Shown here: piece after piece, positions 1 through 64,000 of the stretch | Layout of the letters: each line of letters starts with the position of its first letter | Numbering within the stretch: position 1 is the stretch's first letter | Source of the DNA: Afipia massiliensis | GTDB taxonomy: Bacteria > Pseudomonadota > Alphaproteobacteria > Rhizobiales > Xanthobacteraceae | Assembly: GCF_014203115.1 (NCBI RefSeq) | Contig: NZ_JACHIJ010000010.1 | Span: forward strand, 1-64,000 | Length of the DNA: 64,000 nt | Direction of reading: 5' to 3' | The notes under the pieces: generated by a model | Told to the model about the DNA's origin: nothing | What the model saw: only the letters and a program-made list of their open reading frames with translations | The model's database searches: none | Translations under genes and position numbers: made by a program

Positions 1-545
1 GCAGCCGTTCGATCGCGGTACGCTGGCTTCGCACATCGACACCACCCGCGAAGCGGGAAGAATACAAGCCCATCACAATCCCGCAAGGGCGCGCTTCCGC
101 AGCCGGCATATGCGCGGAAAAGCTCGCGTTGAGACTGACGCCGGGCATCATGATGCCCAGACAATTCGGTCCGATCAGCCGCATACCGTATTTTTGCGCC
201 GCCCGCTCCGCCGCATCCGCCAGCGAACCCGGTCCGTGACCGAGCCCGGCACTGACAATGACCGCGCCCATACGGCCGGCTTCATCGATGAGTCAGGGGA
301 TCGAGCGTGCCGGAGCGGTGATGACGACCAGTTCCGGCGCAAAATCCAATTTTCCGATACTGTCGGCGGCCGTGACGCCGTCGATCTCGGGATAGCTCGG
401 ATTGACGAGGCCGAATTCGCCTTTGAACCTGGGCTTTGCGAATATCATTGAGAATGGCGCGGCCGACCGAGCCATGGCGCGGGCTGGCTCCGATGAGCGC
501 GACCGAACGCGGCGAAAGCAAGTTTTTCAGGCGGTACGTCGCCAT
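1..545 (-). pseudogene. ADP-forming acyl-CoA synthetase N-terminal part, frameshifted
   Basis: The reverse strand reads a CoA-binding/CoA-ligase domain: a start at 545 (MATYRLKNLLSPRSVALIGAS) gives the Rossmann-type CoA-binding motif. After about 35 residues the frame shifts to one reading EFGLVNPSYPEIDGV and ELVVITAPA. Below about 290 a further frame reads LIDEAGRMGAVIVSAGLG and RLIGPNCLGIMMPG. These are successive segments of one family (acetate-CoA ligase ADP-forming / Pat-type acetyltransferase alpha domain). Near the window edge, after AEARPCGIVMG, the expected sequence is also disturbed. At least two indels make it non-functional. The rest lies outside the window. Confidence 0.7.
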
Positions 546-694
546 CAGGCTTTGATATCCGGCAAATCGCGGCCTCAAATGAAGCCACACGATTATCCCG
601 CGCAATGTGTTCCTGGCGCGACAAGATAAGCCGACACGGTCTCGGGCCGATGAGAAATCGGGCTTCGGTCGACGACTTCGCGGGTATCGCCGGA

Positions 695-1095
695 TCAGTG
701 ACGAACGTAGTCGCCCGGCGCATCGGGCAGACTCTTCTCGTCCGCAGCATTTGTCCCCATGCGTGGCCAGGCAATTTCTCGGGCTGTTTGAGTTTGTCGT
801 GCGAACTCATTTGGGGTCAAGTTGCCGAGCGAGGTGTGGAGTCTGTCGTTGTTGTAATGGCACCTCCATTCTTCGAGACGATCGATGACGTCAGCCATCG
901 ACAGGAACCACGATGCGTTGAGACATTCTGCGCGCAGACGACCGTTGAAGGCTTCACAAAATGCGTTGTCCATTGGCTTTCCAGATCTGGAGAAGTCGAT
1001 CTCCACGCCGCTAAGATGCGCCCGTTGATCCAGCATTTTGCCGGCAAACTCCGGGCCATTGTCGCAACGAACAGTCTGGGACTTGCCGCGTTCCG
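695..1095 (-). pseudogene. IS3-family transposase OrfB, C-terminal fragment
   Basis: The reverse strand encodes the end of a DDE integrase: VRCDNGPEF carries the second catalytic Asp, and KPMDNAFCEAFNGRLR carries the Glu region. It is followed by the typical tail YNNDRLHTSLGNLTPNEFA. The N-terminal half with the first Asp is missing, because the reading frame enters an unrelated reductase gene above about 1096. It is an IS3-group remnant, and the join at about 1096 is a rearrangement breakpoint. Confidence 0.8.
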
Positions 1096-1096
1096 T

Positions 1097-1498
1097 AACG
1101 CGCACCTCTATATGTGCGGCCCTTACGTATTCATGGAATGCGTGACGGATGTTGCGTCTCGGAGATGGCCTTCTGCGAGCATTCATCAGGAGTTTTTCTC
1201 TCCTCCACAGAATCTGCACAATCCTACCGACGAGCAATTCACGGTTGCCCTCGCGAAGCGCAACATCGAGATTGTCGTCCCATTTGGGCAATCAATTGTC
1301 GATGTCCTGCATGATTCCGGCATTCCTATCGACGTGTCGTGCCGACACGGAATTTGCGGGACATGCATGACGGAGATTCTCAAAGGCAAGGCGGATCATC
1401 GTGACGCCTTCCTTTCGGCGGATGAGCACGCTTGCGGAAAGTACATGCTTCCTTGCGTATCCCGCGCCACGGGGACTCGCATCGTGCTTAACCTGTGA
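1097..1498 (+). pseudogene. Ferredoxin-type oxygenase reductase, 3' fragment (VanB/phthalate dioxygenase reductase-like)
   Basis: This is the C-terminal 133 residues of a flavin/2Fe-2S oxygenase reductase. The end of the NAD-binding domain (LYMCGPYVFMECV) leads into a plant-type ferredoxin domain with a C-X4-C-X2-C cluster (SCRHGICGTC) and a final Cys in YMLPC. In vanillate demethylase-type enzymes this subunit passes electrons from NADH through FMN to the oxygenase. The 5' two thirds are lost at the junction with the IS3 fragment, so no functional enzyme can be made. The open frame continues upstream only by chance, through the antisense of the transposase. Confidence 0.8.
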
Positions 1499-1499
1499 T

Positions 1500-1615
1500 G
1501 AGGATCGCCTCCTGCTGACCGGTCAGGCCACCTGCTCTCATTGTGGGGGCGGCATGACCCAGCGCACGGGGACGTCGAGTTCTGGCAAAGTCTATTCGTA
1601 TTACACCTTCGTGCA
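1500..1615 (+). pseudogene. Serine recombinase zinc-ribbon fragment
   Basis: About 38 residues (EDRLLLTGQATCSHCGGG, then a GTSSSGKVYSYYT segment) match the recombinase zinc-ribbon found in large serine recombinases. The domain holds one CxxC pair and then breaks off before the second. There is no catalytic resolvase domain nearby. It is a short scar of a mobile element. Confidence 0.6.
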
Positions 1616-1839
1616 TCCCGAATTTACCCTTGTCGACATGCGCTAGATCAAGTCAGCGGGCAAATCGTCTACACTACACCGAGCAACTTGGCGGTACGCA
1701 AAGGCGGCGCGTTTCGAGACAATCCCGCGCAAATGCATGACCATGCGCGGATCTCGTCAGCAGACCCATCTACAAGGGTGCCTTGGACACTCGAAATCTT
1801 GTTCACTTCAGCTTTGCCGAATTGTGGTGCGCTGTTTTA

Positions 1840-2199
1840 TCAGGCTGCAACGGTCAGTTCCTTCTCGAACTGTTCATAGGCGGAGATGGCATCGGCGGCG
1901 TACATCAGCGACGGACCACCTCCCATATAGACGGCCATACCGAGAGTCTCTTCCACTTCCTGGCGGGTGGCGCCTAGTCTAACCAAGGCCTCGGTATGGA
2001 AGCCGATGCAGCCATCGCAACGGGCCGCCACGCCGATCGCAAGCGCGATCAATTCCTTCGTCTTTTTGTCCAATGCGCCATCGCGCGTGGCGGCCTGCGC
2101 GAGCGCCGAAAACGCCTGCATGGTATCGGGTATATCCTTGCGCAATTTCCTCAAGTCAGCGGAAATGCGCTTGGTGATTTCGGAATAGTTCTTTTCCAT
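1840..2199 (-). CDS. Carboxymuconolactone decarboxylase family protein (AhpD-like)
   Basis: A 119-residue protein of usual length for the family. The AhpD-type core is KELIALAIGVAARCDGC, with the redox pair C61-x-x-C64 followed by H68. Members with this CxxC-x3-H arrangement act as thiol-based peroxidase partners or as small decarboxylases, probably cytoplasmic. The ATG follows an AGGAAA ribosome-binding stretch. It stands alone between fragments and appears intact. The exact substrate cannot be read from the sequence; the call is a family-level one. Confidence 0.85.
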   Translation of the reverse strand: MEKNYSEITKRISADLRKLRKDIPDTMQAFSALAQAATRDGALDKKTKELIALAIGVAARCDGCIGFHTEALVRLGATRQEVEETLGMAVYMGGGPSLMYAADAISAYEQFEKELTVAA

Positions 2200-2210
2200 T
2201 TGAGATTTCC

Positions 2211-2430
2211 TTACTTGCTGGATGATGGCTGCGATGAGAGTTCACGAAACGCGATGTAGATAGCTGGAATCACGAGCACCGTCAGGAGCGTCGACGACGC
2301 CAGACCGAACAGCAGCGAAATCGCCAATCCTTGAAAGATCGGATCGAGAAGAATGGTCGCGGCACCGATCATGGCCGCCAGAGCGGTAAGCAGAATGGGC
2401 TTGAGGCGCACGGCCCCGGCTTCCCCAGCA
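2211..2430 (-). pseudogene. RND efflux permease, C-terminal fragment
   Basis: The reverse strand encodes the last two transmembrane helices of an AcrB/CzcA-type pump: VRLKPILLTALAAMIG, then LAISLLFGLASSTLLTVLVIPA. A complete pump has about 1040 residues; only about 70 remain. Upstream it joins directly to a sigma-factor remnant at about 2430-2440 in a different reading frame. This marks a deletion junction. Confidence 0.75.
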
Positions 2431-2883
2431 CCACATCGCTGCTGCTTCAGCTATGCTGTGTCCGTCCAATTTTACCGCCTCGATAGCGCATCGCATGTTT
2501 TTCGGCAGCCGCTGCAAGAGCCGTCTGACGTCGTATGTACGTTGTCGTCATGTGCCATGATCTGATCGGCCTCATCGATAGGCACATCAGCGAGCGACCT
2601 GCGGCTTCGACGCAGGAAATCGATCAACTTGTAGCGCGCAACAGCATGCACCCATGGCGAAAGCGGCCCCGCAGGGTCATAGGTATGTAGCTTGATGTTG
2701 ATCGCCAACACCGCTTCCTGAACCAGATCCTTCAGCCTCTGCCGCGCCTTTCCCAATTCCCGCAAGTTTGCCTTTGTAATAAGCCCGGCGGCTCAATCGC
2801 TCAAGCAGCGCGCGGTACGAAGTCAGGTCGCCATCCAGGCTTGAAAGCATCAGCGCCTTCAGTTCGATTTCGCTGATCGTCAT
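2431..2883 (-). pseudogene. ECF sigma factor, frameshifted and 3'-truncated
   Basis: The start at 2883 (MTISEIELKALMLSSLDGDL) leads to region 2, which is split by a one-base indel at about 2727-2735: GAAEAE in one frame, DLVQEAVLAINIK in the next. PLSPWVHAVARYKLIDFLRR is the sigma-2 promoter-melting helix. A second shift near 2510 restores region 4 (LQRLPKNMRCAIEAVKL, then AEAAA). The helix-turn-helix is then cut off by the RND fragment. The type with a membrane anti-sigma partner is suggested, but no partner gene is present. It cannot be functional. Confidence 0.7.
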
Positions 2884-3011
2884 GCGTGCGTCATATCGTT
2901 AATTTTGCCGGTCTACCTGGTTTGGTTACAGACACCGGCGCCTTGGTGTCGAAAAATCGTGGAACTCGCTAACTTGGTCGTCCTGCATCTCAGTTGGTGG
3001 TCTCAAGGAAT

Positions 3012-3419
3012 TCACTGTCCCGAGGGCGTTCGCAGGCCATGCCAAGCGTCACGCACCTGGTGGTAATGCACCTCCGGCAGATAATCAGGCGTATCGAGGC
3101 GCAGTGTCCGAACATCGAGCCGGCCCGTCGCGCTCAGCAGCGTGTAGGACGCGATCACCCGGTCACGCTGAGCCAGAATTTGGCGCGCGCGTCCGTTGGT
3201 CAGATCCTGTTGTGCGTTCAAGACATCGACCGTCGTGCGCTGGCCGGCCTGTGCTTCACGCTGCACACCTCGCAAAGCGATCCCGGCGGCTCGCACCTCC
3301 GACTCGGCAGCCGTGAGCGCAATCTTGGTTCCTTCGTTGGTTGCTGCCCCGAATGCTGCGGAGCCTGCGAGACTCACCACCGTGGCGAACGCCACAACGC
3401 GCGTGAACTTTGAAATCAT
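3012..3419 (-). pseudogene. TolC-family outer membrane factor with large internal deletion
   Basis: The frame is open for 135 residues but is a composite. Residues 1-26 are a signal peptide (MISKFTRVVAFATVVSLAG, then SAAFG). From about residue 35 it is the final part of a TolC barrel-tunnel protein (EVRAAGIALRGVQREAQAGQ, TTVDVLNAQQDL, RDRVIASYTLLSATGRL). Full-length TolC proteins have about 450 residues, so some 300 have been removed without breaking the frame. The ATG has a good GAGGAG site upstream. A short secreted product could still be made, but not a channel. Confidence 0.65.
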
Positions 3420-3538
3420 TGGATCTTCTCCTCATGGGTCTGGTCTCTCCACGGCTTCGGAACCGAATCGAAAGCGCGCGGAATTGTCGCCACACGCGAG
3501 CGCAAACGGCCTGCGCGTCGGCAGCACGCGAGAGAAGA

Positions 3539-3916
3539 TCAGACGCGCGGAGGAGGGAACGGCGGACTGCCGCTATGCAAAGCGACGACCTGATCCACCG
3601 GAATGGGGAGCGGATTTCCCGCCACGATCGGGAAATCAAAAGGAAAACTGGCGATATCAGCCATGGCACCCGACTGCGACGCGCAGAAGGCCAGCGGGCA
3701 CTGATCGCTCGGCTGGTCGCAAGGGTTGGCCTTGGTCTGGTCCGCACAGCAGTCGTCCAGGGCTTCCGGCACGTCGGAAGCCACAGCTGCCATTTCTTGC
3801 GATGCGACCTCAGCCAGGCCGTGCGCCATCGAGCCGGAAATGGCGGCTCCCGCCATCGGCAGCATTGCCACCGACAGCGCGGTCACCAGGGCCAAGATGG
3901 TTCGAGAGAGGCGCAT
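3539..3916 (-). CDS. Secreted Cys-containing hypothetical protein
   Basis: Starting at 3916 (MRLSRTILALVTALSVAMLP) gives a signal peptide and a mature part of about 100 residues. A short central segment carries four cysteines (DDCCADQTKANPCDQ, QCPLAFC) and the tail is proline-rich. It is not a family I can name. Its position beside metal-efflux remnants and its clustered Cys suggest a periplasmic metal-related role (inference). A TTGA-N6-TCAA palindrome lies 84 bases upstream. An earlier ATG at 3964 would add 16 residues before the signal peptide and is less likely. Confidence 0.5.
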   Translation of the reverse strand: MRLSRTILALVTALSVAMLPMAGAAISGSMAHGLAEVASQEMAAVASDVPEALDDCCADQTKANPCDQPSDQCPLAFCASQSGAMADIASFPFDFPIVAGNPLPIPVDQVVALHSGSPPFPPPRV

Positions 3917-3999
3917 CGTCGTTTTACTCACCCGCCCATTCATACGTGCTGGCGGTATCCTCAAGTTTCTCCCTTATGACCCAAGAATCTCGCAGATCG

Positions 4000-4013
4000 T
4001 TGAGCTGGCTCAA
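4000..4013. promoter_or_regulatory. Possible FNR/FixK-type box (weaker core)
   Basis: TTGAGCTGGCTCAA is a perfect 14-base palindrome fitting TTGA-N6-TCAA. It lies between the divergent genes starting at 3916 (84 bases away) and 4083 (70 bases away). The inner bases differ from the TTGAT-N4-ATCAA form of the other boxes in the window, so it is the weakest of the set. Confidence 0.45.
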
Positions 4014-4082
4014 CTTGCAGCCTTTAATTCCCGATTAGTGTTTTGGCTTAGCTTGTGATTGATCTGCATTGGACGGCAAAAC

Positions 4083-4760
4083 ATGTCACCGCCGCAGGCA
4101 TTGGTAGGATTGGAGCGTGTTTCCAACCGAATACGGCTTGGTTTTGCCAGACTTCTCTACGAAGGCTTTTTCGACGTCATGATGAGCGATCGATCCTGGC
4201 AGGAAGCGGTTATCGATTCTCTTGCGCCTCGGGCGGACGACCGCATTCTTGATTTCGGCACAGGTAGCGGGTCAATGGCGATTATGCTCGCATTGCGTTT
4301 TCCAAGCACGACCTTTGTCGCCTTGGACCCTGACCCGAGTAGCGTCGCGAAAGCGGTGCGGGACATCACGCGCCGTCACATCGAGAATGTTCAGGTCTTG
4401 GCCGAGACGACTGGCGATCGATTTTCGTTCGGCGCCGGCTCTTTCGATAAGGCCGTGAGCGTACTTACTTTCCATGATCGCTCGCCCGATGAAAAGTATC
4501 GCCTTGCAAACGAATTGCGAAGGATTCTGCGACGCGGCGGCACTTTACATGTGGCAGACTACGATAAGCCGACAAATTCCAACGAGCACAGAATACTCAA
4601 ATTCACTGAGCGCATCTCTGGGCCGGCTGCCGCAACGCCACATCTGAACGGAAGCTGGACGGATTTTCTTGTTAAGGCCGGCTTTGTCGGCATACGCCGA
4701 CAATCGTCGCAGTCTGTAGGGATTGGACGCATATCCGTCATTAGAGCCAGGAAACTGTGA
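4083..4760 (+). CDS. Class I SAM-dependent methyltransferase
   Basis: With the start at 4083 (MSPPQALVGLERV) the protein has 225 residues. SAM-binding motif I is ILDFGTGSG at residues 55-63. The acidic residue after beta-2 lies in TTFVALDPDPSS, and a post-II motif DKAVSVLTFHD follows. These features are typical of UbiE-type small-molecule methyltransferases. The substrate is unknown. The gene stands alone, divergent from the secreted Cys protein, and its end touches an IS3 remnant. An alternative upstream ATG at 4059 adds eight residues. Confidence 0.8.
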   Translation: MSPPQALVGLERVSNRIRLGFARLLYEGFFDVMMSDRSWQEAVIDSLAPRADDRILDFGTGSGSMAIMLALRFPSTTFVALDPDPSSVAKAVRDITRRHIENVQVLAETTGDRFSFGAGSFDKAVSVLTFHDRSPDEKYRLANELRRILRRGGTLHVADYDKPTNSNEHRILKFTERISGPAAATPHLNGSWTDFLVKAGFVGIRRQSSQSVGIGRISVIRARKL

Positions 4761-4764
4761 TGTG

Positions 4765-5290
4765 ATGACCGAGCTTGGCATATCCGAGAGACGGGCATGC
4801 CGGGCTCTAGGTCAGCACCGATCGACACAGCGCAAGATTCCAACGACACCTGATGACGAGGCAGCTTTAACTGCCGATATCATTGAACTTGCCCGCCAAT
4901 ATGGCCGCTACGGATATCGCCGGATTACGGCGTTGCTTCGCAGAGCCGGCTGGACGGTGAACAAGAAGCGTGTTGAGCGGATCTGGCGGTGTGAGGGGCT
5001 GAAGGTCCCTGCCAAACAGCCTAAACGCGGGCGTCTGCGGCTCAACGACGGCTCGTGCATCCGTCTGCGGCCGGAGCGGCCCAACCATGTCTAGTCCTAT
5101 GACTTCGTCGCTGACCGCACCCACGATGGCAAGGCGTTCCGGATGTTGTGCATCATCGACGAGTTCAGCCGTGAGAGCCTGGCCATCCGTGTCGCACGGA
5201 AGCTCAAGGCCACCGACGTCATCGAGGCACTCTGCGAGCTGTTCGTCTCGCGGGGCATCCCTGCGCACATACGTTCAGACAACGTCCTAA
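4765..5290 (+). pseudogene. IS3-family transposase OrfB remnant, stop codon and truncation
   Basis: The frame reads a helix-turn-helix/integrase start: MTELGISERRACRALGQHRS, then RQYGRYGYRRITALLRRAGW and VNKKRVERIWRCEGLKVP. An in-frame TAG at 5092-5094 replaces the Trp expected before SYDFV (first catalytic Asp region). The integrase then continues (FRMLCIIDEFSRESLAIRV) to HIRSDN, the second Asp, where it is cut at about 5285. The Glu-containing end is lost. It belongs to the IS407/ISRj2-like group by style. Confidence 0.8.
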
Positions 5291-5620
5291 GAGCGGAAGG
5301 AAATAGAGAAGACAGTCAAAGTCTCTCTGTACGCCAGCATGCTCTCGCAGCATGACGCTCGTCAAGTTGCATGGTCGAACCAGGCGGCTTCCACGAGTAA
5401 AGGAAAGGATCTCGTCCATAGCAAACACAGGGTACGCCGATTGCGGCCCTCACCGTCCTCAACACGAGCTTCTGATCCAGGTGGAAGACCCGAACATTAT
5501 CTACACCCGCGCCAGTGATCCGAACTCCGAAGCGCGGGCCAGGGATCGGAGACTCGCTCCCAAGATCCCTTCGTTAGTCGAACGTATGAATGATGCGTCG
5601 GCTGGACGGATCGACGATGT
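5291..5620. other. Unassigned stretch between IS remnants
   Basis: I see no coding sequence I can support here on either strand. Short open frames are unlike any family I recognise. It separates a truncated IS3 transposase from an ISL3 fragment and is probably rearranged scrap. Confidence 0.4.
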
Positions 5621-5809
5621 TTGTCCGTTCGACCAGGGCAAGGTGACTGCCGCCCGAACAGCCGCTTCATCGCCGCGGGCGAACGACGCGACGAGACTTG
5701 CGCCAGGGCGCTCGATCCAGAGTGACAGCTCGGCGGCGGCTTGGCGACGGACCATAGCGTGGAATTCGGCGATGATCTCTCGAGCCTCGATAGGCGAATA
5801 CCGGCGCAC
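5621..5809 (-). pseudogene. ISL3-family transposase, C-terminal fragment
   Basis: The reverse strand reads EIIAEFHAMVRRQAAAELS, then SFARGDEAAVRAAVTLPWSNGQT. The LPWSNGQT block matches the conserved LPWSSGQTEG signature before the last part of ISL3 transposases. The sequence after QT is unrelated, and no DDE region is present. It is only the tail region of the element. Confidence 0.6.
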
Positions 5810-6114
5810 GCGTCCTCGAGTAGGGTTCTACGGCGCCGACTTTTTTTTCTGACACCGCAGTTTCCGCACTCCGCAGTATCGCCAAAGGCAACAATGAGCG
5901 GCTCGATAAGCGGGCGGTCAAGACGTTAAGCAAATATGACTTCATAGAACCGTTCCATAAAAAATGGCGCTTAACGCCCAAAAGGCGAACGGGCAGTCAA
6001 ATACCATGCAGAGAAAGATGCCTTTCACGCGAAGGGGAAAGCGGCGAAGAGCAGGCGGCGGCTGGCCTTTGATACAGAGCCCGTATCGTACAACGTCCTA
6101 GAGCAGCGTGGTTT
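5810..6114. other. Non-coding or unrecognised stretch
   Basis: No gene can be supported. The stretch is more AT-rich than its surroundings and lies between the ISL3 fragment and a tRNA-like remnant. Confidence 0.35.
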
Positions 6115-6162
6115 TGGTGTGCCCGAAGAGATTCGAACACCGGCCCCAAGATTCGTAGTCAA
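6115..6162 (-). tRNA. tRNA-Arg(ACG)-like 3' half (remnant, possible att site)
   Basis: The reverse strand contains GACTACGAATC, an anticodon arm with loop CTACGAA (ACG). A variable region, a T arm with GTTCGAATC and an acceptor strand CGGGCACACCA with encoded CCA follow. The 5' half (acceptor strand, D arm) is absent: the sequence upstream of the anticodon stem does not fit. T-stem pairs contain mismatches. Such 3' tRNA halves are often the far attachment site of an integrative element. It is not a functional tRNA. Confidence 0.55.
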
Positions 6163-6170
6163 TGAGTGTT

Positions 6171-6239
6171 GGTGCTGACCAAGCGGCGGTGGCCGAACAT
6201 GTCATTGAATAACGCCGATCAGGCGTGGTGGTCAGCACC
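6171..6239. repeat. Inverted repeat, 10-base arms
   Basis: GGTGCTGACC at 6171-6180 and GGTCAGCACC at 6230-6239 are perfect inverted copies separated by 49 bases, just beside the tRNA-Arg remnant. The arms could be recombinase binding sites or a large hairpin; nothing else identifies them. Confidence 0.5.
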
Positions 6240-6290
6240 GGCCCACTTAACGAGCCGTCCGCTCCGCGTTCTTAAGAAAAATCTAATTAT

Positions 6291-6312
6291 GTCCCGGTCG
6301 TTAGACCGGGAC
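6291..6312. repeat. Perfect 9-bp hairpin
   Basis: GTCCCGGTC and GACCGGGAC (6291-6299, 6304-6312) pair around a 4-base loop. There is no T-tract on either side, so a classic terminator is not supported. Confidence 0.5.
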
Positions 6313-6462
6313 GGTGAGCGAGTAATAATGAAAGTGGTTGCGGGGAGGCACAACCACCGATAGCGACATTCTCTCACGGTGGCCATTTGAGCGTTCAGTT
6401 GGTCCAATCCGTCATGAGGAATTTTGAGCTAGGTCCAGCCAAAAGACGATAGCCAAATCCAA

Positions 6463-6490
6463 CATCCACCCTCGACCATCCACCCTCGAC
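6463..6490. repeat. Tandem duplication of a 14-base unit
   Basis: CATCCACCCTCGAC occurs twice head to tail without any mismatch, in a stretch with no supported gene. It looks like a recent slippage duplication. Confidence 0.6.
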
Positions 6491-6551
6491 GTCCGCTTTG
6501 CATCGACCGGTTCGAGCCGGCAGCCATTTCCATAGTGTTTAGCGCGCCGTA

Positions 6552-6803
6552 TTATTTCGAGGCCACCGGCGGTGCCGAGAGTGGCGAATTGGAAGTCGGG
6601 TTCTCGTCGCCCCATCCATGCTCTTTCGCCGAATACCAATCGCGTCCGACCAGATTATGGGTATTTCCGTGGCTGGGAAGGCGGACGCTCGTCGATGCAC
6701 CGAAGGCTTGATCGGCGTTGCGCTGTACCCCCTGATCGAGAATGAGCATCGAACCAATGGCGATGACGACTGCCGACATTACTGACATGAGAAAAACGCG
6801 CAT
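6552..6803 (-). CDS. Small exported hypothetical protein
   Basis: Starting at 6803, with GAGGAGG seven bases upstream, the protein has 83 residues. MRVFLMSVMSAVVIAIGSM is a signal peptide or membrane anchor. The mature part has DQAFGASTSVRLPSHGNTHN. I have no function for it. An FNR-type box lies 60 bases upstream of the start, so it is probably induced when oxygen is low (inference). The earlier ATG at 6818 lacks the ribosome-binding site. Confidence 0.6.
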   Translation of the reverse strand: MRVFLMSVMSAVVIAIGSMLILDQGVQRNADQAFGASTSVRLPSHGNTHNLVGRDWYSAKEHGWGDENPTSNSPLSAPPVASK

Positions 6804-6862
6804 AGCAACCCTCCTCAACTCTTCATTTGATGATCAAACTATGAGCGCATCGATCGAATACA

Positions 6863-6876
6863 TTGATCTGCGTCAA
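6863..6876. promoter_or_regulatory. FNR/FixK-type box
   Basis: TTGATCTGCGTCAA matches TTGAT-N4-(A/G)TCAA. It lies 60 bases upstream of the small exported protein starting at 6803, the distance expected for class II activation. Confidence 0.65.
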
Positions 6877-7253
6877 GACAGCCGAGCGTGAGGGAGACGC
6901 GGCAAGAGCCATTCGCTAGGCGAGGCAGTTACGGTAGGTTTGTTCTTCGAAGTTTCTAGTATCGTGGTAGAAGGCCGTCATCGACCGCATGGACCTGTTG
7001 ACCAAAAAAATGGTCCGGCGCGAGCCATGGGAACAGTTTCACAATTTGATAAGACGGAGCTTTTGATGAACCTCGGATCAACACCGCGGTGGGTCCGGAT
7101 TTGCAGTTGCCGTGGCGGCTATTGCGGCCGCCGAGTATCTGATGAAGCCCCGAATCCCGCGCTAATTAGCGGCTCGTCTTAAAATTGGGAGCGGCCTAAT
7201 TCGCCCAGTGCCAGCCTTTCTTAGCTACCTCACCGGCGATAGAGATTGGGTAT
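6877..7253. other. Intergenic, no supported gene
   Basis: No convincing coding sequence. A frame around 7090-7165 reads a short hydrophobic stretch ending in EYLMKPRIPR, but it has no start codon and no ribosome-binding site. Confidence 0.3.
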
Positions 7254-8013
7254 GTGCTTCTGCGAAGACGTGTTGTGCAGAAATATGATGGCATACACCG
7301 AGGCGTGCTCCCGACGCCGGGACTACAAGGAACGCCGTGGTGGTACCTGCGCAGCCCCAGCGCCCTCCACTTCCCCGATCAGCAGCCTTTCAGCGCCTGC
7401 GCTTCGACAAGCTCGAATGGGGCGGTCCAAATACCGGCGCAAGTGCCCGCTGGGACATGGTGGCGTTCGTCGGCACCGACTACGACAAGCTCTTCTTCAA
7501 GTCCGAGGGGTTTTACAACGGGAAGACCAGGACGACTGAGGAGGGCCAGTTTCAGGTCCTCTATTCACGCCTGATCAGCTATTACTTTGATGCCCCGTTC
7601 GGCGTTCGCCAGGACTTCTCCAAAAAATCGCACCGGACCTACGCCGTCATCGGCTTGGAGGGCCTCGCACCGGGCTTCATCGAGATCGACGCGGATGCCT
7701 ACATCAGCCAGAAGGGCGAGCTTTCTGCTTCGATTACTGCGTTCCATTATCTTTTGATCACTAACCGGCTGATCCTGCAACCGCGTATCGACGTGAGCTG
7801 CAGGCGCAATCGGTACCTGATCTGGCGCTCGGCGCCGGAATTACGGATTTCGAGCTGGACGCACGCGTGCGCTACGAGTTTACGCGCAACGTGGCGCCAT
7901 ATGTGGGCGTCAATTGGGACCGCAAGGTCGGCCAGACGGCGACGATTGCCAGAAATAACGGCGAGGCAGTATCCAGCGTGTCGTCCGTCGCCGGCGTACC
8001 TCTGTTCTGGTAG
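7254..8013 (+). pseudogene. copB: Copper resistance protein B (CopB/PcoB), frameshifted
   Basis: The frames, read together, give a CopB outer membrane protein: RFDKLEW, WDMVAFVGTDYDKLFFKSEG, RTYAVIGLEGLAPGF, EIDADAYISQKGELSAS, NRLILQPRIDV. The frame then shifts at about 7795, and the rest reads ITDFELDARVRYEFTRNVAP to PLFW and a TAG at 8011. Another disturbance lies near 7385-7400, before RFDKLEW, and the N-terminus is degraded. It is closely similar to the intact copB at 41350-42132. No copA is attached here. Confidence 0.8.
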
Positions 8014-8143
8014 ACCGGGACTAGCTGCGTGCAAGATAGACGTGGACACGCTATAGTGTGCGGCAACCTGATTGCATATTTCGGCTTCCCCGCCTGGGGT
8101 ATATCGTCCATACGTCGGCACAGATAAACTAGGAGGAGATATC

Positions 8144-8536
8144 GTGCGCCAAGCAGCAACCGTTTCTGCCGCGATAGTATTCGGCCTTGCGATTTTTTTT
8201 GACCTTGCAGTTGCCCAGATACTTACACCAACGCCAAGCGAGTGGATGGACAAGCTCGATCGGGAACACAAACAGCTTGTTTCTCCATCGGGACACGTGT
8301 CTGCGAGGGGGCAGGTCCAGGCTATCGATAGGGGCCCCGGTGCGGCTTCGGTCACCATCCTGACCGAGGACATGAAAAGCGCTGATGGTAGCATCAGGAT
8401 GCCGGCAATGGAAATGCCCTTCCACGTCACGAACCCTCGCATGCTGAAAGGGCTGCGGCCCGGAGACATGGTGGAATTCGAAGCAGCTCGGCTGAGAAAC
8501 GCTGTGATGATTACAGACATCCGCAAAGCGCGTTAG
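8144..8536 (+). CDS. CusF-like periplasmic copper-binding protein
   Basis: A GTG at 8144 sits six bases after AGGAGGAG and starts a 130-residue protein. A signal peptide (ATVSAAIVFGLAIFFDLA) comes first. The mature part has the CusF fold core: GQVQAID, VTILTEDM, MPAMEMPFHV and LRPGDMVEFE. MPAMEM is the Met-rich copper/silver site of CusF relatives, which hand metal to Cus-type efflux in the periplasm. It lies 131 bases after the copB remnant and seems intact. The conserved CusF Trp/His are not evident, so the affinity may differ. Confidence 0.75.
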   Translation: MRQAATVSAAIVFGLAIFFDLAVAQILTPTPSEWMDKLDREHKQLVSPSGHVSARGQVQAIDRGPGAASVTILTEDMKSADGSIRMPAMEMPFHVTNPRMLKGLRPGDMVEFEAARLRNAVMITDIRKAR

Positions 8537-8692
8537 TCGCGATCGAAAAATCACTGGTCGGGACCTGTCGGAACGCCGGAGGAGGTGCGCACGAAATTTC
8601 GAGCTTGCAGGAGCAGCTTGATCCCGTGGCACTGCTGCAGGAGAGTCGCCGCCGGCGCCGCTGAAAACCACTGGGCGGCTGGTACGCCACGC

Positions 8693-9187
8693 TCAATTGA
8701 AAAACGCGCTGCACCGAAGACACGTTGACGGCGATCGCGCAAGGATCCGTTTATCAGCACCGATTTCCTCCGCCTGGTCCGCTTCGGCCTCATTAAGGCT
8801 CGTCCTCTGCTGTGTGGAGAGGCCAAGTTTATCGGCATATTCGAGATAGAATCCGGTCGCGCCCACGTGATAGATGTGCGATGCACCGGGAAACCCGGGA
8901 AGATTGGTTTGCATCGACATGCCGGCGCCTCCTCGCGCGCTGCCTCCCGGCGTCTGCCCCATGGATCCCATGCAGCAGCCGCCTCCCATGCCGCCGGACG
9001 AAGTGCCGGACATTCCCCCCGACCGAGGAAACTCGTGCGGCGCACTTTCGACCGCGCGGCTTAGATGGCTCCGCCCGATCCTTCTGATCCCATCATGAGG
9101 CGGCAACACGCCGACCTCGGAGAGAAGCAAGAGCCTCGCAGGATGATCTCTGGCACCGAGGATGCTCCAAAAAGGAGCTTGCATCAT
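8693..9187 (-). pseudogene. Spy/CpxP-like Met/Gly-rich periplasmic protein, degraded
   Basis: Readable pieces are MSGTSSGGMGGGCCMGSMGQ, NLPGFPGASHIYHVGA and YLEYADKLGLSTQQRTSLNE. The last is the LTxxQ motif region. They align with the intact homologue at 47419-48123. The N-terminus with its signal peptide is cut by an IS3 OrfA remnant, and the sequence after the LTxxQ-like motif departs from the family. It is a decayed copy. The 150 bases beyond its 3' end hold nothing I can identify. Confidence 0.55.
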
Positions 9188-9480
9188 GCGCCCCGAATAG
9201 AGAAGCAGTTTCCCTTTGCAGCCTCCGCCAGGATCAGCTTGTCCAGCGTCAGATCCGACACCGCTCGCCGAAGACGATTGTTCTCAATCTCCAGCTCTTT
9301 GAGTCGCTTCACCTGATCGCCCTTCAGGCCACCGTACTCGTTTCGCCATCGATAGTACGTTACTTCCGTCACGCCTATCGCTCGGACTGCATCTGCTACC
9401 TGCCGGCCCTGTGCCATCAGCACATCAACCTGCCGCAGCTTCGCAACGATCTCTTCAGCCGTATGCCTCTTCCTTGCCAT
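9184..9480 (-). pseudogene. IS3-family OrfA (orphan)
   Basis: A start at 9480 (MARKRHTAEEIVAKLRQVDV) begins an 88-93 residue OrfA. It has a helix-turn-helix (AIGVTEVTYYRWRNEYGG) and a leucine-zipper-like tail (LEIENNRLRRAVSDLTLDK). The matching OrfB that should follow by frameshift is absent; the frame runs into the Spy-like remnant. The remote OrfB tail at 695-1095 is of similar type and could derive from the same kind of element. Confidence 0.75.
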
Positions 9481-9562
9481 CGATCTTATCCTCCATCCGA
9501 AAAACATACTTCAGGGAGGACCACTTAGCGTAATCGCGGGTGGCACCACTCGACACTTGAGC

Positions 9563-9626
9563 GGCAGCTCCCCAGACTGATCGTGTCGAAGGATCGGTCT
9601 TTGCCCGCAAATGAAGGGGAGCTGCC
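9563..9626 (+). ncRNA. Structured leader of IS110 element (candidate bridge RNA segment or start-codon hairpin)
   Basis: GGCAGCTCCCC (9563-9573) and GGGGAGCTGCC (9616-9626) are a perfect 11-bp inverted repeat whose right arm ends directly at the transposase ATG and contains its ribosome-binding site. Inside it, AGACTGATC and GATCGGTCT pair with one G-U. IS110 elements carry a structured bridge RNA in the non-coding left end. This leader fits that place, but the element's exact end and the guide loops are not determined. Confidence 0.45.
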
Positions 9627-10661
9627 ATGACGAAGTATGCCGCACTTGATGTCTCGCAGGAATTAACAGCTGTCTGCGTCGTCGATGAGACGGGACGGAT
9701 CACGGCCGAGAAGAAGATTGCGACTTGTCCGGAGACAATCAATTCCTGGTTGTCGAAGAACGCGCCCGATCTGGTTCGTGTCGGGATGGAGACTGGTCCG
9801 CTGGCTGTATGGCTATGGAATGAATTACACGATCGGGGCGTTCCAATCGTGTGCATGGATGCTCGGCACGCCCATGCTGCCTTGAAGATGCGGCCGAACA
9901 AGACCGATCGGAATGATGCCGCTGGGCTCGCCCAGATCGTTCGCACAGGCTGGTTCAAGCACGTCCGGATCAAGTCTCGAGATAGCTACGAGGTTCGATC
10001 GTTGTTGGCCGCTCGTGAGGTTCTCGTTCGGACCCGCGTCAAGCTGGAGAACGAAATCCGCGGGCTCTTGCGCACCTTCGGTGTGCTGTTTGGCAAAGCC
10101 TGCGGGGGCTTTGCCTTGCGGGCCGAAGAGATCGTCGCGGGTGAACTCGACGCTTCAGCGCCAATGCGCGTCATTGTCGAGACGCTCATGCAGGCTCGAA
10201 TGGCCATCCTCGATCGCCTCAAGGTTTTCGATCGCCAGGTATTGATGATTGCCAAAAAAAATCCGACAGCACGCTTGTTTATGACAGCTCCGGGTGTTGG
10301 TGCGATCACAGCTCTCTCGGTTGCGTCGGTCTTCGATGATGCCGAGCGCTTCAAGCGATCATCGAGCGCAGGCGCTTATCTCGGATTGACGCCGCGCCGC
10401 TACGAGTCAGGCGAAGTCAGCCGGAATGGGCGGATCTCCAAACACGGAAACCAGATGACGCGGAAGCATCTCTATGAGGCCGCCACGACGTTACTGACAA
10501 GAACCAAGGCCTTCTCGACCCTCAAGGCCTGGGGCCTCAAGCTCGCCAAGGTTGCCGGCTTCAAGAAAGCGCGTGTCGCTGTGGCACGGAAGCTCGCCGT
10601 CATTCTCCACGCAATGTGGAAGACAAACACACAGTTCTGTTGGAGCGCTACGGCCGCATGA
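9627..10661 (+). CDS. IS110-family transposase
   Basis: This 344-residue DEDD recombinase is of full length. The N-terminal RuvC-like domain starts with AALDVSQE (first Asp at residue 8), followed by GMETGPLAVWLW and NKTDRNDAAGLAQ with further acidic residues. The C-terminal domain has APGVGAITALSVAS and AGAYLGLTPRRYESG, the Ser-containing region that forms the covalent intermediate in this family. No frame break is seen. It inserts without target duplication in known relatives and uses an RNA guide. The leader just upstream is structured. Confidence 0.93.
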   Translation: MTKYAALDVSQELTAVCVVDETGRITAEKKIATCPETINSWLSKNAPDLVRVGMETGPLAVWLWNELHDRGVPIVCMDARHAHAALKMRPNKTDRNDAAGLAQIVRTGWFKHVRIKSRDSYEVRSLLAAREVLVRTRVKLENEIRGLLRTFGVLFGKACGGFALRAEEIVAGELDASAPMRVIVETLMQARMAILDRLKVFDRQVLMIAKKNPTARLFMTAPGVGAITALSVASVFDDAERFKRSSSAGAYLGLTPRRYESGEVSRNGRISKHGNQMTRKHLYEAATTLLTRTKAFSTLKAWGLKLAKVAGFKKARVAVARKLAVILHAMWKTNTQFCWSATAA

Positions 10662-10980
10662 TCAGATCCATGCTGCCCTGACAACGCTTCCAACGGCGCG
10701 TCCCCGCCGGGACGCATGGCGCAGATCAGGCCGTCCCTTTGAATGTGGCATCACCGAACTTCCATGATGACCACGTGGACCACTTCGGCCGATCCACCAT
10801 CCGACGCCAACATGCGGCATGCAGACCATCGACCGCGGAGAGAACTCTGAGCCCGGCGAGAACGCCCAATCATGGAAGAAAAGTTATTGACGAGCGCGAT
10901 TAGAGAACTTCAAAGGGGGCAGATCATCAGCTGCCGACGATGCGACGCTATCCAACATCGCAGGATATGAATGGGTGAGG
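10662..10980. other. Non-coding 3' flank of IS110 element
   Basis: No supported gene. A perfect 7-bp hairpin (GCGTCCC and GGGACGC around CGCC, 10698-10715) lies 37 bases after the transposase stop. The element's right end is somewhere in this stretch, but I cannot place it. Confidence 0.45.
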
Positions 10981-11772
10981 CTAGAACAGCAAGCGCTGGG
11001 CATTTGACGAATCACTATCGATCCATGCCAGAGCGACACGCGGATCGATTCCGGCAACATCAATGAGTCTGTCTGGATTCAGGATACGAAGGCGTCGATA
11101 GTGGAATTCGGCCACCCCGTCCTTTCGTAAATCTCGCAACACCCGATTAACATGAACGTGGGTGAGACCCGTCGCGTCACCAATGTGCTCCTGGGTCAAC
11201 GGCAGATACATTTCCTCACTGCGATGTCCGGGCCAACGCAGCCGACATCGAATGAACAGCTCGAGGAGCAAGTATGCCACTCGCTCTCGTGCGGAACGTC
11301 GGCCCATACTGGACAAATGGTCGTAGGCGAAGCTACGATCTTGTGAGATGAGACCCGCAAGCTGCATTCCGATCTCAGGATTGTTCATAGCAAGACGTCC
11401 AAGATTCGAATGCGGAATGATGCCGACGGTCGCGTCGGTGAGAGCCTGCGCGCTATAGTTCATCACTGAACCCTGTGTAGGCATAAAGGCCAGCACGGCT
11501 CCTGGCAGGGCGAACTGGAAAATTTGCCGGCGACCATCCTCCATCAAACTATAGAGGGCAACCCACCCGTTGATGAGGCTGTAGATCGCATCGCCTTCCT
11601 CGCCGATGCGGAATAGATCGCAACCGGCTTTGACCTGACGATCGGCCAACCTGTAACGGTCGGCTATACGCAACCCGACCGCGGCGCGGTCAGGATCAAA
11701 ATCATCCCCATGCAGCGGACCGGTCTGACGATTTGAGGGGATCTTTCTCGCCACACTCATGGAATTTAACAT
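10981..11772 (-). CDS. Crp/Fnr-family regulator (paralogue 1)
   Basis: A 263-residue protein from the ATG at 11772 (MLNSMSVARK). It has an N-terminal cyclic-nucleotide-like barrel (GDAIYSLINGWVALYSLMED, FQFALPGAVLAFM) and a C-terminal winged helix (LTQEHIGDATGLTHVHVNRV). The recognition helix lacks the E-x2-S-R of FNR/FixK, so it should bind a different DNA sequence. No Fe-S Cys set is evident. It is the first gene of a cassette repeated at 34772-36670, where the same start context (CGGGAG, then GTGAAAATG) is conserved. It is transcribed toward the IS110 element. Confidence 0.85.
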   Translation of the reverse strand: MLNSMSVARKIPSNRQTGPLHGDDFDPDRAAVGLRIADRYRLADRQVKAGCDLFRIGEEGDAIYSLINGWVALYSLMEDGRRQIFQFALPGAVLAFMPTQGSVMNYSAQALTDATVGIIPHSNLGRLAMNNPEIGMQLAGLISQDRSFAYDHLSSMGRRSARERVAYLLLELFIRCRLRWPGHRSEEMYLPLTQEHIGDATGLTHVHVNRVLRDLRKDGVAEFHYRRLRILNPDRLIDVAGIDPRVALAWIDSDSSNAQRLLF

Positions 11773-11938
11773 TTTCACGACTCCCGAAGGCTGAGTACAC
11801 ATATCTCATCAAGGGCGGGCTCGAGAACCGAAACCCGCGACGTAAATTGTCTCCGATCAAACGCCGCTCGGTCGCGAAAAATGGCGATGGCGTGTTCGAT
11901 CGAGAGCTTGATCAGAGAGTGGTTCGGGGAGGTCGAAA

Positions 11939-12364
11939 CTAACTGTCTGATTGAATCAAAGACAGGTACGTTTGCGGAGGTGGAAAATCCAATTTCAAAA
12001 TGAGATTCTGAGCCGCGGACCAGCCCGCAGAAATCATACCCGCTGTACAGCCAGGACAGCACGAGCCTGCCCCAAAACCGTAGTGATGGCCTGACTTGTC
12101 ATCATAACAGGCGACGGTCATGATAGCAGGCTTGGCGACCGAAGCTGCTACAGTGGATTGCTTTGCGATCAATTTGGTCGTGGCCTGCGTAGCATGCGGT
12201 GCGGGGTTGTTGCGATCTTGACACGCATGCGATGGCGCGATTGTCCCAAACGTGAACAGGATCAAAATCACCGCAACAAGCGCAGCCCAGTTCAACACGA
12301 CACCACCGCACTCAAAAAACGAGTTTGCGTTGTCGGGCCGATTTGGCGTTGGCAAAGCAAACAT
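11939..12364 (-). CDS. Cys/His-containing membrane-anchored hypothetical protein (paralogue 1)
   Basis: The start at 12364 (MFALPTPNRPDN) is chosen because the paralogue at 35711-36172 begins the same way. One membrane segment (LNWAALVAVILILFTFGTIA) is followed by a periplasmic part beginning SHACQDRNNPAPH. Later come HHYGFGAGSCCPGCTAG and a conserved tail KLDFPPPQT. The Cys-Cys-x2-Cys and His cluster suggests metal or haem binding (inference). I do not recognise the family. It lies just upstream of the regulator at 10981-11772 and 71 bases downstream of an FNR-type box. Confidence 0.6.
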   Translation of the reverse strand: MFALPTPNRPDNANSFFECGGVVLNWAALVAVILILFTFGTIAPSHACQDRNNPAPHATQATTKLIAKQSTVAASVAKPAIMTVACYDDKSGHHYGFGAGSCCPGCTAGMISAGWSAAQNLILKLDFPPPQTYLSLIQSDS

Positions 12365-12434
12365 GCCGCGCTCGTCGAGTTTCCGGGTAACAATACTAAT
12401 ATAATACCAATAATCGAGACTGGCGCACAGCCGC

Positions 12435-12448
12435 TTGATCTGAATCAA
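12435..12448. promoter_or_regulatory. FNR/FixK-type box
   Basis: TTGATCTGAATCAA is a textbook TTGAT-N4-ATCAA palindrome in the divergent region. It lies 71 bases from the Cys-rich gene (start 12364) and 117 bases from the NifX-like gene (start 12565). An equivalent box is at 36251 in the duplicated cassette. Confidence 0.75.
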
Positions 12449-12564
12449 TTCGCGCCGACTACAGAAATCTTAGGATCATAAAAGTTGGATGTCTGATCGA
12501 GATTAAGGTTAGAAGTTCGGGTATTGCCTATTTTTAAGGAATGTTGACCGCACGCAGGTAACCA

Positions 12565-12906
12565 GTGGCAGACACAGCATCCGGCCGATCGGTCGCGCAG
12601 ATTGCTGTACTGGTGATGAATCCCGGATTCATATCGCTGCTGTGTCCATTTTTCGAAAAGTGTGACGGTGTCTTGCTCATTGATGCGGTCAATGGCTCGA
12701 AAGAATTTCGTCCACGGAAGCACTTGGACGCCGAATCGATGTGTGACCTCATTCTGGAATTGAAGCCTAGGCGAGTGATCTTCGGATTCATCAATAAGCC
12801 CGAAAAACAGCGGCTACATGCAGCGGGTATCGACGTTCGCCTCGGCGCTTGTAATTGTACCGTCGATGAGCTTGTGACCTCATTTTCCGGTTTGCCAAAG
12901 GCTTGA
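12565..12906 (+). CDS. NifX/NafY-like (dinitrogenase FeMo-cofactor family) small protein
   Basis: A 113-residue protein. The pattern is VAQIAVLVMNPG, DGVLLIDAV, then ILELKPRRVIFGFINKPEKQ, HAAGIDVRLGACNCTVDELV. It matches the layout of the NifX/NifB C-terminal domain: a beta-alpha fold that often binds Fe-S or metallo-cofactors. Two Cys (GACNC) precede the last helix. No nitrogenase genes are present, so a role in another metal or Fe-S process is likely. It is divergent from the Cys-rich gene and probably shares its FNR-type box. A broken paralogue exists at 36366-36670. Confidence 0.5.
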   Translation: MADTASGRSVAQIAVLVMNPGFISLLCPFFEKCDGVLLIDAVNGSKEFRPRKHLDAESMCDLILELKPRRVIFGFINKPEKQRLHAAGIDVRLGACNCTVDELVTSFSGLPKA

Positions 12907-13055
12907 TGGGCTGGCTCTCGTCGCGAGTCTTGATGCATTTATAGTGAAATGCATATATGGCGAACCCTCGTCGCAGCTACATGTCCGTCGTCAGATAATT
13001 TGAGACTGATCAGGCATTTCGAGAAGGGAGGCTCTGGCTCATCAGGGGTTAGAGT

Positions 13056-14028
13056 TTAAGCTGCCTTCAGCTGATGCGGCAAGCGACGGTTTGCGATGGT
13101 GGCACGCTTGATGCGTTTGCGTTCTGCGAGGATCGTCTCAGCTCTCCCGAAGTAGACGTCAGCCGGAGTGAGGTTGTCGATGCTCTCGTGATAGCGGACG
13201 TGGTTATAGTGCGCGACGAAGGCATCGATCTGCCGTTCGAGATCGCCAGGCAGGTAGTAGTTGTCGAGCAGGATGCGGTTCTTCAGGGTCTGGTGCCAGC
13301 TCGATCTTCCCCTGAGTCTGAGGATGATACGGTGCCCCGCGCACGTGCTCCATGCCCTTGTGTTCGAGCCACTTGGCCAGATCGTCCGCGACGTAACTCG
13401 ATCCATTGTCGCTCAGAAGCCGGGGCCGCTGCGTGACGGTGATCTGGTCAAGGCCCGAGGCCGCGAGGTCGAGCGTGGCCGTGACGTCGGAGGCACACAT
13501 AGTGGGACAAAGCTTCCAGGCCACGATGTAGCGCGAGAAGTCATCGAGCACTGTAGAGAGATAGTACCATCCCCAGCCGGTGATCTTCAGGTAGGTGAAG
13601 TCCGTCTGCCAGAGCTGGTTGATAGCGGTGGTCTTGTCCTTGAACTCGTTCGCCGCCTTGATCACCACATAGGCCGGGCTGGTGATCAGGTCGTGCGCCT
13701 TCAGCAGGCGGTAGACCGAGGCCTCAGAGACAAAATACTTTCTCTCGTCGGTAAAGCGCACGGCCAGTTCGCGCGGCGATAGCTCAGGAACCTCCAGCGC
13801 CAGATCGATGATCTGGCGGCGCACACCATCGGGGATGCGATTCCAGACGCGATCCGGTCGAGACCGATGGTCGGCCAGCGCTTCATCGCCGCCCTCGCAG
13901 TAGCGATCATACCATCGATAGAATGTGGCACGCGGGATCCCGAGCTTGTCCAGCGTGCGCTTGGCCGGCAGATGCGATTGCTCGACCAGCTGGATGATCT
14001 CGGCCTTCTCGGACGCGGGATATCTCAT
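13056..14028 (-). pseudogene. IS3-family OrfB integrase with frameshift
   Basis: From 14028 (MRYPASEKAEIIQLVEQ) the frame holds a helix-turn-helix and then the DDE integrase: QLWQTDFTYLKITGWGWYYL (first Asp) and LLSDNGSSYVADDLAKWL (second Asp). After HPQTQGKIE at about 13310 one base is lost. The expected WHQTLKNRILLDNYYLPGD with the Glu-region tail continues in another frame to 13056. The catalytic Glu region is therefore separated from the two Asp residues and this copy should be inactive. Confidence 0.85.
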
Positions 14029-14050
14029 GCCTCGTCCTCCCCATCCCCGC

Positions 14051-14401
14051 TCATGCTTTTTTTTTAAGCAGGCGGTTCTCCAGGGTGAGGTTGGCCACGA
14101 CCTCCTTCAGCGCTGCGGCCTCTCGGCGAAGATCCTTCACCTCACCGGACGTCGCCGCACGCGCCGTATCACCGGCCAGCCGACGCTTGCCCGCCTCGAG
14201 GAATTCCTTGGACCAGCCATAATACATTGAGGCGGCAATGCCCTCGCGACGACAGAGCTCCGAGATATTCTCCTCGCCGCGCAGTCCTTCCAGCACGATG
14301 CGGATCTTCTCTTCCGCCGAGTACTGCCGACGGGTCTGACGCCGAATGTCCTTCAGCACTTGTTCTGCCGGCGCTTTACCCGGCCCGGATTTCTGTTTCA
14401 T
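14051..14401 (-). CDS. IS3-family OrfA
   Basis: A 116-residue OrfA. It has a helix-turn-helix region (RRQYSAEEKIRIVLEGLRGE, ISELCRREGIAASMYYGW) and an alpha-helical heptad-rich tail (LRREAAALKEVVANLTLENR) ending in LLKKKA at the A9 run. OrfA binds the terminal repeats, and slippage at the A9 run joins it to OrfB. It is intact, but its partner is frameshifted. Confidence 0.85.
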   Translation of the reverse strand: MKQKSGPGKAPAEQVLKDIRRQTRRQYSAEEKIRIVLEGLRGEENISELCRREGIAASMYYGWSKEFLEAGKRRLAGDTARAATSGEVKDLRREAAALKEVVANLTLENRLLKKKA

Positions 14402-14466
14402 CTGCGCTCCTTGCGGCTACGATGAACCAGAAATCCTCCTTTCGTGAAGTCCCTCAATTTGTCTCA

Positions 14467-14951
14467 ATGGTGCTGACGGGGAACACCGCCAGTATCATCA
14501 GCGAGTGAGCGGACAGTTCATGCACCTCCATCATATTAATTGCGAGCGTGGCATTGAACGCTAGAGGTGAGGGAATTTCGGTAACACCGTAAAGCGGCAG
14601 GCCCTTACCGAAGGAAAATTGAAGCAGGATGCCGGTGACTGGCACCATCAGAAGCATCGCGTACAGCACATAGTGCATCAATCTGCCCACCCTGGGCCAT
14701 ATCCCAAATACCGGGCGCTCGGCCGGAGGCGGCGAAGACATGGCGCGCCAGAGCGCTCGCAGCACGAGAACATCAAACAGCGCCAATCCTACCGCGATGT
14801 GAACCAATAGAGTGACGGTGCGGCTCGATGCTTTCAGCACATCGTCCGTCAAAAAGCCAAGCATCCAACAAGTCACGACAAGAACAGCCATCAACCAATG
14901 CAGAATCTTGGTGACCGTGCTGTAGCTCTGAGCTGTGCTTTTAAGATGCAT
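14467..14951 (-). pseudogene. Cytochrome b561-like membrane protein, 3' end cut by IS3
   Basis: The start at 14951 (MHLKSTAQSYSTVTKILHWL) gives the typical b561 opening with His in ILHW. LVHIAVGLALFDVLVLRAL and RLMHYVLYAMLLMVPVTGIL follow, then MEVHELSAHSLMILAVF, the start of the fourth helix. The gene then meets the IS end (STIET in frame) and stops. Several helix His positions remain, but the last helix is not complete. These proteins carry electrons from quinol or to small c-type partners. Loss of the final helix should abolish stable folding. Confidence 0.7.
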
Positions 14952-15051
14952 ATGAAGCCTCCCGACAACGCTATCCGAGCCTGCAACCGCTTCCAGAACT
15001 CCGGGAGCGGTAACGTCGCACGGAACAAAGATCGCAGCCCCGATTTGCTGC

Positions 15052-15309
15052 TTAGGCGGGCAGCGGACAGCACGCCGCCTCGGACTGAGCTGCGGCATGG
15101 CTCATAGATTCCGCTTGGGTCTCCTGCCTGGCTCGCCTCGAGAACACGGTGCGAAGTATCAACACCGCCAGTGCGATGGAGGCGACCCGAACCGCTGCGG
15201 GATCAGCGCGCGACGTTAGAATTACGGACGCCGCAAGCCCCACCACGGCGCCCGCAAGCGTTGCACCGGCGAGGTATTCCAGCGTTAGTGTCGACCTTGC
15301 CTAGGACGT
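15052..15309 (-). CDS. Short membrane-protein fragment, unknown
   Basis: The frame can be read from about 15309 (STLTLEYLAGATLAGAVVGL) with two hydrophobic segments, then a basic turn (RTVFSRRARQET) and a short C-terminal tail with a Cys pair (AACCPLPA). There is no clear start codon; a GTG at 15246 is possible. It may be the 3' end of a larger membrane protein lost at about 15310. I do not recognise the family. Confidence 0.3.
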
Positions 15310-15483
15310 GTTGGGCCATCGGCAAACTTAACCTCGATCAAAGACATGCTTCGGGGAACCGGCGACCAACAGATTCAGCATGAAATGGCGCTCACATCTC
15401 TGGTGCATAGGCCAAACTTCGTCGAGTATTCCATGAGCACCCTGGTCTCCCGGAGGCCGCACTAAACAGCAGGATTGCGTAGA

Positions 15484-17589
15484 ATGACCTCCGACGGGCC
15501 ACATGCCCACAACCATAACCCCGACGGTCATGCCAGCGGCCGGCGGCAAGACGACCATACAGGTGCTCAGATCGTGGCGGCGGCCGGCTCCAGCCATTCC
15601 GAACATGCCGGGCACGGCGGCCATGACCATTCCGCAATGGTCGCTGACTTCCGCAAACGGTTCTGGGTCACGCTTGTCCTTACGCCACCCGTCCTGCTTC
15701 TGTCGCCGATGATCCAGCACTGGCTTGGCGTTGCTGAGACGCTCACCTTTGCGGGAGACGGGCTGATTCTCTTCGCTCTTTCAACGATCGTCTATGTTTA
15801 TGGCGGCTGGCCGTTCCTCACCGGCTTCCTATCCGAGCTGCGCAAGGGGCAGCCCGGAATGATGATGCTGATCGCGCTCGCGATCTCGGCCGCCTATTTC
15901 TTCTCGGCCGCGACCACGTTTGGCTTTCCGGGAGAAGCCTTCTACTGGGAACTGGTGACGCTGGTCGCCATCATGCTCCTTGGCCACTGGATCGAGATGC
16001 GATCGGTCATGGGTGCGTCACGCGCGCTCGAAGAGTTGGTGCGGCTGCTGCCCGACAGCGCGACGAAAATCGGCGCTGACGGCTCTATGCGCGAGGTCCC
16101 CATCTCCGCATTGCAGCCGGGGGATCGGGTTCTCGTCCGCCCGGGCGCCAAAGTGCCCGTGGACGGGAAGATCATCGAGGGGGCGTCCGGCTTCAACGAG
16201 GCGATGCTGACCGGCGAATCCCGCCCGGTCTCGAAGACGGTCGGCGCCACCGCCATCGGCGGCGCGATCAACGGCGCCAACGCCGTGACCATCGAGGTGA
16301 CGGCCACCGGCAATACCACTTATCTCGCACAGGTCATCGACCTCGTGAAGAAGGCGCAGGCGACGCGATCCAGGACGCAGGACATCGCCAACCGCGCTGC
16401 CTCATGGCTCACCTACATCGCTCTCGCCGTCGGCTTCGGTACGCTCTTCGTCTGGTGGCTCGTTCTCGGCGCGTCGCTTGAATTCGCGCTCGAGCGTATG
16501 GTGACGGTGATGGTCGTCGCCTGCCCGCATGCGCTTGGGCTTGCCGTTCCGCTCGTTGTCGCCGTCAGCACCTCGCTCAGCGCCGGAAACGGACTTCTAA
16601 TCCGTGACCGCGCAGCCTTTGAACGCGCGCGCAATCTGAACGCAGTGGTCTTCGACAAGACCGGAACGCTGACGGAAGGCCGCTTCGGCGTGAGCGACAT
16701 CGTGCTGCTCGCCAGCGGTGACGAGAACGAAGAACTCGCTTTGGCCGCAGCGGCCGAGAGCCAGTCCGAGCATCCGATCGCCCACGGCATCGTCGCCGAG
16801 GCCAGGGATCGCAACTTGACCGTCCCGAAGGCGAGCGACGTCAGCAACATCACCGGAGAGGGCATCGTCGCAAAGGTCGATGGTCAGGACATCCGTATTG
16901 TCAGCCCCGGCCACCTCGCAAGGCAGGGCAAGGCGATCGGCCACGAGCGGCTCAAGCAGCTGGAGGCTCAGGGCAAGACGGTGGTCGTCCTCGTCCGCGA
17001 TGGCGAGCCGCGCGCGTTGTTCGCGCTGGCCGATATCGTTCGGCCGGAATCGAAGGAGGCCATCGCCGAATTGAAGGCGCTCGGGATCAACTCCGTGATG
17101 CTCACTGGCGATGCCAAGGGGGTCGCGCAAGCAGTTTCGGAGGAACTGGGCATAGCTGAGTATTTCGCCGAGGTGCTGCCGGATCAGAAGTCCGAGAAGA
17201 TCAAGGAACTGCAGGCGCGCGGACTGCAGGTTGCCATGGTTGGCGACGGCGTGAATGACGCACCGGCGCTAGTCGTGGCCGATCTCGGGATCGCCATCGG
17301 CGCCGGCACCGACGTGGCGGTGGAATCGGCCGACGTCGTTCTGGTCAGGAGCGATCCGCGCGATGTGGCCGCGATCCTCGGCCTGTCACGCGCCACCTAT
17401 CGCAAGATGGTGCAGAACCTGATCTGGGCGACCGGTTACAACGCAATTGCCATCCCGATGGCGGCCGGCATCACCTTCGGAACCGGTTTCCTCATGACCC
17501 CGGCCGTCGCCGCCGTCTTCATGTCGGCCAGCACCGTCATCGTCGCCATCAACGCGCAGTTCCTGCGTTTCTACAGGCAGCACAAATGA
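15484..17589 (+). CDS. copB: P1B-type copper-exporting ATPase with CPH motif (CopB type)
   Basis: A 701-residue heavy-metal ATPase. The N-terminus is His-rich (HAHNHNPDGH, HSEHAGHGGHDHS) rather than a Cys-based HMA domain. Transmembrane helices follow, with the actuator-domain motif TGES (MLTGESRPVS). The metal site is CPH (C347-P348-H349, VACPHALGLAVP), the signature of the P1B-3 group linked to Cu(II)/Cu(I)/Ag export. The phosphorylated Asp is D391 in DKTGTLTEG, and the hinge is [12 protein letters not shown]. It acts in the inner membrane. It heads a plus-strand operon: the next gene starts 31 bases after its stop. ATG 15484 follows AGGA; a TTG at 15475 is an alternative. Confidence 0.92.
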   Translation: MTSDGPHAHNHNPDGHASGRRQDDHTGAQIVAAAGSSHSEHAGHGGHDHSAMVADFRKRFWVTLVLTPPVLLLSPMIQHWLGVAETLTFAGDGLILFALSTIVYVYGGWPFLTGFLSELRKGQPGMMMLIALAISAAYFFSAATTFGFPGEAFYWELVTLVAIMLLGHWIEMRSVMGASRALEELVRLLPDSATKIGADGSMREVPISALQPGDRVLVRPGAKVPVDGKIIEGASGFNEAMLTGESRPVSKTVGATAIGGAINGANAVTIEVTATGNTTYLAQVIDLVKKAQATRSRTQDIANRAASWLTYIALAVGFGTLFVWWLVLGASLEFALERMVTVMVVACPHALGLAVPLVVAVSTSLSAGNGLLIRDRAAFERARNLNAVVFDKTGTLTEGRFGVSDIVLLASGDENEELALAAAAESQSEHPIAHGIVAEARDRNLTVPKASDVSNITGEGIVAKVDGQDIRIVSPGHLARQGKAIGHERLKQLEAQGKTVVVLVRDGEPRALFALADIVRPESKEAIAELKALGINSVMLTGDAKGVAQAVSEELGIAEYFAEVLPDQKSEKIKELQARGLQVAMVGDGVNDAPALVVADLGIAIGAGTDVAVESADVVLVRSDPRDVAAILGLSRATYRKMVQNLIWATGYNAIAIPMAAGITFGTGFLMTPAVAAVFMSASTVIVAINAQFLRFYRQHK

Positions 17590-17620
17590 AGGCGTCGTCG
17601 GATCAAACGAGCATGCGTTC

Positions 17621-18667
17621 ATGCGCCTGATTCTGCCCTTACCCGGAAATGAGACCTTCGCCCGTCATCTGGCAGAAACCGGAGGATGGGAGCTTGGTGA
17701 GATCGAGACGCGCCGCTTTCCTGACGGCGAAACCTATGTGCGGATTCTGTCCGATGTCGCGGACCGACGCGTCGATCTTGTCTGCACACAGGCACGACCG
17801 GACGACGGGTTTCTGCGTCTCGTCTTCGCAGCCGATGCGGCCCGGTCGCTCGGCGCGCGCGAGGTCACGCTCGTCGCGCCTTACCTCGCCTATATGCGGC
17901 AAGATCGTCGCTTTCTGACTGGCGAAGCGGTGACGTCAAAGACCTTCGCCCGCCTCGTGTCCTCGACCTTCGACCGACTGGTGACGGTCGACCCGCACCT
18001 CCACCGCTATCCCGCTCTTTCCGCGCTCTACACGATCCCAACAGAGACGCTTCATGCCGCGCCGCTTCTCGCCGACTGGATCGCGGCGGAGGTGGAGAAG
18101 CCTCTCGTCATCGGGCCGGACGAAGAAAGCGAGCAGTGGGTTTCGGCCATTGCAGAGCGCATTGGTGCTCCCCATGCCGTCCTACACAAGATTAGGCACG
18201 GCGACCGCAGCGTCGACGTCGAACTCCCTGATCTCTTGCAATGGAGCGGCCTCCGGCCGGTCCTCGTCGACGACATCGCGTCCTCCGGCCACACGCTCAT
18301 TGAAGCCGCCCGCAAGCTCCCCCTCCAAGGATTCTCGCGGCCCGTCTGCGTCGTCGTCCATGGAGTCTTCGCCGAGGATTCCTATGAGCGCTTGTTGGCC
18401 GTCGCCGACAGGATCGTTTCGAGTGATTCCGTCCAACATGTGAGCAACGCCATCCGTCTCGCGCCCCTGATCGCCACGTCCATCTCGGCCGCCGAGAAGG
18501 TTTCGGAGTATCTTGTCCGGCACAGGCGGCCGCCCGAACCGCTCGATAAAGTCGAACGCGCAGGCATCGACTCCTTTCCAGCCAGCGATCCGCCACCCTG
18601 GACAAGCGGCGTCGGTTCAACACAGAGACGGACCCCACGACAAGGAAAAGGTGATAGCGCAACATGA
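17621..18667 (+). CDS. prs: Ribose-phosphate pyrophosphokinase family protein
   Basis: A 348-residue PRPP synthetase relative (ribose 5-phosphate + ATP gives PRPP + AMP). Visible motifs are RRFPDGETYVRI, the ATP/metal-binding VDPHLHRYPAL (family DLH replaced by DPH, as in archaeal-type enzymes), and PRPP-binding VLVDDIASSGHT. The enzyme body ends near residue 300. A Pro/Ser/Thr-rich tail with SFPASDPPPW follows and is not part of the usual fold. The stop overlaps the next start (ATGA). A frameshifted copy lies at 46454-47354. Confidence 0.88.
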   Translation: MRLILPLPGNETFARHLAETGGWELGEIETRRFPDGETYVRILSDVADRRVDLVCTQARPDDGFLRLVFAADAARSLGAREVTLVAPYLAYMRQDRRFLTGEAVTSKTFARLVSSTFDRLVTVDPHLHRYPALSALYTIPTETLHAAPLLADWIAAEVEKPLVIGPDEESEQWVSAIAERIGAPHAVLHKIRHGDRSVDVELPDLLQWSGLRPVLVDDIASSGHTLIEAARKLPLQGFSRPVCVVVHGVFAEDSYERLLAVADRIVSSDSVQHVSNAIRLAPLIATSISAAEKVSEYLVRHRRPPEPLDKVERAGIDSFPASDPPPWTSGVGSTQRRTPRQGKGDSAT

Positions 18668-21033
18668 GTGAAACGACATCGGACGCATTCGCGATCTGGC
18701 GGAAGGGCTACGGACCCATCAAGCACAGCGCCGAGACGGTCCAGCGTGTTGCAGCACTCGCAGCCTCGGGACACATGGTGCCCGACAGGCTCTACCGGCT
18801 GCTCGCCGCCGCCGACCGGCTGACCTCCGCAGCGATGTGGACCGTCGTCCATATGACCTATGCCCGCCGGGTCGATCTATCCGGCACCCCATTGCCGGCC
18901 GACGCCTTCAAACCAGCGCCCGAAGGCCATACTGGCGGCTCGCTCAATATGGTTCCGGCCTTCGTCGGCTATCTCGCTGCCAACACGATCACCGCAACGA
19001 CCCGCTCTTGGCTGATGGGCCAAGGTCACTGCGTCGCCGCGATCGAAGCTGTCAATGCGCTGACCGGCGACGTCTCACTGGCGCAGAAAGGCCGCTACGA
19101 CCGGACCGAGAAGGGTCTCTCTCAGCTCGCCGCCGACTTCTATTCCTATGCGATCGATGCGAAGGGCAGCGCCGCAGTCCCGCTCGGGAGCCATGCCGGT
19201 CCCAACACGGCCGGCGCGATCTCCGAGGGCGGCTATCTTGGCTTCGCGGAGGTACAATATGTCCACATGCCGCTTCCGGGAGAAACTCTCGTTGCCTTCC
19301 TGAGCGACGGTGCTTTCGAGGAGCAGCGCGGCTCCGACTGGACGCCCCGCTGGTGGCGGGCTGAGGATTCCGGCCTTACGATTCCCATCATGATCCTCAA
19401 CGGACGCCGCATCGAGGAGCGCGCACAGATCGCCCAGCAGGGCGGTTCTGGCTGGCTCGCGGCCCATCTTCGCCACAACAGCTTCGATCCCTTTGCTATA
19501 GACGGCCGCGACCCGGCCGCCTTCGCCTTGGCGATCCTTACGGCCGAGGAGCGTCTTGAACGCTTCGCCGCCGATGCCGACCACAGCTATCCCGCGCCCA
19601 TTCCCTATGTGATCGCCGAGACGGTCAAGGGGTTCGGCTTTCCGGGCGCTGGCACCAATGCCGCGCACAACCTCCCGATCGATGGAAATCCGTCCCGAAA
19701 CGAAGGGGCGCGACGCGCGTTCAACGAGGCTTGTGCCACGCTCTTTGTGTCACCCGAAGAGATCGGTCGCGCAGTGAGCACGTTTGCCATCCACAACCAG
19801 CAAAATCGACCGCCCGAAAGCAGGCATCCACTGGCGATCCGCCGGCCGCCACCACCTCGGCTTCCCGGCCCCGAATGGACTCGCGCGGGCGAGCCGCCCG
19901 ATTGCGCCATGCACGCGCTCGATCGCTGGTTCGTGCGTGTCGTCGACGCCAATCCGGGCTTGCGGCCACGGGTCGGCAACCCCGACGAGTTGCGCTCCAA
20001 CCACATGGGCGCGACCCTCGATCGATTGCGGCATCGCGTCAACACGTCGGAACCCGGCGTAGCGGAGGCGGTGAACGGGGCCGTCATCACCGCGCTGAAC
20101 GAGGAAGCAGTGGCGGGTGCGGCGCTTGCCAACAAGGGCGGGATCAACCTGATTGTCAGCTACGAAGCTTTCGCCATGAAGATGCTCGGAGGTCTGCGCC
20201 AGGAGATCGTCTTCGCCCGGCGGCAGCGCGAGCTCGGCCAGGAACCCGGCTGGATTTCGGTCCCCCTCGTCGTAACCTCCCATACTTGGGAGAACTCCAA
20301 GAACGAGCAGTCGCACCAGGATCCGACGATCAGTGAGGCATTGCTCGGCGAAATGTCGGACACCGCCCGGGTTCTGTTTCCGGTGGATGCCAACAGCGCC
20401 ATGGCGGCGCTCCGTTCGGTCTACGAAGGGCGTGGCCAGGTAGCCTGCCTCATCGTGTCGAAGCGCGACATGCCGCACCGGCTCGATGGCGCGGCAGTAG
20501 GCCGGTTCGTGATCTTGGGCGCGGCACATATCGACGGCAATCCCGACGAAGCCGACCTGCAACTGGTGGCGATTGGAGCCTATCAGCTTGAGGAGGCGCT
20601 CAAGGCGTCGCGACGCCTCTCGGCGCGTGGCCTCAAAGCCCTTGTGACGGCAATGGCGGAGCCGGGTCGCTTCCGTGCGCCGCGCGATTCGATTGAGGCC
20701 GCCTTCACTGCGAGCGACAAGGATCTTGCCGCGTTGTTTCCCCCGCAGCTTCCCCGCGTGATCGTCACCCATACGCGGCCCGAGCCGATGCTCGGCCTGT
20801 TGCGCCGGCTGGACGGCGGGCCAACACGGACGGTCGCGCGTGGTTACATCAGCCGCGGCGGCACGCTCGATGCCGCCGGCATGCTGTTCGCCAATCGCTG
20901 CTCCTGGGCCCATCTGATCGATGCAGCGGCCCCGCTTGCCGGTTGGTCGCGCGACGAATTGCTCACGCCCGCCGAACGCGACGCCATCGACGGACGGGGC
21001 GACCCGGCCGACCTTTTCCAACCCTCGATCTGA
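18664..21033 (+). CDS. Divergent phosphoketolase-family (XFP) thiamine diphosphate enzyme
   Basis: At 789 residues it has the length of phosphoketolases, which split xylulose 5-phosphate or fructose 6-phosphate with phosphate into acetyl-phosphate plus an aldose phosphate. The family architecture is visible: SWLMGQGHCVAAIEAVN in place of the GPGHGGP loop, LGSHAGPNTAGAISEGG, a cofactor-binding LSDGAFEEQRGSDW to IMILNGRRI, and the C-terminal VTSHTWENSKNEQSHQDP. The GDGEAETGP cofactor loop of true phosphoketolases is replaced by SDGAFEEQRG, so the substrate may differ. It is translationally coupled to prs and lies eight bases before the nuclease gene. Confidence 0.8.
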   Translation: MSETTSDAFAIWRKGYGPIKHSAETVQRVAALAASGHMVPDRLYRLLAAADRLTSAAMWTVVHMTYARRVDLSGTPLPADAFKPAPEGHTGGSLNMVPAFVGYLAANTITATTRSWLMGQGHCVAAIEAVNALTGDVSLAQKGRYDRTEKGLSQLAADFYSYAIDAKGSAAVPLGSHAGPNTAGAISEGGYLGFAEVQYVHMPLPGETLVAFLSDGAFEEQRGSDWTPRWWRAEDSGLTIPIMILNGRRIEERAQIAQQGGSGWLAAHLRHNSFDPFAIDGRDPAAFALAILTAEERLERFAADADHSYPAPIPYVIAETVKGFGFPGAGTNAAHNLPIDGNPSRNEGARRAFNEACATLFVSPEEIGRAVSTFAIHNQQNRPPESRHPLAIRRPPPPRLPGPEWTRAGEPPDCAMHALDRWFVRVVDANPGLRPRVGNPDELRSNHMGATLDRLRHRVNTSEPGVAEAVNGAVITALNEEAVAGAALANKGGINLIVSYEAFAMKMLGGLRQEIVFARRQRELGQEPGWISVPLVVTSHTWENSKNEQSHQDPTISEALLGEMSDTARVLFPVDANSAMAALRSVYEGRGQVACLIVSKRDMPHRLDGAAVGRFVILGAAHIDGNPDEADLQLVAIGAYQLEEALKASRRLSARGLKALVTAMAEPGRFRAPRDSIEAAFTASDKDLAALFPPQLPRVIVTHTRPEPMLGLLRRLDGGPTRTVARGYISRGGTLDAAGMLFANRCSWAHLIDAAAPLAGWSRDELLTPAERDAIDGRGDPADLFQPSI

Positions 21034-21041
21034 AAGCCATC

Positions 21042-22400
21042 ATGCTCACACTCACCTCACTCGGCGGTGCAGGAACCGTTACCGGCTCGAAACATCTTCT
21101 CTCTCACGGCGGAAAGCACATTCTGATCGACTGCGGCCTATTCCAGGGCCTGAAGAACTTGCGCGAGCTGAACTGGGCACCATTGCCGGTCGAGCCTTCC
21201 AGCATCGATGCCGTCGTCTTGACCCACGCCCATCTCGACCATTCCGGCTATCTGCCGAAGCTGGTGCGCGACGGCTTTCGCGGCCGCATCTTCGCCACCG
21301 CGGCCACCCGCGACGTGGCCGAACTGATCCTCAAGGACAGCGGTTATCTTCAGGAGAAGGATGCAGAATACGCCAACCGCAAGGAATTCTCGAAACATAA
21401 GCCGGCCTTGCCGCTCTACGGCGTGCGCGATGCGGAACGGGCGCTTGAGTTCTTTTCGCCCGTTCCCTTCGGTGAGATCGTTCAGCTCCCGGGCGGCGCG
21501 ATGCTAACATTCCGTCATGCCGGGCACATCCTGGGCGCCGCAACCGCCGACATCGAATGGGCCGGCCGCCGCGTTGCCTTCTCCGGCGATCTCGGACGCT
21601 ACGACGATCCGGTGATGCCCGATCCCGAGCCAGTTTCGGAAGCCGACTTCATTGTCATCGAATCCACCTACGGCAATCGCATTCACGAACCGGGCGACAC
21701 CACCGAGGTTCTCGGCGCGGTGATCGAGCGCACAGTCCACCGCGGCGGCACCGTCGTTATCCCAGCCTTCGCCGTCGGCCGCGCACAGTCGCTGCTCTAT
21801 CATCTGTGGAAACTGAAGACCGCCGGCAGGCAGTTGAACATTCCGATCTATCTTGACAGCCCCATGGCGATCGACGCGACCGACTTGCTTCATGCGCACC
21901 GTGCTGATCACCGCCTCACGCCGGAAGTCTGCGGCGCGATCTGCGGAATCGCGACTTACACGAGAGACGTCGAAAGTTCCAAGGCGATCACCACCAGCCG
22001 CTATCCCAAGGTGGTGATCTCGGCGAGCGGCATGGCGACCGGCGGCCGCGTGCTCCATCATCTGAAGGCATTCGCGCCTGATCACAAAAACACGGTCCTG
22101 TTCTCCGGTTTCCAAGCCGCCGGGACGCGAGGGCGAGCGATGTTACAGGGTGCTAGGGAGATCAGGATCCACGGCGAATGGATTCCCGTTCGGGCGGAGG
22201 TTGACGATCTGGCGATGCTCTCGGCTCATGCCGACGCCAACGAGCTGATACGCTGGCTCTCGGGCTTCCGTCACGGACCCTCGCGTGTCTTCATCGTGCA
22301 TGGCGAGCCCGAAGCGGCTGAGGCGCTGCGCGTTCGCATCGACAAGGATCTCGGATGGAACGCGACCGTTCCCCGTCAGGATCAGGCGTTCGATCTATGA
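21042..22400 (+). CDS. Metallo-beta-lactamase/beta-CASP RNA-processing nuclease family protein
   Basis: From ATG 21042 (MLTLTSLGGAGTVTGSKH) the protein has 452 residues. Zinc-binding motifs are THAHLDHSGYLP, the GHILGAA His and FSGDLGRYDD. The beta-CASP inserts are FAVGRAQSLLYHL, LDSPMAIDATDLL and SASGMATGGRVLHHL, followed by SAHADANEL. Such proteins (CPSF-73/Ysh1-type, RNase J relatives) cut or trim RNA. All metal ligands appear present. Its stop overlaps the start of the phosphorylase (ATGA). A truncated copy lies at 43698-44941. Confidence 0.88.
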   Translation: MLTLTSLGGAGTVTGSKHLLSHGGKHILIDCGLFQGLKNLRELNWAPLPVEPSSIDAVVLTHAHLDHSGYLPKLVRDGFRGRIFATAATRDVAELILKDSGYLQEKDAEYANRKEFSKHKPALPLYGVRDAERALEFFSPVPFGEIVQLPGGAMLTFRHAGHILGAATADIEWAGRRVAFSGDLGRYDDPVMPDPEPVSEADFIVIESTYGNRIHEPGDTTEVLGAVIERTVHRGGTVVIPAFAVGRAQSLLYHLWKLKTAGRQLNIPIYLDSPMAIDATDLLHAHRADHRLTPEVCGAICGIATYTRDVESSKAITTSRYPKVVISASGMATGGRVLHHLKAFAPDHKNTVLFSGFQAAGTRGRAMLQGAREIRIHGEWIPVRAEVDDLAMLSAHADANELIRWLSGFRHGPSRVFIVHGEPEAAEALRVRIDKDLGWNATVPRQDQAFDL

Positions 22401-23929
22401 TCCCAGTCCAGGAGCCGACCGACGCAGTCGCACAACCGACGCTCCGCGCCAAGCGTCTTGGCCTCCACACCCAGCATCAGGCAGTGGTCATCATGCGCAC
22501 AGACTGCCATGTCTGTCGTTCGGAGGGTCTTGCCGCGCGCTCGCAGGTCCTCGTTTCGACGGGCAATCGGGAGGTGCAGGCAACCCTCTTTCAAATAGAG
22601 GGCGGCGAATTGATCGGACTCGACGAGATCGCGCTTTCGGAGACCGCCTGGACCATCCTCGGCGTTGCAGACGGCGAGGCCGTCAAAGTCACACATGCCC
22701 CCGCGATCGAATCGTTGGCAAGCGTCCGCCGACGTATCTACGGCAACCGCCTCGACGCATCCGCCTTTGCGGCGATCGTCAATGACGTCGTCGCCGGCCG
22801 ATACACCGACGTGCATCTTGCCGCTTTCCTGACGGCGAGCGCTGCGCTGCCTCTGGATGAAGAGGAGACCGCCGACCTGACCGGTGCGATGGTCGAGGTC
22901 GGCGACCGTATGCGCTGGGATGCCCCGATCGTCGTCGACAAGCACTGCATCGGCGGCCTGCCGGGCAATCGCACCACGCCGATCGTTGTCGCGATCGTCG
23001 CGTCGCATGGCCTTATCATGCCCAAGACCTCTTCGCGCGCGATAACATCGCCGGCAGGCACGGCCGACACGATGGAGACGCTTGCTCCGGTCGACCTCGA
23101 CATTGCGACACTCAGGCGTGTGGTGGAGGCCGAAGGTGGCTGCATCGCCTGGGGTGGCGCGGTGCATCTTAGTCCCGCCGACGACATTTTCTTGCGCGTC
23201 GAGCGCGAGCTCGACGTCGATACGGAAGGCCAGCTCATCGCGTCCGTGCTGTCGAAGAAAATTTCCGCTGGCTCGACCCATGTGGTGATCGACATTCCCG
23301 TCGGCGCGACCGCAAAAGTCCGCAGCGAGGAGGTCGCCAGTCACCTTGCCGAGCGCATCGGCGCGGTCGCGGCGCGCTTCGGCCTGACCGCGACATGTCT
23401 CCAGACCGATGGTTCGCAGCCGGTCGGCCGGGGCATCGGGCCGGCCCTCGAGGCTTTCGACGTCCTGGCTGTTCTTCAAAATGCCAGTGGTGCGCCGGAC
23501 GACCTCAGGAGGCGCGCGGCGACGCTTGCGGGCGCAGCGCTCGAAATCGGCGGGAAAGCCCGAAGGGGTGAAGGGACTCGGTTGGCGCTCGAAACGCTCG
23601 CCGAAGGGCGGGCCTGGGCGAAGTTCGAGGCCATCTGTGAGGCGCAGGGCGGGATGCGTACACCCCCGACTGCGTCCAACGTCCATCCGGTTGTGGCGCC
23701 GCATGCAGGACGTATCGTCCATATCGACAACCGAAAGCTCGCCCGGCTCGCCAAACTCGCCGGAGCGCCCGAGGCCAAGGCTGCCGGCGTTCGCATGAAC
23801 GTGCGGCTGGGCCACGAGATTGATAAGGGCCAGCCAATGCTTCATGTCCATGCCGAGACGCGCGGCGAACTCGCCTATGCTCTCGAATATGCTTCCCGGG
23901 CCGACGATATCGTCAAGGTCGAACCATGA
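22397..23929 (+). CDS. deoA: AMP phosphorylase / thymidine phosphorylase family protein
   Basis: A 510-residue protein similar to archaeal AMP phosphorylase (NMP + phosphate gives ribose 1,5-bisphosphate + base) rather than the ~440-residue bacterial DeoA. An N-terminal beta domain of about 90 residues (KRLGLHTQHQAVVIMRTD, CHVCRSEGL) precedes the fold. The family signature is [18 protein letters not shown], with KHCIGGLPGNRTTPI before it and AIDNRK-type C-terminal lysines (IDNRKLARLAKLAGAPEAK). It is coupled to the nuclease gene. Archaeal-type substrate use is inference; pyrimidine nucleoside phosphorolysis is the alternative. Confidence 0.82.
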   Translation: MIPVQEPTDAVAQPTLRAKRLGLHTQHQAVVIMRTDCHVCRSEGLAARSQVLVSTGNREVQATLFQIEGGELIGLDEIALSETAWTILGVADGEAVKVTHAPAIESLASVRRRIYGNRLDASAFAAIVNDVVAGRYTDVHLAAFLTASAALPLDEEETADLTGAMVEVGDRMRWDAPIVVDKHCIGGLPGNRTTPIVVAIVASHGLIMPKTSSRAITSPAGTADTMETLAPVDLDIATLRRVVEAEGGCIAWGGAVHLSPADDIFLRVERELDVDTEGQLIASVLSKKISAGSTHVVIDIPVGATAKVRSEEVASHLAERIGAVAARFGLTATCLQTDGSQPVGRGIGPALEAFDVLAVLQNASGAPDDLRRRAATLAGAALEIGGKARRGEGTRLALETLAEGRAWAKFEAICEAQGGMRTPPTASNVHPVVAPHAGRIVHIDNRKLARLAKLAGAPEAKAAGVRMNVRLGHEIDKGQPMLHVHAETRGELAYALEYASRADDIVKVEP

Positions 23930-24027
23930 GGCGATCATGGGGCGGGTTCAATCGTATCGTTCTCGCCCACGTCGCGGCAGCGCTTTGGGATCATTTCTAT
24001 CGGTGCGACAAGGTGCTGCTCAGATGA
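23926..24027 (+). CDS. Possible translationally coupled 33-residue ORF
   Basis: ATG 23926 overlaps the stop of the phosphorylase gene (ATGA), as at the other joints of this operon. The product begins MRRSWGGFNRIVLAHVAAAL and ends before 24028. It has an amphipathic central helix and no recognisable family. Coupling is the only support. Confidence 0.25.
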   Translation: MRRSWGGFNRIVLAHVAAALWDHFYRCDKVLLR

Positions 24028-24087
24028 ACAGGCGGCCGTCATGATCAGGTACGCTGATGACGTGACTTATCCATTACGGGCCAGGCC

Positions 24088-25374
24088 ATGGATTCCTTGA
24101 TCCTGCAGCTGGGTCTGGCACTTGCAATCGGCTTGCTCGTCGGCCTGGAGCGTGGATGGCGCGAACGCGAAACACCGGATGGCGGGCGCGCGGCGGGCAT
24201 CCGAACATACGGAATTTCCGGACTGCTCGGCGGCGTGGTGGCGGCTCTTAGCGCCAGCCTTGATGCCCCCTCCATCCTGATCGCCGGCTTTCTCGCCTTC
24301 ACCGCGGTCTTCGCATGGTACAAGGCGCGCGAATCCCTCCACGACGAGGATTACAGCGTGACCGGCATCATTGCCGGGCTTGGCGTGTTCGCTTTGGGTG
24401 CGCTTGCCGTCGTCGGAGACCAACGCGCTGCCGCCGCTGGTGGGACTGCGCTCGCTACCGTTCTCGCCAGTCGCGATCTTCTGCACGGGCTTCTCAGGCG
24501 GATTTCCTGGATCGAGCTTCGCTCGGCTCTGGTGCTCGCCGTGATGACGGCGATCATCCTGCCGCTGCTGCCCGCTCGAGCCGTCGATCCCTGGGGCGGC
24601 TTCAATCCTCAGCAGGTGTGGCTCTTCACTGTGTTGACGGCGGCGATCTCCTTTCTCGGCTACATCGCAGTCCGGGCGCTCGGCACGACCCGTGGCGCTC
24701 TGGTCAGTGGTCTCGCTGGGGCCGTCATCTCGTCCACCGCCGTAACGTTGGCGCTGGCGCGAACTGCCAAGACCGGAACGTATCCTTGGCCGCTGGCAGG
24801 TGCCGCGATCCTCGCTGCGGGCGTATCCGTGATGCGAGTCACCGCAATCGTCGCCATCGTCGCGCCGTCGGTGCTAGGAGTCGCGGGCTTGGCCATTCTT
24901 GCCGCAATCGGCGGTTTCGCGGCCTGCGGCATTCTCCTCTTGCTGTCGCGCCACACTATTTCGGGTGAAGCTGCGCAACCGCCGCGCAACCCCTTCGAGG
25001 TGGGGCCGCTGATCCTGTTTGCAGCGCTCTTCGCGGTCGTCTCCACCGTGAGCGCGGCCCTTTCGGTCGGAAGCAGCAGCGGGATGGTGGCGACCTCCGC
25101 CATCTCGGGAATGTTCGACGTCGACGTGGCGGTGCTCAGCGCGTTGCGGTTGCTCGGACAACCCGCAACCATGGAGGCGGTCGGACACGCCGTGCTTCTG
25201 GCGCTCGCCACGAATGCCATTGGCCGCCTGACCGTCGCCGCCGTTGCGGGGCCGGTTCGCTTCTGGCTCCCGCTGGCGGGCGCCACCGTGGTGGCCATAG
25301 CGCTCGGCTACGCCGCCTTTGCGACGCTGCCGCATTTCGAGTGGCCGGGTCCGTCAGCCGTGACCGGGTCTTGA
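24088..25374 (+). CDS. MgtC/SapB-like membrane protein with DUF4010 domain
   Basis: A 428-residue membrane protein with about eleven hydrophobic segments. The N-terminal MgtC-like block has LALAIGLLVGLERGWRERE and GGRAAGIRTYGISGLLGG. The C-terminal half is DUF4010-like (ALVSGLAGAVISSTAVTLAL, GMVATSAISGMFDVDVAVLS). MgtC relatives affect magnesium homeostasis and ATP synthase activity; the function of the fused form is not known. It is the last gene of the plus-strand operon, 61 bases after the small ORF. Confidence 0.8.
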   Translation: MDSLILQLGLALAIGLLVGLERGWRERETPDGGRAAGIRTYGISGLLGGVVAALSASLDAPSILIAGFLAFTAVFAWYKARESLHDEDYSVTGIIAGLGVFALGALAVVGDQRAAAAGGTALATVLASRDLLHGLLRRISWIELRSALVLAVMTAIILPLLPARAVDPWGGFNPQQVWLFTVLTAAISFLGYIAVRALGTTRGALVSGLAGAVISSTAVTLALARTAKTGTYPWPLAGAAILAAGVSVMRVTAIVAIVAPSVLGVAGLAILAAIGGFAACGILLLLSRHTISGEAAQPPRNPFEVGPLILFAALFAVVSTVSAALSVGSSSGMVATSAISGMFDVDVAVLSALRLLGQPATMEAVGHAVLLALATNAIGRLTVAAVAGPVRFWLPLAGATVVAIALGYAAFATLPHFEWPGPSAVTGS

Positions 25375-25469
25375 ATGGACGACGCGCGGGCATATTCCGT
25401 CGCCCTGCACACGGGCGGCCACTTTGCCGAGGAGGGAGCTCCGTGCCTGAAGCCGCGGCCGAATTCCCC

Positions 25470-25596
25470 TCGTCTGCTCGATCTCATGTTGTTCGGACGG
25501 GATGATCTGAGAGCACAGGTCGGTGATCTCGGCATCGTTGAGCTCGGCTTCACGGCACATCGGGATGGCTCCGGAATGGTGTGCGGCTCCCAGCAT
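25470..25596 (-). pseudogene. DUF305-type metal-related protein, C-terminal fragment
   Basis: The reverse strand reads AAHHSGAIPMCREAELNDAE and ITDLCSQIIPSEQHEIEQ. This is the second half of a DUF305 four-helix protein (HHxGAIxMC..., LC..I..SQ..EI), often found in copper-resistance clusters. The N-terminal signal peptide and first helices are missing, and the downstream part is unrelated. Confidence 0.55.
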
Positions 25597-25679
25597 CTCC
25601 GCTCCGACAACGCACCACAGCGCCGGTCCGCTTCATGCCAACGGACCAGCGCCTATCCTTGTCCCGGGAGAAGAGAGCG

Positions 25680-25883
25680 TCAGCCGGGTTGAACCTCCGC
25701 AGGATAGCCTGCGGATCTGAGCACCGCGCTGATTTGTTCGACGCCTGCCCTGCTCTCCAGTCTCACGATCTTCAGTGCCTGATCGACGTCAATCCTGGCG
25801 TCGGCGTCGATGCTCTTAAGGGCTTTGGTGACGGTTGCAGCGCAGCCGCCGCAGTTCATGTTGGAGATTTTCAAATAGACCAT
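25680..25883 (-). CDS. copZ: CopZ-like copper chaperone (heavy-metal-associated domain)
   Basis: A 67-residue single HMA domain. The metal site is MNCGGCAATV near the N-terminus (M-x-C-x2-C), with the usual beta-alpha-beta-beta-alpha-beta length and the conserved late GYPAEV. It delivers Cu(I) in the cytoplasm to the CopA ATPase. It is divergent from the copA remnant at 26044, and each side has its own CueR-type promoter. The gene looks intact although its natural partner is broken. Confidence 0.88.
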   Translation of the reverse strand: MVYLKISNMNCGGCAATVTKALKSIDADARIDVDQALKIVRLESRAGVEQISAVLRSAGYPAEVQPG

Positions 25884-25914
25884 GGCACTCTCCTTGATTT
25901 GTCTTGCATGAGTG

Positions 25915-25945
25915 AAGGTGGGGCTTCCAACAATGGGAGGGTCAA
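25915..25945 (-). promoter_or_regulatory. CueR-type MerR-family promoter driving copZ
   Basis: On the reverse strand TTGACC (-35) is followed by a 19-base spacer, CTCCCATTGTTGGAAGCCC, and CACCTT (-10). The overlong spacer with a CTCCC...GGAAG dyad is typical of promoters twisted open by CueR/MerR proteins on Cu(I) binding. Confidence 0.65.
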
Positions 25946-25980
25946 TAGGTCTGCCCGCCGAAAAATTGCACCAATCGGCG

Positions 25981-26011
25981 TTGACCTTCCCATTGTTGGA
26001 AGCACCATGTT
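25981..26011 (+). promoter_or_regulatory. CueR-type MerR-family promoter driving the copA remnant
   Basis: TTGACC (25981-25986), a 19-base spacer TTCCCATTGTTGGAAGCAC and CATGTT (-10) mirror the copZ promoter 36 bases away. The start codon follows 33 bases later. No cueR gene is seen in this window, so regulation would come from elsewhere. Confidence 0.7.
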
Positions 26012-26043
26012 TGCGGTCAGCAGTGATTCAAGGAGCTGACGAC

Positions 26044-27756
26044 ATGCCGACCTCAACCGCATTCGCCGAGCTCGACGCTCCATCCGCCACACTGCGGCTA
26101 CGAAACGAAGGCATGTCCTGTGCGTCGTGCGTGGGGAGAGTCGAGAAGGCCTTGAAGGCACTGTCAGGGGTGACGCGCGCCTCGGTCAATCTCGCGACGG
26201 AGCGCGCCGAGGTCGATTTCTCCGCGCAACCCGAGCCGCTTGCCGTGGTCGGCGCGGTCAAGACCGCCGGCTACGAGGTCGGTAGCGAGACGGCGGAACT
26301 CGTCGTCGAAGGAATGAGCTGTGCGTCCTGCGTTGGACGCGTCGAGAAGGTCTTAAAGGCGCTTCCCGGCGTTCTTGATGCTTCGGTCAACCTGGCGACT
26401 GAAAAAGCCCGCATCCACTATCTCGGCGGTTCTGTTTCCACCTCAGACATGATTGCCGCAGTCGCAAGCGCCGGCTATGGCGCGCGCGGTGACGAACGGA
26501 GCGGTCGCCAAGGACCAGGAAGCCGCTCAGCGCGAGCGGGAAATGCGTTCGCTGCGCAACGCGCTGCTGTGTCAACGCCGGAGAGATTTTGCAGCGGTCC
26601 TCACCGTACCGGTCGTGGTGCTCGAAATGGGCAGCCACCTGGTTCCCGCGATCCATATGTGGGTGATGGAGACCATCGGGCAGCAGGGCAACTGGTATCT
26701 GCAGTTTACCCTGACGACGCTGGTGCTGTTCGGTCCAGGCCTGCGCTTCTTCACCAAGGGCGTCCCGGCGCTGCTGCGCGGCGGCCCCGACATGAACACG
26801 CTGGTCAGCCTCGGTACCAGCGCGGCCTGGGCCTATTCCGTGGTCGCCACCTTCGCGCCTCAGCTGCTGCCGGAAGGCACCCATAACGTCTACTATGAAG
26901 CGGCGGCTGTGATCGTTGCGCTGATCCTGCTCGGCCGCTGGCTCGAGGCGCGCGCAAAGGGCCGCACGAGCGAGGCGATCAAGCAGTTGGTGGGCCTGCA
27001 GGCGAAGACCGCGCAGGTCCTCCGCGACGGGAAGGTGGTGCAGGTTTCCCTCTCCGAGGTCGTAGTCGGCGACATCGTGCAGGTGCGTCCTGGCGAGCGC
27101 GTGCCGGTCGATGGCGAAGTGCTCGACGGTTCGTCCTTCATCGACGAGTCCATGATCACGGGCGAGCCGATCCCGGTCCAAAAGAGCGTGGGCGCGGCAG
27201 TCGTCGGTGGCACGATCAACAAGACGGCAGCATCACCTTCCGCGCCACCAAGGTCGGCGGCGACACCGTGCTGGCACAGATCATCCGCATGGTCGAAGAG
27301 GCGCAGGGCTCCAAGCTGCCGATCCAGGCGCTAGTCGACCGCGTGACGGGCGTCTTCGTTCCGATCGTCATGGGTATCGCGGCATTGACCTTCGTCGTCT
27401 GGCTGGTGTTTGGTCCCGATCCGGCGCTTGCCTTCGCGCTGGTCAGCAGTGTCGCGGTCCTGATTATCGCCTTCCCCTGCGCCATGGGTCTCGCCACGCC
27501 GACTTCGATCATGGTCGGGACCGGGCGAGCCGCAAGGATGGGGGTTCTGTTCCGCAAGGGCGAAGCGCTCCAGACGCTGAGGGGCGCGAAAGCCATCGCC
27601 CGCGACAAGACTGGCACGCTGACGAACGGTCGGCCCGAACTGACCGACCTGTCGGTGGTTGGCGGGTTCCAGGAGTCCGATGTGCTGTCCCTGGATGGCT
27701 GGTCGCCGACAGCCGTGGTGACGCCGGGCGAATGGCATTCCTTAGAATCTCTCTAA
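26044..27756 (+). pseudogene. copA: Copper-exporting P-type ATPase CopA with two HMA domains, frameshifted and truncated
   Basis: Two N-terminal HMA domains each carry [13 protein letters not shown]. The frame then shifts at about 26480 into the transmembrane and actuator part ([32 protein letters not shown]). It shifts again at about 27228 into [17 protein letters not shown] and the later helices. The metal site CPC has become FPC ([13 protein letters not shown]), and DKTGTLTNG remains. The gene ends at 27756 shortly after the phosphorylation site, so the nucleotide domain and last helices are missing. It is non-functional. Confidence 0.88.
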
Positions 27757-27957
27757 TCAATCCACCACTCGAAAATCGCGAACAACAGAGCCGGCGATAC
27801 CGGTGATCAACAGGCTCACGATTCCTTTTTCATCTTCAAGACAGCCCATACCAAGAAAGTTCTTCAGTCCGCTGTTCGCATAACGCCCAGTCCGTCTAAT
27901 GCTGTGGTCAGTAGATTCTTTGATATCGATTAAGGTTTCCGGTGTTCCCCGCTGCCA

Positions 27958-29535
27958 GTGTTTGCGCAGGCAACGCAAGGGGATGTCGACATCGTGTCCG
28001 GAACGATAGATCGCAATATCAAAGCGCCTTCCGAGTCACGTTCGACGACCGGGTCCGGCGGCGCGTCTCAGGAGCCATCCTGGCTCCGGTCGCACTGGGG
28101 CCTGCTTATGGGCCTTGCGGCGCTTGTCCTCGTGATCATGCTCCCAACCCCGGAGGGGCTGCCCGTCGCGGGCCAGCGCATGCTGGCGGTGCTGGCCTTC
28201 GCCGTCATCGTATGGATGACGGAAGCGGTCGACTACGCCGTCTCGGCACTGATCATCGCTGCCCTGATGGCGTTCCTGCTGGGGCTGTCCCCCTCTCTGA
28301 CGAATCCCGACGCGCTAATGGGCACCAGCAGAGGGCTCGGCCTGGCCTTTGGCGGCTTCGCCAATACTGCGCTGGTTCTGGTTGCGGCGGCGCTGTTCCT
28401 CGCCGCCGCGATGACGATAACCGGCCTCGACAAGCGCATTGCCCTCGTCATCCTCTCGCGCACCGGGACCCGCAGCCGCGACGTCGTCATCGGCGCCATC
28501 GTCGTGGGCATCGTGATGGCGTTTCTCGTGCCCTCCACCACGGCCCGCGTGGCCAGCATCGTTCCCATCATGCTCGGCATCATCGCGGCGTTCGGCGTGA
28601 ACAAGAACGGTGCCTTCGCCGGCATGCTGATGATCACCACGGTGAACACCGCCAGCATCTGGAATATCGGCATCAAGACGGCCGCCGCCCAGAACATGGT
28701 GGCCGTCGGCTTCATCGAGCGGACGCTGAACTACACCGTGACCTGGCTGGAATGGTTCGTCGCCGCCGCGCCCTTCGCCATCATCATGACGGTGGTGCTC
28801 TATTTCGTCATGACGCGGATGATGAAGCCGGAGGTTGATGAAGTGCCGGGCGGACGGGCGGCGATCCGCAAATCGCTTGCCGAGCTCGGCCCCATGAAGA
28901 CGGCCGAAAAGAAGCTGCTCACTCTGTCGCTCACCCTGCTCGCCTTCTGGGCAACGGAAGGGGTGCTGCATCCGTTCGACACCTCGTCGACGACGGTGGC
29001 CGCGGTGGCGCTGATGTTCGTGCCCGGCATCGGCATCATGACGTGGAAAGAGGCGCAGCCGAAGATTCCCTGGGGCACGGTCATCCTGTTCGGCGTCGGC
29101 ATCAGCCTCGGCACTGCTCTTCTCCAGACGGGCGGTGCGGTCTGGCTCGCCGGCATCGTGGTGGAGCGGTTCGGGCTCGCCGGCGGAACCTCTCTCTTCA
29201 TCCTCGCCGTGCTCAGTCTGTTCCTCATCCTAATCCATCTTGGTTTCGCCAGCGCGACGGCACTCGCCTCGGCGATGATCCCCATCGTCATCGCAGTCCT
29301 GCAGAGCGTATCGATCCCCGGCATCAACATCATCGGCATGACCATATTGCTGCAGTTCGTCGTCAGCTTCGGCTTCATCCTCGTGGTGAACGCGCCGCAG
29401 AACATGGTCGCATACGGAACCGAGACCTTCGAGGCGAAGGACTTCGTGCGCACCGGCCTCGTGCTCACCGTGATTGCCTTCGCGCTCGTCATGCTGCTTG
29501 GCGCAACTTACTGGAAATGGATCGGTTATGTCTGA
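27958..29535 (+). CDS. DASS/SLC13-family anion permease
   Basis: A 525-residue protein with about twelve transmembrane segments. Family hallmarks are PVAGQRMLAVLAFAVIVWMT, STTARVASIVPIMLGI, TVNTASIWNIGIKTAAAQN and the late SATALASAMIPIVIAV with FGFILVVNAPQNMV. Relatives move dicarboxylates, citrate or sulfate with sodium. Placed 85 bases before a 2-oxoacid:ferredoxin oxidoreductase operon, it may import a dicarboxylate or 2-oxoacid for it (inference). The start is a GTG at 27958; the exact start is uncertain because the first 40 residues are polar. Confidence 0.82.
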   Translation: MFAQATQGDVDIVSGTIDRNIKAPSESRSTTGSGGASQEPSWLRSHWGLLMGLAALVLVIMLPTPEGLPVAGQRMLAVLAFAVIVWMTEAVDYAVSALIIAALMAFLLGLSPSLTNPDALMGTSRGLGLAFGGFANTALVLVAAALFLAAAMTITGLDKRIALVILSRTGTRSRDVVIGAIVVGIVMAFLVPSTTARVASIVPIMLGIIAAFGVNKNGAFAGMLMITTVNTASIWNIGIKTAAAQNMVAVGFIERTLNYTVTWLEWFVAAAPFAIIMTVVLYFVMTRMMKPEVDEVPGGRAAIRKSLAELGPMKTAEKKLLTLSLTLLAFWATEGVLHPFDTSSTTVAAVALMFVPGIGIMTWKEAQPKIPWGTVILFGVGISLGTALLQTGGAVWLAGIVVERFGLAGGTSLFILAVLSLFLILIHLGFASATALASAMIPIVIAVLQSVSIPGINIIGMTILLQFVVSFGFILVVNAPQNMVAYGTETFEAKDFVRTGLVLTVIAFALVMLLGATYWKWIGYV

Positions 29536-29619
29536 GATCCGGCAGCACCCTGCACCCAGTCTTGGCGGCGGACCTTTGACGTCGCGCGTGAAGACACCCC
29601 GGATGCAGGAGATGATAAG

Positions 29620-31413
29620 ATGAAACTGACGGACATTTCCGCACCTGACTATTTCCACAAAGTCGTGGACTGTCAGTGGGCCTGCCCGGCGCATACGCCG
29701 GTTCCCGAATACATCCGTCTGATCGCGCAGGGCCGCTATACCGACGCCTACATGATCAACTGGAGATCGAACGTCTTTCCGGGAATCCTCGGGCGCACCT
29801 GCGACCGGCCCTGCGAACCGGCCTGCCGGCGCGGCCGGGTCGAAGAGGCGCCGGTGGCGATCTGCCGACTCAAGCGGGTCGCGGCCGATTTCAAGGACGA
29901 CATCGGCGCCCGCCTCCCCAGGCCGGCTGCCCACACGAACGGCAAGCGCGTCGCGCTGGTGGGGGCAGGTCCCGCCTCGCTGACGGTCGCGCGCGATCTC
30001 GCGCCGCTCGGATATGACTGCACTGTGTTCGACGGCAACCCCAAGGCCGGCGGCATGATACGCAGCCAGATCCCGAAATTCCGGCTACCCGATTTCGTGA
30101 TTGACGAGGAATGCGGCTATATCCTCGATCTCGGCGTCACCTTTCATTCCGGCAAGCGCATCGACAGCCTCAAGGCGCTTCTTTCGGAGGGTTATGATGC
30201 CGTGTTCATCGGCTCGGGGGCCCCGCGCGGCAGGGATCTTGATATCCCTGGCCGGAAAGAGGCGGCCGCCGGCATTCACGTCGGGGTCGACTGGCTGGCG
30301 GCGGTGTCGTTTGAGCACGTGACGAAGACGGACCGACGCGTCGTCGTCATCGGCGGCGGCAACACCGCCATGGATTGCGGACGCTCTGCCCGGCGCCTCG
30401 GCGGCGAGGACGTCATCGTCGTCGTCCGCGAGAGCTTCGACGATATGCCGGCGGCAAGTTGGGAGAAGGAAGCGCTCCTCCATGAGGGAATCACCATCTC
30501 GGCCGGTCTCGCGCCCAAAGCCTTCATCAACGAAGGCGGTCGCCTGACGGGCTTGCTGGTCGAGCCGGTCACGACCGTCACCGAAAACGGCCACTCCAAG
30601 ATCGTTCCGACGGGCGAGCCGCTGCGTCAGATCAACTGCGACGAGGTCGTGATTGCAATCGGTCAGCAGAACGCATTTCCGTGGATCGAACGCGATATCG
30701 GAATCGACTTCGACAGATGGGACATGCCGATCGTAGCGGAAAACACTTTCGCCTCGACCCACCCCAAGGTGTTTTTCGGGGGCGACGCGGCACGGGGGCC
30801 GAAAAACATCATCAGCGCCGTCGCCCACGGCCACGACGCGGCGCTGTCGATCCACCGCCTACTGTCTGGCGAGGACATCAACGAACGCCTGTTACCTCAC
30901 GTGCAAATCGAGAGCGAAAAGCTAGGCATCCACGAGTGGACCTATGACAGCGAGGTCACGCTCGACCGCCGCTTCCCGGTGCCCTCGCGCGACAACGATA
31001 CCGCCCTCAAGGACATCCGCACGGAGGTGGAACTCGGCTATGACCCGGCCCTGGCGCTCGCCGAGGCGGGTCGCTGCCTGAACTGCGACGTCCAGACGGT
31101 GTTCCGCGGGCCGTCCTGCATCGAATGCGATTCCTGCGTCGATATCTGCCCGATGGACTGCATCACCTTCACCGAGAACGTTCAGAACGAGGAGGAGTTG
31201 CGCCTGCAGCTGCGGGTGCCTGCACTGAACTCACTCCAGGATCTCTACGTCGCGGACGGGTTGAAGACTGGGCGCGTCATGGTGAAGGACGAGGATCTTT
31301 GCCTGCATTGCGGCTTGTGCGCCGAGCGCTGCCCGACCGGCGCCTGGAGCATGCAGAAATACTTCATCGACATGACCCATGCAGGTGACACATGCCCGAC
31401 ACGCTCCCGATAA
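29620..31413 (+). CDS. NAD(P)-linked ferredoxin reductase subunit (GltD-like, KorC-type) with ferredoxin domain
   Basis: A 597-residue protein. The N-terminus is a GltD-like Fe-S domain (CQWACPAHTPVPEYIRL, RTCDRPCEPACRRGR). An FAD Rossmann motif (VALVGAGPASLTVARDL) and an NAD(P) motif (VVVIGGGNTAMDCGRSARRL) follow. The C-terminus has two [4Fe-4S] ferredoxin motifs (CIECDSCVDICPMDC, CLHCGLCAERCPTG). It should exchange electrons between NAD(P)H and ferredoxin for the oxidoreductase encoded next. It overlaps the following gene by 22 bases. In anaerobic aromatic degraders a similar subunit accompanies KorAB. Confidence 0.85.
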   Translation: MKLTDISAPDYFHKVVDCQWACPAHTPVPEYIRLIAQGRYTDAYMINWRSNVFPGILGRTCDRPCEPACRRGRVEEAPVAICRLKRVAADFKDDIGARLPRPAAHTNGKRVALVGAGPASLTVARDLAPLGYDCTVFDGNPKAGGMIRSQIPKFRLPDFVIDEECGYILDLGVTFHSGKRIDSLKALLSEGYDAVFIGSGAPRGRDLDIPGRKEAAAGIHVGVDWLAAVSFEHVTKTDRRVVVIGGGNTAMDCGRSARRLGGEDVIVVVRESFDDMPAASWEKEALLHEGITISAGLAPKAFINEGGRLTGLLVEPVTTVTENGHSKIVPTGEPLRQINCDEVVIAIGQQNAFPWIERDIGIDFDRWDMPIVAENTFASTHPKVFFGGDAARGPKNIISAVAHGHDAALSIHRLLSGEDINERLLPHVQIESEKLGIHEWTYDSEVTLDRRFPVPSRDNDTALKDIRTEVELGYDPALALAEAGRCLNCDVQTVFRGPSCIECDSCVDICPMDCITFTENVQNEEELRLQLRVPALNSLQDLYVADGLKTGRVMVKDEDLCLHCGLCAERCPTGAWSMQKYFIDMTHAGDTCPTRSR

Positions 31414-33236
31414 GCCGCGTCAACGACTTCGTCGTCCGCTTCGCCAACACCAATGGATCGGGGTCCGCAAGCGCGAACGAGCTGTTCGCGCGGGCGGTGC
31501 TGCGAATGGGCGTGCCCGTCGCGGCGCGCAACATATTCCCATCGAACATCCAGGGCCTTCCGACCTGGTACGAGGTTCGCGTCTGCGAGGCCGGCTATCT
31601 GGGCGCACGCGGCGGAACCGATCTCGTGGTGGCGATGAACCCCCAGACCTTCGCCAAGGACCAGGCTGGGCTCGAACCGGGCGGATACCTAATCTACGAT
31701 TCGACGCGGCCCGTTCAGAAATCCCAATTCCGCGAGGATATAACCGTCCTCGGCGCTCCGCTGGGCGCGATCTGCAACAGGGAATACAGCGACCCGCGGG
31801 AGCGGCAGCTCTTCAAGAACGTCATGTATATCGGTGTTCTCGCCGCGGTGCTCGAGATGGACACCGACGAGATCGACACGCTCATCGGCCGGCAATTCGC
31901 GGGCAAGGAGCGCCTCATCGAGGCCAATGTCCGGGCTTTTCATATCGGCCGTGACTGGGCGGTCGACAATCTCCCCTGTCCCATTGGCTTGCGCGTCCGG
32001 CGCGCGGACGCCGTCGGCGGGCGCATCTTCATCGACGGCAATTCCGCGACGGCGCTCGGCGCGGTGTTCGGCGGCGCCACGGTCTGCGCGTGGTATCCGA
32101 TCACGCCCTCGACCTCGATCGCCGACGCCTTCTCCGCCTATTGCGCGCGCTTCCGGATCGATCCCGAGACCGGAAAGAAGCGCTACGCCATCATCCAGAC
32201 CGAGGACGAGCTCGCCTCCAGCGGCATGGTGATCGGCGCCGCCTGGAACGGCGCGCGGGCGTTTGCGCCGACCTCCGGGCCCGGCATCTCGCTCATGCAG
32301 GAGTTTCTCGGGCTGGCCTATTTCGCCGAAATCCCGGCCGTGATCATGGACGTTCAGCGCGGCGGCCCCTCGACGGGCATGCCGACGCGCACGCAGCAGT
32401 CCGACATCCTGCTCGCGGCTTATGCCTCGCACGGCGACACCAAGCATGTCCTGCTCTTCCCGGAGGGTCCGGCGGAGGCCTTCGAGTTCAGCGCCCTCTC
32501 CTTTGATCTCGCCGACCGGCTGCAGACGCCGGTCCTGCTCATGCTCGATCTCGACATCGGCATGAACCATCGGCTCTGCGCGCCGCTGCGCTGGGACGAC
32601 GACCGGGTCTACGACCGCGGCAAGGTGATGACCGCAGCCGATCTCGACGCCGGCAAGGACTTCGGACGCTATCTCGACGTCGACGGCGACGGCATTCCCT
32701 ACCGCACCTACCCTGGCACCCATCCGCGCAAGGGCTCCTTCTTCACCCGCGGCACGACCCGGGACCGCTATGCACGCTATACTGAGGAGGGCGGCCCCTA
32801 TGTCGACAACATGGAACGGCTGTTGAAGAAGTTCGAGACCGCAAAGGATCTTGTTCCCGGCCCCGTGGTCACCCTGGCCAGCACCCCCTCGCGCTACGGG
32901 GTGATCTATTTCGGCTCGACGTCGCCCGCCATGGAGGAGGCGGCCGATCTGCTGGAGGCCGATGGCCATGCGCTCGACCGGATGCGGGTCAGGGCGTTTC
33001 CCTTCAACCGCGATGTCGAGAATTTCTTGCGTGCCCATGAGGCGGTCCTGGTCGTCGAGCAGAACCGCGATGCCCAACTTCGCACCCTAATCATCACCGA
33101 ATGCGGCGTCGACCCCGCGAAAATGATACCGGTGCTTCACTACGACGGCACGCCGATCACCGCCCGGTTCATCGCCGCCGCCATCGCCGCCCGTCTCGGC
33201 GGGGCCCCGAAGCACAGTGAAAGGGCGGTCGCATGA
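31392..33236 (+). CDS. korA: 2-oxoacid:ferredoxin oxidoreductase, fused gamma-alpha subunit
   Basis: A 614-residue protein. The gamma domain comes first (FANTNGSGSASANELFARAV, FPSNIQGLPTWYEVRV), and from about residue 210 the alpha (pyrimidine-binding) domain follows (GNSATALGAVFGGATVCAWY, PITPSTSIADAF). GPGISLMQEFLGLAYFAEIP and the pattern VQRGGPSTGMPTRTQQSD are typical of 2-oxoglutarate/2-oxoisovalerate enzymes. With the beta subunit it converts a 2-oxoacid + CoA to acyl-CoA + CO2 and reduced ferredoxin. The stop overlaps the beta-subunit start. Confidence 0.9.
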   Translation: MPDTLPISRVNDFVVRFANTNGSGSASANELFARAVLRMGVPVAARNIFPSNIQGLPTWYEVRVCEAGYLGARGGTDLVVAMNPQTFAKDQAGLEPGGYLIYDSTRPVQKSQFREDITVLGAPLGAICNREYSDPRERQLFKNVMYIGVLAAVLEMDTDEIDTLIGRQFAGKERLIEANVRAFHIGRDWAVDNLPCPIGLRVRRADAVGGRIFIDGNSATALGAVFGGATVCAWYPITPSTSIADAFSAYCARFRIDPETGKKRYAIIQTEDELASSGMVIGAAWNGARAFAPTSGPGISLMQEFLGLAYFAEIPAVIMDVQRGGPSTGMPTRTQQSDILLAAYASHGDTKHVLLFPEGPAEAFEFSALSFDLADRLQTPVLLMLDLDIGMNHRLCAPLRWDDDRVYDRGKVMTAADLDAGKDFGRYLDVDGDGIPYRTYPGTHPRKGSFFTRGTTRDRYARYTEEGGPYVDNMERLLKKFETAKDLVPGPVVTLASTPSRYGVIYFGSTSPAMEEAADLLEADGHALDRMRVRAFPFNRDVENFLRAHEAVLVVEQNRDAQLRTLIITECGVDPAKMIPVLHYDGTPITARFIAAAIAARLGGAPKHSERAVA

Positions 33237-34294
33237 GCTATCTCGCCAAGCCGAAGTTCCATCACCCCGCACTGCCCGAAAACACACTCGGCTATACGCG
33301 GCGCGACTATGAGGGGGCAATTTCCACGCTCTGCGCCGGCTGCGGCCACGATTCTATTACCGCGGCGATCGTCGAGGCATGCTTCGAGTTGTCGATCGCA
33401 CCGCACCGGGTGGCCAAAATCTCCGGCATCGGCTGCTCCTCGAAGACACCGACCTATTTCCTGGGGAATTCCCACGGTTTCAACTCGGTGCACGGACGCA
33501 TGCCGTCGGTCCTGACGGGAGCCAGCCTCGCCAATCGTGACCTGATCTATCTTGGCGTGTCGGGCGATGGGGACAGCGCCTCGATCGGGCTTGGTCAGTT
33601 CGCCCATGCGCTGCGCCGCGGCGTTAACATGGTCTATATCGTTGAGAACAACGGCGTCTACGGCCTCACCAAGGGCCAGTTCTCCGCAACCGCTGACGAC
33701 GGATCGAAATCAAAGCAGGGTGTCGTCAACATCGACAAGCCCATCGATCTCACCGCCATGGCGCTCCAGCTCGGCGCGAGCTACGTCGCCCGCTCGTTCT
33801 CCGGCGACAAGGCACAGCTCGTCTCGCTCATCAAGGGCGCGATCGAGCACGAAGGCGCGGCCTTCATCGACGTCATCTCGCCCTGTGTCGCCTTCAACAA
33901 CCATGAGGGCTCCACCAAGAGCTATGATTATGTCCGCGAGCACAACATCGCGGTCAATCGGCTGGACGTGATCGTCGGACGCGCGCCGATCACGGTCGAC
34001 TACGAGCCCGGCAAGCTCGAATTGGTTCAACAGCACGACGGGTCCTGGCTCCGGCTGAGAAAGCTGAACGCCGAATACAGCGTGCATGATCGCCGGGCCG
34101 CCATAGATTTTCTGCTCGAGCACGAGGCCAAGTCCGAGATCGTGACGGGCCTGCTATATGTTGCAAGCGAGAAGGACGAACTGCACGCCGATCTCAACAC
34201 GACGGATACGCCTCTCAATGCGCTTTCGGAAAAGGAACTGTGCCCGCGCATGGCACGATTAGAGGAGATCAATGCAAGACATGCATTGCTATAA
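33233..34294 (+). CDS. korB: 2-oxoacid:ferredoxin oxidoreductase, beta subunit
   Basis: A 353-residue thiamine diphosphate subunit. CAGCGHDSITAAIVEA gives the CxxC of the Fe-S cluster, ISGIGCSSKTPTYF follows, and the cofactor motif is SGDGDSASIGLGQFAHAL to ENNGVYGLTKGQ. It has the usual length for the family. It is coupled to korA by a 4-base overlap. The operon ends here: the following sequence is a truncated dehydrogenase on the other strand. Confidence 0.9.
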   Translation: MSYLAKPKFHHPALPENTLGYTRRDYEGAISTLCAGCGHDSITAAIVEACFELSIAPHRVAKISGIGCSSKTPTYFLGNSHGFNSVHGRMPSVLTGASLANRDLIYLGVSGDGDSASIGLGQFAHALRRGVNMVYIVENNGVYGLTKGQFSATADDGSKSKQGVVNIDKPIDLTAMALQLGASYVARSFSGDKAQLVSLIKGAIEHEGAAFIDVISPCVAFNNHEGSTKSYDYVREHNIAVNRLDVIVGRAPITVDYEPGKLELVQQHDGSWLRLRKLNAEYSVHDRRAAIDFLLEHEAKSEIVTGLLYVASEKDELHADLNTTDTPLNALSEKELCPRMARLEEINARHALL

Positions 34295-34569
34295 CCGCTC
34301 GGCGTGATCGCGCCGGCGATGACGCGCTCCCCCTCGTGAAAACCGGAAACAGCAGAGCCGAGCTTCTCGATCACCCCGACCGGCTCGTGACCGATGGTCA
34401 GACCTTTCGCCACCGGATACTCACCTTTGAGAATATGCACGTCGGTTCCACAAATCGTCGTGGTCGTAATCCTGATGAGCGCGTCAAGCGGACCAATGTC
34501 TGGAATCGACTTTTCATCAAGGACAATGCGGCCAGGTTCGACAAAAACGGCTGCTCGCATCAATGCCAT
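34291..34569 (-). pseudogene. Zinc-dependent alcohol dehydrogenase, N-terminal fragment
   Basis: From ATG 34569, with AAGGAGG upstream, the frame reads MRAAVFVEPGRIVLDEKS, then TTICGTDVHILKGEYPV (zinc-binding Cys-Gly-x-Asp), GLTIGHEPVGVIEKLGS and ERVIAGAITPSGYSNACLA. It is the first quarter of a medium-chain dehydrogenase of about 350 residues. The rest was replaced at about 34290 by the end of the korB region. Confidence 0.8.
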
Positions 34570-34696
34570 TGAAGACCTCCTTGTGTCGATCATGCATCAG
34601 TAGTCTCTCGGCTTGACCAAAGCGAAACATTGATCGGGGGTAAAGAGCAGTCGAGCATTGTGGCTTCGGCGGCCGCTCCCCAAAGCAATATCTTGC

Positions 34697-34760
34697 TGGC
34701 GGGGGTCATCTTGTGCAACATGGCATCCCGCGTGATACCGGCATTGTTGACGAGGATATG
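34697..34760 (-). pseudogene. Short-chain dehydrogenase (PhbB/FabG-type) fragment
   Basis: Twenty-one residues on the reverse strand (HILVNNAGITRDAMLHKMTP and one more) match the NNAG block of acetoacetyl-CoA/3-oxoacyl reductases. Both sides are unrelated. It is a short relic, supported only by this strongly conserved motif. Confidence 0.55.
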
Positions 34761-34771
34761 GCTGAGTTAGC

Positions 34772-35569
34772 CTACTGCGAGTACGGCGCACCTACCTCAT
34801 TCGACGAATCATTGTTGATCCACGACAGCGCAACGTGAGGGTCGATACCAGCGACATCAACGAGTCTATCCGGATTGAGAATCCGAAGGCGTCGATAGTG
34901 GCATTCGGCAATTCCTTCCTTTCGTAGGTCTCGGAGCACTCGATTGACGTGAACGTTGGTGAGGCCCGTCGCGTCACCAATGTGCTCCTGGGTCAACGGT
35001 AGATACATTTCTTCACCGCGATGTCCGGGCCAGCGAAGCCGGGATCGAACGAACAGTTCGAGGAGCAAGTATGCCACTCGCTCTCGTGCCGAACGTCGAC
35101 CCATGCTGGACAAATGGTCGTAGGCGAAGCTACGATCTTGTGAGATCACGCTCGCAAGTTGTATTCCGATCTCAGGATTATCCCTTGAAAGACGTCCGAG
35201 ATTCTCATGCGGAATGATGCCGATGATCGCGTCGGTAAGGGCCTGCGCGCTATAGGTCATCACCGCGCCCGGTGCGGGCATAAAGGCCAGCACGGCGCCT
35301 GGGAGAGCGAATTGGAGAATTTGCCGGCGACCATCCGCGACCAAATTATAGAGGGCGACCCACCCGTTGACGAGACTGTATATCGCGTCGCCTCTCTCAC
35401 CGGCGCGAAAGAGATCACATCCGGCTTTGATCTGACGGTCGGCCGACCTGTAGCGGTCGGCTGCACACGATACGCATGCTCCGTGATCAGTGTCGAAGCC
35501 ATCCCCATGCAGCGGACTGGCCTGACGATGGTGGGGGATATTTCTCGCTACTCTCATCGAGTTTAGCAT
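34772..35569 (-). CDS. Crp/Fnr-family regulator (paralogue 2)
   Basis: A 265-residue homologue of the regulator at 10981-11772, nearly identical in the DNA-binding region (LTQEHIGDATGLTNVHVNRV). It has the same barrel (GDAIYSLVNGWVALYNLVAD, FALPGAVLAFMPAPGAV). The start at 35569 (MLNSMRVAR) is preferred because both copies share CGGGAG, then GTGAAAATG; the GTG at 35575 is the alternative. It lacks the FNR-type E-x2-S-R contact residues. Its last residues differ from copy 1 and reach the SDR fragment. Confidence 0.85.
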   Translation of the reverse strand: MLNSMRVARNIPHHRQASPLHGDGFDTDHGACVSCAADRYRSADRQIKAGCDLFRAGERGDAIYSLVNGWVALYNLVADGRRQILQFALPGAVLAFMPAPGAVMTYSAQALTDAIIGIIPHENLGRLSRDNPEIGIQLASVISQDRSFAYDHLSSMGRRSARERVAYLLLELFVRSRLRWPGHRGEEMYLPLTQEHIGDATGLTNVHVNRVLRDLRKEGIAECHYRRLRILNPDRLVDVAGIDPHVALSWINNDSSNEVGAPYSQ

Positions 35570-35710
35570 TTTCACGACTCCCGAAGTGTGTTGAACTCAC
35601 ATCTCTCCTCAAGGGCGGGTTCGAAAACCGAATCCCGCGGCGCAAAGCCTCCCGATCGAGCGCCACCCGTCCGCGAAAGCAGGCGATGGCGTACTCAATC
35701 GGGAGCTTGA

Positions 35711-36172
35711 TCAGAGAATGATTCGGGGAGGTCGAAACTGACTGTCGAATTCGATTGAAGGTGCACGTGTTTGTAGAAGCGGAAAATCCAAATGCAGAAT
35801 GAGAGTCTGAGCAATGGTCCAGCCCGCAGCGAGCACACCTGCGGTGCAGGTAGGACAGCCCGAGCCCGCTCCAACGCCGTGGCAATGGCCTGACCCGTCG
35901 CCACAACAGCCGCCGCCCTTAAAAACAAACTTGACGAGCGGTGAAACTGCAACCGACTGTTTCGCGATGGACTTGGCCACATGTTGTGTAGAATGTGGTG
36001 CGCGGTTATTGCGTTCCGGGCACGCTTGCGAGGGCTTGATGGTCACGAACGTGAACAACGTCAGCGCCGCCGCGACGAGGGCCGCCCAGCCCGCCACACG
36101 CCTGACGTCGCGCAACGCTCTACAAGCGAGTTTACGAAATCGGCCAGATTTTGGCGTTGACAAGGCAAACAT
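35711..36172 (-). CDS. Cys/His-containing membrane-anchored hypothetical protein (paralogue 2)
   Basis: A 153-residue copy of the protein at 11939-12364. It has a membrane segment (GWAALVAAALTLFTFVTIK), SQACPERNNRAPHSTQH, GGGCCGDGSGHCHGVGAG, then SGCPTCTAGVLAAGW and the conserved LDFPLLQTRAPSIEFDSQF tail. Cys and His residues are more numerous than in copy 1 (CC, HCH, CPTC). The strict retention of the CxxC-TAG block between the copies argues that it matters. It lies 79 bases from an FNR-type box. Confidence 0.6.
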   Translation of the reverse strand: MFALSTPKSGRFRKLACRALRDVRRVAGWAALVAAALTLFTFVTIKPSQACPERNNRAPHSTQHVAKSIAKQSVAVSPLVKFVFKGGGCCGDGSGHCHGVGAGSGCPTCTAGVLAAGWTIAQTLILHLDFPLLQTRAPSIEFDSQFRPPRIIL

Positions 36173-36250
36173 TCCGCGCCCGTCCAGCTTTCTAGGTTAC
36201 AATACCCCCCGTAATTCTTCTTATTCAATAGTCGTTGCTGCCGCGGTGTC

Positions 36251-36264
36251 TTGATCTGCATCAA
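36251..36264. promoter_or_regulatory. FNR/FixK-type box
   Basis: TTGATCTGCATCAA is a TTGAT-N4-ATCAA palindrome 79 bases from the start at 36172. It is the counterpart of the box at 12435 in the other cassette copy. Confidence 0.75.
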
Positions 36265-36365
36265 TTCCTGCCGATCTTGGAACCGCAAAAAAGGGTGAGA
36301 GACGCGATGTCTGATCGAGGTTAAAGTCTCGTGTCCTTGGTTTCACCTATTCTTCATAAATGTTG

Positions 36366-36670
36366 AACGCACGAAGGGAACTCGTGGGACCATCCAGCCG
36401 ATCGGCTGCAGCATCGTGTATTGCTGTGCTCCCGCGGATGAAATTCCTTCAAACCATCGGCAGCATTGATCACCAAGACACCATCACAACCATTCGGACG
36501 CGAAATCGATGTGCGACCTTGTTCTGGAATTGAGGCCCAGACAGATTATCTGCGGATTCATTGATAAGCCCGAAAAGTGAAGATTACACGCTGCCTGCAT
36601 CGACGTTCGCCTCGGCGCTTGTAGCTGTCCAGTCGACGAGCTTGTGACTTTGTTTTCCAGTTTAACTTGC
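36366..36670 (+). pseudogene. NifX-like small protein, stop codon and deletion (paralogue 2)
   Basis: The sequence aligns with 12541-12906. The first half carries deletions. The second half reads MCDLVLELRPRQIICGFIDK, then PEK, an in-frame TGA where the intact copy has Gln (36578-36580), then RLHAACIDVRLGACSCPVDE. The alignment ends near 36670. No product is expected. Confidence 0.7.
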
Positions 36671-36704
36671 CGAAGAACGGACACAACAGCGATGTGGACC
36701 CGGA

Positions 36705-36980
36705 GTTCATCACCCTACGCGGATCACACACGAGCTACAGTGCATGTTTTCGATGGGTAACCGTGTGGTGGCCGTTCCAGGAGCATAGCCGATCGACCGG
36801 ATAATCTTGAGAAGGTCGCCGATCTTCACGCGGCCCGGGTCCTATTCAATGCGCACGATTTTTATCGCCGCGTTGACCTTCGCGGCGGACACCCCCCCGA
36901 ATGTTTGCGATCGCCTTCTCTATTGTTGGTGGACAGTGGTCGCAGGTCATCCCCCCAATTCGCAGCGCAAGGCTCTGCAT
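36705..36980 (-). pseudogene. Heavy-metal ATPase N-terminus, two HMA domains, degraded
   Basis: The start at 36980 (MQSLALRIGGMTCDHCP) opens an HMA domain. After NIRG an extra G shifts the frame, and the domain continues VSAAKVNAAIKIVRIE, an in-frame TAG, then DPGRVKIGDLLKIIRSIGYA. A second HMA domain begins with LPIENMHCSSCVIRV and breaks off near 36705. The ATPase body is absent. It is a remnant of yet another copper-type ATPase or binding protein. Confidence 0.6.
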
Positions 36981-37169
36981 TTTCGGAACGCCCGCAGAGG
37001 TTTCTTCCTTGGGCGGACCGCATGAAACCTGCTTTGAGAAGTCTCTGCGTTCATCGGATATCTCTTCACTTGTCCCCCAGGTCGCCTGGCGCTCAGATAC
37101 CCCGGAGCAACGCACTTAAAGCGCCACTCTTTGGTTGAATCGTGAGACAATCTCGCCAGCGCTCGAGAA

Positions 37170-37366
37170 TCAGTTTCTCGAGCGAGGTGGCTGCATCTGA
37201 CTCGGCTGCATTCGTCCAGGTTCCATCTGCCCAGGCTGCATCTGCGAAGGCATCCCATCATCATCATGGACGACCCGGCCATATGCGAAGAGAGTTTTCC
37301 GAAATCATCCGCAAACGCGAACACCTCCACCGCAGTGGCTTCCAGGATGGCCGCTTCCGAATAGTG
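37170..37366 (-). pseudogene. SRPBCC-like fragment followed by Met-rich repeat
   Basis: The reverse strand reads HYSEAAILEATAVEVFAFAD, DFGKLSSHMAGSSMMMMG, reminiscent of the start of SRPBCC (polyketide-cyclase-like) proteins. One base out of frame, a Met-rich repeat follows: MPSQMQPGQMEPGRMQPSQM, ending in RSRN and a stop. The frame has no start codon, because the stop of the upstream gene at 37373 lies in the same frame. It is probably a decayed gene. Both identifications are tentative. Confidence 0.35.
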
Positions 37367-37372
37367 TAGTTC

Positions 37373-37852
37373 TTAGCCGCGCAGCGAGGGAATGGCGGCC
37401 GCCGGGTCGGCGCGCGACGCACGAAATGCCTCGATGGCGTACATCAAGATGCTGCTTGCCCAAAGCGCCGCCATCGCCAAAAGAGCCCATCGGAAGTCCG
37501 ATTGGATCGAAAAGTTGACCGCACTCATCAAGCCGATCGAAGCCGCGCCTGCCACTGCAGCAGCGACAGCGGCACTTGCACGATGTTCGCGGTAAGAGGT
37601 CCCGGCCAAAGCGATCGTCAGGATGCCGCTCGCCACGATGTAACCGCCCAGTACGTGGAACACGTAGCCAAGCCACGTCTCCAGATTCGGAACGGCAGCG
37701 TCAATCGTGGCTGGCGACGTGGCCAGATAACGCAGGTCCTCGGGCAGTAAAGGCGGACGAATGAACCAAAAATATGCGCCCACCATCACCAAGATAATCC
37801 CGAACAATAGCAATAGAACGGAGGAGATCGTCCGACCCCCACCGGTGCGCAT
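37373..37852 (-). CDS. Four-helix membrane protein, unknown
   Basis: From ATG 37852 (MRTGGGRTISSVLLLLFGII) the protein has 159 residues with about four hydrophobic segments: SSVLLLLFGIILVMVGAYFW, YVFHVLGGYIVASGILTIAL, then AAAVAGAASIGLMSAVNFSI and WALLAMAALWASSILMYAI. I do not recognise the family. It lies 14 bases after the DUF2933 gene and probably forms an operon with it behind the FNR-type box at 38193. Confidence 0.55.
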   Translation of the reverse strand: MRTGGGRTISSVLLLLFGIILVMVGAYFWFIRPPLLPEDLRYLATSPATIDAAVPNLETWLGYVFHVLGGYIVASGILTIALAGTSYREHRASAAVAAAVAGAASIGLMSAVNFSIQSDFRWALLAMAALWASSILMYAIEAFRASRADPAAAIPSLRG

Positions 37853-37866
37853 TGTCTCCCGCGTAG

Positions 37867-38130
37867 TCACGAGGGCGTACCGGCGTCCGGAGGAGGTCTG
37901 GATCCCACCTGCTTTTGGTGGCGTCCGTGCCCATGATGCATGAATAGATGCATAAGGGGACACGCGAGCAACGGGAGCCAAAGCAGCGCGCCCAGAAGAT
38001 GGGCTCGGTGCTCCATCCAAAGATACGTACCAGCGACGGCGAGCAGAACCAGCAGCGCCAAGCCAGCCGGCGATGTGAAGAAAGCAGCTTTCGACGTTCG
38101 ATCGCCGTCGGCGTCACCGCTGGGTTGCAT
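37867..38130 (-). CDS. DUF2933-family small membrane protein
   Basis: The start at 38130 (MQPSGDADGDRTS) is preferred over a TTG at 38166: it has AGGA at the right distance, and it leaves 63 bases to the FNR-type box, as for the other genes of this set. One or two hydrophobic segments (AGLALLVLLAVAGTYLWME, LLGALLWLPLLACPLM) precede the family-typical end HLFMHHGHG. DUF2933 proteins are common in metal-resistance clusters; their function is unknown. Confidence 0.65.
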   Translation of the reverse strand: MQPSGDADGDRTSKAAFFTSPAGLALLVLLAVAGTYLWMEHRAHLLGALLWLPLLACPLMHLFMHHGHGRHQKQVGSRPPPDAGTPS

Positions 38131-38192
38131 CCCGATTCCTGCCGGTGGATTTTCAGTCAAAGCCAATCAGAACAGCAACCCACGCAGACGCT

Positions 38193-38206
38193 TTGACCCA
38201 CGTCAA
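38193..38206. promoter_or_regulatory. FNR/FixK-type box
   Basis: TTGACCCACGTCAA is a perfect palindrome of the TTGA-N6-TCAA type, 63 bases upstream of the DUF2933 start at 38130. Confidence 0.65.
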
Positions 38207-38355
38207 ATTCACATTCCAATACCGCCACTGCCGCAACTCCTAAAATCGGACCGCCAACATATAATGGTTGTTCTCCAGGCAGGCCCGAGCCACCGAAGGC
38301 CCGGCCCGGTCCTGCGGCCGCCGTTGAAAGCTGCTCCCGGTGACGACGTGGCTTG

Positions 38356-39060
38356 TCAGGAAACCAGGCGCGTAAGCGCATCCCGCCTGACGATCTGGAT
38401 CCGGCGCGAGCCTAGCGGCTTTATCCAACCGGTTCTTGCAAGCTGCTTCAACGTCCGAGAAACAGTTTCGATCGTCAAACCAAGATGATCCGCAATGTCC
38501 TGACGAGACATCGGAAGGTTAACTAGGTTAGCGGAATCCGTGCGCTGGCTCATCTGGAGCAAAAACCAGGCGATGCGTTCTTCGGCGGTCTTCGTCAGCA
38601 GGAGTATCTGATCCTGGAGGTGCTTGGTTTCCTTGCTCGCGATTCTCATGAGCTGCTGCGTTACATCGCGACGGCGACAGGTCAGCTTTGCGATCGTGTG
38701 ACGATTCGTGACTAGAATCTGGCTGTCGTTGACTGCGAAAGCGGAGGTGGCCTGCTCGTTGTGAGCCTCCAAGCCGAAATAGTCGCCCGGCAGATAGAAT
38801 TGGCAAATCTGACGGCGGCCGTTGTTCAGAATTCTCGATGTTCGAACCGCCCCGCTGACAACTCGGTAGACGTATTCGGCTGGCTGGCCTTCCCCGAAGA
38901 TCTCCGCGCCTCGTCTGTAATGCACTAGCCGTCCCATTTTCGCGATCGGCTCATCGATCTCACGCGACTTCCGTGCGACTGATTGTGCCTGTGGCAAGGA
39001 ACAGTCGTCGTAGCAGTTGACCGAGCATCGCTCGGGGAAGGCCTTAGCCTTAGCTAACAT
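38356..39060 (-). CDS. FNR/FixK-type transcriptional activator
   Basis: A 234-residue Crp/Fnr regulator. The barrel reads GAEIFGEGQPAEYVYRVVSG and ICQFYLPGDYFGLE. The helix-turn-helix is MSRQDIADHLGLTIETVSRT with the E-x2-S-R that contacts TTGAT half-sites. N-terminal cysteines C12, C16 and C20, with a central C128, could hold an oxygen-sensing Fe-S cluster as in FNR (whose spacing differs). It is the best local candidate to bind the many TTGA-N6-TCAA boxes in the window. It is divergent from the copA oxidase gene, with a box between them. Confidence 0.88.
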   Translation of the reverse strand: MLAKAKAFPERCSVNCYDDCSLPQAQSVARKSREIDEPIAKMGRLVHYRRGAEIFGEGQPAEYVYRVVSGAVRTSRILNNGRRQICQFYLPGDYFGLEAHNEQATSAFAVNDSQILVTNRHTIAKLTCRRRDVTQQLMRIASKETKHLQDQILLLTKTAEERIAWFLLQMSQRTDSANLVNLPMSRQDIADHLGLTIETVSRTLKQLARTGWIKPLGSRRIQIVRRDALTRLVS

Positions 39061-39201
39061 GAAACTATCCTTTAGAGGTCTAGGCCAGGCGCGGCATCCG
39101 ACGGCTCAGATGCGGTAAGGCGCGTGCGGCAGTCCCGGATGCCACTGCATTCCGGCAGACGTTCACGTGTCGCCATAGACCACCGAAAGCCGCATCCATT
39201 A

Positions 39202-39215
39202 TTGATGCAGATCAA
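39202..39215. promoter_or_regulatory. FNR/FixK-type box
   Basis: TTGATGCAGATCAA, a TTGAT-N4-ATCAA palindrome, lies 83 bases before the copA oxidase start and 142 bases from the divergent FNR-type regulator. It could serve either gene, or autoregulation. Confidence 0.7.
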
Positions 39216-39297
39216 AATTCTCGCTCCGTCTTGCTCATACGATGACCTTGAAAGTGGTGACCACCATTCCCCCATGCAATGACAAGGCACACTTCCG

Positions 39298-41340
39298 ATG
39301 TATGACCGATGGCGTACGGTTGGCAAATCCTTCGTTGCGTGGCTGTTTCTGACCGCGGGAACGGTCTCGGCGGTAGCTGGTACTCACGAAATCACCGTCG
39401 AGCGCCACGTCGTGAATGTCACGGGACGCGAACGTGTCGGCATGCTCATCAACGGGCAACTCCCGGGACCGGTGTTGCGACTCCGTGAAGGCGAAGATGC
39501 GGTCATCAACGTCAGCAACAGGCTGGATGAGAACATCTCGATCCACTGGCACGGACTGATCGTTCCGCCCGAAATGGATGGCGTACCTGGCATTTCGCCG
39601 GGTTACGGCGACGGTATCAAACCCGGCGAAACGTTCACCTATCGCTTCAAAGTCCGGCAAACGGGTACATATTGGTTCCACAGTCATTCGTCCGGCGAGC
39701 AGGAACAGCTCGGGATGTACGCCCCGCTCATTGTCGAGCCGAGGCAGCGCGATCCCTTCAAATACGATCGCGACTACGTGATCATGTTGTCGGATTGGAC
39801 GGACGAAGACCCTAAGCGCATCATCAGAAATCTCAAGAACGACAGTAGTTGGTACAATTACAACCGACAAACGCTGGTCGGCCTGATCCGGGAGCTCGGC
39901 AACGCTCCAAATGACGAGGCCCGAAAGGCGATCGTCAATAGTCGGGTAGCCTGGGGGCTCATGCGCATGGACCCAACGGACGTTGCGGATGTGGCCGGCT
40001 ATACGTTCCTGGTGAATGGTCAATCGCCAGAGCGAAATTTTACCGCGCTGGCCCGGCCTGGCGAACGTGTCCGTCTGAGATTCATCAACGCTTCCACGTC
40101 AACATATTTCGACGTCCGTATTCCGGGCCTCAAGATGACCGTCGTGCAGGCCGACGGGAACAACGTTTCGCCCGTGCGAGTGGATGAGTTCCGGATCGCC
40201 ATCGCGGAAACCTACGACGTCATCGTGCAGCCCACCGAAGATCGGGCTTACACCATTGTCGGAGAGCCCATGGATCGCACCGGCTTTGCGCGGGCGACCT
40301 TGGCACCGCGGCCCGGCATGGTCGGAGAATTGCCGCCGCATCGGCTACGTCCTCTCATGCAGATGTCCGACATGGCCATGAATCCCGGACCGAAAGGCGG
40401 CGACCGCGGGACTCTTCGTCCCGAACAGGACATGCCGGGTCATGTAGCGCCGGAGGATCCGGTCGCGATGGCGATTGGGGGAATGGGTGACATGAGCGGC
40501 ATGTCCGGAGCCGGCCCTCAACGGGGGGCGCAGCCTGGCGGCGGGATGCCCGAGCGAATGAGCATGCCGAAGACGAGCCCCGCCCGAAAGGGCCAAGGGG
40601 AGAAGGCCAAGACCGGAAAGCCTCCTCAAGCTTCTCCGATGCCGGGAATGGATCACGGCGGTATGCCCGGGATGAACAGCGGGACGCAAAACCGGATGCT
40701 CACCCCGAAAGAAAAACATGGCGCAACGTCCGGCATGATATCGCAGTCAGACGGGCCGAGCCGGAACGCGATGACAATCACGGGCGGCGTGCAGCAAGGC
40801 CCGCAGGCGCACGTACTTCACGGCGGCGAAGACATGCCGAACGCCGGGCCTCCGATGCAGCAGACAATGCCCGATCCGATCGCCAACGACACCGGCGCGC
40901 CCCCAGGGACGCGGGTCTTGTCTTATCGTGATCTGCGGCCGCTAAATCCCTATCCGTACAAGCAGTACGACCGCATCATCGAGATCCGCCTGACCGGAAA
41001 CATGCAGCGGTACTTCTGGTCGATCAATGGACGCAAGTTCAGCGAAGCCGAGCCGATTGTCCTGCGCTTCGGGGAGCGTGCGCGGTTCCGGTTCATCAAC
41101 GAAACGATGATGAACCATCCGATGCACATCCACGGGACGTGGATGTTGCCGGAGGTCGGAAACGGCGCGCGCAATCCAAAGAAGCATACGGTCAATATCA
41201 AGCCCGGTACGACGTTGGACGTCGATATCCCGGCGGATGCCGAGGGGCCATGGGCGTTTCACTGCCATCTGCTCTACCACATGGAAGCCGGCATGATGCG
41301 TCAGGTCAACGTCGTCCGCCAAACAGCCTCGTTGAAATAG
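39298..41340 (+). CDS. copA: Multicopper oxidase, copper resistance protein A
   Basis: A 680-residue periplasmic oxidase. An N-terminal signal (VGKSFVAWLFLTAGTVSAVA) is followed by three cupredoxin domains. Type 2/3 copper ligands are ISIHWHGL, YWFHSHSSGEQ and HPMHIHGTW; the type 1 and trinuclear ligands are in AFHCHLLYHMEAGM. A long Met/Gly-rich insert (about residues 350-490; MGDMSGMSGAG, MPGMDHGGMPGMN) before domain 3 is the Cu(I)-binding region of CopA/PcoA. The enzyme oxidises Cu(I) in the periplasm. copB starts nine bases after its stop. Confidence 0.93.
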   Translation: MYDRWRTVGKSFVAWLFLTAGTVSAVAGTHEITVERHVVNVTGRERVGMLINGQLPGPVLRLREGEDAVINVSNRLDENISIHWHGLIVPPEMDGVPGISPGYGDGIKPGETFTYRFKVRQTGTYWFHSHSSGEQEQLGMYAPLIVEPRQRDPFKYDRDYVIMLSDWTDEDPKRIIRNLKNDSSWYNYNRQTLVGLIRELGNAPNDEARKAIVNSRVAWGLMRMDPTDVADVAGYTFLVNGQSPERNFTALARPGERVRLRFINASTSTYFDVRIPGLKMTVVQADGNNVSPVRVDEFRIAIAETYDVIVQPTEDRAYTIVGEPMDRTGFARATLAPRPGMVGELPPHRLRPLMQMSDMAMNPGPKGGDRGTLRPEQDMPGHVAPEDPVAMAIGGMGDMSGMSGAGPQRGAQPGGGMPERMSMPKTSPARKGQGEKAKTGKPPQASPMPGMDHGGMPGMNSGTQNRMLTPKEKHGATSGMISQSDGPSRNAMTITGGVQQGPQAHVLHGGEDMPNAGPPMQQTMPDPIANDTGAPPGTRVLSYRDLRPLNPYPYKQYDRIIEIRLTGNMQRYFWSINGRKFSEAEPIVLRFGERARFRFINETMMNHPMHIHGTWMLPEVGNGARNPKKHTVNIKPGTTLDVDIPADAEGPWAFHCHLLYHMEAGMMRQVNVVRQTASLK

Positions 41341-41349
41341 GAGGGCGAC

Positions 41350-42132
41350 ATGAAATCCGTGCTCGCTTTGTTAGCCGGCTGCCTTCTCGGCTCCGCCATT
41401 CTGGGTGACGCCGCCATGGCTCAAACCGGGCCAGCCTATTCTCAGGAAATACTGTATTCAGGGTTACGCAACGCGCCCACGACGAGCTTCCCCGATCAGG
41501 CGCTATTCGGCGGCGTGCGCTTCGACAAGCTCGAATGGAATAGCCTAGGCGGGAACGAAAGGGCCCGCTGGGACATGGAGGCATTTGTCGGAAACGACTA
41601 CGACAAGTTCTTCTTCAAGTCGGAGGGTGCCTTCGACCGCCGTAGCCAAAAATTCGATGAGGCCCGGATCCAAGCCCTCTATTCGCGAATGATCAGCTAT
41701 TTCTTCGATTTCCAGGTCGGCGTGCGTCACGACGTCTCGCCGAAACCCTCGCGTACCTATGCTGTTATCGGGATCGAAGGCCTGGCGCCAGGCTTCTTTG
41801 AAATCGATGCCGACGCGTATATCAGCCAAAAGGGAGAAATCTCCGGGTCCTTCACGGGATCGTACGATCTACTGATCACCAACCGCCTCATTTTGCAGCC
41901 GCGTATCGATTTGAGGCTGCAACTGCAATCCGTCCCTGAGCTGGAATTGGGGAGCGGCCTTACGGACTTCGAACTGGGTGCTCGGCTTCGCTATGAGTTC
42001 ACCCGCAACGTGGCCCCGTACATCGGCGTAAGCTGGGATCGCAAGGTAGGCGAAACCGCCTCGATCGCCCAACGCAATCAGAAGCCCCCGTCGAGCGTAA
42101 ATTTCGTGGCCGGAGTCCGGCTGCTGTGGTGA
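41350..42132 (+). CDS. copB: Copper resistance protein B (outer membrane)
   Basis: A 260-residue protein after an AGGAGG ribosome-binding site. It has a signal peptide (LALLAGCLLGSAILGDAAMA) and then the CopB/PcoB beta-barrel: FGGVRFDKLEWN, WDMEAFVGNDYDKFFFKSEG, IDADAYISQKGEISGSF, RLRYEFTRNVAPYIGVSWD, ending in a C-terminal aromatic residue (VRLLW), as in outer membrane proteins. The Met/His-rich N-terminal region of some CopB proteins is absent. It works with CopA in periplasmic/outer-membrane copper handling. A decayed copy lies at 7254-8013. Confidence 0.9.
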   Translation: MKSVLALLAGCLLGSAILGDAAMAQTGPAYSQEILYSGLRNAPTTSFPDQALFGGVRFDKLEWNSLGGNERARWDMEAFVGNDYDKFFFKSEGAFDRRSQKFDEARIQALYSRMISYFFDFQVGVRHDVSPKPSRTYAVIGIEGLAPGFFEIDADAYISQKGEISGSFTGSYDLLITNRLILQPRIDLRLQLQSVPELELGSGLTDFELGARLRYEFTRNVAPYIGVSWDRKVGETASIAQRNQKPPSSVNFVAGVRLLW

Positions 42133-42146
42133 TCGAGGCATGATGG

Positions 42147-42347
42147 ATGAAGAGACTATTCGCGATTTCTCACTTGTTGCCGCTCCTCGCGGCGTCCACG
42201 AACGCGGAAGCCGGTGCTACAATTTCCGACAGAAGGTATTGGCCAAGCGAAGTAGGCCCCCGCGCATATAGCCAGCCAATCCCGCCGGCGTCCGCCCCTC
42301 AGCCTCCATATTTGGGAGATAGACGCAACAAGCCCCGTCGGCGGTGA
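42147..42347 (+). CDS. Small exported hypothetical protein after copB
   Basis: Sixty-six residues. A signal peptide (MKRLFAISHLLPLLAAS) precedes a Pro-rich short mature part (SQPIPPASAPQPPYLGDRR). It starts 14 bases after copB and may be cotranscribed. No family is recognised. Confidence 0.4.
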   Translation: MKRLFAISHLLPLLAASTNAEAGATISDRRYWPSEVGPRAYSQPIPPASAPQPPYLGDRRNKPRRR

Positions 42348-42437
42348 GCGAACGCACGACGAAAGCCGTACACAGCCGGCGCAGCGCCTGCGGATAGCAT
42401 GAGAAGCGAACTCATGGTCTCATGTCGCATGAACCAT

Positions 42438-42947
42438 TCAACGGATGATTCCCGGGAAACGGGTCACCACGTACGCATACAAAGTGTACTTTATGATTTT
42501 CCCGGACCAGATCGCGATGACGACCTCTTGAATTGGCAATCGATAGAGGCCTGCGACCGCGAGCATAGGTAGCTTGGGAAGCGGGAGCGCCACTAGCCCG
42601 AACAGTGCAAGCGGGCCGTATCGCGAGATCCAGTCGGAGGCCTGTAGCCAGGCGGGCGTGGCCGCCAATTCCGGGTATCGTTCCGCCAACATGCTCCAGC
42701 CCAGGTGATGGAAGGCAAAATAGAATCCAATTGCTGCGAGTGAACTCCCCGCCGCGGCGCATGCCGCAACACTGAGCCAACGTCGACTGTTAGTTAGCGT
42801 ACCAACGACGACAAGCCATTCCACGGGCACCGTGAGAGTGATCGTAGCCAGGAACGAAAGGGTACCCAGAAGAGGCGCAAACTCAGGCCGTTCTCCCTGC
42901 CGCACAATGTAAGCTAACGCTCGCCTGGCCATCGCGTGTACAATCAT
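42438..42947 (-). CDS. VTT/DedA-like (YqaA-type) membrane protein
   Basis: The start at 42947 (MIVHAMARRALAYI) follows GAGGG at a good distance. The 169-residue protein has four or five hydrophobic segments, and the family-typical stretch GPLALFGLVALPLPKLPMLA, GLYRLPIQEVVIAIWSGKII. DedA/VTT proteins are membrane scramblase- or transporter-like. The specific role is unknown. The following gene upstream is a broken methyltransferase. Confidence 0.65.
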   Translation of the reverse strand: MIVHAMARRALAYIVRQGERPEFAPLLGTLSFLATITLTVPVEWLVVVGTLTNSRRWLSVAACAAAGSSLAAIGFYFAFHHLGWSMLAERYPELAATPAWLQASDWISRYGPLALFGLVALPLPKLPMLAVAGLYRLPIQEVVIAIWSGKIIKYTLYAYVVTRFPGIIR

Positions 42948-42985
42948 TTGCGTCCCTCGCGTCATCTCGCGCGATCGAGATGACG

Positions 42986-43695
42986 TTAGCCATTGCCGGA
43001 TTGTTTTTGCGCGTGGCCAGTCAGCAGCCGGGATAGGCGCGGAATGAAGCTGGGAACATCCGCCATGTAACTTCGGTAATTGTCTCCGAAAGTTGTGAGC
43101 GCCTCGCGCTCCTCATTTTTCGCCAGCTTGACGTACATTACGACGAGCATCGGAAACATCGCGAGTGTGAGAAGCGTAGGCCATTGCACAAGAAATCCGA
43201 ACATGACGAGTATGAACCCGACGTATTGCGGATGTCGCACGTAGCCATAAGCCGCTGTCGTTGCTAGGACGCCTTGCCGCTAAGCTTCGTAGAGGGTCTT
43301 CCAAGCCGCGGAAATCAGCAAAAAACCCTGCAGCTATGAAGACAAAACTGAGAAAATGGAATGGTCCGGCGTGCGGATTGGCTTTCCAGCCGAAGATCAT
43401 CTCCAGCAGGTGGCCCGCGTCGTGCGAAAACCAATCGACGGTAGGATAGGTACTTTGCAGCCAGCCGGCGAGGAAGTAGATCGTAAGCGGAAATCCGTAC
43501 ATCTCGGCAAACAATGCGACAAGAAACCCGCTGAATGCGCCGAAGGACCGCCAGTCCCGCGTCGTTTGAGGCTTGAAGAAGCTGTACGCGAAAAGGATGA
43601 AGACGACCGAGTTGACGAGGGCAAGGCCCAAAGACCGTAAGCTGGTGAGTCGATCACGGTATTTTTCTTTCGGTGCTTTGTTGGCCGGCGGCTCG
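42986..43695 (-). pseudogene. Isoprenylcysteine carboxyl methyltransferase-family membrane protein, frameshifted
   Basis: The upper part (LRSLGLALVNSVVFILFAYS, RSFGAFSGFLVALFAEMYGF, HLLEMIFGWKANPH) and the lower part (MRHPQYVGFILVMFGFLVQW, NEEREALTTFGDNYRSYM) are in different frames; the shift lies at about 43250-43285. The lower part carries the RHPQY and E-E-x-L...Y catalytic/SAM-binding features of this family. The 5' end fuses to the truncated nuclease gene at about 43695, so the true start is lost. Confidence 0.75.
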
Positions 43696-43697
43696 AG

Positions 43698-44941
43698 TTG
43701 CGCCTGAGGAATTGGGAGCCCTTCCCTGTTGATCCCCATCGGATCGCTGCAGTCCTGCTCACGCATGCCCACCTCGATCACACCGGCTATCTGCCGCTAC
43801 TGATCAAGCAAGGTTTTGGCGGGCCGGTCTTCTGCTCCGCGGCAACCGCTGACTTGTGCGAGGTCCTGTTGCCGGATTCCGGTTATTTGCAGGAGAAGGA
43901 TGTCGAATTCGCCAATCGTCATGGCTTCGCCAAGCACAAACCTGCGCTTCCGCTTTATACCTTGAAAGATGCCTTAAGTTCTCTGAAGCAGTTGAGGCCG
44001 GTCGAATTCGAGCAGTCGCTAGACCTCCCCGGGGGCGGAGCTGCCTTGCTTCGACGATCGGGTCACATCCTGGGCGCGGCTTCCATCCAGCTTGACTGGA
44101 ACGGCAACACCATTCTCTTCTCCGGCGATCTCGGCCGCTACGACGACGCCACCATGGTCGATCCGATTGCGGTTGCGAAAGCCGACTATGTTGTTGTTGA
44201 GTCGACCTATGGAAATCGCCGGCACGACACGAAGGATCCCGAGGATGCTCTTGCGGAAGTTATCGGTCGCACGGTTGGAAGGGGCGGAACGGTGATCATC
44301 CCGGCATTCGCCGTGGGGCGAGCACAAAGCCTCCTGTTCCACTTGCACCGTCTGAAGGCTTCCCGACGCTTGCCGGACATCCCGATATTCCTCGACAGCC
44401 CGATGGCCGTCGATGCAAGCAAGATCTTCTGCAGGCATGTGGCCGATCATAGACTTACGGAGCGCGAATGCCGCGATTCCTGCGCCGTCGCGCACTACGT
44501 GCAAAGCGTCGAAGAATCAAAGGCCCTCATGGCCAACTCCATGCCGAAGGTGATCATCTCGGCCAGCGGAATGGCGACCGGCGGCCGGGTCCTGCATCAT
44601 CTAAAAAGCTACGCACCGGACGGTAGGAATACGATTCCATTCGCCGGCTTCCAGGCCGGAGGAACGAGGGGGCTTCCATGGTCGCCGGCGCTGACGGCAT
44701 CAAAATCCACAGACAATATGTGCCGCTTCGTGCGGAGGTAACGAACCTGGAGATGCTCTCAGCGCACGCAGACGCCGAAGAGATCCTGAGATGGTTGAAG
44801 GGCTTTAAGAGTCCTCCACGCAGGACATTCATTACCCATGGGGAGTTCAGCGCCTCGGACGCCTTACGCAAGAGAATTGAAGAGGAATTGGGTTGGGCCT
44901 GCGTGATACCCGCTCAAGGCCAACAGGTGGACCTGGCATGA
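43698..44941 (+). pseudogene. Metallo-beta-lactamase/beta-CASP nuclease, truncated and frameshifted second copy
   Basis: It aligns with 21042-22400. The first about 45 residues are missing; homology begins at RNWEPFPVDPHRIAAVLLTH. Metal and CASP motifs follow (THAHLDHTGYLP, GHILGAASIQL, FSGDLGRYDD, SASGMATGGRVLHHL). A frameshift near 44670 separates this from SAHADAEEILRWLKGF and the end. The stop overlaps the next start (ATGA), the same coupling as in the intact operon. Confidence 0.85.
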
Positions 44942-46457
44942 GCGAACTTCGGCCGGTTGTGCAGGCGCCCGACGGGCACCGGCTGCGCGTACGTCGCCTG
45001 GGCGTCGATACGCAGTACGAACCCGTCGTCTTCATGCACAAGGAGTGCGCAGTCTGCCGGTCGGAGGGATTTATCGCGCACAATCGGCTTCTGCTGCGAG
45101 CCGGAGAACGCCATGTCATCGCCACACTGTATCAGGTCACGAACGATCTGATCGCTCATGACGAGGCCGCCTTGTCCGAATCGGCCTGGAGCCGGCTCGA
45201 GCTGAACGACGGAGACACCATCGCGATCAGCCATCCTGATCCGCTGGCATCGCTGAGCCACATCAGAAGCCGGATCTATGGAAACGGGCTGAGTGACGAG
45301 GCGCTGCTTTCCGTCACCGCGGACATCGTCAACGGGAAGTATTCAGACATTCACCTCTCGTCGTTCATTACCGCGTGCGCTGCGCGTCCGCTCGACCACG
45401 GCGAAGTTCTTGGACTGACCAAGGCGATGGTGGACGTAGGCGGGCGGCTGTCCTGGAACGCGGAGATCGTGCTGGACAAGCATTCCGTGGGTGGGCTCCC
45501 CGGAAACCGGACTACTCCGATCATCGTGCCCATCATCGCGGCCCTAGGGTTGACGATGCCGAAAACGTCGTCTCGCGCCATCACTTCGCCGGCTGGCACG
45601 GCCGATACCATGGAAACAATGGCGCCGGGACTTGGCCATTCCGGACATTCATCGCGTCGTCGAACGAGAAGGAGGATGCATCGTCTGGGGCGGCGCGATA
45701 AGGCTCAGCCCCGCCGACGACATCCTGATCCGAATCGAACGCGCACTCGACCTGGACTCCGAGGGCCAAATGATAGCATCCGTCCTGTCCAAAAAAATCG
45801 CCGCCGGCTCGACGCACCTCATTCTCGGGTCCGACCGCCAAGGTCCGGAGCCGGAAAGCGGCGGACGCCTTGTCGGCCGGGCTGGTCGCCGTTGCCGACG
45901 CGTTCGGGATCAAAGCAAGGGTGATCGCCGGGGACGGGACTGAACCCATCGGCCGGGGCATAGGGCCGGCGCTGGAAGCCAACGATGTTCTGGCTGTTCT
46001 CCAATGTCTGCCAGCAGCACCGCGCGATCTCCGGAACCGGGCCGTCGCCCTCGGGGCGCTAATCGAACTGGGCGACTTGGCCGAGGACGGACGAGGAGCG
46101 ATACTAGCCGCTCAACCGCTCGACAATGGCCGCGCGTGGGCGAAATTTCAAAGGATCTGCGAGAGGCGCAGGGCGGCATGCGAACGCCGCCGGGCTCTAG
46201 CCATCGCCGGCTACTCGCTGCAGATCGATCCGGACGCGTGGACTTGATGGACAACCGCAAGATCGCGAAACTCGCAAAGTTAGCAGGGGCCCCCGAAGCG
46301 AAGGCTGCGGGTATCGAACTGCACGTGAGGCCGGGCGACATCGTCTCGGCCGGGCAGCCTCTGTGCACGGTTCACGCCGAAGCGCGAGGCGAACTTGCCC
46401 ACGCCATGGACTATGGCCGCTGCCAACGCCGACATTATCACGGTCCAGGAGCGATGA
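44938..46457 (+). pseudogene. deoA: AMP/thymidine phosphorylase-family, multiply frameshifted second copy
   Basis: It aligns throughout with the gene at 22397-23929. Motifs CAVCRSEGF, KHSVGGLPGNRTTPIIV and [18 protein letters not shown] are in the first frame. The frame shifts at about 45627, again at about 45830 and again at about 46160, before IDNRK-like MDNRKIAKLAKLAGAPEAK and the end NADIITVQER. At least three indels make it inactive. It is coupled by ATGA to the following prs copy. Confidence 0.88.
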
Positions 46458-47354
46458 CGCCGACTCTACTTATTTCGATGCCGGGCAACGAGCGGTTGAC
46501 GGCGGGACTTGCCGAGCAGCTTGATTGCGAAACGGGCGAATTGAACACGCGGCAATTTCCGGACGGGGAAACCTATCTTCGCTTCGCCACCGATCTTAAC
46601 AAGCGATCCGTCGCGATCGTCTGCACGCTGGCGCATCCGGACGAAAAATCCTTCCTCTCATCTTTGCCGCTGCGACCGCGCGCGAGCTTGGCGCGTCGAA
46701 GGTGGGGTTGGTCGCTCCGTACCTCGCCTATATGCTGCAGGATCGGCGCTTCAATCCCGGTGAGGCGGTGACGTCCCGGCAGATGGCGCATCTTATCTCC
46801 GAGGCATTCGACTGGATGGTGACCGTCGACCCGCATCTGCACCGGTACAGCGATCTAAGCGAAATTTACTCGATACCCACGCGCGTCGTTCACGCGGCAC
46901 CGCTCGTTTCGCGGTGGATCAAGGCGAACATCGAGAAGCCGCTCATCATCGGCCCGGACAGTGAGAGCGAACAGTGGGTTGCGGCGGTGGCAAGCGACGC
47001 CGAAGCACCTTACTGTGTTCTCGAAAAGGTTCGCCATGGAGACCGGGACTTCAAGATTACGCTTAGGAATCTCGATGCGTGGCAGGGACGCGCGGCCGTC
47101 CTCGTCGACGACATCATTTCAAGCGGACACACGATGATCGAGGCCGTTCGGCTGCTTGCGGCGCAGGGCTGGTCACCGCCGGCTGCATCGCCGTCCACGG
47201 ATTGTTCGCGGATCACTCCGATGAACTGCTCGTCGGCGCCGGTGCTCGGGTCGTGACTACGAACAGCGTCGGTCCCGGGAGGAGCGAGATCGATATCGGG
47301 CCCCTGCTCGGGGAAGCGATCAAGGCTATCGAAACCGTTCAGCCTCGGCGGTAG
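46454..47354 (+). pseudogene. prs: PRPP synthetase, frameshifted second copy
   Basis: It aligns with 17621-18667. RQFPDGETYLRF is in the first frame. A shift near 46640 leads to VAPYLAYMLQDRRFNPGEAV, VDPHLHRYSDLS and VLVDDIISSGHTMIEAV, and another shift near 47165 leads to CIAVHGLFADHSDEL and the end. The Pro-rich tail of the intact copy is absent. Gene order is nuclease-phosphorylase-prs, whereas the intact operon has prs and the phosphoketolase-like gene first. Confidence 0.88.
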
Positions 47355-47418
47355 TGCGGGACATGGGCCGGCACGGATCGCGAAGAACACGATGGCTCAA
47401 CGCGTGCCTCAGCCCAGG

Positions 47419-48123
47419 TCATCTTGCCATGTTCTTCATGGAGGTGCTGCCCGGCATCGGCACCATGCCGAGGATCAACTTTCGCTGTTCGGCTGTCAGT
47501 ACGTTGGCGGCTTCGCCGACTGCGCGTATGAATGCGAGTCTCGCGTCCGATTTGATCTTCTCGATTTCTCGCACCTTTGCTTCGACGGCGGCCGCGTCCG
47601 GCTGGTCGGCCGCCGTTAGCATCCAGAGTGCCTGTTCGGCTTCCTCGGCCTTCCGCTGGGCGGCAGACTGATCGATGAGCGAGCGCTGCTTGATCGCGTT
47701 CAATGCCGTCGATTGTTCGACCGTCAATCCAATTTTGTCGGCATAGTCAACGAAGAAGCCGCTGGCCCCGACGTGGTAGAGGTGGGAGGCGCCGGGAAAA
47801 CCGGGCAGAGCGGATGGCATGGCCATGGCGCCGTTCGGCCCCGGTGCCTTCCCCATCGAGCCCATGCAGCACATGCCACTCATGCCGCCATTCCCGCCAC
47901 CCATGGTACTGGTACCGCTCATGGGGGCGGCTGGCTGAGTGGCGGCGGCGCCGCCCATCTTGTTCATGTCATCCATCATCGCCAGCAACACGCCCGTTTC
48001 CCGTGCCCCCGCAGCGGAGGGTGCGGCTTGCAAAGAGGTGGCGAGCCCGGCCAACAATAGAATGAAAAACGCCGTCGGAACGGAGGGTAAGCGATAGGTC
48101 AGCATGGTTTTGGCCCGTTGCAT
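47419..48123 (-). CDS. Spy/CpxP-family Met/Gly-rich periplasmic protein
   Basis: A 234-residue exported protein from ATG 48123 (GGGAG upstream). A signal peptide (PTAFFILLLAGLATSLQA) precedes a Met/Gly-rich part (MSGTSTMGGGNGGMSGMCCM) with LPGFPGASHLYHVGASGFF. The helical LTxxQ-type domain follows: DKIGLTVEQSTALNAIK and LTAEQRKLILGM. Spy-like proteins protect periplasmic proteins under copper and envelope stress. A degraded copy is at 8693-9187. An FNR-type box lies 53 bases upstream. Confidence 0.75.
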   Translation of the reverse strand: MQRAKTMLTYRLPSVPTAFFILLLAGLATSLQAAPSAAGARETGVLLAMMDDMNKMGGAAATQPAAPMSGTSTMGGGNGGMSGMCCMGSMGKAPGPNGAMAMPSALPGFPGASHLYHVGASGFFVDYADKIGLTVEQSTALNAIKQRSLIDQSAAQRKAEEAEQALWMLTAADQPDAAAVEAKVREIEKIKSDARLAFIRAVGEAANVLTAEQRKLILGMVPMPGSTSMKNMAR

Positions 48124-48175
48124 GGTGGGTCTCCCGCGAAGTCAGGGGATCATGGTGAAGGTGGCCTCGCCTGCT

Positions 48176-48189
48176 TTGATCCAAGTCAA
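48176..48189. promoter_or_regulatory. FNR/FixK-type box
   Basis: TTGATCCAAGTCAA, 53 bases upstream of the Spy-like gene at 48123. One half-site is the perfect TTGAT and the other GTCAA. Confidence 0.65.
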
Positions 48190-48767
48190 AAAATGAAACA
48201 AACGGACTCTCAAACGAGGATGAGGCGAGCCGGGCTGAGAAAACAGGGCCGCCACCGTGGCTGGTCCAGGGCTCGAAGCAGGAGCCGGCGCCACTTCGAC
48301 TGATCCAACCAGATTTCGTCGGCAGAGAAGCCGCCCTGTGGGGCGGACTGGTCGACAGCCTGCCCTATGGAAACTTTAGGAGTTAGCGCTCTGGGGAGGC
48401 TGCCTGCCGACGAGAGCGCTAGGCCGCCCCGACCTTGTCCTCCATCTCAGATACTGCATGACGAATCTTGAGCACTGCGTCCGGAGCCGGGGGCGCAGCG
48501 ACTTAGCCTCATCCAACCGGCATCCGTACTGCTGGCCCGCAACAGGCAGCCGGTTTCGGGATTTGGCCAGCCGCGCCCGTGAGTAGACGACGAGATGCGG
48601 ATATTGGTGAGCGGCTGCGACGCACGATGCTGGAGGGCGACGGCTCCACGCAGCGCCTCACCGCAGTGCCGGAGTTCCCAGATCGGCGTACCCTGGCGAC
48701 GCACATCGCTGACTGCGGTCAGATCGATAATTGGATGTGGCACGCGTCTGCCCTGCTCCGAGGTCCT
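48190..48767. other. Intergenic stretch without supported gene
   Basis: About 580 bases separate the Spy-like gene from the 3' end of the cytochrome operon. Short frames occur on both strands, but none has a ribosome-binding site together with a recognisable family. A frame near 48310-48390 ends PDFVGREAALWGG and may be a relic. Confidence 0.35.
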
Positions 48768-49544
48768 TCAGTGGTGCTTGAACCAGCCGACACCCTTGAT
48801 GTCATTCCACGAATCCGTCCGATGGCACAGGAAGCACTGATTGACCTGTGCGTGCTCCTGGCCGGTGATTCCTTTGTCCATCATCTGGAAGTGCATCATG
48901 TAGTGGCTTGGCGGCGCCTGATGGCATTGCGCGCAGTTTTTGGAAGCCGGCGAGGGGTGCAGGAACCCTGCAATTCGCCAACTGGCGGTCTCATGACAGT
49001 TGCCGCATTCCCGGCCGAACAGATCCCGATGCGGCTCGCGGTTGCTGTGACAGCTTGCGCAGTCCAGCCCGTTCTTTTCGGCCAACCGTGAAACCGGCAA
49101 TCCAAGAAAGCCCTTCAAGTCGTCGACCATTTGACGGGGGACGCTTGGATGACCCCACTCGCCTACTTTGAGATGTGAGCCAATTCTAAGAAGTGCGGCG
49201 TGATCCATCTTGGTCGGACGGACGGCGCCGGCGTGCTCCACATGACATCCGCGGCAGTCCTGAACGTCGGCATGAAATGCGGTCGGTTGCTTGCCGAGGT
49301 CGGCAGCGGCGGTCGAATGGCAGCCGATGCAAGCGGCTGCCTCTACGCCCCGCGTCGGCGTGTGGCATGATTCGCAGTTTCCCGTCAGGAAGCGGTGCTT
49401 TTCGGAAAGGGGGCCGGGCTGGAAGGCGGCCTGCCAACCCGGTATCGAAGCCGATCCCGATCGGTAGAGAGAAACCACGGCGGCCACGCCGCCTACGACG
49501 GCGATCGTGATCAGCACAGTGTACCAAAGACCAAGCTTCTTCAC
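48768..49544 (-). CDS. Seven-haem membrane-anchored c-type cytochrome
   Basis: A GTG start at 49544 overlaps the upstream stop (GTGA) and gives 258 residues. One N-terminal membrane anchor (LWYTVLITIAVVGGVAAVV) is followed by a periplasmic domain with seven CxxCH haem sites at residues 57-61, 72-76, 97-101, 162-166, 180-184, 204-208 and 237-241. Many extra His residues could be the distal ligands. The pattern resembles the cytochrome c3/NrfB-type multihaem group, but I do not recognise a named family. As the last gene of a four-gene operon it should be the periplasmic electron outlet. Confidence 0.85.
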   Translation of the reverse strand: MKKLGLWYTVLITIAVVGGVAAVVSLYRSGSASIPGWQAAFQPGPLSEKHRFLTGNCESCHTPTRGVEAAACIGCHSTAAADLGKQPTAFHADVQDCRGCHVEHAGAVRPTKMDHAALLRIGSHLKVGEWGHPSVPRQMVDDLKGFLGLPVSRLAEKNGLDCASCHSNREPHRDLFGRECGNCHETASWRIAGFLHPSPASKNCAQCHQAPPSHYMMHFQMMDKGITGQEHAQVNQCFLCHRTDSWNDIKGVGWFKHH

Positions 49545-50245
49545 GATATCCACCGCAGCCCGTAGTAGATCTCGCCGGCCACGTGGAGCGCCAACAGCAG
49601 ATACATCAGGATTGCAGTCGTCACATGGGCGACGATCCACGGCATGAACATTCTCTTCACCACTTCGCGGGACCCGATGGCGTATTCGAGATCGGCAATG
49701 CCCTCCACAAGCCTTAGGATGGGCACACCCTGCGCAATCGAATCGCGTAGTGGCGGCCCCTCACCGTCGGACGATTGCCTGTCCGCAAGAGCGGACGCCG
49801 TTTGATCATATGCGGTCCGCAAGGTGGCCAGCCGGGATTGCTCCTCCCGTAGCTCGATCGACGTCTGCGGCAGATAGTAGCGGCCGACGAACCCGGTGAC
49901 GACCACCAGGAGCATGCTGACAACGAGGGCGACGCCGAGCGGGCTCTGATACTTATGTCCGGTGTGCAGGATGGCCAGGAATGCGCCGAAGACGCCGGCG
50001 TAGACGTGAAAGGCGAGTAGCGCCCGCATCGATGCAAGCCGCGCAATCAGCGATCTGAAGGACATGCTGTACTTGGCGACCGGATAGACCAACAGGGACA
50101 GCATCAAGGCGGCCGCAGCGGCGCCAAGCACAAAGCCCGACAGGCTGCCGGCAAACCGCGGCGAACTGTGGAGGACGAAGGCAGGCACCAGAAAAAGCAG
50201 GGTGGTGAGGACCGCGCCAACGGTGAGGCGTTCGTTCTCGCTCAT
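49541..50245 (-). CDS. Membrane protein with two H-X13-H pairs (di-haem b, ferric-reductase-like)
   Basis: A 234-residue protein with five hydrophobic segments. His residues H80 and H94 on one helix and H207 and H221 on another give two H-X13-H pairs, the arrangement that holds two stacked b haems in NOX/ferric reductase and b561-type membrane proteins. Around them are LLAFHVYAGVFGAFLAILHT and HVTTAILMYLLLALHV. A polar loop of about 70 residues (EEQSRLATLRTAYDQTASAL) lies between. It starts one base after the stop of the flavoreductase gene and overlaps the cytochrome gene. It should carry electrons across the membrane. Confidence 0.7.
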   Translation of the reverse strand: MSENERLTVGAVLTTLLFLVPAFVLHSSPRFAGSLSGFVLGAAAAALMLSLLVYPVAKYSMSFRSLIARLASMRALLAFHVYAGVFGAFLAILHTGHKYQSPLGVALVVSMLLVVVTGFVGRYYLPQTSIELREEQSRLATLRTAYDQTASALADRQSSDGEGPPLRDSIAQGVPILRLVEGIADLEYAIGSREVVKRMFMPWIVAHVTTAILMYLLLALHVAGEIYYGLRWIS

Positions 50246-50246
50246 T

Positions 50247-52376
50247 TCAAGCCTCGACGACCAGATTGCCGATCGATTTCGCCTGGCAAGCCAGGATGAT
50301 GCCGTCCGCCGTGTCCTCCGGCGTCAAGGCGTCCTCGACCTCCATGGTCACATTGCCTTCGAGAAGCTTGGTCTTGCAAACGCCGCAGACGCCGACCCGG
50401 CAAGAATAGTCGATCGGAACGCCAACGGATTCGGCGACCTCGAGCACGCTCTTGTCGGGCGGCAGCGGGGCGACCTTGTCCGATTTCGAAAACCGGAGCG
50501 AGGCGGTGGCCGGACCGATTGCAGACGCATCTAGGGGCGGTGTCCCCGCCGCCGCAGTAGCGCCGGCGACCGGCCGGATCTCGGCGACCTCCGTGAAGCC
50601 CGGAGGAGGTACCGCGCCCAATGCGGGACCAAAGGCTTCCGTCTTAACCTGCTCCGAGGGTACCCCGAGATCCACCAGAAGCTTCTTCATCGCCTGCATC
50701 ATGCCAGGCGGACCGCACAAATGAACACGACGCTTGGCAAGGTCGGGCACCGACTGGATCAGGAATTCTCTGTGGATCGGACCTTCGGCCCCCATCCACG
50801 AGGTTCCCGCGCTGCGTGCCATCGTCGCGGCCACGTGCAGATTGCGCATTTTCCGCTGACGATGTTCGAGCTCGTCGCGGAAGATGAACTCTTCGGTCGA
50901 TTTGGCCCCATAGAGGAGGTAGATCTCTCCCATCCAAGCAGTGTCTGCGAGGTAACGGATTGCGGCCATCAGCGGCGTGATCCCCACACCGCCGCCAATC
51001 AGGACGACGCTGTCCGATTCCGCCCCGGTGAAAGTGAAGACGCCCGAAGGCGCTATCACATCGATGAGGTCTCCTTCGGAGATCTGGTCGTGCATGAATT
51101 CGGAGAAGACGCCCTTCTCTTCTCGCTTGATCGTGGTCTCGACGTAAGCAGTTTGGGCGGCAGAAGAGGCGATGGTGTAGGACCGCCTGACGCGCTTGCC
51201 GTCGATCTCGGCCGAATACGTCAAGAACTGCCCCGGGGCGAAGGAAAACGGAATCGGTCCCCCCTGGGGGTCTCTTAGCCGAAACGTCTTCACCTGAGGG
51301 GTTTCGCGGAATATGGCGGCGACCTTCAGTTGGCCCTTCCAGAGCCCGGTGCGCGGTGAGCCGACAGGCGCCGTCGAGGTCGATGATGCCGGGCCAGTCC
51401 CCGCAGCGCCGGGGACGGCCGTCGCAGGAGAGCCCGTCGCTGGGGATGCCGGTGCCGTAGGCGCCGGCGTAGCGGGCGGGGGCCGGGTGCTCGTCAACCG
51501 ATCGATCAAGGCGTTCGCCCGGCGCATTCTGGAAAGATAAATCGCCAGCATGGCCACCGCGAACGCCGTCACCAGCGCCATCGTGACCAGGTGAAACCAC
51601 GATAGACCGAGCGGCCCCTCCTGGTCGTGAATTACCGTATCCGGCGCAAGGTTCATCTCTCCCTTGAACCAATCCAGCGCGATCTGCCGCGGCGGCTTTC
51701 CCTCGGCGAGTGATCGAAGGATCGTGTTGCCGCTCTTCACCTGAGCCAACGCGTCGCGCATGCGGGAGGCGGCCTGTTCGGCGCCATTGGTGTCACCTCC
51801 GGCGTTCGCATGACGAAGTGCGTTTTCAGCATTGGCTATCTCCTCGGTCCCGGCGCTGATCCATGCGCGCGCCTGTGCTTCGATGCGTTGGCGCTGTTCC
51901 GGAGAGAGGTTCGGCATCGCCATCAGCGACGCGTAGAATTCCTTGCGGGGGGCGCCCATGCATCCCGCACCCATGCACCCGCCCATCATACCGCCCATGG
52001 CGCCACCCGCGCCGGGGGCGCCCGAGCCCATGCCAGGCATTGACTGAGCCGGGCTCGGGCTGCCTACAGGTGAATTGCCCTGCGCAGTCGGCGGGGTGGC
52101 TGGCGGCGACATCGCAGGTGCGTCGGGAGTGCTCGCCCCGCCCTTCGGGTGGTGCTCAGAATGCCCATCAGGGGCCTGCGCAACGACCGCACTGCCTCGA
52201 TCATCGTTACGGGATCTGCCTGATCCGATCCAGCCCGATGGGAGGCTCGACGCTGCCGAAGCAATATCCGGAGCGGTGTTGATGTTGCCTGTGTGGTCGA
52301 GATGACTGAGGGCCGGATGGACCCATGCGATTAGGAGGCCCGCCGCCAATATGTTGCGCGCCACTTGCTCTGGCAT
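50247..52376 (-). CDS. Spy-like domain / transmembrane / flavin reductase / 2Fe-2S ferredoxin fusion protein
   Basis: About 709 residues. An N-terminal signal is followed by a Met/Gly-rich stretch (GAGGAMGGMMGGCMGAGCMG) and a helical LTxxQ-like domain (LMAMPNLSPEQRQRIEAQA). One membrane helix lies at about residues 262-285 (HLVTMALVTAFAVAMLAIYL), then a Pro/Ala/Thr linker. The cytoplasmic part is a ferredoxin-NADP reductase fold: FAD motif RRSYTIASS at about 399, NAD motif GGGVGITPLM at about 463, HLCGPPG at about 557. A plant-type 2Fe-2S domain ends it (YSCRVGVCGVC at about 660, last Cys at about 699). It should draw electrons from NAD(P)H. A GTG at 52385 is an alternative start. Confidence 0.82.
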   Translation of the reverse strand: MPEQVARNILAAGLLIAWVHPALSHLDHTGNINTAPDIASAASSLPSGWIGSGRSRNDDRGSAVVAQAPDGHSEHHPKGGASTPDAPAMSPPATPPTAQGNSPVGSPSPAQSMPGMGSGAPGAGGAMGGMMGGCMGAGCMGAPRKEFYASLMAMPNLSPEQRQRIEAQARAWISAGTEEIANAENALRHANAGGDTNGAEQAASRMRDALAQVKSGNTILRSLAEGKPPRQIALDWFKGEMNLAPDTVIHDQEGPLGLSWFHLVTMALVTAFAVAMLAIYLSRMRRANALIDRLTSTRPPPATPAPTAPASPATGSPATAVPGAAGTGPASSTSTAPVGSPRTGLWKGQLKVAAIFRETPQVKTFRLRDPQGGPIPFSFAPGQFLTYSAEIDGKRVRRSYTIASSAAQTAYVETTIKREEKGVFSEFMHDQISEGDLIDVIAPSGVFTFTGAESDSVVLIGGGVGITPLMAAIRYLADTAWMGEIYLLYGAKSTEEFIFRDELEHRQRKMRNLHVAATMARSAGTSWMGAEGPIHREFLIQSVPDLAKRRVHLCGPPGMMQAMKKLLVDLGVPSEQVKTEAFGPALGAVPPPGFTEVAEIRPVAGATAAAGTPPLDASAIGPATASLRFSKSDKVAPLPPDKSVLEVAESVGVPIDYSCRVGVCGVCKTKLLEGNVTMEVEDALTPEDTADGIILACQAKSIGNLVVEA

Positions 52377-52397
52377 GGACTGCACCCGCCGCTTTTA

Positions 52398-53087
52398 TCA
52401 GAACGTGGCGATCAGTGGCAGCAGGATCGTATCAGCAGTCTGTTTTTGAGCATCGTTCAGCGTAGGATAAAGCCTGGTAAATGCCGTTCGGGCCGACTTC
52501 ACGGCCTCAAGTCGTTCGGCCAGGTGGCGCTCATAACGTTCGATCCGGGCTGCGGAATTCGTCTTGTCGTCCACTACAAGAAGATTGCGGGCATCGACCA
52601 AATGCTGGCGTCCCGACCGAAGGGACTCCGCCAAAGCATTCCAATCGGCCTGCTGCTTATCGGTGATTTGCAGTTCTGCCTTCAGGAAGGCGATCCTTCC
52701 CTCGATGCGCTCCGTGACGTCCGTTGTGCCGGAGGTGGTACCCATACCCGGCATGGAGCCCATGTGACCCCGCATCATCTTCTCCATCATCATCATCATG
52801 CCGTTCTGAGGCTGACACATCGAGCCTTGGCACTTCTCCTGCATTTGCGCAGGCGGGTTCATGCGATCGTCCATCATCCTACGGTCCTGACCCGCCTTTT
52901 GAGGCTGACCGCCCGGCATGTTCATGCTGCCTGGCTTCCCCATCGGGTCCGGCTGCATCGGCTTCATGTCGTCCATAGCAAGAAGAAGCCGGGAGGGGGT
53001 TTGGCCGTCTGCCGAATTGCCGGCATGGGGTGCAGCAAGGATCGCCAACGCCGATGCGACGCCTATCAGTGTGCGGAACGTACTCAT
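52398..53087 (-). CDS. Met-rich Spy/CpxP-like periplasmic protein
   Basis: A 229-residue exported protein: signal peptide (TLIGVASALAILAAPHAG), a Met-rich segment (MKPMQPDPMGKPGSMNMPGG, MMMMMEKMMRGHMGSMPGM) and a helical domain with LTxxQ-like motifs (AELQITDKQQADWNALAES and PTLNDAQKQTADTI). The Met clusters suggest Cu(I)/Ag(I) binding. First gene of the operon with the flavoreductase fusion, membrane protein and seven-haem cytochrome. An FNR-type box is 79 bases upstream. Confidence 0.75.
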   Translation of the reverse strand: MSTFRTLIGVASALAILAAPHAGNSADGQTPSRLLLAMDDMKPMQPDPMGKPGSMNMPGGQPQKAGQDRRMMDDRMNPPAQMQEKCQGSMCQPQNGMMMMMEKMMRGHMGSMPGMGTTSGTTDVTERIEGRIAFLKAELQITDKQQADWNALAESLRSGRQHLVDARNLLVVDDKTNSAARIERYERHLAERLEAVKSARTAFTRLYPTLNDAQKQTADTILLPLIATF

Positions 53088-53165
53088 CCTATTTCTCCAT
53101 GCATGCGTCGGATCGAAGAGCCGTAGCGGCGATCCGCAACCCTAACCCAACGGCCGTCCGGAGAT

Positions 53166-53179
53166 TTGATTTGGGTCAA
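53166..53179. promoter_or_regulatory. FNR/FixK-type box
   Basis: TTGATTTGGGTCAA, 79 bases upstream of 53087. It is placed to control the whole 53087-48768 operon. Confidence 0.65.
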
Positions 53180-53323
53180 AAACCGAAACGGCTATCGCTG
53201 ATGATTGTTCGGCTTACTGGATTGTCGTGTCGACTCCTCCTAGCCGTGGCGGCGTTGCGGATCGCCTTTAACGCGCCCAACTGCCGAGCGCTCGCCACCC
53301 GTGGTACCGCAACAAGCTGGCGG

Positions 53324-53737
53324 TCACAGGCCGCCGTCTGTCCGGTCGTTCGCCTCCGCGCGCTCGCGCCGCCAAGGCAGCCGGCCGTCAATCTCGATCT
53401 GAAGCGAAAAGCTCAGGAACGTACGTATAACGATGATTAAGCCGAGAACCGCAAGCCGCTCCAAAGTCGGCACGATGGCGACCATGCCAATGATGTCCGC
53501 CGCGATCAAAAATTCGAGGCCAAGCAGGATCCCGCGCCCGAGATTCGCCCGATAGGACCGGAAAGCGCCGTGCCATTCACCCTGATACATCTGCTGCACG
53601 GACCACATGCTCGCGGCGATCACGCCTCCTATGATGACTGCAACCCCGAGGACCTCCACGATTGACGCAATCCAATGGAGCGTATGCAGTACGATGGCCC
53701 TGGCCTCCATGCTGAGGACGAGCTCGGAAGTCAGCAT
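53324..53737 (-). CDS. DUF1622-family membrane protein
   Basis: A 137-residue protein with three hydrophobic segments (IVEVLGVAVIIGGVIAASMW, GILLGLEFLIAADIIGMVAI, LAVLGLIIVIRTFLSFSL) and the conserved RxxLGRGILLGLEFLIAADI block of DUF1622. Function unknown. Its start overlaps the end of opgC by seven bases, so the two are cotranscribed. Confidence 0.78.
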   Translation of the reverse strand: MLTSELVLSMEARAIVLHTLHWIASIVEVLGVAVIIGGVIAASMWSVQQMYQGEWHGAFRSYRANLGRGILLGLEFLIAADIIGMVAIVPTLERLAVLGLIIVIRTFLSFSLQIEIDGRLPWRRERAEANDRTDGGL

Positions 53738-54948
53738 TTCGGCTCCTTGGCTCTTGCATGCTTTCCGCAGCCATGGCCGAGCGGAGAAGGTGCTGCCCCC
53801 CCCGTCGGTGGCATAGGCCTTTGCGGCGCCGTGATCGCGAGCTTATCGATCTTCTTCGACCAGGACCGATAGTAGGCAACACCAGTCATGATGGACAGGC
53901 CAGCGGTGCCTACCAACATCTGGACATAGAAAGCGTTCGATGTGGTGTCCAATACGAAGTGAGCAACAAACGAAAGAAAAACCCCGACGCAGAATACCTC
54001 CAGCGATTGTTGGCCACACTTGATGACCGGACGGAATACCGGCCAGCGAAGTCCCGACCAGTCGAACGGGATAAACCTCACGACAAGAAGGGCCAATGCG
54101 AGAAGGTGCAGGACCCGATAGGGAGCAAGATTGGTCTTGTCGTTGGGCCTGAATGCCGCCGTCAGTTGACTTACAAGTGGGACGTCCAACTCGGGAATAA
54201 GCGTCGCGAGCGTTGCCACCAGCGCAAACAGCAGGAAAGCGACGCTAAGGACCAAAGGGATCCGGGCAGTCACGATGGGACGGACGGTCCGGGATCCCCC
54301 AGCCGCAAGCCATGCACCCAATACGAACAGCAGTTGCCACGTAAACGGATTGAAAAACCAGTCACCGGACGGATAAGAGGGCAGATTCCAATGAAAAAAT
54401 CTGGCGGAAAAATAAAGCAGCAGCGATCCGGCGAGCGCCCAGTTTCTATGCCGTAGCATGAGCCACAGGACCGGCGGATAGGCTCCCATCAAGACGATGT
54501 ACAGAGGGAGCACATCGAGATTGAGCGGCTTGAACTTTAAGAGGAGCCCTTCGGTCAGCGTCTCAACCGGGAATTCCATCAAATGCGCAACGTTGAACTG
54601 GTCCATCAGGTGAGGAATGTCGAAGCGGTGTGCCAGGTAATGGACCGACGTGAGATAGAATATGAACAGAAGTACATGGGCGACGTACAGTTGCCAAACG
54701 CGTCTAAGCAGTCGTGTAGCGCCGATGACGAAACCGCGTTGCACCATCATCCTGCCGAAAACCAGGGTGGCGGTGTAGCCCGAAATGAAGACGAACAGAT
54801 CGGCCCCGTCGCTGAATCCGTAGTTGCGCGAGGTCAACCATGCCAGCGCCGTGCCGGGAATGTGGCCAAAGAAGATGGCCCAATTCGCCAATCCCCGAAA
54901 AAGATCGAGCCGCAAATCTCGCTCTAGCGACGGAACAAACAGCGTCAT
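53731..54948 (-). CDS. opgC: OpgC-family membrane acyltransferase-like protein
   Basis: A 405-residue protein with about ten transmembrane segments. RDLRLDLFRGLANWAIFFGH opens the family, followed by FSDGADLFVFISGYTATLVF, and QSLEVFCVGVFLSFVAHFVL ends the domain. OpgC proteins add succinyl or similar groups to periplasmic glucans. The C-terminal tail is short and Pro/Cys-containing. Why it sits in a metal island is unclear. An FNR-type box lies 68 bases upstream. Confidence 0.85.
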   Translation of the reverse strand: MTLFVPSLERDLRLDLFRGLANWAIFFGHIPGTALAWLTSRNYGFSDGADLFVFISGYTATLVFGRMMVQRGFVIGATRLLRRVWQLYVAHVLLFIFYLTSVHYLAHRFDIPHLMDQFNVAHLMEFPVETLTEGLLLKFKPLNLDVLPLYIVLMGAYPPVLWLMLRHRNWALAGSLLLYFSARFFHWNLPSYPSGDWFFNPFTWQLLFVLGAWLAAGGSRTVRPIVTARIPLVLSVAFLLFALVATLATLIPELDVPLVSQLTAAFRPNDKTNLAPYRVLHLLALALLVVRFIPFDWSGLRWPVFRPVIKCGQQSLEVFCVGVFLSFVAHFVLDTTSNAFYVQMLVGTAGLSIMTGVAYYRSWSKKIDKLAITAPQRPMPPTGGAAPSPLGHGCGKHARAKEPKC

Positions 54949-55015
54949 CGATTACAGTTCCGGGCGTGCTGGTGAAGAGCCCGCCAATCTATTCCGCCGA
55001 AAAAACCGCTCAGGT

Positions 55016-55029
55016 TTGATGTACGTCAA
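55016..55029. promoter_or_regulatory. FNR/FixK-type box
   Basis: TTGATGTACGTCAA, a near-perfect palindrome 68 bases upstream of opgC (start 54948). Confidence 0.65.
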
Positions 55030-55092
55030 AAATTCATCCTGCATTTCGTTCTAATCCGCCCCAGTAAGCGAGAGGAAGTAGCCAGCCCCGTA

Positions 55093-55129
55093 AAAAGCCT
55101 GCATGACATGCGTCATGCAGGCTTTTTTG
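55093..55129. terminator. Bidirectional Rho-independent terminator
   Basis: GCCTGCATGAC (55098-55108) and GTCATGCAGGC (55113-55123) form a perfect 11-bp stem with a 4-base loop, preceded by A5 and followed by T6. It lies 25 bases beyond the stop of the ATPase gene at 55154 and can stop transcription on both strands. Confidence 0.9.
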
Positions 55130-55153
55130 CGCCTCGCCAACGGACGCTAGACG

Positions 55154-57607
55154 CTAAAGGCTCGCCACGCGAAGGCGCAACGCGTTGCCGACGACGCTCA
55201 CCGACGAGAGGGCCATGGCGGCGGCGGCGATGATGGGCGAGAGCAGTATCCCGAATGTCGGATAGAGAACTCCGGCGGCAATCGGGACGCCGGCGGCGTT
55301 GTAGATAAACGCGAAAAACAGATTCTGTCGGATATTGCTCATGGTGGCCTCCGACAGCTTGCGGGCGCGGACGATGCCGCCCAGGTCGCCTTTCAGCAGG
55401 GTGATGCCCGCGCTTTCCATCGCGACATCGGTCCCAGTGCCCATCGCGATACCGACTTCGGCAGCGGCGAGGGCCGGGGCGTCGTTGACGCCATCGCCGG
55501 CCATCGCCACGATCCGCCCGGCCTTCTGCAGCCTGGCAACGACCGCGCTTTTCTGGTCCGGAAGAACTTCGGCCTCGACGTCCTCGATCCCGAGCTGCCG
55601 TGCGACGGCCATGGCGGTGGTGCGGTTGTCCCCGGTCAGCATGATCACCTTGACGCCTTCCGCTCTCAGATCCCTCAGCGCCGCCGGAGTCGACGCCTTG
55701 ACCGGGTCCGCGATCGCGAACAGCCCGGCCAGTTTGCCGTCGACTGCCATGTTGATCACAGTGGCGCCTTCACCCCGCATGCGCTCGCCCTCCGCTTCCA
55801 GCGACTGTGTCGCGACACCCAGAGACGCCAAGAAGTTCGCATTGCCCAGAAGGATGGATTTGCCGTCGACCTTGCCTACCGCGCCCTTGCCGGTCGGGGA
55901 ATCGAAGTCCTCGACCTTGCCCAGGACCAACTTGCGATCATTGGCGGAGCGGACGATGGCGTCCGCGAGGGGATGCTCGCTGGCCCGTTCGACGGTGGCG
56001 GCGAGACGCAGAAGTTCGTTCTCATCGTGACCCGGTGCGGGGACGATCGAGACCACTTTCGGTTTGCCTTCGGTGAGAGTCCCGGTCTTGTCCACCACCA
56101 GCGTATCGATCTTTTCCATTCGCTCCAGCGCTTCGGCATTCTTGATCAGTACACCGGCCTGTGCGCCGCGGCCGACCCCGACCATGATCGACATCGGCGT
56201 GGCCAAGCCGAGCGCGCAGGGACAGGCGATGATCAGCACGCTGACGGCGGCAACCAGGCCGTACGCCATCCGCGGTTCCGGTCCTAACCAGGCCCAGGCG
56301 CCGAAAGCCATGACGGCAACGACAATGACCACCGGCACAAACCACCCGGAGACCTGATCGGCCAGACGCTGGATCGGCGCGCGCGAGCGCTGCGCCTCCG
56401 CGACCATCCTGACGATCTGGGAAAGCAGCGTGTCGCGCCCGACCTTATCGGCGCGCATCACGAAGCCGCCGGACTGGTTGAGCGTGCCCGCGATCACCTT
56501 GCCGCCGGATTCCTTGGTGACGGGCATGGATTCGCCGGTCACCAGCGATTCGTCGAGCGAGGAGCGGCCTTCGAGAATGACGCCGTCCACCGGCACCTTC
56601 TCGCCCGGCCGGACCCGCAGATGATCGCCGACCTGCAGGCTTGCGATCTCGACTTCATGGTCGGAACCGTCATCGCCGATGCGGCGGGCGGTTTTCGGCG
56701 CCAGTTCGAGCAGGGCCTTGATCGCGCCTGACGTCGACTCGCGGGCGCGGAGTTCGAGCACTTGGCCAAGCAGGACCAGAACTGTGATTACCGCGGCGGC
56801 TTCGAAGTAAACCGCCACCGCGCCGCCGTGGCCGCGGAAGGTGGCCGGGAAGCTTTCGGGCAGCACGGTTCCAATGACGCTGTAGACATAGGCGACACCG
56901 GTGCCCATGGCGATCAAGGTGAACATGTTGAGATTGCGTGTGAGCAGCGATTGCCAGCCGCGCACGAAAAACGGCCAGCCCGCCCAGAGCACCACCGGTG
57001 TGGCGAAGGCTAGTTGAATCCAGTTCGACAGGGTCTGGTCGACCCAGCCATGCGCCCCGACGAGATGCCCCCCCATCTCAAGGACCACCGGTGGAATGGA
57101 GAGCACAAGGCCGATCCAGAAGCGCCGCGTCATGTCGGCAAGCTCGGGATTGGGCGGCGTATCGAGGCTGGCCACCTCGGGCTCCAGCGCCATGCCGCAG
57201 ATCGGACAGTTGCCGGGACCGACCTGGCGGATCTGCGGATGCATCGGGCAGGTATAGATCGCGCCTTCCGGCACCTCAGCCTTCACGCTGGTCTTGTCGA
57301 GATAGGAATTTGGGTCGGCGGCAAACTTTGTCCTGCAGCCGGTCGAACAGAAATGGAAGGTCTTGCCGGCATGGTCGAACCGATGCTGGCTGGTCGCGGG
57401 GTCGACCGACATGCCGCAGACGGGGTCGCGCACGGTCGCGTTGCTATGGGCATGGGTATCGGCATGGCCTGCGTGATCGTGGCCGTCGCCACCGCAACAC
57501 CCGGTCTTCGACGTCTCCTTGGGAAGATCGGCCCCCATCTTGGACCCGCAGCCGCAGCCGGAACTCTTTGCATCATTGACTGTATTTGCGTTTCGAGCGT
57601 CGGTCAT
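55154..57607 (-). CDS. Copper/silver-exporting P-type ATPase with YHS and heavy-metal-binding domains
   Basis: From ATG 57607 (GGAG upstream) the protein has 817 residues. A Cys/His-rich head ([28 protein letters not shown]) leads to a YHS domain ([20 protein letters not shown]) and an HMBD ([20 protein letters not shown]). The ATPase core follows: TGES ([12 protein letters not shown]), metal site CPC ([13 protein letters not shown]), DKTGTLTEG and [12 protein letters not shown]. This P1B-1 architecture resembles SilP/CopA exporters in the inner membrane. It is divergent from a CsoR-family repressor. An ATG at 57619 is an alternative start. Confidence 0.92.
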
Positions 57608-57636
57608 GCGTTTCTCCATGCGGCCACTTGCAACCC

Positions 57637-57653
57637 ATACCATGTATAGGTAT
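57637..57653. promoter_or_regulatory. Dyad between ATPase and CsoR-family genes (possible repressor operator)
   Basis: ATACC-N7-GGTAT (57637-57641, 57649-57653) lies in the 55-base divergent region, next to both start codons. CsoR/RcnR proteins bind such G/C-cored dyads. Assignment is by position only. Confidence 0.45.
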
Positions 57654-57662
57654 ATAGACGCC

Positions 57663-57938
57663 ATGCGAAAAGACATCAAGGTATCCTGTCAAAAACGGCT
57701 GAGCCGAATCGAAGGCCAGGTCCGCGGTCTGTCCAAAATGGTCGACGAGGATCGCTACTGCATCGACATCGTCACCCAGATCTCGGCGGTGCGAGCCGCA
57801 CTTCGGCGGGTCGAGGAAGAAGTGTTGCGGGATCACGTGTCGCATTGTGTCGAACACGCGATCAGCAGCGGCAACAAGACCGATCGGCGCGCGAAGATCG
57901 CGGAACTAATGGCCGTGATCGGGCGGTCCGATCGTTGA
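57663..57938 (+). CDS. csoR: CsoR/RcnR-family metal-sensing repressor
   Basis: A 91-residue all-helical repressor. The DNA-binding opening is [20 protein letters not shown], and the metal ligands are Cys in [10 protein letters not shown] and His/Cys in [11 protein letters not shown]. This Cys-His-Cys set is that of Cu(I)-sensing CsoR rather than Ni/Co-sensing RcnR. It probably represses the divergent ATPase and possibly itself through the dyad between them. The leader has only a weak ribosome-binding site. Confidence 0.87.
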
Positions 57939-57948
57939 TCAAGATCAA
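57935..57948. promoter_or_regulatory. FNR/FixK-type box
   Basis: TTGATCAAGATCAA, a TTGAT-N4-ATCAA palindrome overlapping the csoR stop codon, 71 bases before the His-rich gene at 58019. It could activate the whole 58019-64000 efflux operon. Confidence 0.7.
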
Positions 57949-58018
57949 GGCTGTGACCATGTATTTACCGCAATCTCCATCACTGTTCCTTTGCCTCGGA
58001 CCTTGGTATTAGCTGCGC

Positions 58019-58486
58019 ATGACTTTGATCGGCACATTGTTGCGGATGTTTGGGGCGGCGATCCTGCTGATCGCCGTTCAATTCGCGTCGGTCGCTGCCG
58101 AGGCCCATGTCGGACACGGGCACACGCCCGATAGCCACCATCTTCAAGGGCACAGCCATCAAGGGCACGGGCATGATGCGGCGGAAGGCACCGCGCATGC
58201 GGTTTCCTCCGGCGAAACCGCGCCTGTGAATCCGGCTGTGCAAACCCAACCCGCTGCCGAGGCGGAGGCTGCGGTCCAGAACGGGCCGGGCGCACCGGCT
58301 TCCGTATCCGATGCCTGCGTGATCGGTTGCTGCGGATCTGCCGGCTGCTGCGGAGCCGCTCTGGTGGAGATTTCGCCCGACCTTCCTCCCAAAGCGTGCG
58401 CGCTTCGCATGGGTTTTGCACGCCTAATTTTCGTTCGGGAAGTGGACCCTCAAGGCCTGCGCAAACCCCCTCGCCTCTTCGCCTGA
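58019..58486 (+). CDS. His-rich and Cys-rich exported hypothetical protein
   Basis: A 155-residue protein: signal peptide (LLRMFGAAILLIAVQFASVA), a His-rich head (HVGHGHTPDSHHLQGHSHQG, then HGHD), an Ala/Pro-rich linker and a Cys block (ACVIGCCGSAGCCGAALVE). The two blocks could bind metal in the periplasm. The family is unknown to me. It is the first gene downstream of an FNR-type box and lies 77 bases before the CusB-like gene. Confidence 0.55.
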   Translation: MTLIGTLLRMFGAAILLIAVQFASVAAEAHVGHGHTPDSHHLQGHSHQGHGHDAAEGTAHAVSSGETAPVNPAVQTQPAAEAEAAVQNGPGAPASVSDACVIGCCGSAGCCGAALVEISPDLPPKACALRMGFARLIFVREVDPQGLRKPPRLFA

Positions 58487-58562
58487 GCAAACGACATCGC
58501 CGCGGTCCTGTTTCGCAGGACACCCCGCGCGATGAAGCTTCTTATCAGGTGAGGAATTTCTC

Positions 58563-60251
58563 ATGTTTTCGTTGTTTCGTGCCGCGATTTGCGCGGCAGC
58601 CTTTGCTTCCTTTTTGGGAGTTGGATCGCTGTTGGCCCATGAGGGTCATGACCACGGCGCGCCGCCTCCGGCAGCAGTGATCGCCAATCTTGCGCCTCGC
58701 GCCGAAGCGGTCTCGGAACTCTATGAGCTGGTCGCAACCGCCCGTGCCGGTGAACTCGTCATCTATCTCGACCGGTCTGCAACCAACGAACAGGTGGACG
58801 GCGCGACGATTGAAGTCGAAACGCCGGCAGGCCCAGAACCCGCACGCGCCATGGCCACCGAGCCTTACCGGCTCACCGCGCCATGGTCCGCCAAACCGGG
58901 CTCTTATGACCTGATCTTCACGGTCAGCAAGGACGGCATCGCCGATTTGCTGCCCGTTACGCTCACAATCCCGCCGGACGGTTTGAACGGAAATGCCGGA
59001 ACGTCCTCGGGACTCTCCATACCGGCGATGGCAGGCGAAATTCGGGAGCTGTCATCTCGCAATGTCCCGACCGCGTTGATGGCGGGCCTCGGCGGCTTTG
59101 CAGCGGGAATAGTCGTCATGACGTTGATGTGGCGAAGGAGCCGGCCCGCGATGATCCTCATCCTTGCCGGGATGCTCGCCGTGTTCAACGGTGGAGCGCG
59201 CGCCCATGAGGGTGAGGACCATGGTACGCCGGCAACGTCGGCTCCGACGGTGCGCGACCTAGCGCAGCGGCTGCCCGACGGCAGCGTATTCGTGCCCAAG
59301 AGCACGCAGCGAATTCTGGCCATCCGCACCACCAAAATCGAATCGGCCGCACATCGCAGCGTCGTCGAACTGCCCGGCCGGATCATCCCCGATCCGAATG
59401 CCAGCGGATTTGTTCAATCGTCGATCGGAGGTCGTCTTTCGCCTCCGCCGAACGGCTTTCCGCGGCTGGGGACCCCCGTCAAAAAAGGCGATGTTCTCGC
59501 CTATATGACGCCGCCGCTGCAGGCCATCGACGCCTCCGATATGCGCCAGCGCCAAGGCGAACTGGACCAGCAGATTTCCATCGTGGAGCGCCGGCTGGCG
59601 CGGTACGAAGCCCTTGTACCGAGTGGAGCAATTGCTCGCACTCAGCTCGAGGACACCCGCACCGAGCTGCAGGGACTGAAAGACAGGCGAGGCTCACTCG
59701 ACAAGTCGCGCCGCGAACCCGAAGAATTGATCGCGCCGGTAGACGGCATCGTGGCCGAAGGCACTGTCGTCGCGGGCCAGATGGCCCAATCGAATGCGGT
59801 CATCTTCCATATCGTCGATCCCACCCGTCTGTGGGTAGAGGCGCTCAGCTTCGATACACTTCCCGGAGTCCAGAGCGCGGTGGCCCGGCTGAACAACGAC
59901 AGGACCTATCCGCTCGCCTTCCGCGGCGCAGGCTTCGCCGGACGCAATCAGTCGATCCCGGTTCAATTCGCGGTGCAGGGCGACGTCGCGGGCCTTCGCG
60001 CCGGACAGTTCGTCACCGTGCTCGCCACCACGGATGAGGAAAAGACCGGCTTTGCGATTCCCCGGGCAGCGCTCGTGCGCAATGCCAACGGCCAGGATGT
60101 GGTCTACGAGCATGTCGCGGCTGAACGATTCGAGCCGCGCCCGGTGCGGGTCGAACCGCTCGACGGCGATCGCGTCTTCATTGCCACAGGGCTCGCTGCG
60201 GGAAAGCGCCTTGTCGTTCAGGGCGCCGAACTGCTTGGCCAGGTACGCTGA
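58563..60251 (+). CDS. cusB: CusB/CzcB-like RND adaptor with extra N-terminal exported module
   Basis: A 562-residue protein, longer than usual adaptors (about 400). Residues 1-24 are a signal peptide followed by AHEGHDHG (25-32) and a beta-rich domain. Two membrane-like segments (168-189 and 196-210) and a second AHEGEDHG (214-221) follow. Residues from about 225 are the HlyD-type adaptor: GRIIPDPNASGFVQSS, LPSPPNG-like hairpin entry, a coiled-coil hairpin (RQRQGELDQQISIVERRLAR) and the membrane-proximal barrels. It links the CusA pump to an outer membrane factor. The pump gene starts 12 bases downstream. Confidence 0.85.
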   Translation: MFSLFRAAICAAAFASFLGVGSLLAHEGHDHGAPPPAAVIANLAPRAEAVSELYELVATARAGELVIYLDRSATNEQVDGATIEVETPAGPEPARAMATEPYRLTAPWSAKPGSYDLIFTVSKDGIADLLPVTLTIPPDGLNGNAGTSSGLSIPAMAGEIRELSSRNVPTALMAGLGGFAAGIVVMTLMWRRSRPAMILILAGMLAVFNGGARAHEGEDHGTPATSAPTVRDLAQRLPDGSVFVPKSTQRILAIRTTKIESAAHRSVVELPGRIIPDPNASGFVQSSIGGRLSPPPNGFPRLGTPVKKGDVLAYMTPPLQAIDASDMRQRQGELDQQISIVERRLARYEALVPSGAIARTQLEDTRTELQGLKDRRGSLDKSRREPEELIAPVDGIVAEGTVVAGQMAQSNAVIFHIVDPTRLWVEALSFDTLPGVQSAVARLNNDRTYPLAFRGAGFAGRNQSIPVQFAVQGDVAGLRAGQFVTVLATTDEEKTGFAIPRAALVRNANGQDVVYEHVAAERFEPRPVRVEPLDGDRVFIATGLAAGKRLVVQGAELLGQVR

Positions 60252-60263
60252 GGGGGACATCAG

Positions 60264-63200
60264 ATGTTTCGCTTTCTCGTCACACAGTCGCTGCGCAATC
60301 GCCTCATGGTGCTGGCGGCCTCGCTTGTTCTGGTGCTGCTCGGAATATTCAGCGCCAGCCGGCTCCCGGTCGACGTTTTTCCCGACCTCAACAAGCCGAC
60401 CGTCACCATCATGACCGAATCCGAGGGTTTGGCGCCTCCGGAAGTCGAGCAGCTCGTCAGCTTTCCCATTGAAACCCAAATGAACGGCGTTCCGGGGGTG
60501 ACGCGAGTGCGCTCCGTTTCCGGCGTAGGGCTCTCGATTGTGTATGTCGAGTTCGACTGGGGAACCGACATCTATCGCAACCGCCAGCAGATCGCCGAGC
60601 GGCTTTCTCTGGTCAGAGCGCAGTTGCCTTCGAACACCGTGCCGCAAATCGGGCCGATCAGCTCGATCATGGGGCAGATCGTGCTCGTCGCGATGACCAG
60701 CGACAAGGCGTCCGCGATGGAAGTCCGCGAAGCCGCCGACTTTACCGTTCGCCCCCGCCTGCTGACGATCCCGGGCGTCGCTCAGGTCATCCCCATCGGC
60801 GGCGAGGTCCGTCAGTATCGCGTTGCGCCGAATCCGCCCGCGCTGCGCAGCCTCGGCGTCACCTACGAGCAGGTCGAACAGGCGCTAACCCAGTTCGGCG
60901 TCAACACCGGTGGGGGGTTCACCGACCAGCACGCGCGCGAATACCTGATAAGGAATATCGGACGAACCACCAATCTGGATGACCTTCGCGGCGTGGTCGT
61001 GGCGCAGGTGAATGGCGGGCCGGTGTTTCTGCGCCAGGTTGCGACGGTCGAATTCGCACCCAAGGTGAAGCGCGGCGAAGCCGGTTTCATGGGCAAGCCG
61101 GCCGTTATCGTATCCGTCGAGAAGCAGCCCAACGTCGATACGATCAAAGTGACACGCGAGATCGAGCGGGCTCTGAAGGAGATCACGGCGTCGCTCCCGC
61201 AGGGCATCAAGGCCGACCAGATCGTGTTCCGCCAGGCCGACTTCATCGAGACGTCGATCCGCAACGTCGAACAGGTGCTGATGGAGGCCGGCCTCGTCGT
61301 CGCCGTCGTGCTGTTCGCATTCCTCCTGAACTGGCGAACCACGGTCATCTCGCTGACCGCGATCCCGGTATCGATCCTGGCCACGGCCACGATCTTCTAC
61401 TTCGCTGGGTTGTCCATCAACACCATGACGCTGGGCGGTCTCGCCATCGCTCTCGGCGAGCTGGTCGACGACGCCGTGGTCGATGTGGAGAACATCTTCA
61501 GGCGTCTGCGCGAGAATCGGGCTCTGGAACACCCGCGATCGGTCTTCGATGTGATCGTATCGGCCTCGCAGGAGGTCAGGTCCGGCATCGTCTATGCGAC
61601 AGCGATCATCGTGCTGGTGTTCGTGCCGCTGTTCGCGCTGTCGGGAATCGAGGGCCGCCTGTTCGCCCCGCTCGGCCAAGCCTACATCATCTCGATCCTC
61701 GCCAGCCTCGCGGTCTCGATCACGCTGACGCCGGTGATGGCCTACTACATGCTGCCGCAGCTGAAACGCCTCGATCATGGCGACAGTGCGCTGGTGCGCC
61801 TGCTCAAGCGGGGCAACGCTGCGCTACTCGAACGGGCCTTTCGCCACCAGCGAGCTTTGATGGTCATAACGTTCCTCGCCGTCACGACAGCAGGGTTCGC
61901 CGCGTTTCTTCTCCCTCGCGCCTTCCTACCGCCGTTCAACGAAGGCACGCTCACCATCAATATGCTGTTCAATCCGGGCATCTCACTCGCTGAATCCAGT
62001 CGCGTCGGCCTTATTGCTGAGCGCCTCATTATGGAGGTGCCCGAGGTCAAGACGGTCGGGCGACGGACCGGGCGGGCCGAACTGGATGAGCACGCCGAGG
62101 GCGTGCATTCGTCGGAAATCGACGTCGACCTCAGTAAATCATCGCGGAGCAAGGTGGATGTGATCGCGGAGATCCGCTCGCGCCTTGCGGTTCTTCCGGC
62201 CTCGATCAATGTCGGCCAGCCGATCTCCCATCGACTCGATCATCTGTTGTCCGGGGTCCGTGCCGAGGTTGCGCTGAAGATCTTCGGCGATGATCTGGAC
62301 GCGCTGCGCGCCGCCGCGGAAGTGATCCGGACCCGGCTGGCAGCCATCCCCGGGCTTGCCGATCTTCAGGTTGAAAAGCAGGTGCTGATCCCGCAGCTCG
62401 AAATCCGTGTCGATTACGGCCGCGCCGCGCTCTATGGCGTGCAGCCTGCAACCGTCGTCGAGCAGCTCAGCCGGCTTTCGAACGGGCGGGTGGTGTCGCG
62501 CGTCGTCGACGGCTACCGCAGGTTCGATGTCACCATGCGGCTGCCGGACCGGCTTCGGACCACGCAAAGACTGGGCGATCTGCTGATCGAAACGCCGAGC
62601 GGGTGGATTCCGGCGAGGCAGATTGCCGACATCAAGGAGACCGAGGGGCCGAACCAGATCCTGCGCGAGAACGGTCGCCGCCGGCTGGTCGTACTGGCCA
62701 ATACCAACGGCACCGCCGACATGGCGCAAATCGTCGAATCCATCAGGCAGGTGCTGGCCTCGACAAAGCTGCCGGAGGGTTTTTACACGCGCCTCGAAGG
62801 CACTTTCCAGGCGCAGGAGGAAGCGAGCCGGACGATCGGGATACTCTCGCTGCTGTCGCTGTCGCTGGTTTTCGCCATTCTCTACAATCGCTATCGATCG
62901 GTGCTGTTCGCCCTGATCGTGATGGGCAATGTGCCTCTCGCCCTGATCGGGGCGGTGATCGCGCTCTGGTGGACGGGTCAACCGCTCTCGGTCGCGTCCA
63001 TGGTTGGATTCATCACGCTGACCGGTATCGCGGCTCGCAACGGAATTCTGAAGATTAGCCACTACATCAACCTGGCGCTGCAGGAGGGAATGCCGTTCGG
63101 GCGGGATCTCGTGATCCGCGGCAGTCTCGAGCGGCTTACCCCGGTGCTGATGACGGCGCTGGCGGCGGGCGTCGCGCTCGTACCACTCCTCATCGACGCG

Positions 63201-63395
63201 GCAACGCCCGGTAAGGAAATCCTTCATCCCGTTGCCGTCACGATATTCGGCGGCCTCATCAGCGCGACGCTGCTCGATACGTTTCTCACGCCTGTTCTGT
63301 TCCTGAGGTACGGAGAAAAGCATCTCGAACGCTTGCGGCGGGATGCCGCTTCCATGGGCTCCGCTCATGGAACCTCGTCAGCCGAAGCCTTTTGA
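60264..63395 (+). CDS. cusA: CusA/CzcA-family heavy-metal RND efflux permease
   Basis: A 1043-residue inner-membrane proton antiporter of full length. The opening RFLVTQSLRNRLMVLAASLV, two large periplasmic loops and twelve helices are seen. The helix-4 motif is GELVDDAVVDVENIFRRLRE rather than the Met-containing motif of CusA or the DFG..DG of CzcA, so the metal cannot be fixed by motif alone; other HME-RND groups share this form. Its operon carries copper-type partners, but no outer membrane factor is present in the window (a TolC remnant lies at 3012-3419). Confidence 0.9.
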   Translation: MFRFLVTQSLRNRLMVLAASLVLVLLGIFSASRLPVDVFPDLNKPTVTIMTESEGLAPPEVEQLVSFPIETQMNGVPGVTRVRSVSGVGLSIVYVEFDWGTDIYRNRQQIAERLSLVRAQLPSNTVPQIGPISSIMGQIVLVAMTSDKASAMEVREAADFTVRPRLLTIPGVAQVIPIGGEVRQYRVAPNPPALRSLGVTYEQVEQALTQFGVNTGGGFTDQHAREYLIRNIGRTTNLDDLRGVVVAQVNGGPVFLRQVATVEFAPKVKRGEAGFMGKPAVIVSVEKQPNVDTIKVTREIERALKEITASLPQGIKADQIVFRQADFIETSIRNVEQVLMEAGLVVAVVLFAFLLNWRTTVISLTAIPVSILATATIFYFAGLSINTMTLGGLAIALGELVDDAVVDVENIFRRLRENRALEHPRSVFDVIVSASQEVRSGIVYATAIIVLVFVPLFALSGIEGRLFAPLGQAYIISILASLAVSITLTPVMAYYMLPQLKRLDHGDSALVRLLKRGNAALLERAFRHQRALMVITFLAVTTAGFAAFLLPRAFLPPFNEGTLTINMLFNPGISLAESSRVGLIAERLIMEVPEVKTVGRRTGRAELDEHAEGVHSSEIDVDLSKSSRSKVDVIAEIRSRLAVLPASINVGQPISHRLDHLLSGVRAEVALKIFGDDLDALRAAAEVIRTRLAAIPGLADLQVEKQVLIPQLEIRVDYGRAALYGVQPATVVEQLSRLSNGRVVSRVVDGYRRFDVTMRLPDRLRTTQRLGDLLIETPSGWIPARQIADIKETEGPNQILRENGRRRLVVLANTNGTADMAQIVESIRQVLASTKLPEGFYTRLEGTFQAQEEASRTIGILSLLSLSLVFAILYNRYRSVLFALIVMGNVPLALIGAVIALWWTGQPLSVASMVGFITLTGIAARNGILKISHYINLALQEGMPFGRDLVIRGSLERLTPVLMTALAAGVALVPLLIDAATPGKEILHPVAVTIFGGLISATLLDTFLTPVLFLRYGEKHLERLRRDAASMGSAHGTSSAEAF

Positions 63396-63416
63396 TCACA
63401 GCAACGGAGAATGGAA

Positions 63417-63782
63417 ATGTACGCAAGATGGTTATTGGTCGGATCCCTGCTCATCTCGGTTGGATCCGCATGGGCCCATGACGCCAAGGGCAAGCATGGC
63501 GGCCGCGTCACCGACGCGGGATCATACCATGTCGAGATGGTCCTGAAATCCGACACCGTCGGTGTGTTCATCAGCGACGCCAGCGAGAAACCTGTGACGA
63601 TATCGGGATTCAAGGGAACGGCCATTCTCGTTGTCGACGGCAAATCCCAGCGGATCGTGCTGGCGCCCGTAGACGGCACGCGCCTTTCCGGCAGTGCGAC
63701 GGCCGCGTTGCCAAACCAGCTCAAAGGGGTTGTGCAACTGACGGGTCCCGACGGCAAAACCATTCAGGCGAAATTCGACTGA
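63417..63782 (+). CDS. Small periplasmic hypothetical protein after cusA
   Basis: From ATG 63417 (GGAGA upstream; an ATG at 63411 is too close) the protein has 121 residues: signal peptide (YARWLLVGSLLISVGSAWA), HDAKGKHGGRVTDAGSYHVE and a beta-rich rest (VVDGKSQRIVLAPVDG). Similar small proteins follow Cus-type operons. Metal binding by the His-rich start is possible, but function is unknown. Confidence 0.6.
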   Translation: MYARWLLVGSLLISVGSAWAHDAKGKHGGRVTDAGSYHVEMVLKSDTVGVFISDASEKPVTISGFKGTAILVVDGKSQRIVLAPVDGTRLSGSATAALPNQLKGVVQLTGPDGKTIQAKFD

Positions 63783-63850
63783 GATGAAACCGGCCGACTA
63801 TCAAGTCAGCACCGGTACGAACCAGACACCAAACGCGAAGGAGTTAAGAG

Positions 63851-64000
63851 ATGATGAATTGGACCAAGAGCGGAATCGTACTGGTCGCCGCAACACTGCT
63901 TTCAGCAGGTGGCTGGGCAGGCGAAGGGCCATCCGGGCACAGCCACAGCGCAACATTCTCCGCCGGCGAGCCGGGCAATCCGAAGAAGCCCGCAAAGATC
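63851..64000 (+). CDS. Periplasmic protein start, cupredoxin-like (partial)
   Basis: AAGGAG precedes ATG 63851. The first 50 residues are a signal peptide (SGIVLVAATLLSAGGWAG) and EGPSGHSHSATFSAGEPGNP, KKPAKI. Copper-binding cupredoxin proteins of metal islands often begin this way (HSHSATFSAGEPG). The gene runs past the window end, so the copper site cannot be seen. Confidence 0.55.
   Translation, partial: MMNWTKSGIVLVAATLLSAGGWAGEGPSGHSHSATFSAGEPGNPKKPAKI

What the first reader, a model, noticed from the sequence alone, without database searches (positions are those of the whole stretch)
48768..53179. Putative NAD(P)H-to-periplasm electron conduit under an FNR-type box
Four tightly packed genes behind one FNR-type box (53166) encode a Met-rich periplasmic Spy-like protein, a flavoreductase/2Fe-2S fusion with a membrane helix, a membrane protein with two H-X13-H pairs (H80/H94 and H207/H221, spacing of a NOX/ferric-reductase type di-haem b), and a seven-CxxCH cytochrome. 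The gene joints are a 1-base gap and a GTGA overlap. Together they form a complete path: NAD(P)H, FAD, 2Fe-2S, two b haems, seven c haems, periplasm. Seen: motifs and order. Known: H-X13-H pairs in NOX/ferric reductases. Inference: the system reduces a periplasmic acceptor such as Cu(II) or another metal, or feeds a periplasmic reductase. I know no named system of this composition.
Basis: partly seen in the sequence, partly recalled or inferred. Interest (0 to 1): 0.9.

Follow-up and report, generated by a model that had tools for sequence, protein, structure and literature searches.

The report
Copper-island transmembrane electron conduit
Four adjacent genes look like a wire that carries electrons from the cell interior across the inner membrane; the core of the set travels on plasmids and genomic islands among distant bacteria, often beside copper-resistance genes, and no description of its function was found.

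Summary
Four intact minus-strand genes (48768-53087) encode a Met-rich Spy/LTXXQ protein, a flavoreductase/2Fe-2S protein, a membrane protein with two H-X13-H pairs, and a seven-CxxCH cytochrome.

The genes are a real unit. Flavoreductase, membrane protein and cytochrome stay together in Alpha-, Beta- and Gammaproteobacteria and Bacteroidota. The four heme-pattern histidines are invariant in 49 of 49 rows; seven CxxCH are kept in 47 of 48. In 72,556 plasmid records the membrane protein and the cytochrome hit exactly the same 52.

The context is often copper resistance: copper markers flank 26 of 47 loci against 0 of 20 control stretches. But 17 of 30 contig loci, mostly Bradyrhizobium-type, lack them, and a [NiFe] hydrogenase lies downstream in a few.

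Best reading: an NAD(P)H-driven outlet to the periplasm, most often serving copper, probably by reducing Cu(II) to Cu(I) when oxygen is scarce. The conduit is well supported; direction and acceptor are inference. By gene order, homologues of two subunits are 'orf1' and 'cyt' of the Alteromonas hydrogenase operon.

The parts
53166..53179 (.). FNR/FixK-type box TTGAN6TCAA, about 80 bases above the first gene
   Evidence: Exact match; 11 such boxes in the window against 0.73 expected. A box lies at -500..+60 of the first module gene in 10 of 46 locus copies, against 83 of 1325 ORF starts in the same loci and 6 of 770 in control loci.
52398..53087 (-). Met-rich periplasmic Spy/CpxP-like (LTXXQ) protein, 22 Met in 229 aa
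   Evidence: PF07813 E 6.7e-19; Met count; a Spy-like gene upstream of the core in many but not all relatives
50247..52385 (-). NAD(P)H flavoreductase: signal-like segment, Met-rich stretch and conserved domain (about 1-258), membrane helix 259-287, FAD, NAD and C-terminal 2Fe-2S domains
   Evidence: Pfam above cut-off for FAD_binding_6, NAD_binding_1, Fer2; helix; Met-rich stretch in 47 of 47 full-length sequences, window included, mean 15% Met against 2.5% in the flavoreductase half
49541..50245 (-). Membrane protein with about five helices, predicted di-heme b: H80/H94 and H207/H221, plus H26 and H97
   Evidence: All six His in 49 of 49 rows; DUF4405 24.4 bits, just under the cut-off of 26.7
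48768..49544 (-). Membrane-anchored seven-CxxCH cytochrome c
   Evidence: Seven CxxCH in 47 of 48 rows (the exception, L095, shows 3), conserved further His; Cytochrom_c3_2 31.9 bits against cut-off 25; N-terminal helix 3-29
47419..48123 (-). Second Met-rich Spy-like protein just downstream, under its own box at 48176
   Evidence: PF13801 Metal_resist E 8.1e-9; box
39298..42132 (+). Copper-resistance pair: multicopper oxidase (39298-41340) and CopB (41350-42132), box at 39202
   Evidence: Pfam Cu-oxidase domains; PF05275 CopB E 8.8e-78; box
53324..57679 (-). DUF1622 and OpgC genes (box 55016) and a copper P-type ATPase (box 57935): island neighbours, not part of the conduit
   Evidence: Pfam and NCBIfam; boxes
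38356..39060 (-). CRP/FNR-family regulator gene, a candidate reader of the boxes
   Evidence: HTH_Crp_2 E 2.8e-21, cNMP_binding E 4e-15; not shown to bind the boxes

Best explanation
The operon encodes an inner-membrane complex that takes electrons from cytosolic NAD(P)H and delivers them to the periplasm. Path: NAD(P)H, FAD, 2Fe-2S (flavoreductase), two b hemes (H80 with H207 on the cytosolic side, H94 with H221 on the periplasmic side), seven c hemes, acceptor. In many settings the acceptor is linked to copper. The most likely reaction is reduction of periplasmic Cu(II) to Cu(I), which the Met-rich part of the flavoreductase and the Spy-like proteins bind and pass to Cu(I) exporters and stores, under low oxygen when the O2-dependent multicopper oxidase cannot work. 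Shown: gene unit, domains, invariant ligand residues, frequent copper-island context, FNR-type boxes. Inferred: cofactor occupancy, heme pairing, direction, Cu(II) as acceptor, role in tolerance.
For: All three core genes in 51 of 52 loci, which were found through the membrane protein (47 loci after removing 5 duplicates); the exception, L093, has its contig edge where the cytochrome would lie. Membrane protein and cytochrome hit the same 52 of 72,556 plasmid records, no orphan of either at E 1e-5. Invariant ligand residues. Met-rich stretch in 47 of 47 full-length flavoreductases. Copper markers in 13 of 30 contig loci and 13 of 17 plasmid loci against 0 of 20 control stretches. CopB co-occurrence in the family: 16 module genomes and 10 CopB genomes of 341 share 6, p 7e-7; phylum sample: 7 and 87 of 398 share 4, p 0.044. 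Of the 9 genomes with both, 8 have them on one contig, 2.3 to 25.4 kb apart. In the window, boxes also lie upstream of the multicopper oxidase, the second Spy gene, OpgC and the copper ATPase. A heavy-metal MerR-type regulator gene lies upstream of the module in Sphingomonadales and Caulobacter plasmids.
Against: 17 of 30 contig loci have no copper marker in the flank held; about 10 of these are Bradyrhizobium or its family, where OpgC and an ECF-sigma-like gene are recurring neighbours. 4 of 17 plasmid loci also lack one (L098, L101, L103, L104). A [NiFe] hydrogenase lies 2.2-2.4 kb downstream in Alteromonas, Glaciecola and genome G611. Making Cu(I) raises periplasmic copper toxicity unless capture is tight. 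The cytochrome looks fully bis-His, with no obvious catalytic heme. The structure models neither support nor exclude the heme geometry. Plasmids are a biased sample, the marker queries came partly from the plasmid loci themselves, controls came only from contigs of seven genomes, and related loci are not independent.
Confidence: 0.45

Rival explanations
1. General electron outlet or two-way link between the NAD(P)H pool and the periplasm, with no fixed acceptor. It serves whatever periplasmic redox enzyme is encoded nearby and mainly rebalances NAD(P)H in anoxia; copper islands are one setting among several.
For: Hydrogenase genes 2.2-2.4 kb downstream on the same strand in L103, L104 and L078, and about 9 kb away in BTAi1. 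FNR-type boxes across the island, which also holds fermentation-type genes: phosphoketolase and 2-oxoacid:ferredoxin oxidoreductase. Seven probably bis-His hemes look like a wire, not a catalyst (inference). 17 of 30 contig loci without a copper marker.
Against: The Met-rich stretch is conserved even beside the hydrogenases (L078, L103, L104), and copper markers are the most frequent neighbours after the Spy, DUF1622 and OpgC genes (the marker set was chosen by me).
Confidence: 0.33
2. Link to a periplasmic [NiFe] hydrogenase: H2 oxidation driving NAD+ reduction, or NADH-driven H2 release helped by the membrane potential.
For: Same order, module then small and large hydrogenase subunits, in Alteromonadaceae and in genome G611. 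In Alteromonas, orf1 and cyt were cloned as part of the hydrogenase operon (PMC3102683, passages).
Against: In 47 loci both hydrogenase subunits were found in only 4, and a partial small-subunit hit in a fifth (L092); one of 20 control stretches also had both. Orf1 and Cyt were not needed for maximal HynSL activity in E. coli, though an in vitro assay would bypass the natural electron path. No hydrogenase subunit among the 38 window ORFs scanned, although one is a cytochrome b561/Ni_hydr_CYTB protein (14454-15098).
Confidence: 0.08
3. Reductive repair: electrons restore oxidised methionines in the Met-rich copper proteins, as MsrPQ does for periplasmic proteins.
For: Met-rich stretch in every full-length flavoreductase aligned and Spy-like genes near many modules; PMC11334425 compares DUF4405 proteins with MsrQ (passages).
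Against: No product named methionine sulfoxide reductase in the 17 annotated plasmid regions read (their gene tables are incomplete); no such domain in the module.
Confidence: 0.05

Closest known systems
Alteromonas hynSL operon genes orf1 and cyt (PMC3102683; passages read)
   Same: By gene order they are homologues of the membrane protein and the cytochrome: in pAM1A3 the order is flavoreductase, membrane protein, cytochrome, 407-aa protein, hydrogenase maturation endopeptidase, HupH-like, small subunit
   Different: In the passages read no function is assigned and no link to a flavoreductase, Met-rich domain or copper is made. The identity rests on gene order here, not on the paper's own sequences.
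DUF4405 / FezC cytochromes (PMC11334425; abstract and passages)
   Same: Membrane cytochromes b with four central His, tied to extracytosolic electron transfer; heme b binding was shown for one DUF4405 protein and FezC
   Different: The window protein falls just below the Pfam cut-off (24.4 against 26.7 bits), has six invariant His and pairs with a seven-heme c protein instead of flavinylated proteins
NOX / ferric reductase superfamily (PF01794)
   Same: Two H-X13-H pairs on two helices, fed by an NAD(P)H flavoreductase (superfamily features recalled)
   Different: Flavoreductase is a separate protein with its own 2Fe-2S and Met-rich part; about five predicted helices; the c hemes are extra; Pfam cut-off not reached
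CrpH, PepSY_TM putative periplasmic copper reductase (PMC13038864; passages)
   Same: Proposed periplasmic Cu(II) reduction through membrane b hemes
   Different: Single protein, different family, supports heme-copper oxidases; its authors call copper reduction a speculation
Cbc-type b/c conduits of Geobacter (recalled, no call)
   Same: Di-heme b protein combined with multiheme c
   Different: Recalled as quinol-fed; here the feed is NAD(P)H

Membership tests
NOX / ferric reductase transmembrane family (PF01794) | Curated Pfam score | tested here: not met
   Window protein E 0.66, 10.5 bits against 28; 9 of 22 members of alignment A3 match at E up to 1, best 0.0049
NOX / ferric reductase transmembrane family (PF01794) | H-X13-H pairs on two membrane helices | tested here: met
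   All four His in 49 of 49 rows; helices by hydropathy
NOX / ferric reductase transmembrane family (PF01794) | Fold with hemes stacked between two helices | tested here: inconclusive
   Model pLDDT 65.9, pTM 0.47; Foldseek no match at E 0.001; only general helical matches in the second look
DUF4405 cytochromes (PF14358) | Curated Pfam score | tested here: not met
   24.4 bits against 26.7; 17 of 22 members of A3 match at E up to 1, best 4.2e-5
DUF4405 cytochromes (PF14358) | Binds heme b | not testable with these tools
   Needs spectroscopy
PepSY_TM reductases | PepSY_TM Pfam match in the membrane protein | tested here: not met
   None among the matches up to E 1 of the window protein, nor among the 25 of 35 families shown for the 22 members of A3
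Class III / c7-type multiheme cytochromes | Pfam Cytochrom_c3_2 or Cytochrome_C7 above cut-off | tested here: met
   31.9 against 25 and 25.0 against 24.8 bits
NapC/NirT quinol dehydrogenases (considered) | NapC/NirT Pfam match | tested here: not met
   No such family among the six matches up to E 1
Spy/CpxP/LTXXQ proteins | PF07813 above cut-off | tested here: met
   First gene 68.9 against 24.3 bits
Copper reductase (function) | NAD(P)H-dependent Cu(II) reduction | not testable with these tools

The most novel reading that the evidence does not exclude
A mobile NAD(P)H:Cu(II) oxidoreductase: a multi-protein, trans-membrane copper reductase (FAD, 2Fe-2S, two b hemes, seven c hemes) with its own Met-rich Cu(I) receiver, traded between phyla inside copper islands and switched on by low oxygen, so that Cu(I) exporters keep working when the O2-dependent oxidase cannot.
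Probability: 0.33. Interest if true: 0.85.

Novelty: new variant of a known kind. Interest (0 to 1): 0.7.

Why it matters
Copper resistance is usually described as export, oxidation and storage. A conserved, plasmid-borne reducing arm tied to NAD(P)H would add a missing half of periplasmic copper redox control and give a testable reason why this island carries FNR-type boxes. Even if copper is not the acceptor, a compact NAD(P)H-to-periplasm conduit whose core is conserved from Bradyrhizobium to Spirosoma is a useful new electron-transfer module, and it offers a role to two unexplained genes of the studied Alteromonas hydrogenase operon.

Tried and rejected
Structure prediction did not help: membrane protein pLDDT 65.9, pTM 0.47, cytochrome 41.9 and 0.22. 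Alignments were limited to 18 rows because only window proteins and related-loci loci may be submitted. Foldseek gave no match at E 0.001, and the VIA-align list held general helical proteins, no recognised cytochrome b in the 50 rows shown. PDB sequence searches found nothing useful for the membrane protein and only weak c7 or nitrite-reductase hits for the cytochrome.

I tested whether the flavoreductase's Met-rich part is itself a Spy domain. Profile comparison gave only 30% probability (P 5.5e-4), so I do not claim it.

Defence role: no PADLOC match for the four proteins. Phage carriage: membrane protein without a match in 50,697 phage records at E 1e-5.

Burkholderia low-oxygen locus: considered as a parallel for the wider island from memory; only a listing was seen and no gene comparison was made, so it is not used.

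Searches returned no paper. No paper describing this gene set as a system appeared in the listings, but listings are titles and abstract openings of an open-licence library only, and just four papers were opened, by passages. The Vargas 2011 paper was looked up and is not held; the Weyman 2011 genetics paper was not looked up.

Rows dropped: weak membrane-protein hits (E 1e-3 to 1e-17) belong to other proteins where I looked and were left out of module counts: 3 of 19 genomes with a match, 20 of 27, 1 of 5. In one search, 2 of the 35 besides the window were strong (G340, G147). Five duplicate loci were dropped. One cytochrome piece under 150 aa (L095) and one flavoreductase under 550 aa (L102) were dropped from alignments. 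In L102 the Met-rich part and the flavoreductase lie in two ORFs about 1.1 kb apart.
Full report
WHAT IS THERE. The window holds four adjacent intact genes on the minus strand: a Met-rich Spy-like protein (52398-53087), a flavoreductase with 2Fe-2S (50247-52385), a membrane protein (49541-50245) and a seven-CxxCH cytochrome (48768-49544). Pfam places the first gene in LTXXQ (E 6.7e-19), the second in FAD_binding_6, NAD_binding_1 and Fer2, and the fourth in cytochrome c3/c7 families, all above cut-off; the membrane protein is just under the DUF4405 cut-off.

The flavoreductase has a long N-terminal part ahead of its membrane helix (259-287). That part holds a conserved domain preceded by a Met-rich stretch: 15% Met on average against 2.5% in the flavoreductase half, at least 4 Met in 47 of 47 full-length sequences, the window's included. 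With a basic segment after the helix, it should lie in the periplasm (inference from the positive-inside rule). One further homologue, L102, was too short for the alignment: its Met-rich part is a separate ORF about 1.1 kb upstream. The likeness to Spy proteins is weak (30% probability).

INVARIANT RESIDUES. Across 49 membrane proteins from Alpha-, Beta- and Gammaproteobacteria and Bacteroidota (48 locus copies and the window; 5 duplicate loci dropped), H26, H80, H94, H97, H207 and H221 are present in all. In 48 cytochromes all seven CxxCH are kept in 47; L095 shows 3, its cytochrome falling into two matched pieces. Further His (H50, H91, H104, H115, H172, H196, H214, H218) are in 47 or 48 of 48, enough for bis-His ligation of all seven hemes (inference). 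By hydropathy the membrane protein has about five helices; with the N terminus inside, helices 3 and 5 run the same way, which pairs H80 with H207 and H94 with H221 (inference; the model is too poor to test it). H26 and H97 would both sit on the periplasmic side and may form a further metal or heme site (inference).

A REAL UNIT. Loci were found through the membrane protein. All three core genes are there in 51 of 52 loci examined; the exception ends at a contig edge. In 72,556 plasmid records tblastn finds the membrane protein in 52 and the cytochrome in 52; I compared the two lists by eye and the accessions are the same. The flavoreductase domain has wider relatives (200 records at E 1e-40). 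The module is patchy: 4 of 29 genomes of the window's genus and none of the other 32 relatives at strong scores, 16 of 341 in the family, 7 of 398 in the phylum sample, with a wide gap between E 3e-82 and 5e-17. Of the 52 plasmids, 26 are typed conjugative. This points to horizontal transfer; no tree was built. The window's genus is probably Afipia, since genome G002's contig has the same length as that of an Afipia record (17,898 bases).

COPPER CONTEXT. Many annotated plasmid neighbourhoods show multicopper oxidase, CopB, copper or heavy-metal ATPases, four-helix copper-binding proteins, DUF305, DUF411 and MerR-type regulators. 'Copper resistance protein B' is named in 9 of 17 such regions; for scale, 2,889 of 72,556 plasmid records carry a CopB relative, a base rate not corrected for plasmid size. 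With BLAST markers (oxidase, CopB, heavy-metal ATPase, four-helix protein, DUF305, DUF411, CusF), copper genes lie in 13 of 30 contig loci and 13 of 17 plasmid loci, against 0 of 20 control 20-kb stretches at positions I picked on contigs of seven of the same genomes. Caveats: five duplicate loci were dropped; flanks differ in length; RND pumps were not counted (they also hit 3 of 20 controls); some queries came from the plasmid loci; DUF411 alone counts in some loci. CopB co-occurs beyond chance in the family (6 shared; 16 and 10 of 341; p 7e-7) and marginally in the phylum (4 shared; 7 and 87 of 398; p 0.044); the samples share the window's genome, and related genomes are not independent. 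Of 9 genomes with both, 8 have them on one contig 2.3 to 25.4 kb apart; in the ninth (G002, fragmented) they lie on different contigs. The window itself holds the oxidase/CopB pair 6.6 kb from the cytochrome, and a copper ATPase 2.1 kb from the other end, beyond DUF1622 and OpgC.

EVIDENCE THE OTHER WAY. 17 of 30 contig loci show no such marker. About 10 of them are Bradyrhizobium or its family, by record name or genus label, and their shared neighbours include OpgC, an ECF-sigma-like gene, and a small protein with a Cys/His-rich tail. In Alteromonas and Glaciecola plasmids and in genome G611 a [NiFe] hydrogenase follows the module on the same strand, 2.2 to 2.4 kb on (G611 has 9% contamination); in BTAi1 one lies about 9 kb on. 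So the conduit is probably not bound to one acceptor.

REGULATION. The window has 11 TTGAN6TCAA boxes against 0.73 expected. Five of them sit upstream of the module (53166), the oxidase/CopB pair (39202), the second Spy gene (48176), OpgC (55016) and the copper ATPase (57935, about 250 bases up). A CRP/FNR-family regulator is encoded at 38356-39060. In other genomes a box precedes the first module gene in 10 of 46 copies, close relatives among them, against 6.3% of ORF starts in the same loci and 0.8% in controls. Sphingomonadales and Caulobacter plasmids have a heavy-metal MerR-type regulator gene upstream. So oxygen and metal signals are both plausible inputs; neither was tested.

HOW IT MOST LIKELY WORKS. 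Electrons from NAD(P)H enter FAD and 2Fe-2S on the cytosolic face, cross two b hemes and leave through seven c hemes. Flow to Cu(II) is downhill and helped by the membrane potential (established bioenergetics, recalled). Cu(II) is an easy acceptor, and Met-rich partners favour Cu(I). Copper ATPases and Cus-type pumps handle Cu(I) (recalled). Without O2 the multicopper oxidase stalls, so a reductive route would make sense there. This last chain is inference; I give it 0.45, and the broader claim of an NAD(P)H-to-periplasm conduit about 0.8.

KNOWN OR NEW. A DUF4405 protein and FezC were shown to bind heme b (PMC11334425, passages). CrpH is a speculated periplasmic copper reductase of another family (PMC13038864, passages). 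The Alteromonas operon named orf1/cyt/orf2/hynD/hupH/hynS/hynL matches by gene order the module's last two genes, and these were found unnecessary for maximal hydrogenase activity in E. coli (PMC3102683, passages). The Alteromonas plasmid paper links the same island to metal tolerance, and the word cytochrome does not occur in its main text (PMC4781885, passages). No paper seen in the searches listed describes the set as a system. I rate it a new variant of a known kind: parts and principle are known, the combination and setting are not.

Noticed in passing
window 1-64000: The window looks like one island rich in FNR-type boxes (11 against 0.73 expected) with phosphoketolase, 2-oxoacid:ferredoxin oxidoreductase, metallo-beta-lactamase/beta-CASP-fold proteins, ribose-phosphate pyrophosphokinase and thymidine phosphorylase-like genes: a mix of copper resistance and low-oxygen metabolism.
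   Followed up: partly
window 44893-47354: A thymidine phosphorylase-like and a ribose-phosphate pyrophosphokinase-like gene seem broken over several frames (judged from the ORF translations), while long-frame relatives lie at 17621-18667 and 22355-23929. The same gene pair lies near the module in Legionella and Qipengyuania plasmids.
   Followed up: partly
window 7388-8004 and 25912-27334: A second CopB is split over two matches, and HMA and E1-E2 ATPase domains fall in two overlapping ORFs, so parts of the island look decayed or carry sequence errors; the four module genes are intact.
   Followed up: no
window 605-1498: A 297-aa ORF ends in a 2Fe-2S domain distantly like that of the flavoreductase (36% over 70 residues); its partners were not sought.
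   Followed up: partly
L155 4675-7532 and L157 4998-6316: Distant relatives: a 192-aa protein with two H-X13-H pairs overlapping a 10-CxxCH (L155) or 8-CxxCH (L157) cytochrome gene, in L155 also beside an NAD/FAD flavoreductase. This suggests a wider family of b/c conduits.
   Followed up: partly
L016 1192-3403: A further relative of about 308 aa with two H-X13-H pairs sits beside a protein with cNMP-binding domains and a 4Fe-4S dicluster domain.
   Followed up: no
L054 4113-6267 (BTAi1 plasmid pBBta01): A second, divergent module copy whose flavoreductase-like gene is only 636 bases long and abuts an IS3 transposase.
   Followed up: no
L103 11563-12786: The 407-aa protein between the cytochrome and the hydrogenase genes corresponds by gene order to orf2, listed among the proteins required for maximal hydrogenase activity in E. 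coli.
   Followed up: no
window 53324-54948: OpgC and DUF1622 recur beside the module (17 and 21 of 52 loci, duplicates included); why a glucan-modifying type of membrane enzyme should travel with it is unexplained.
   Followed up: no
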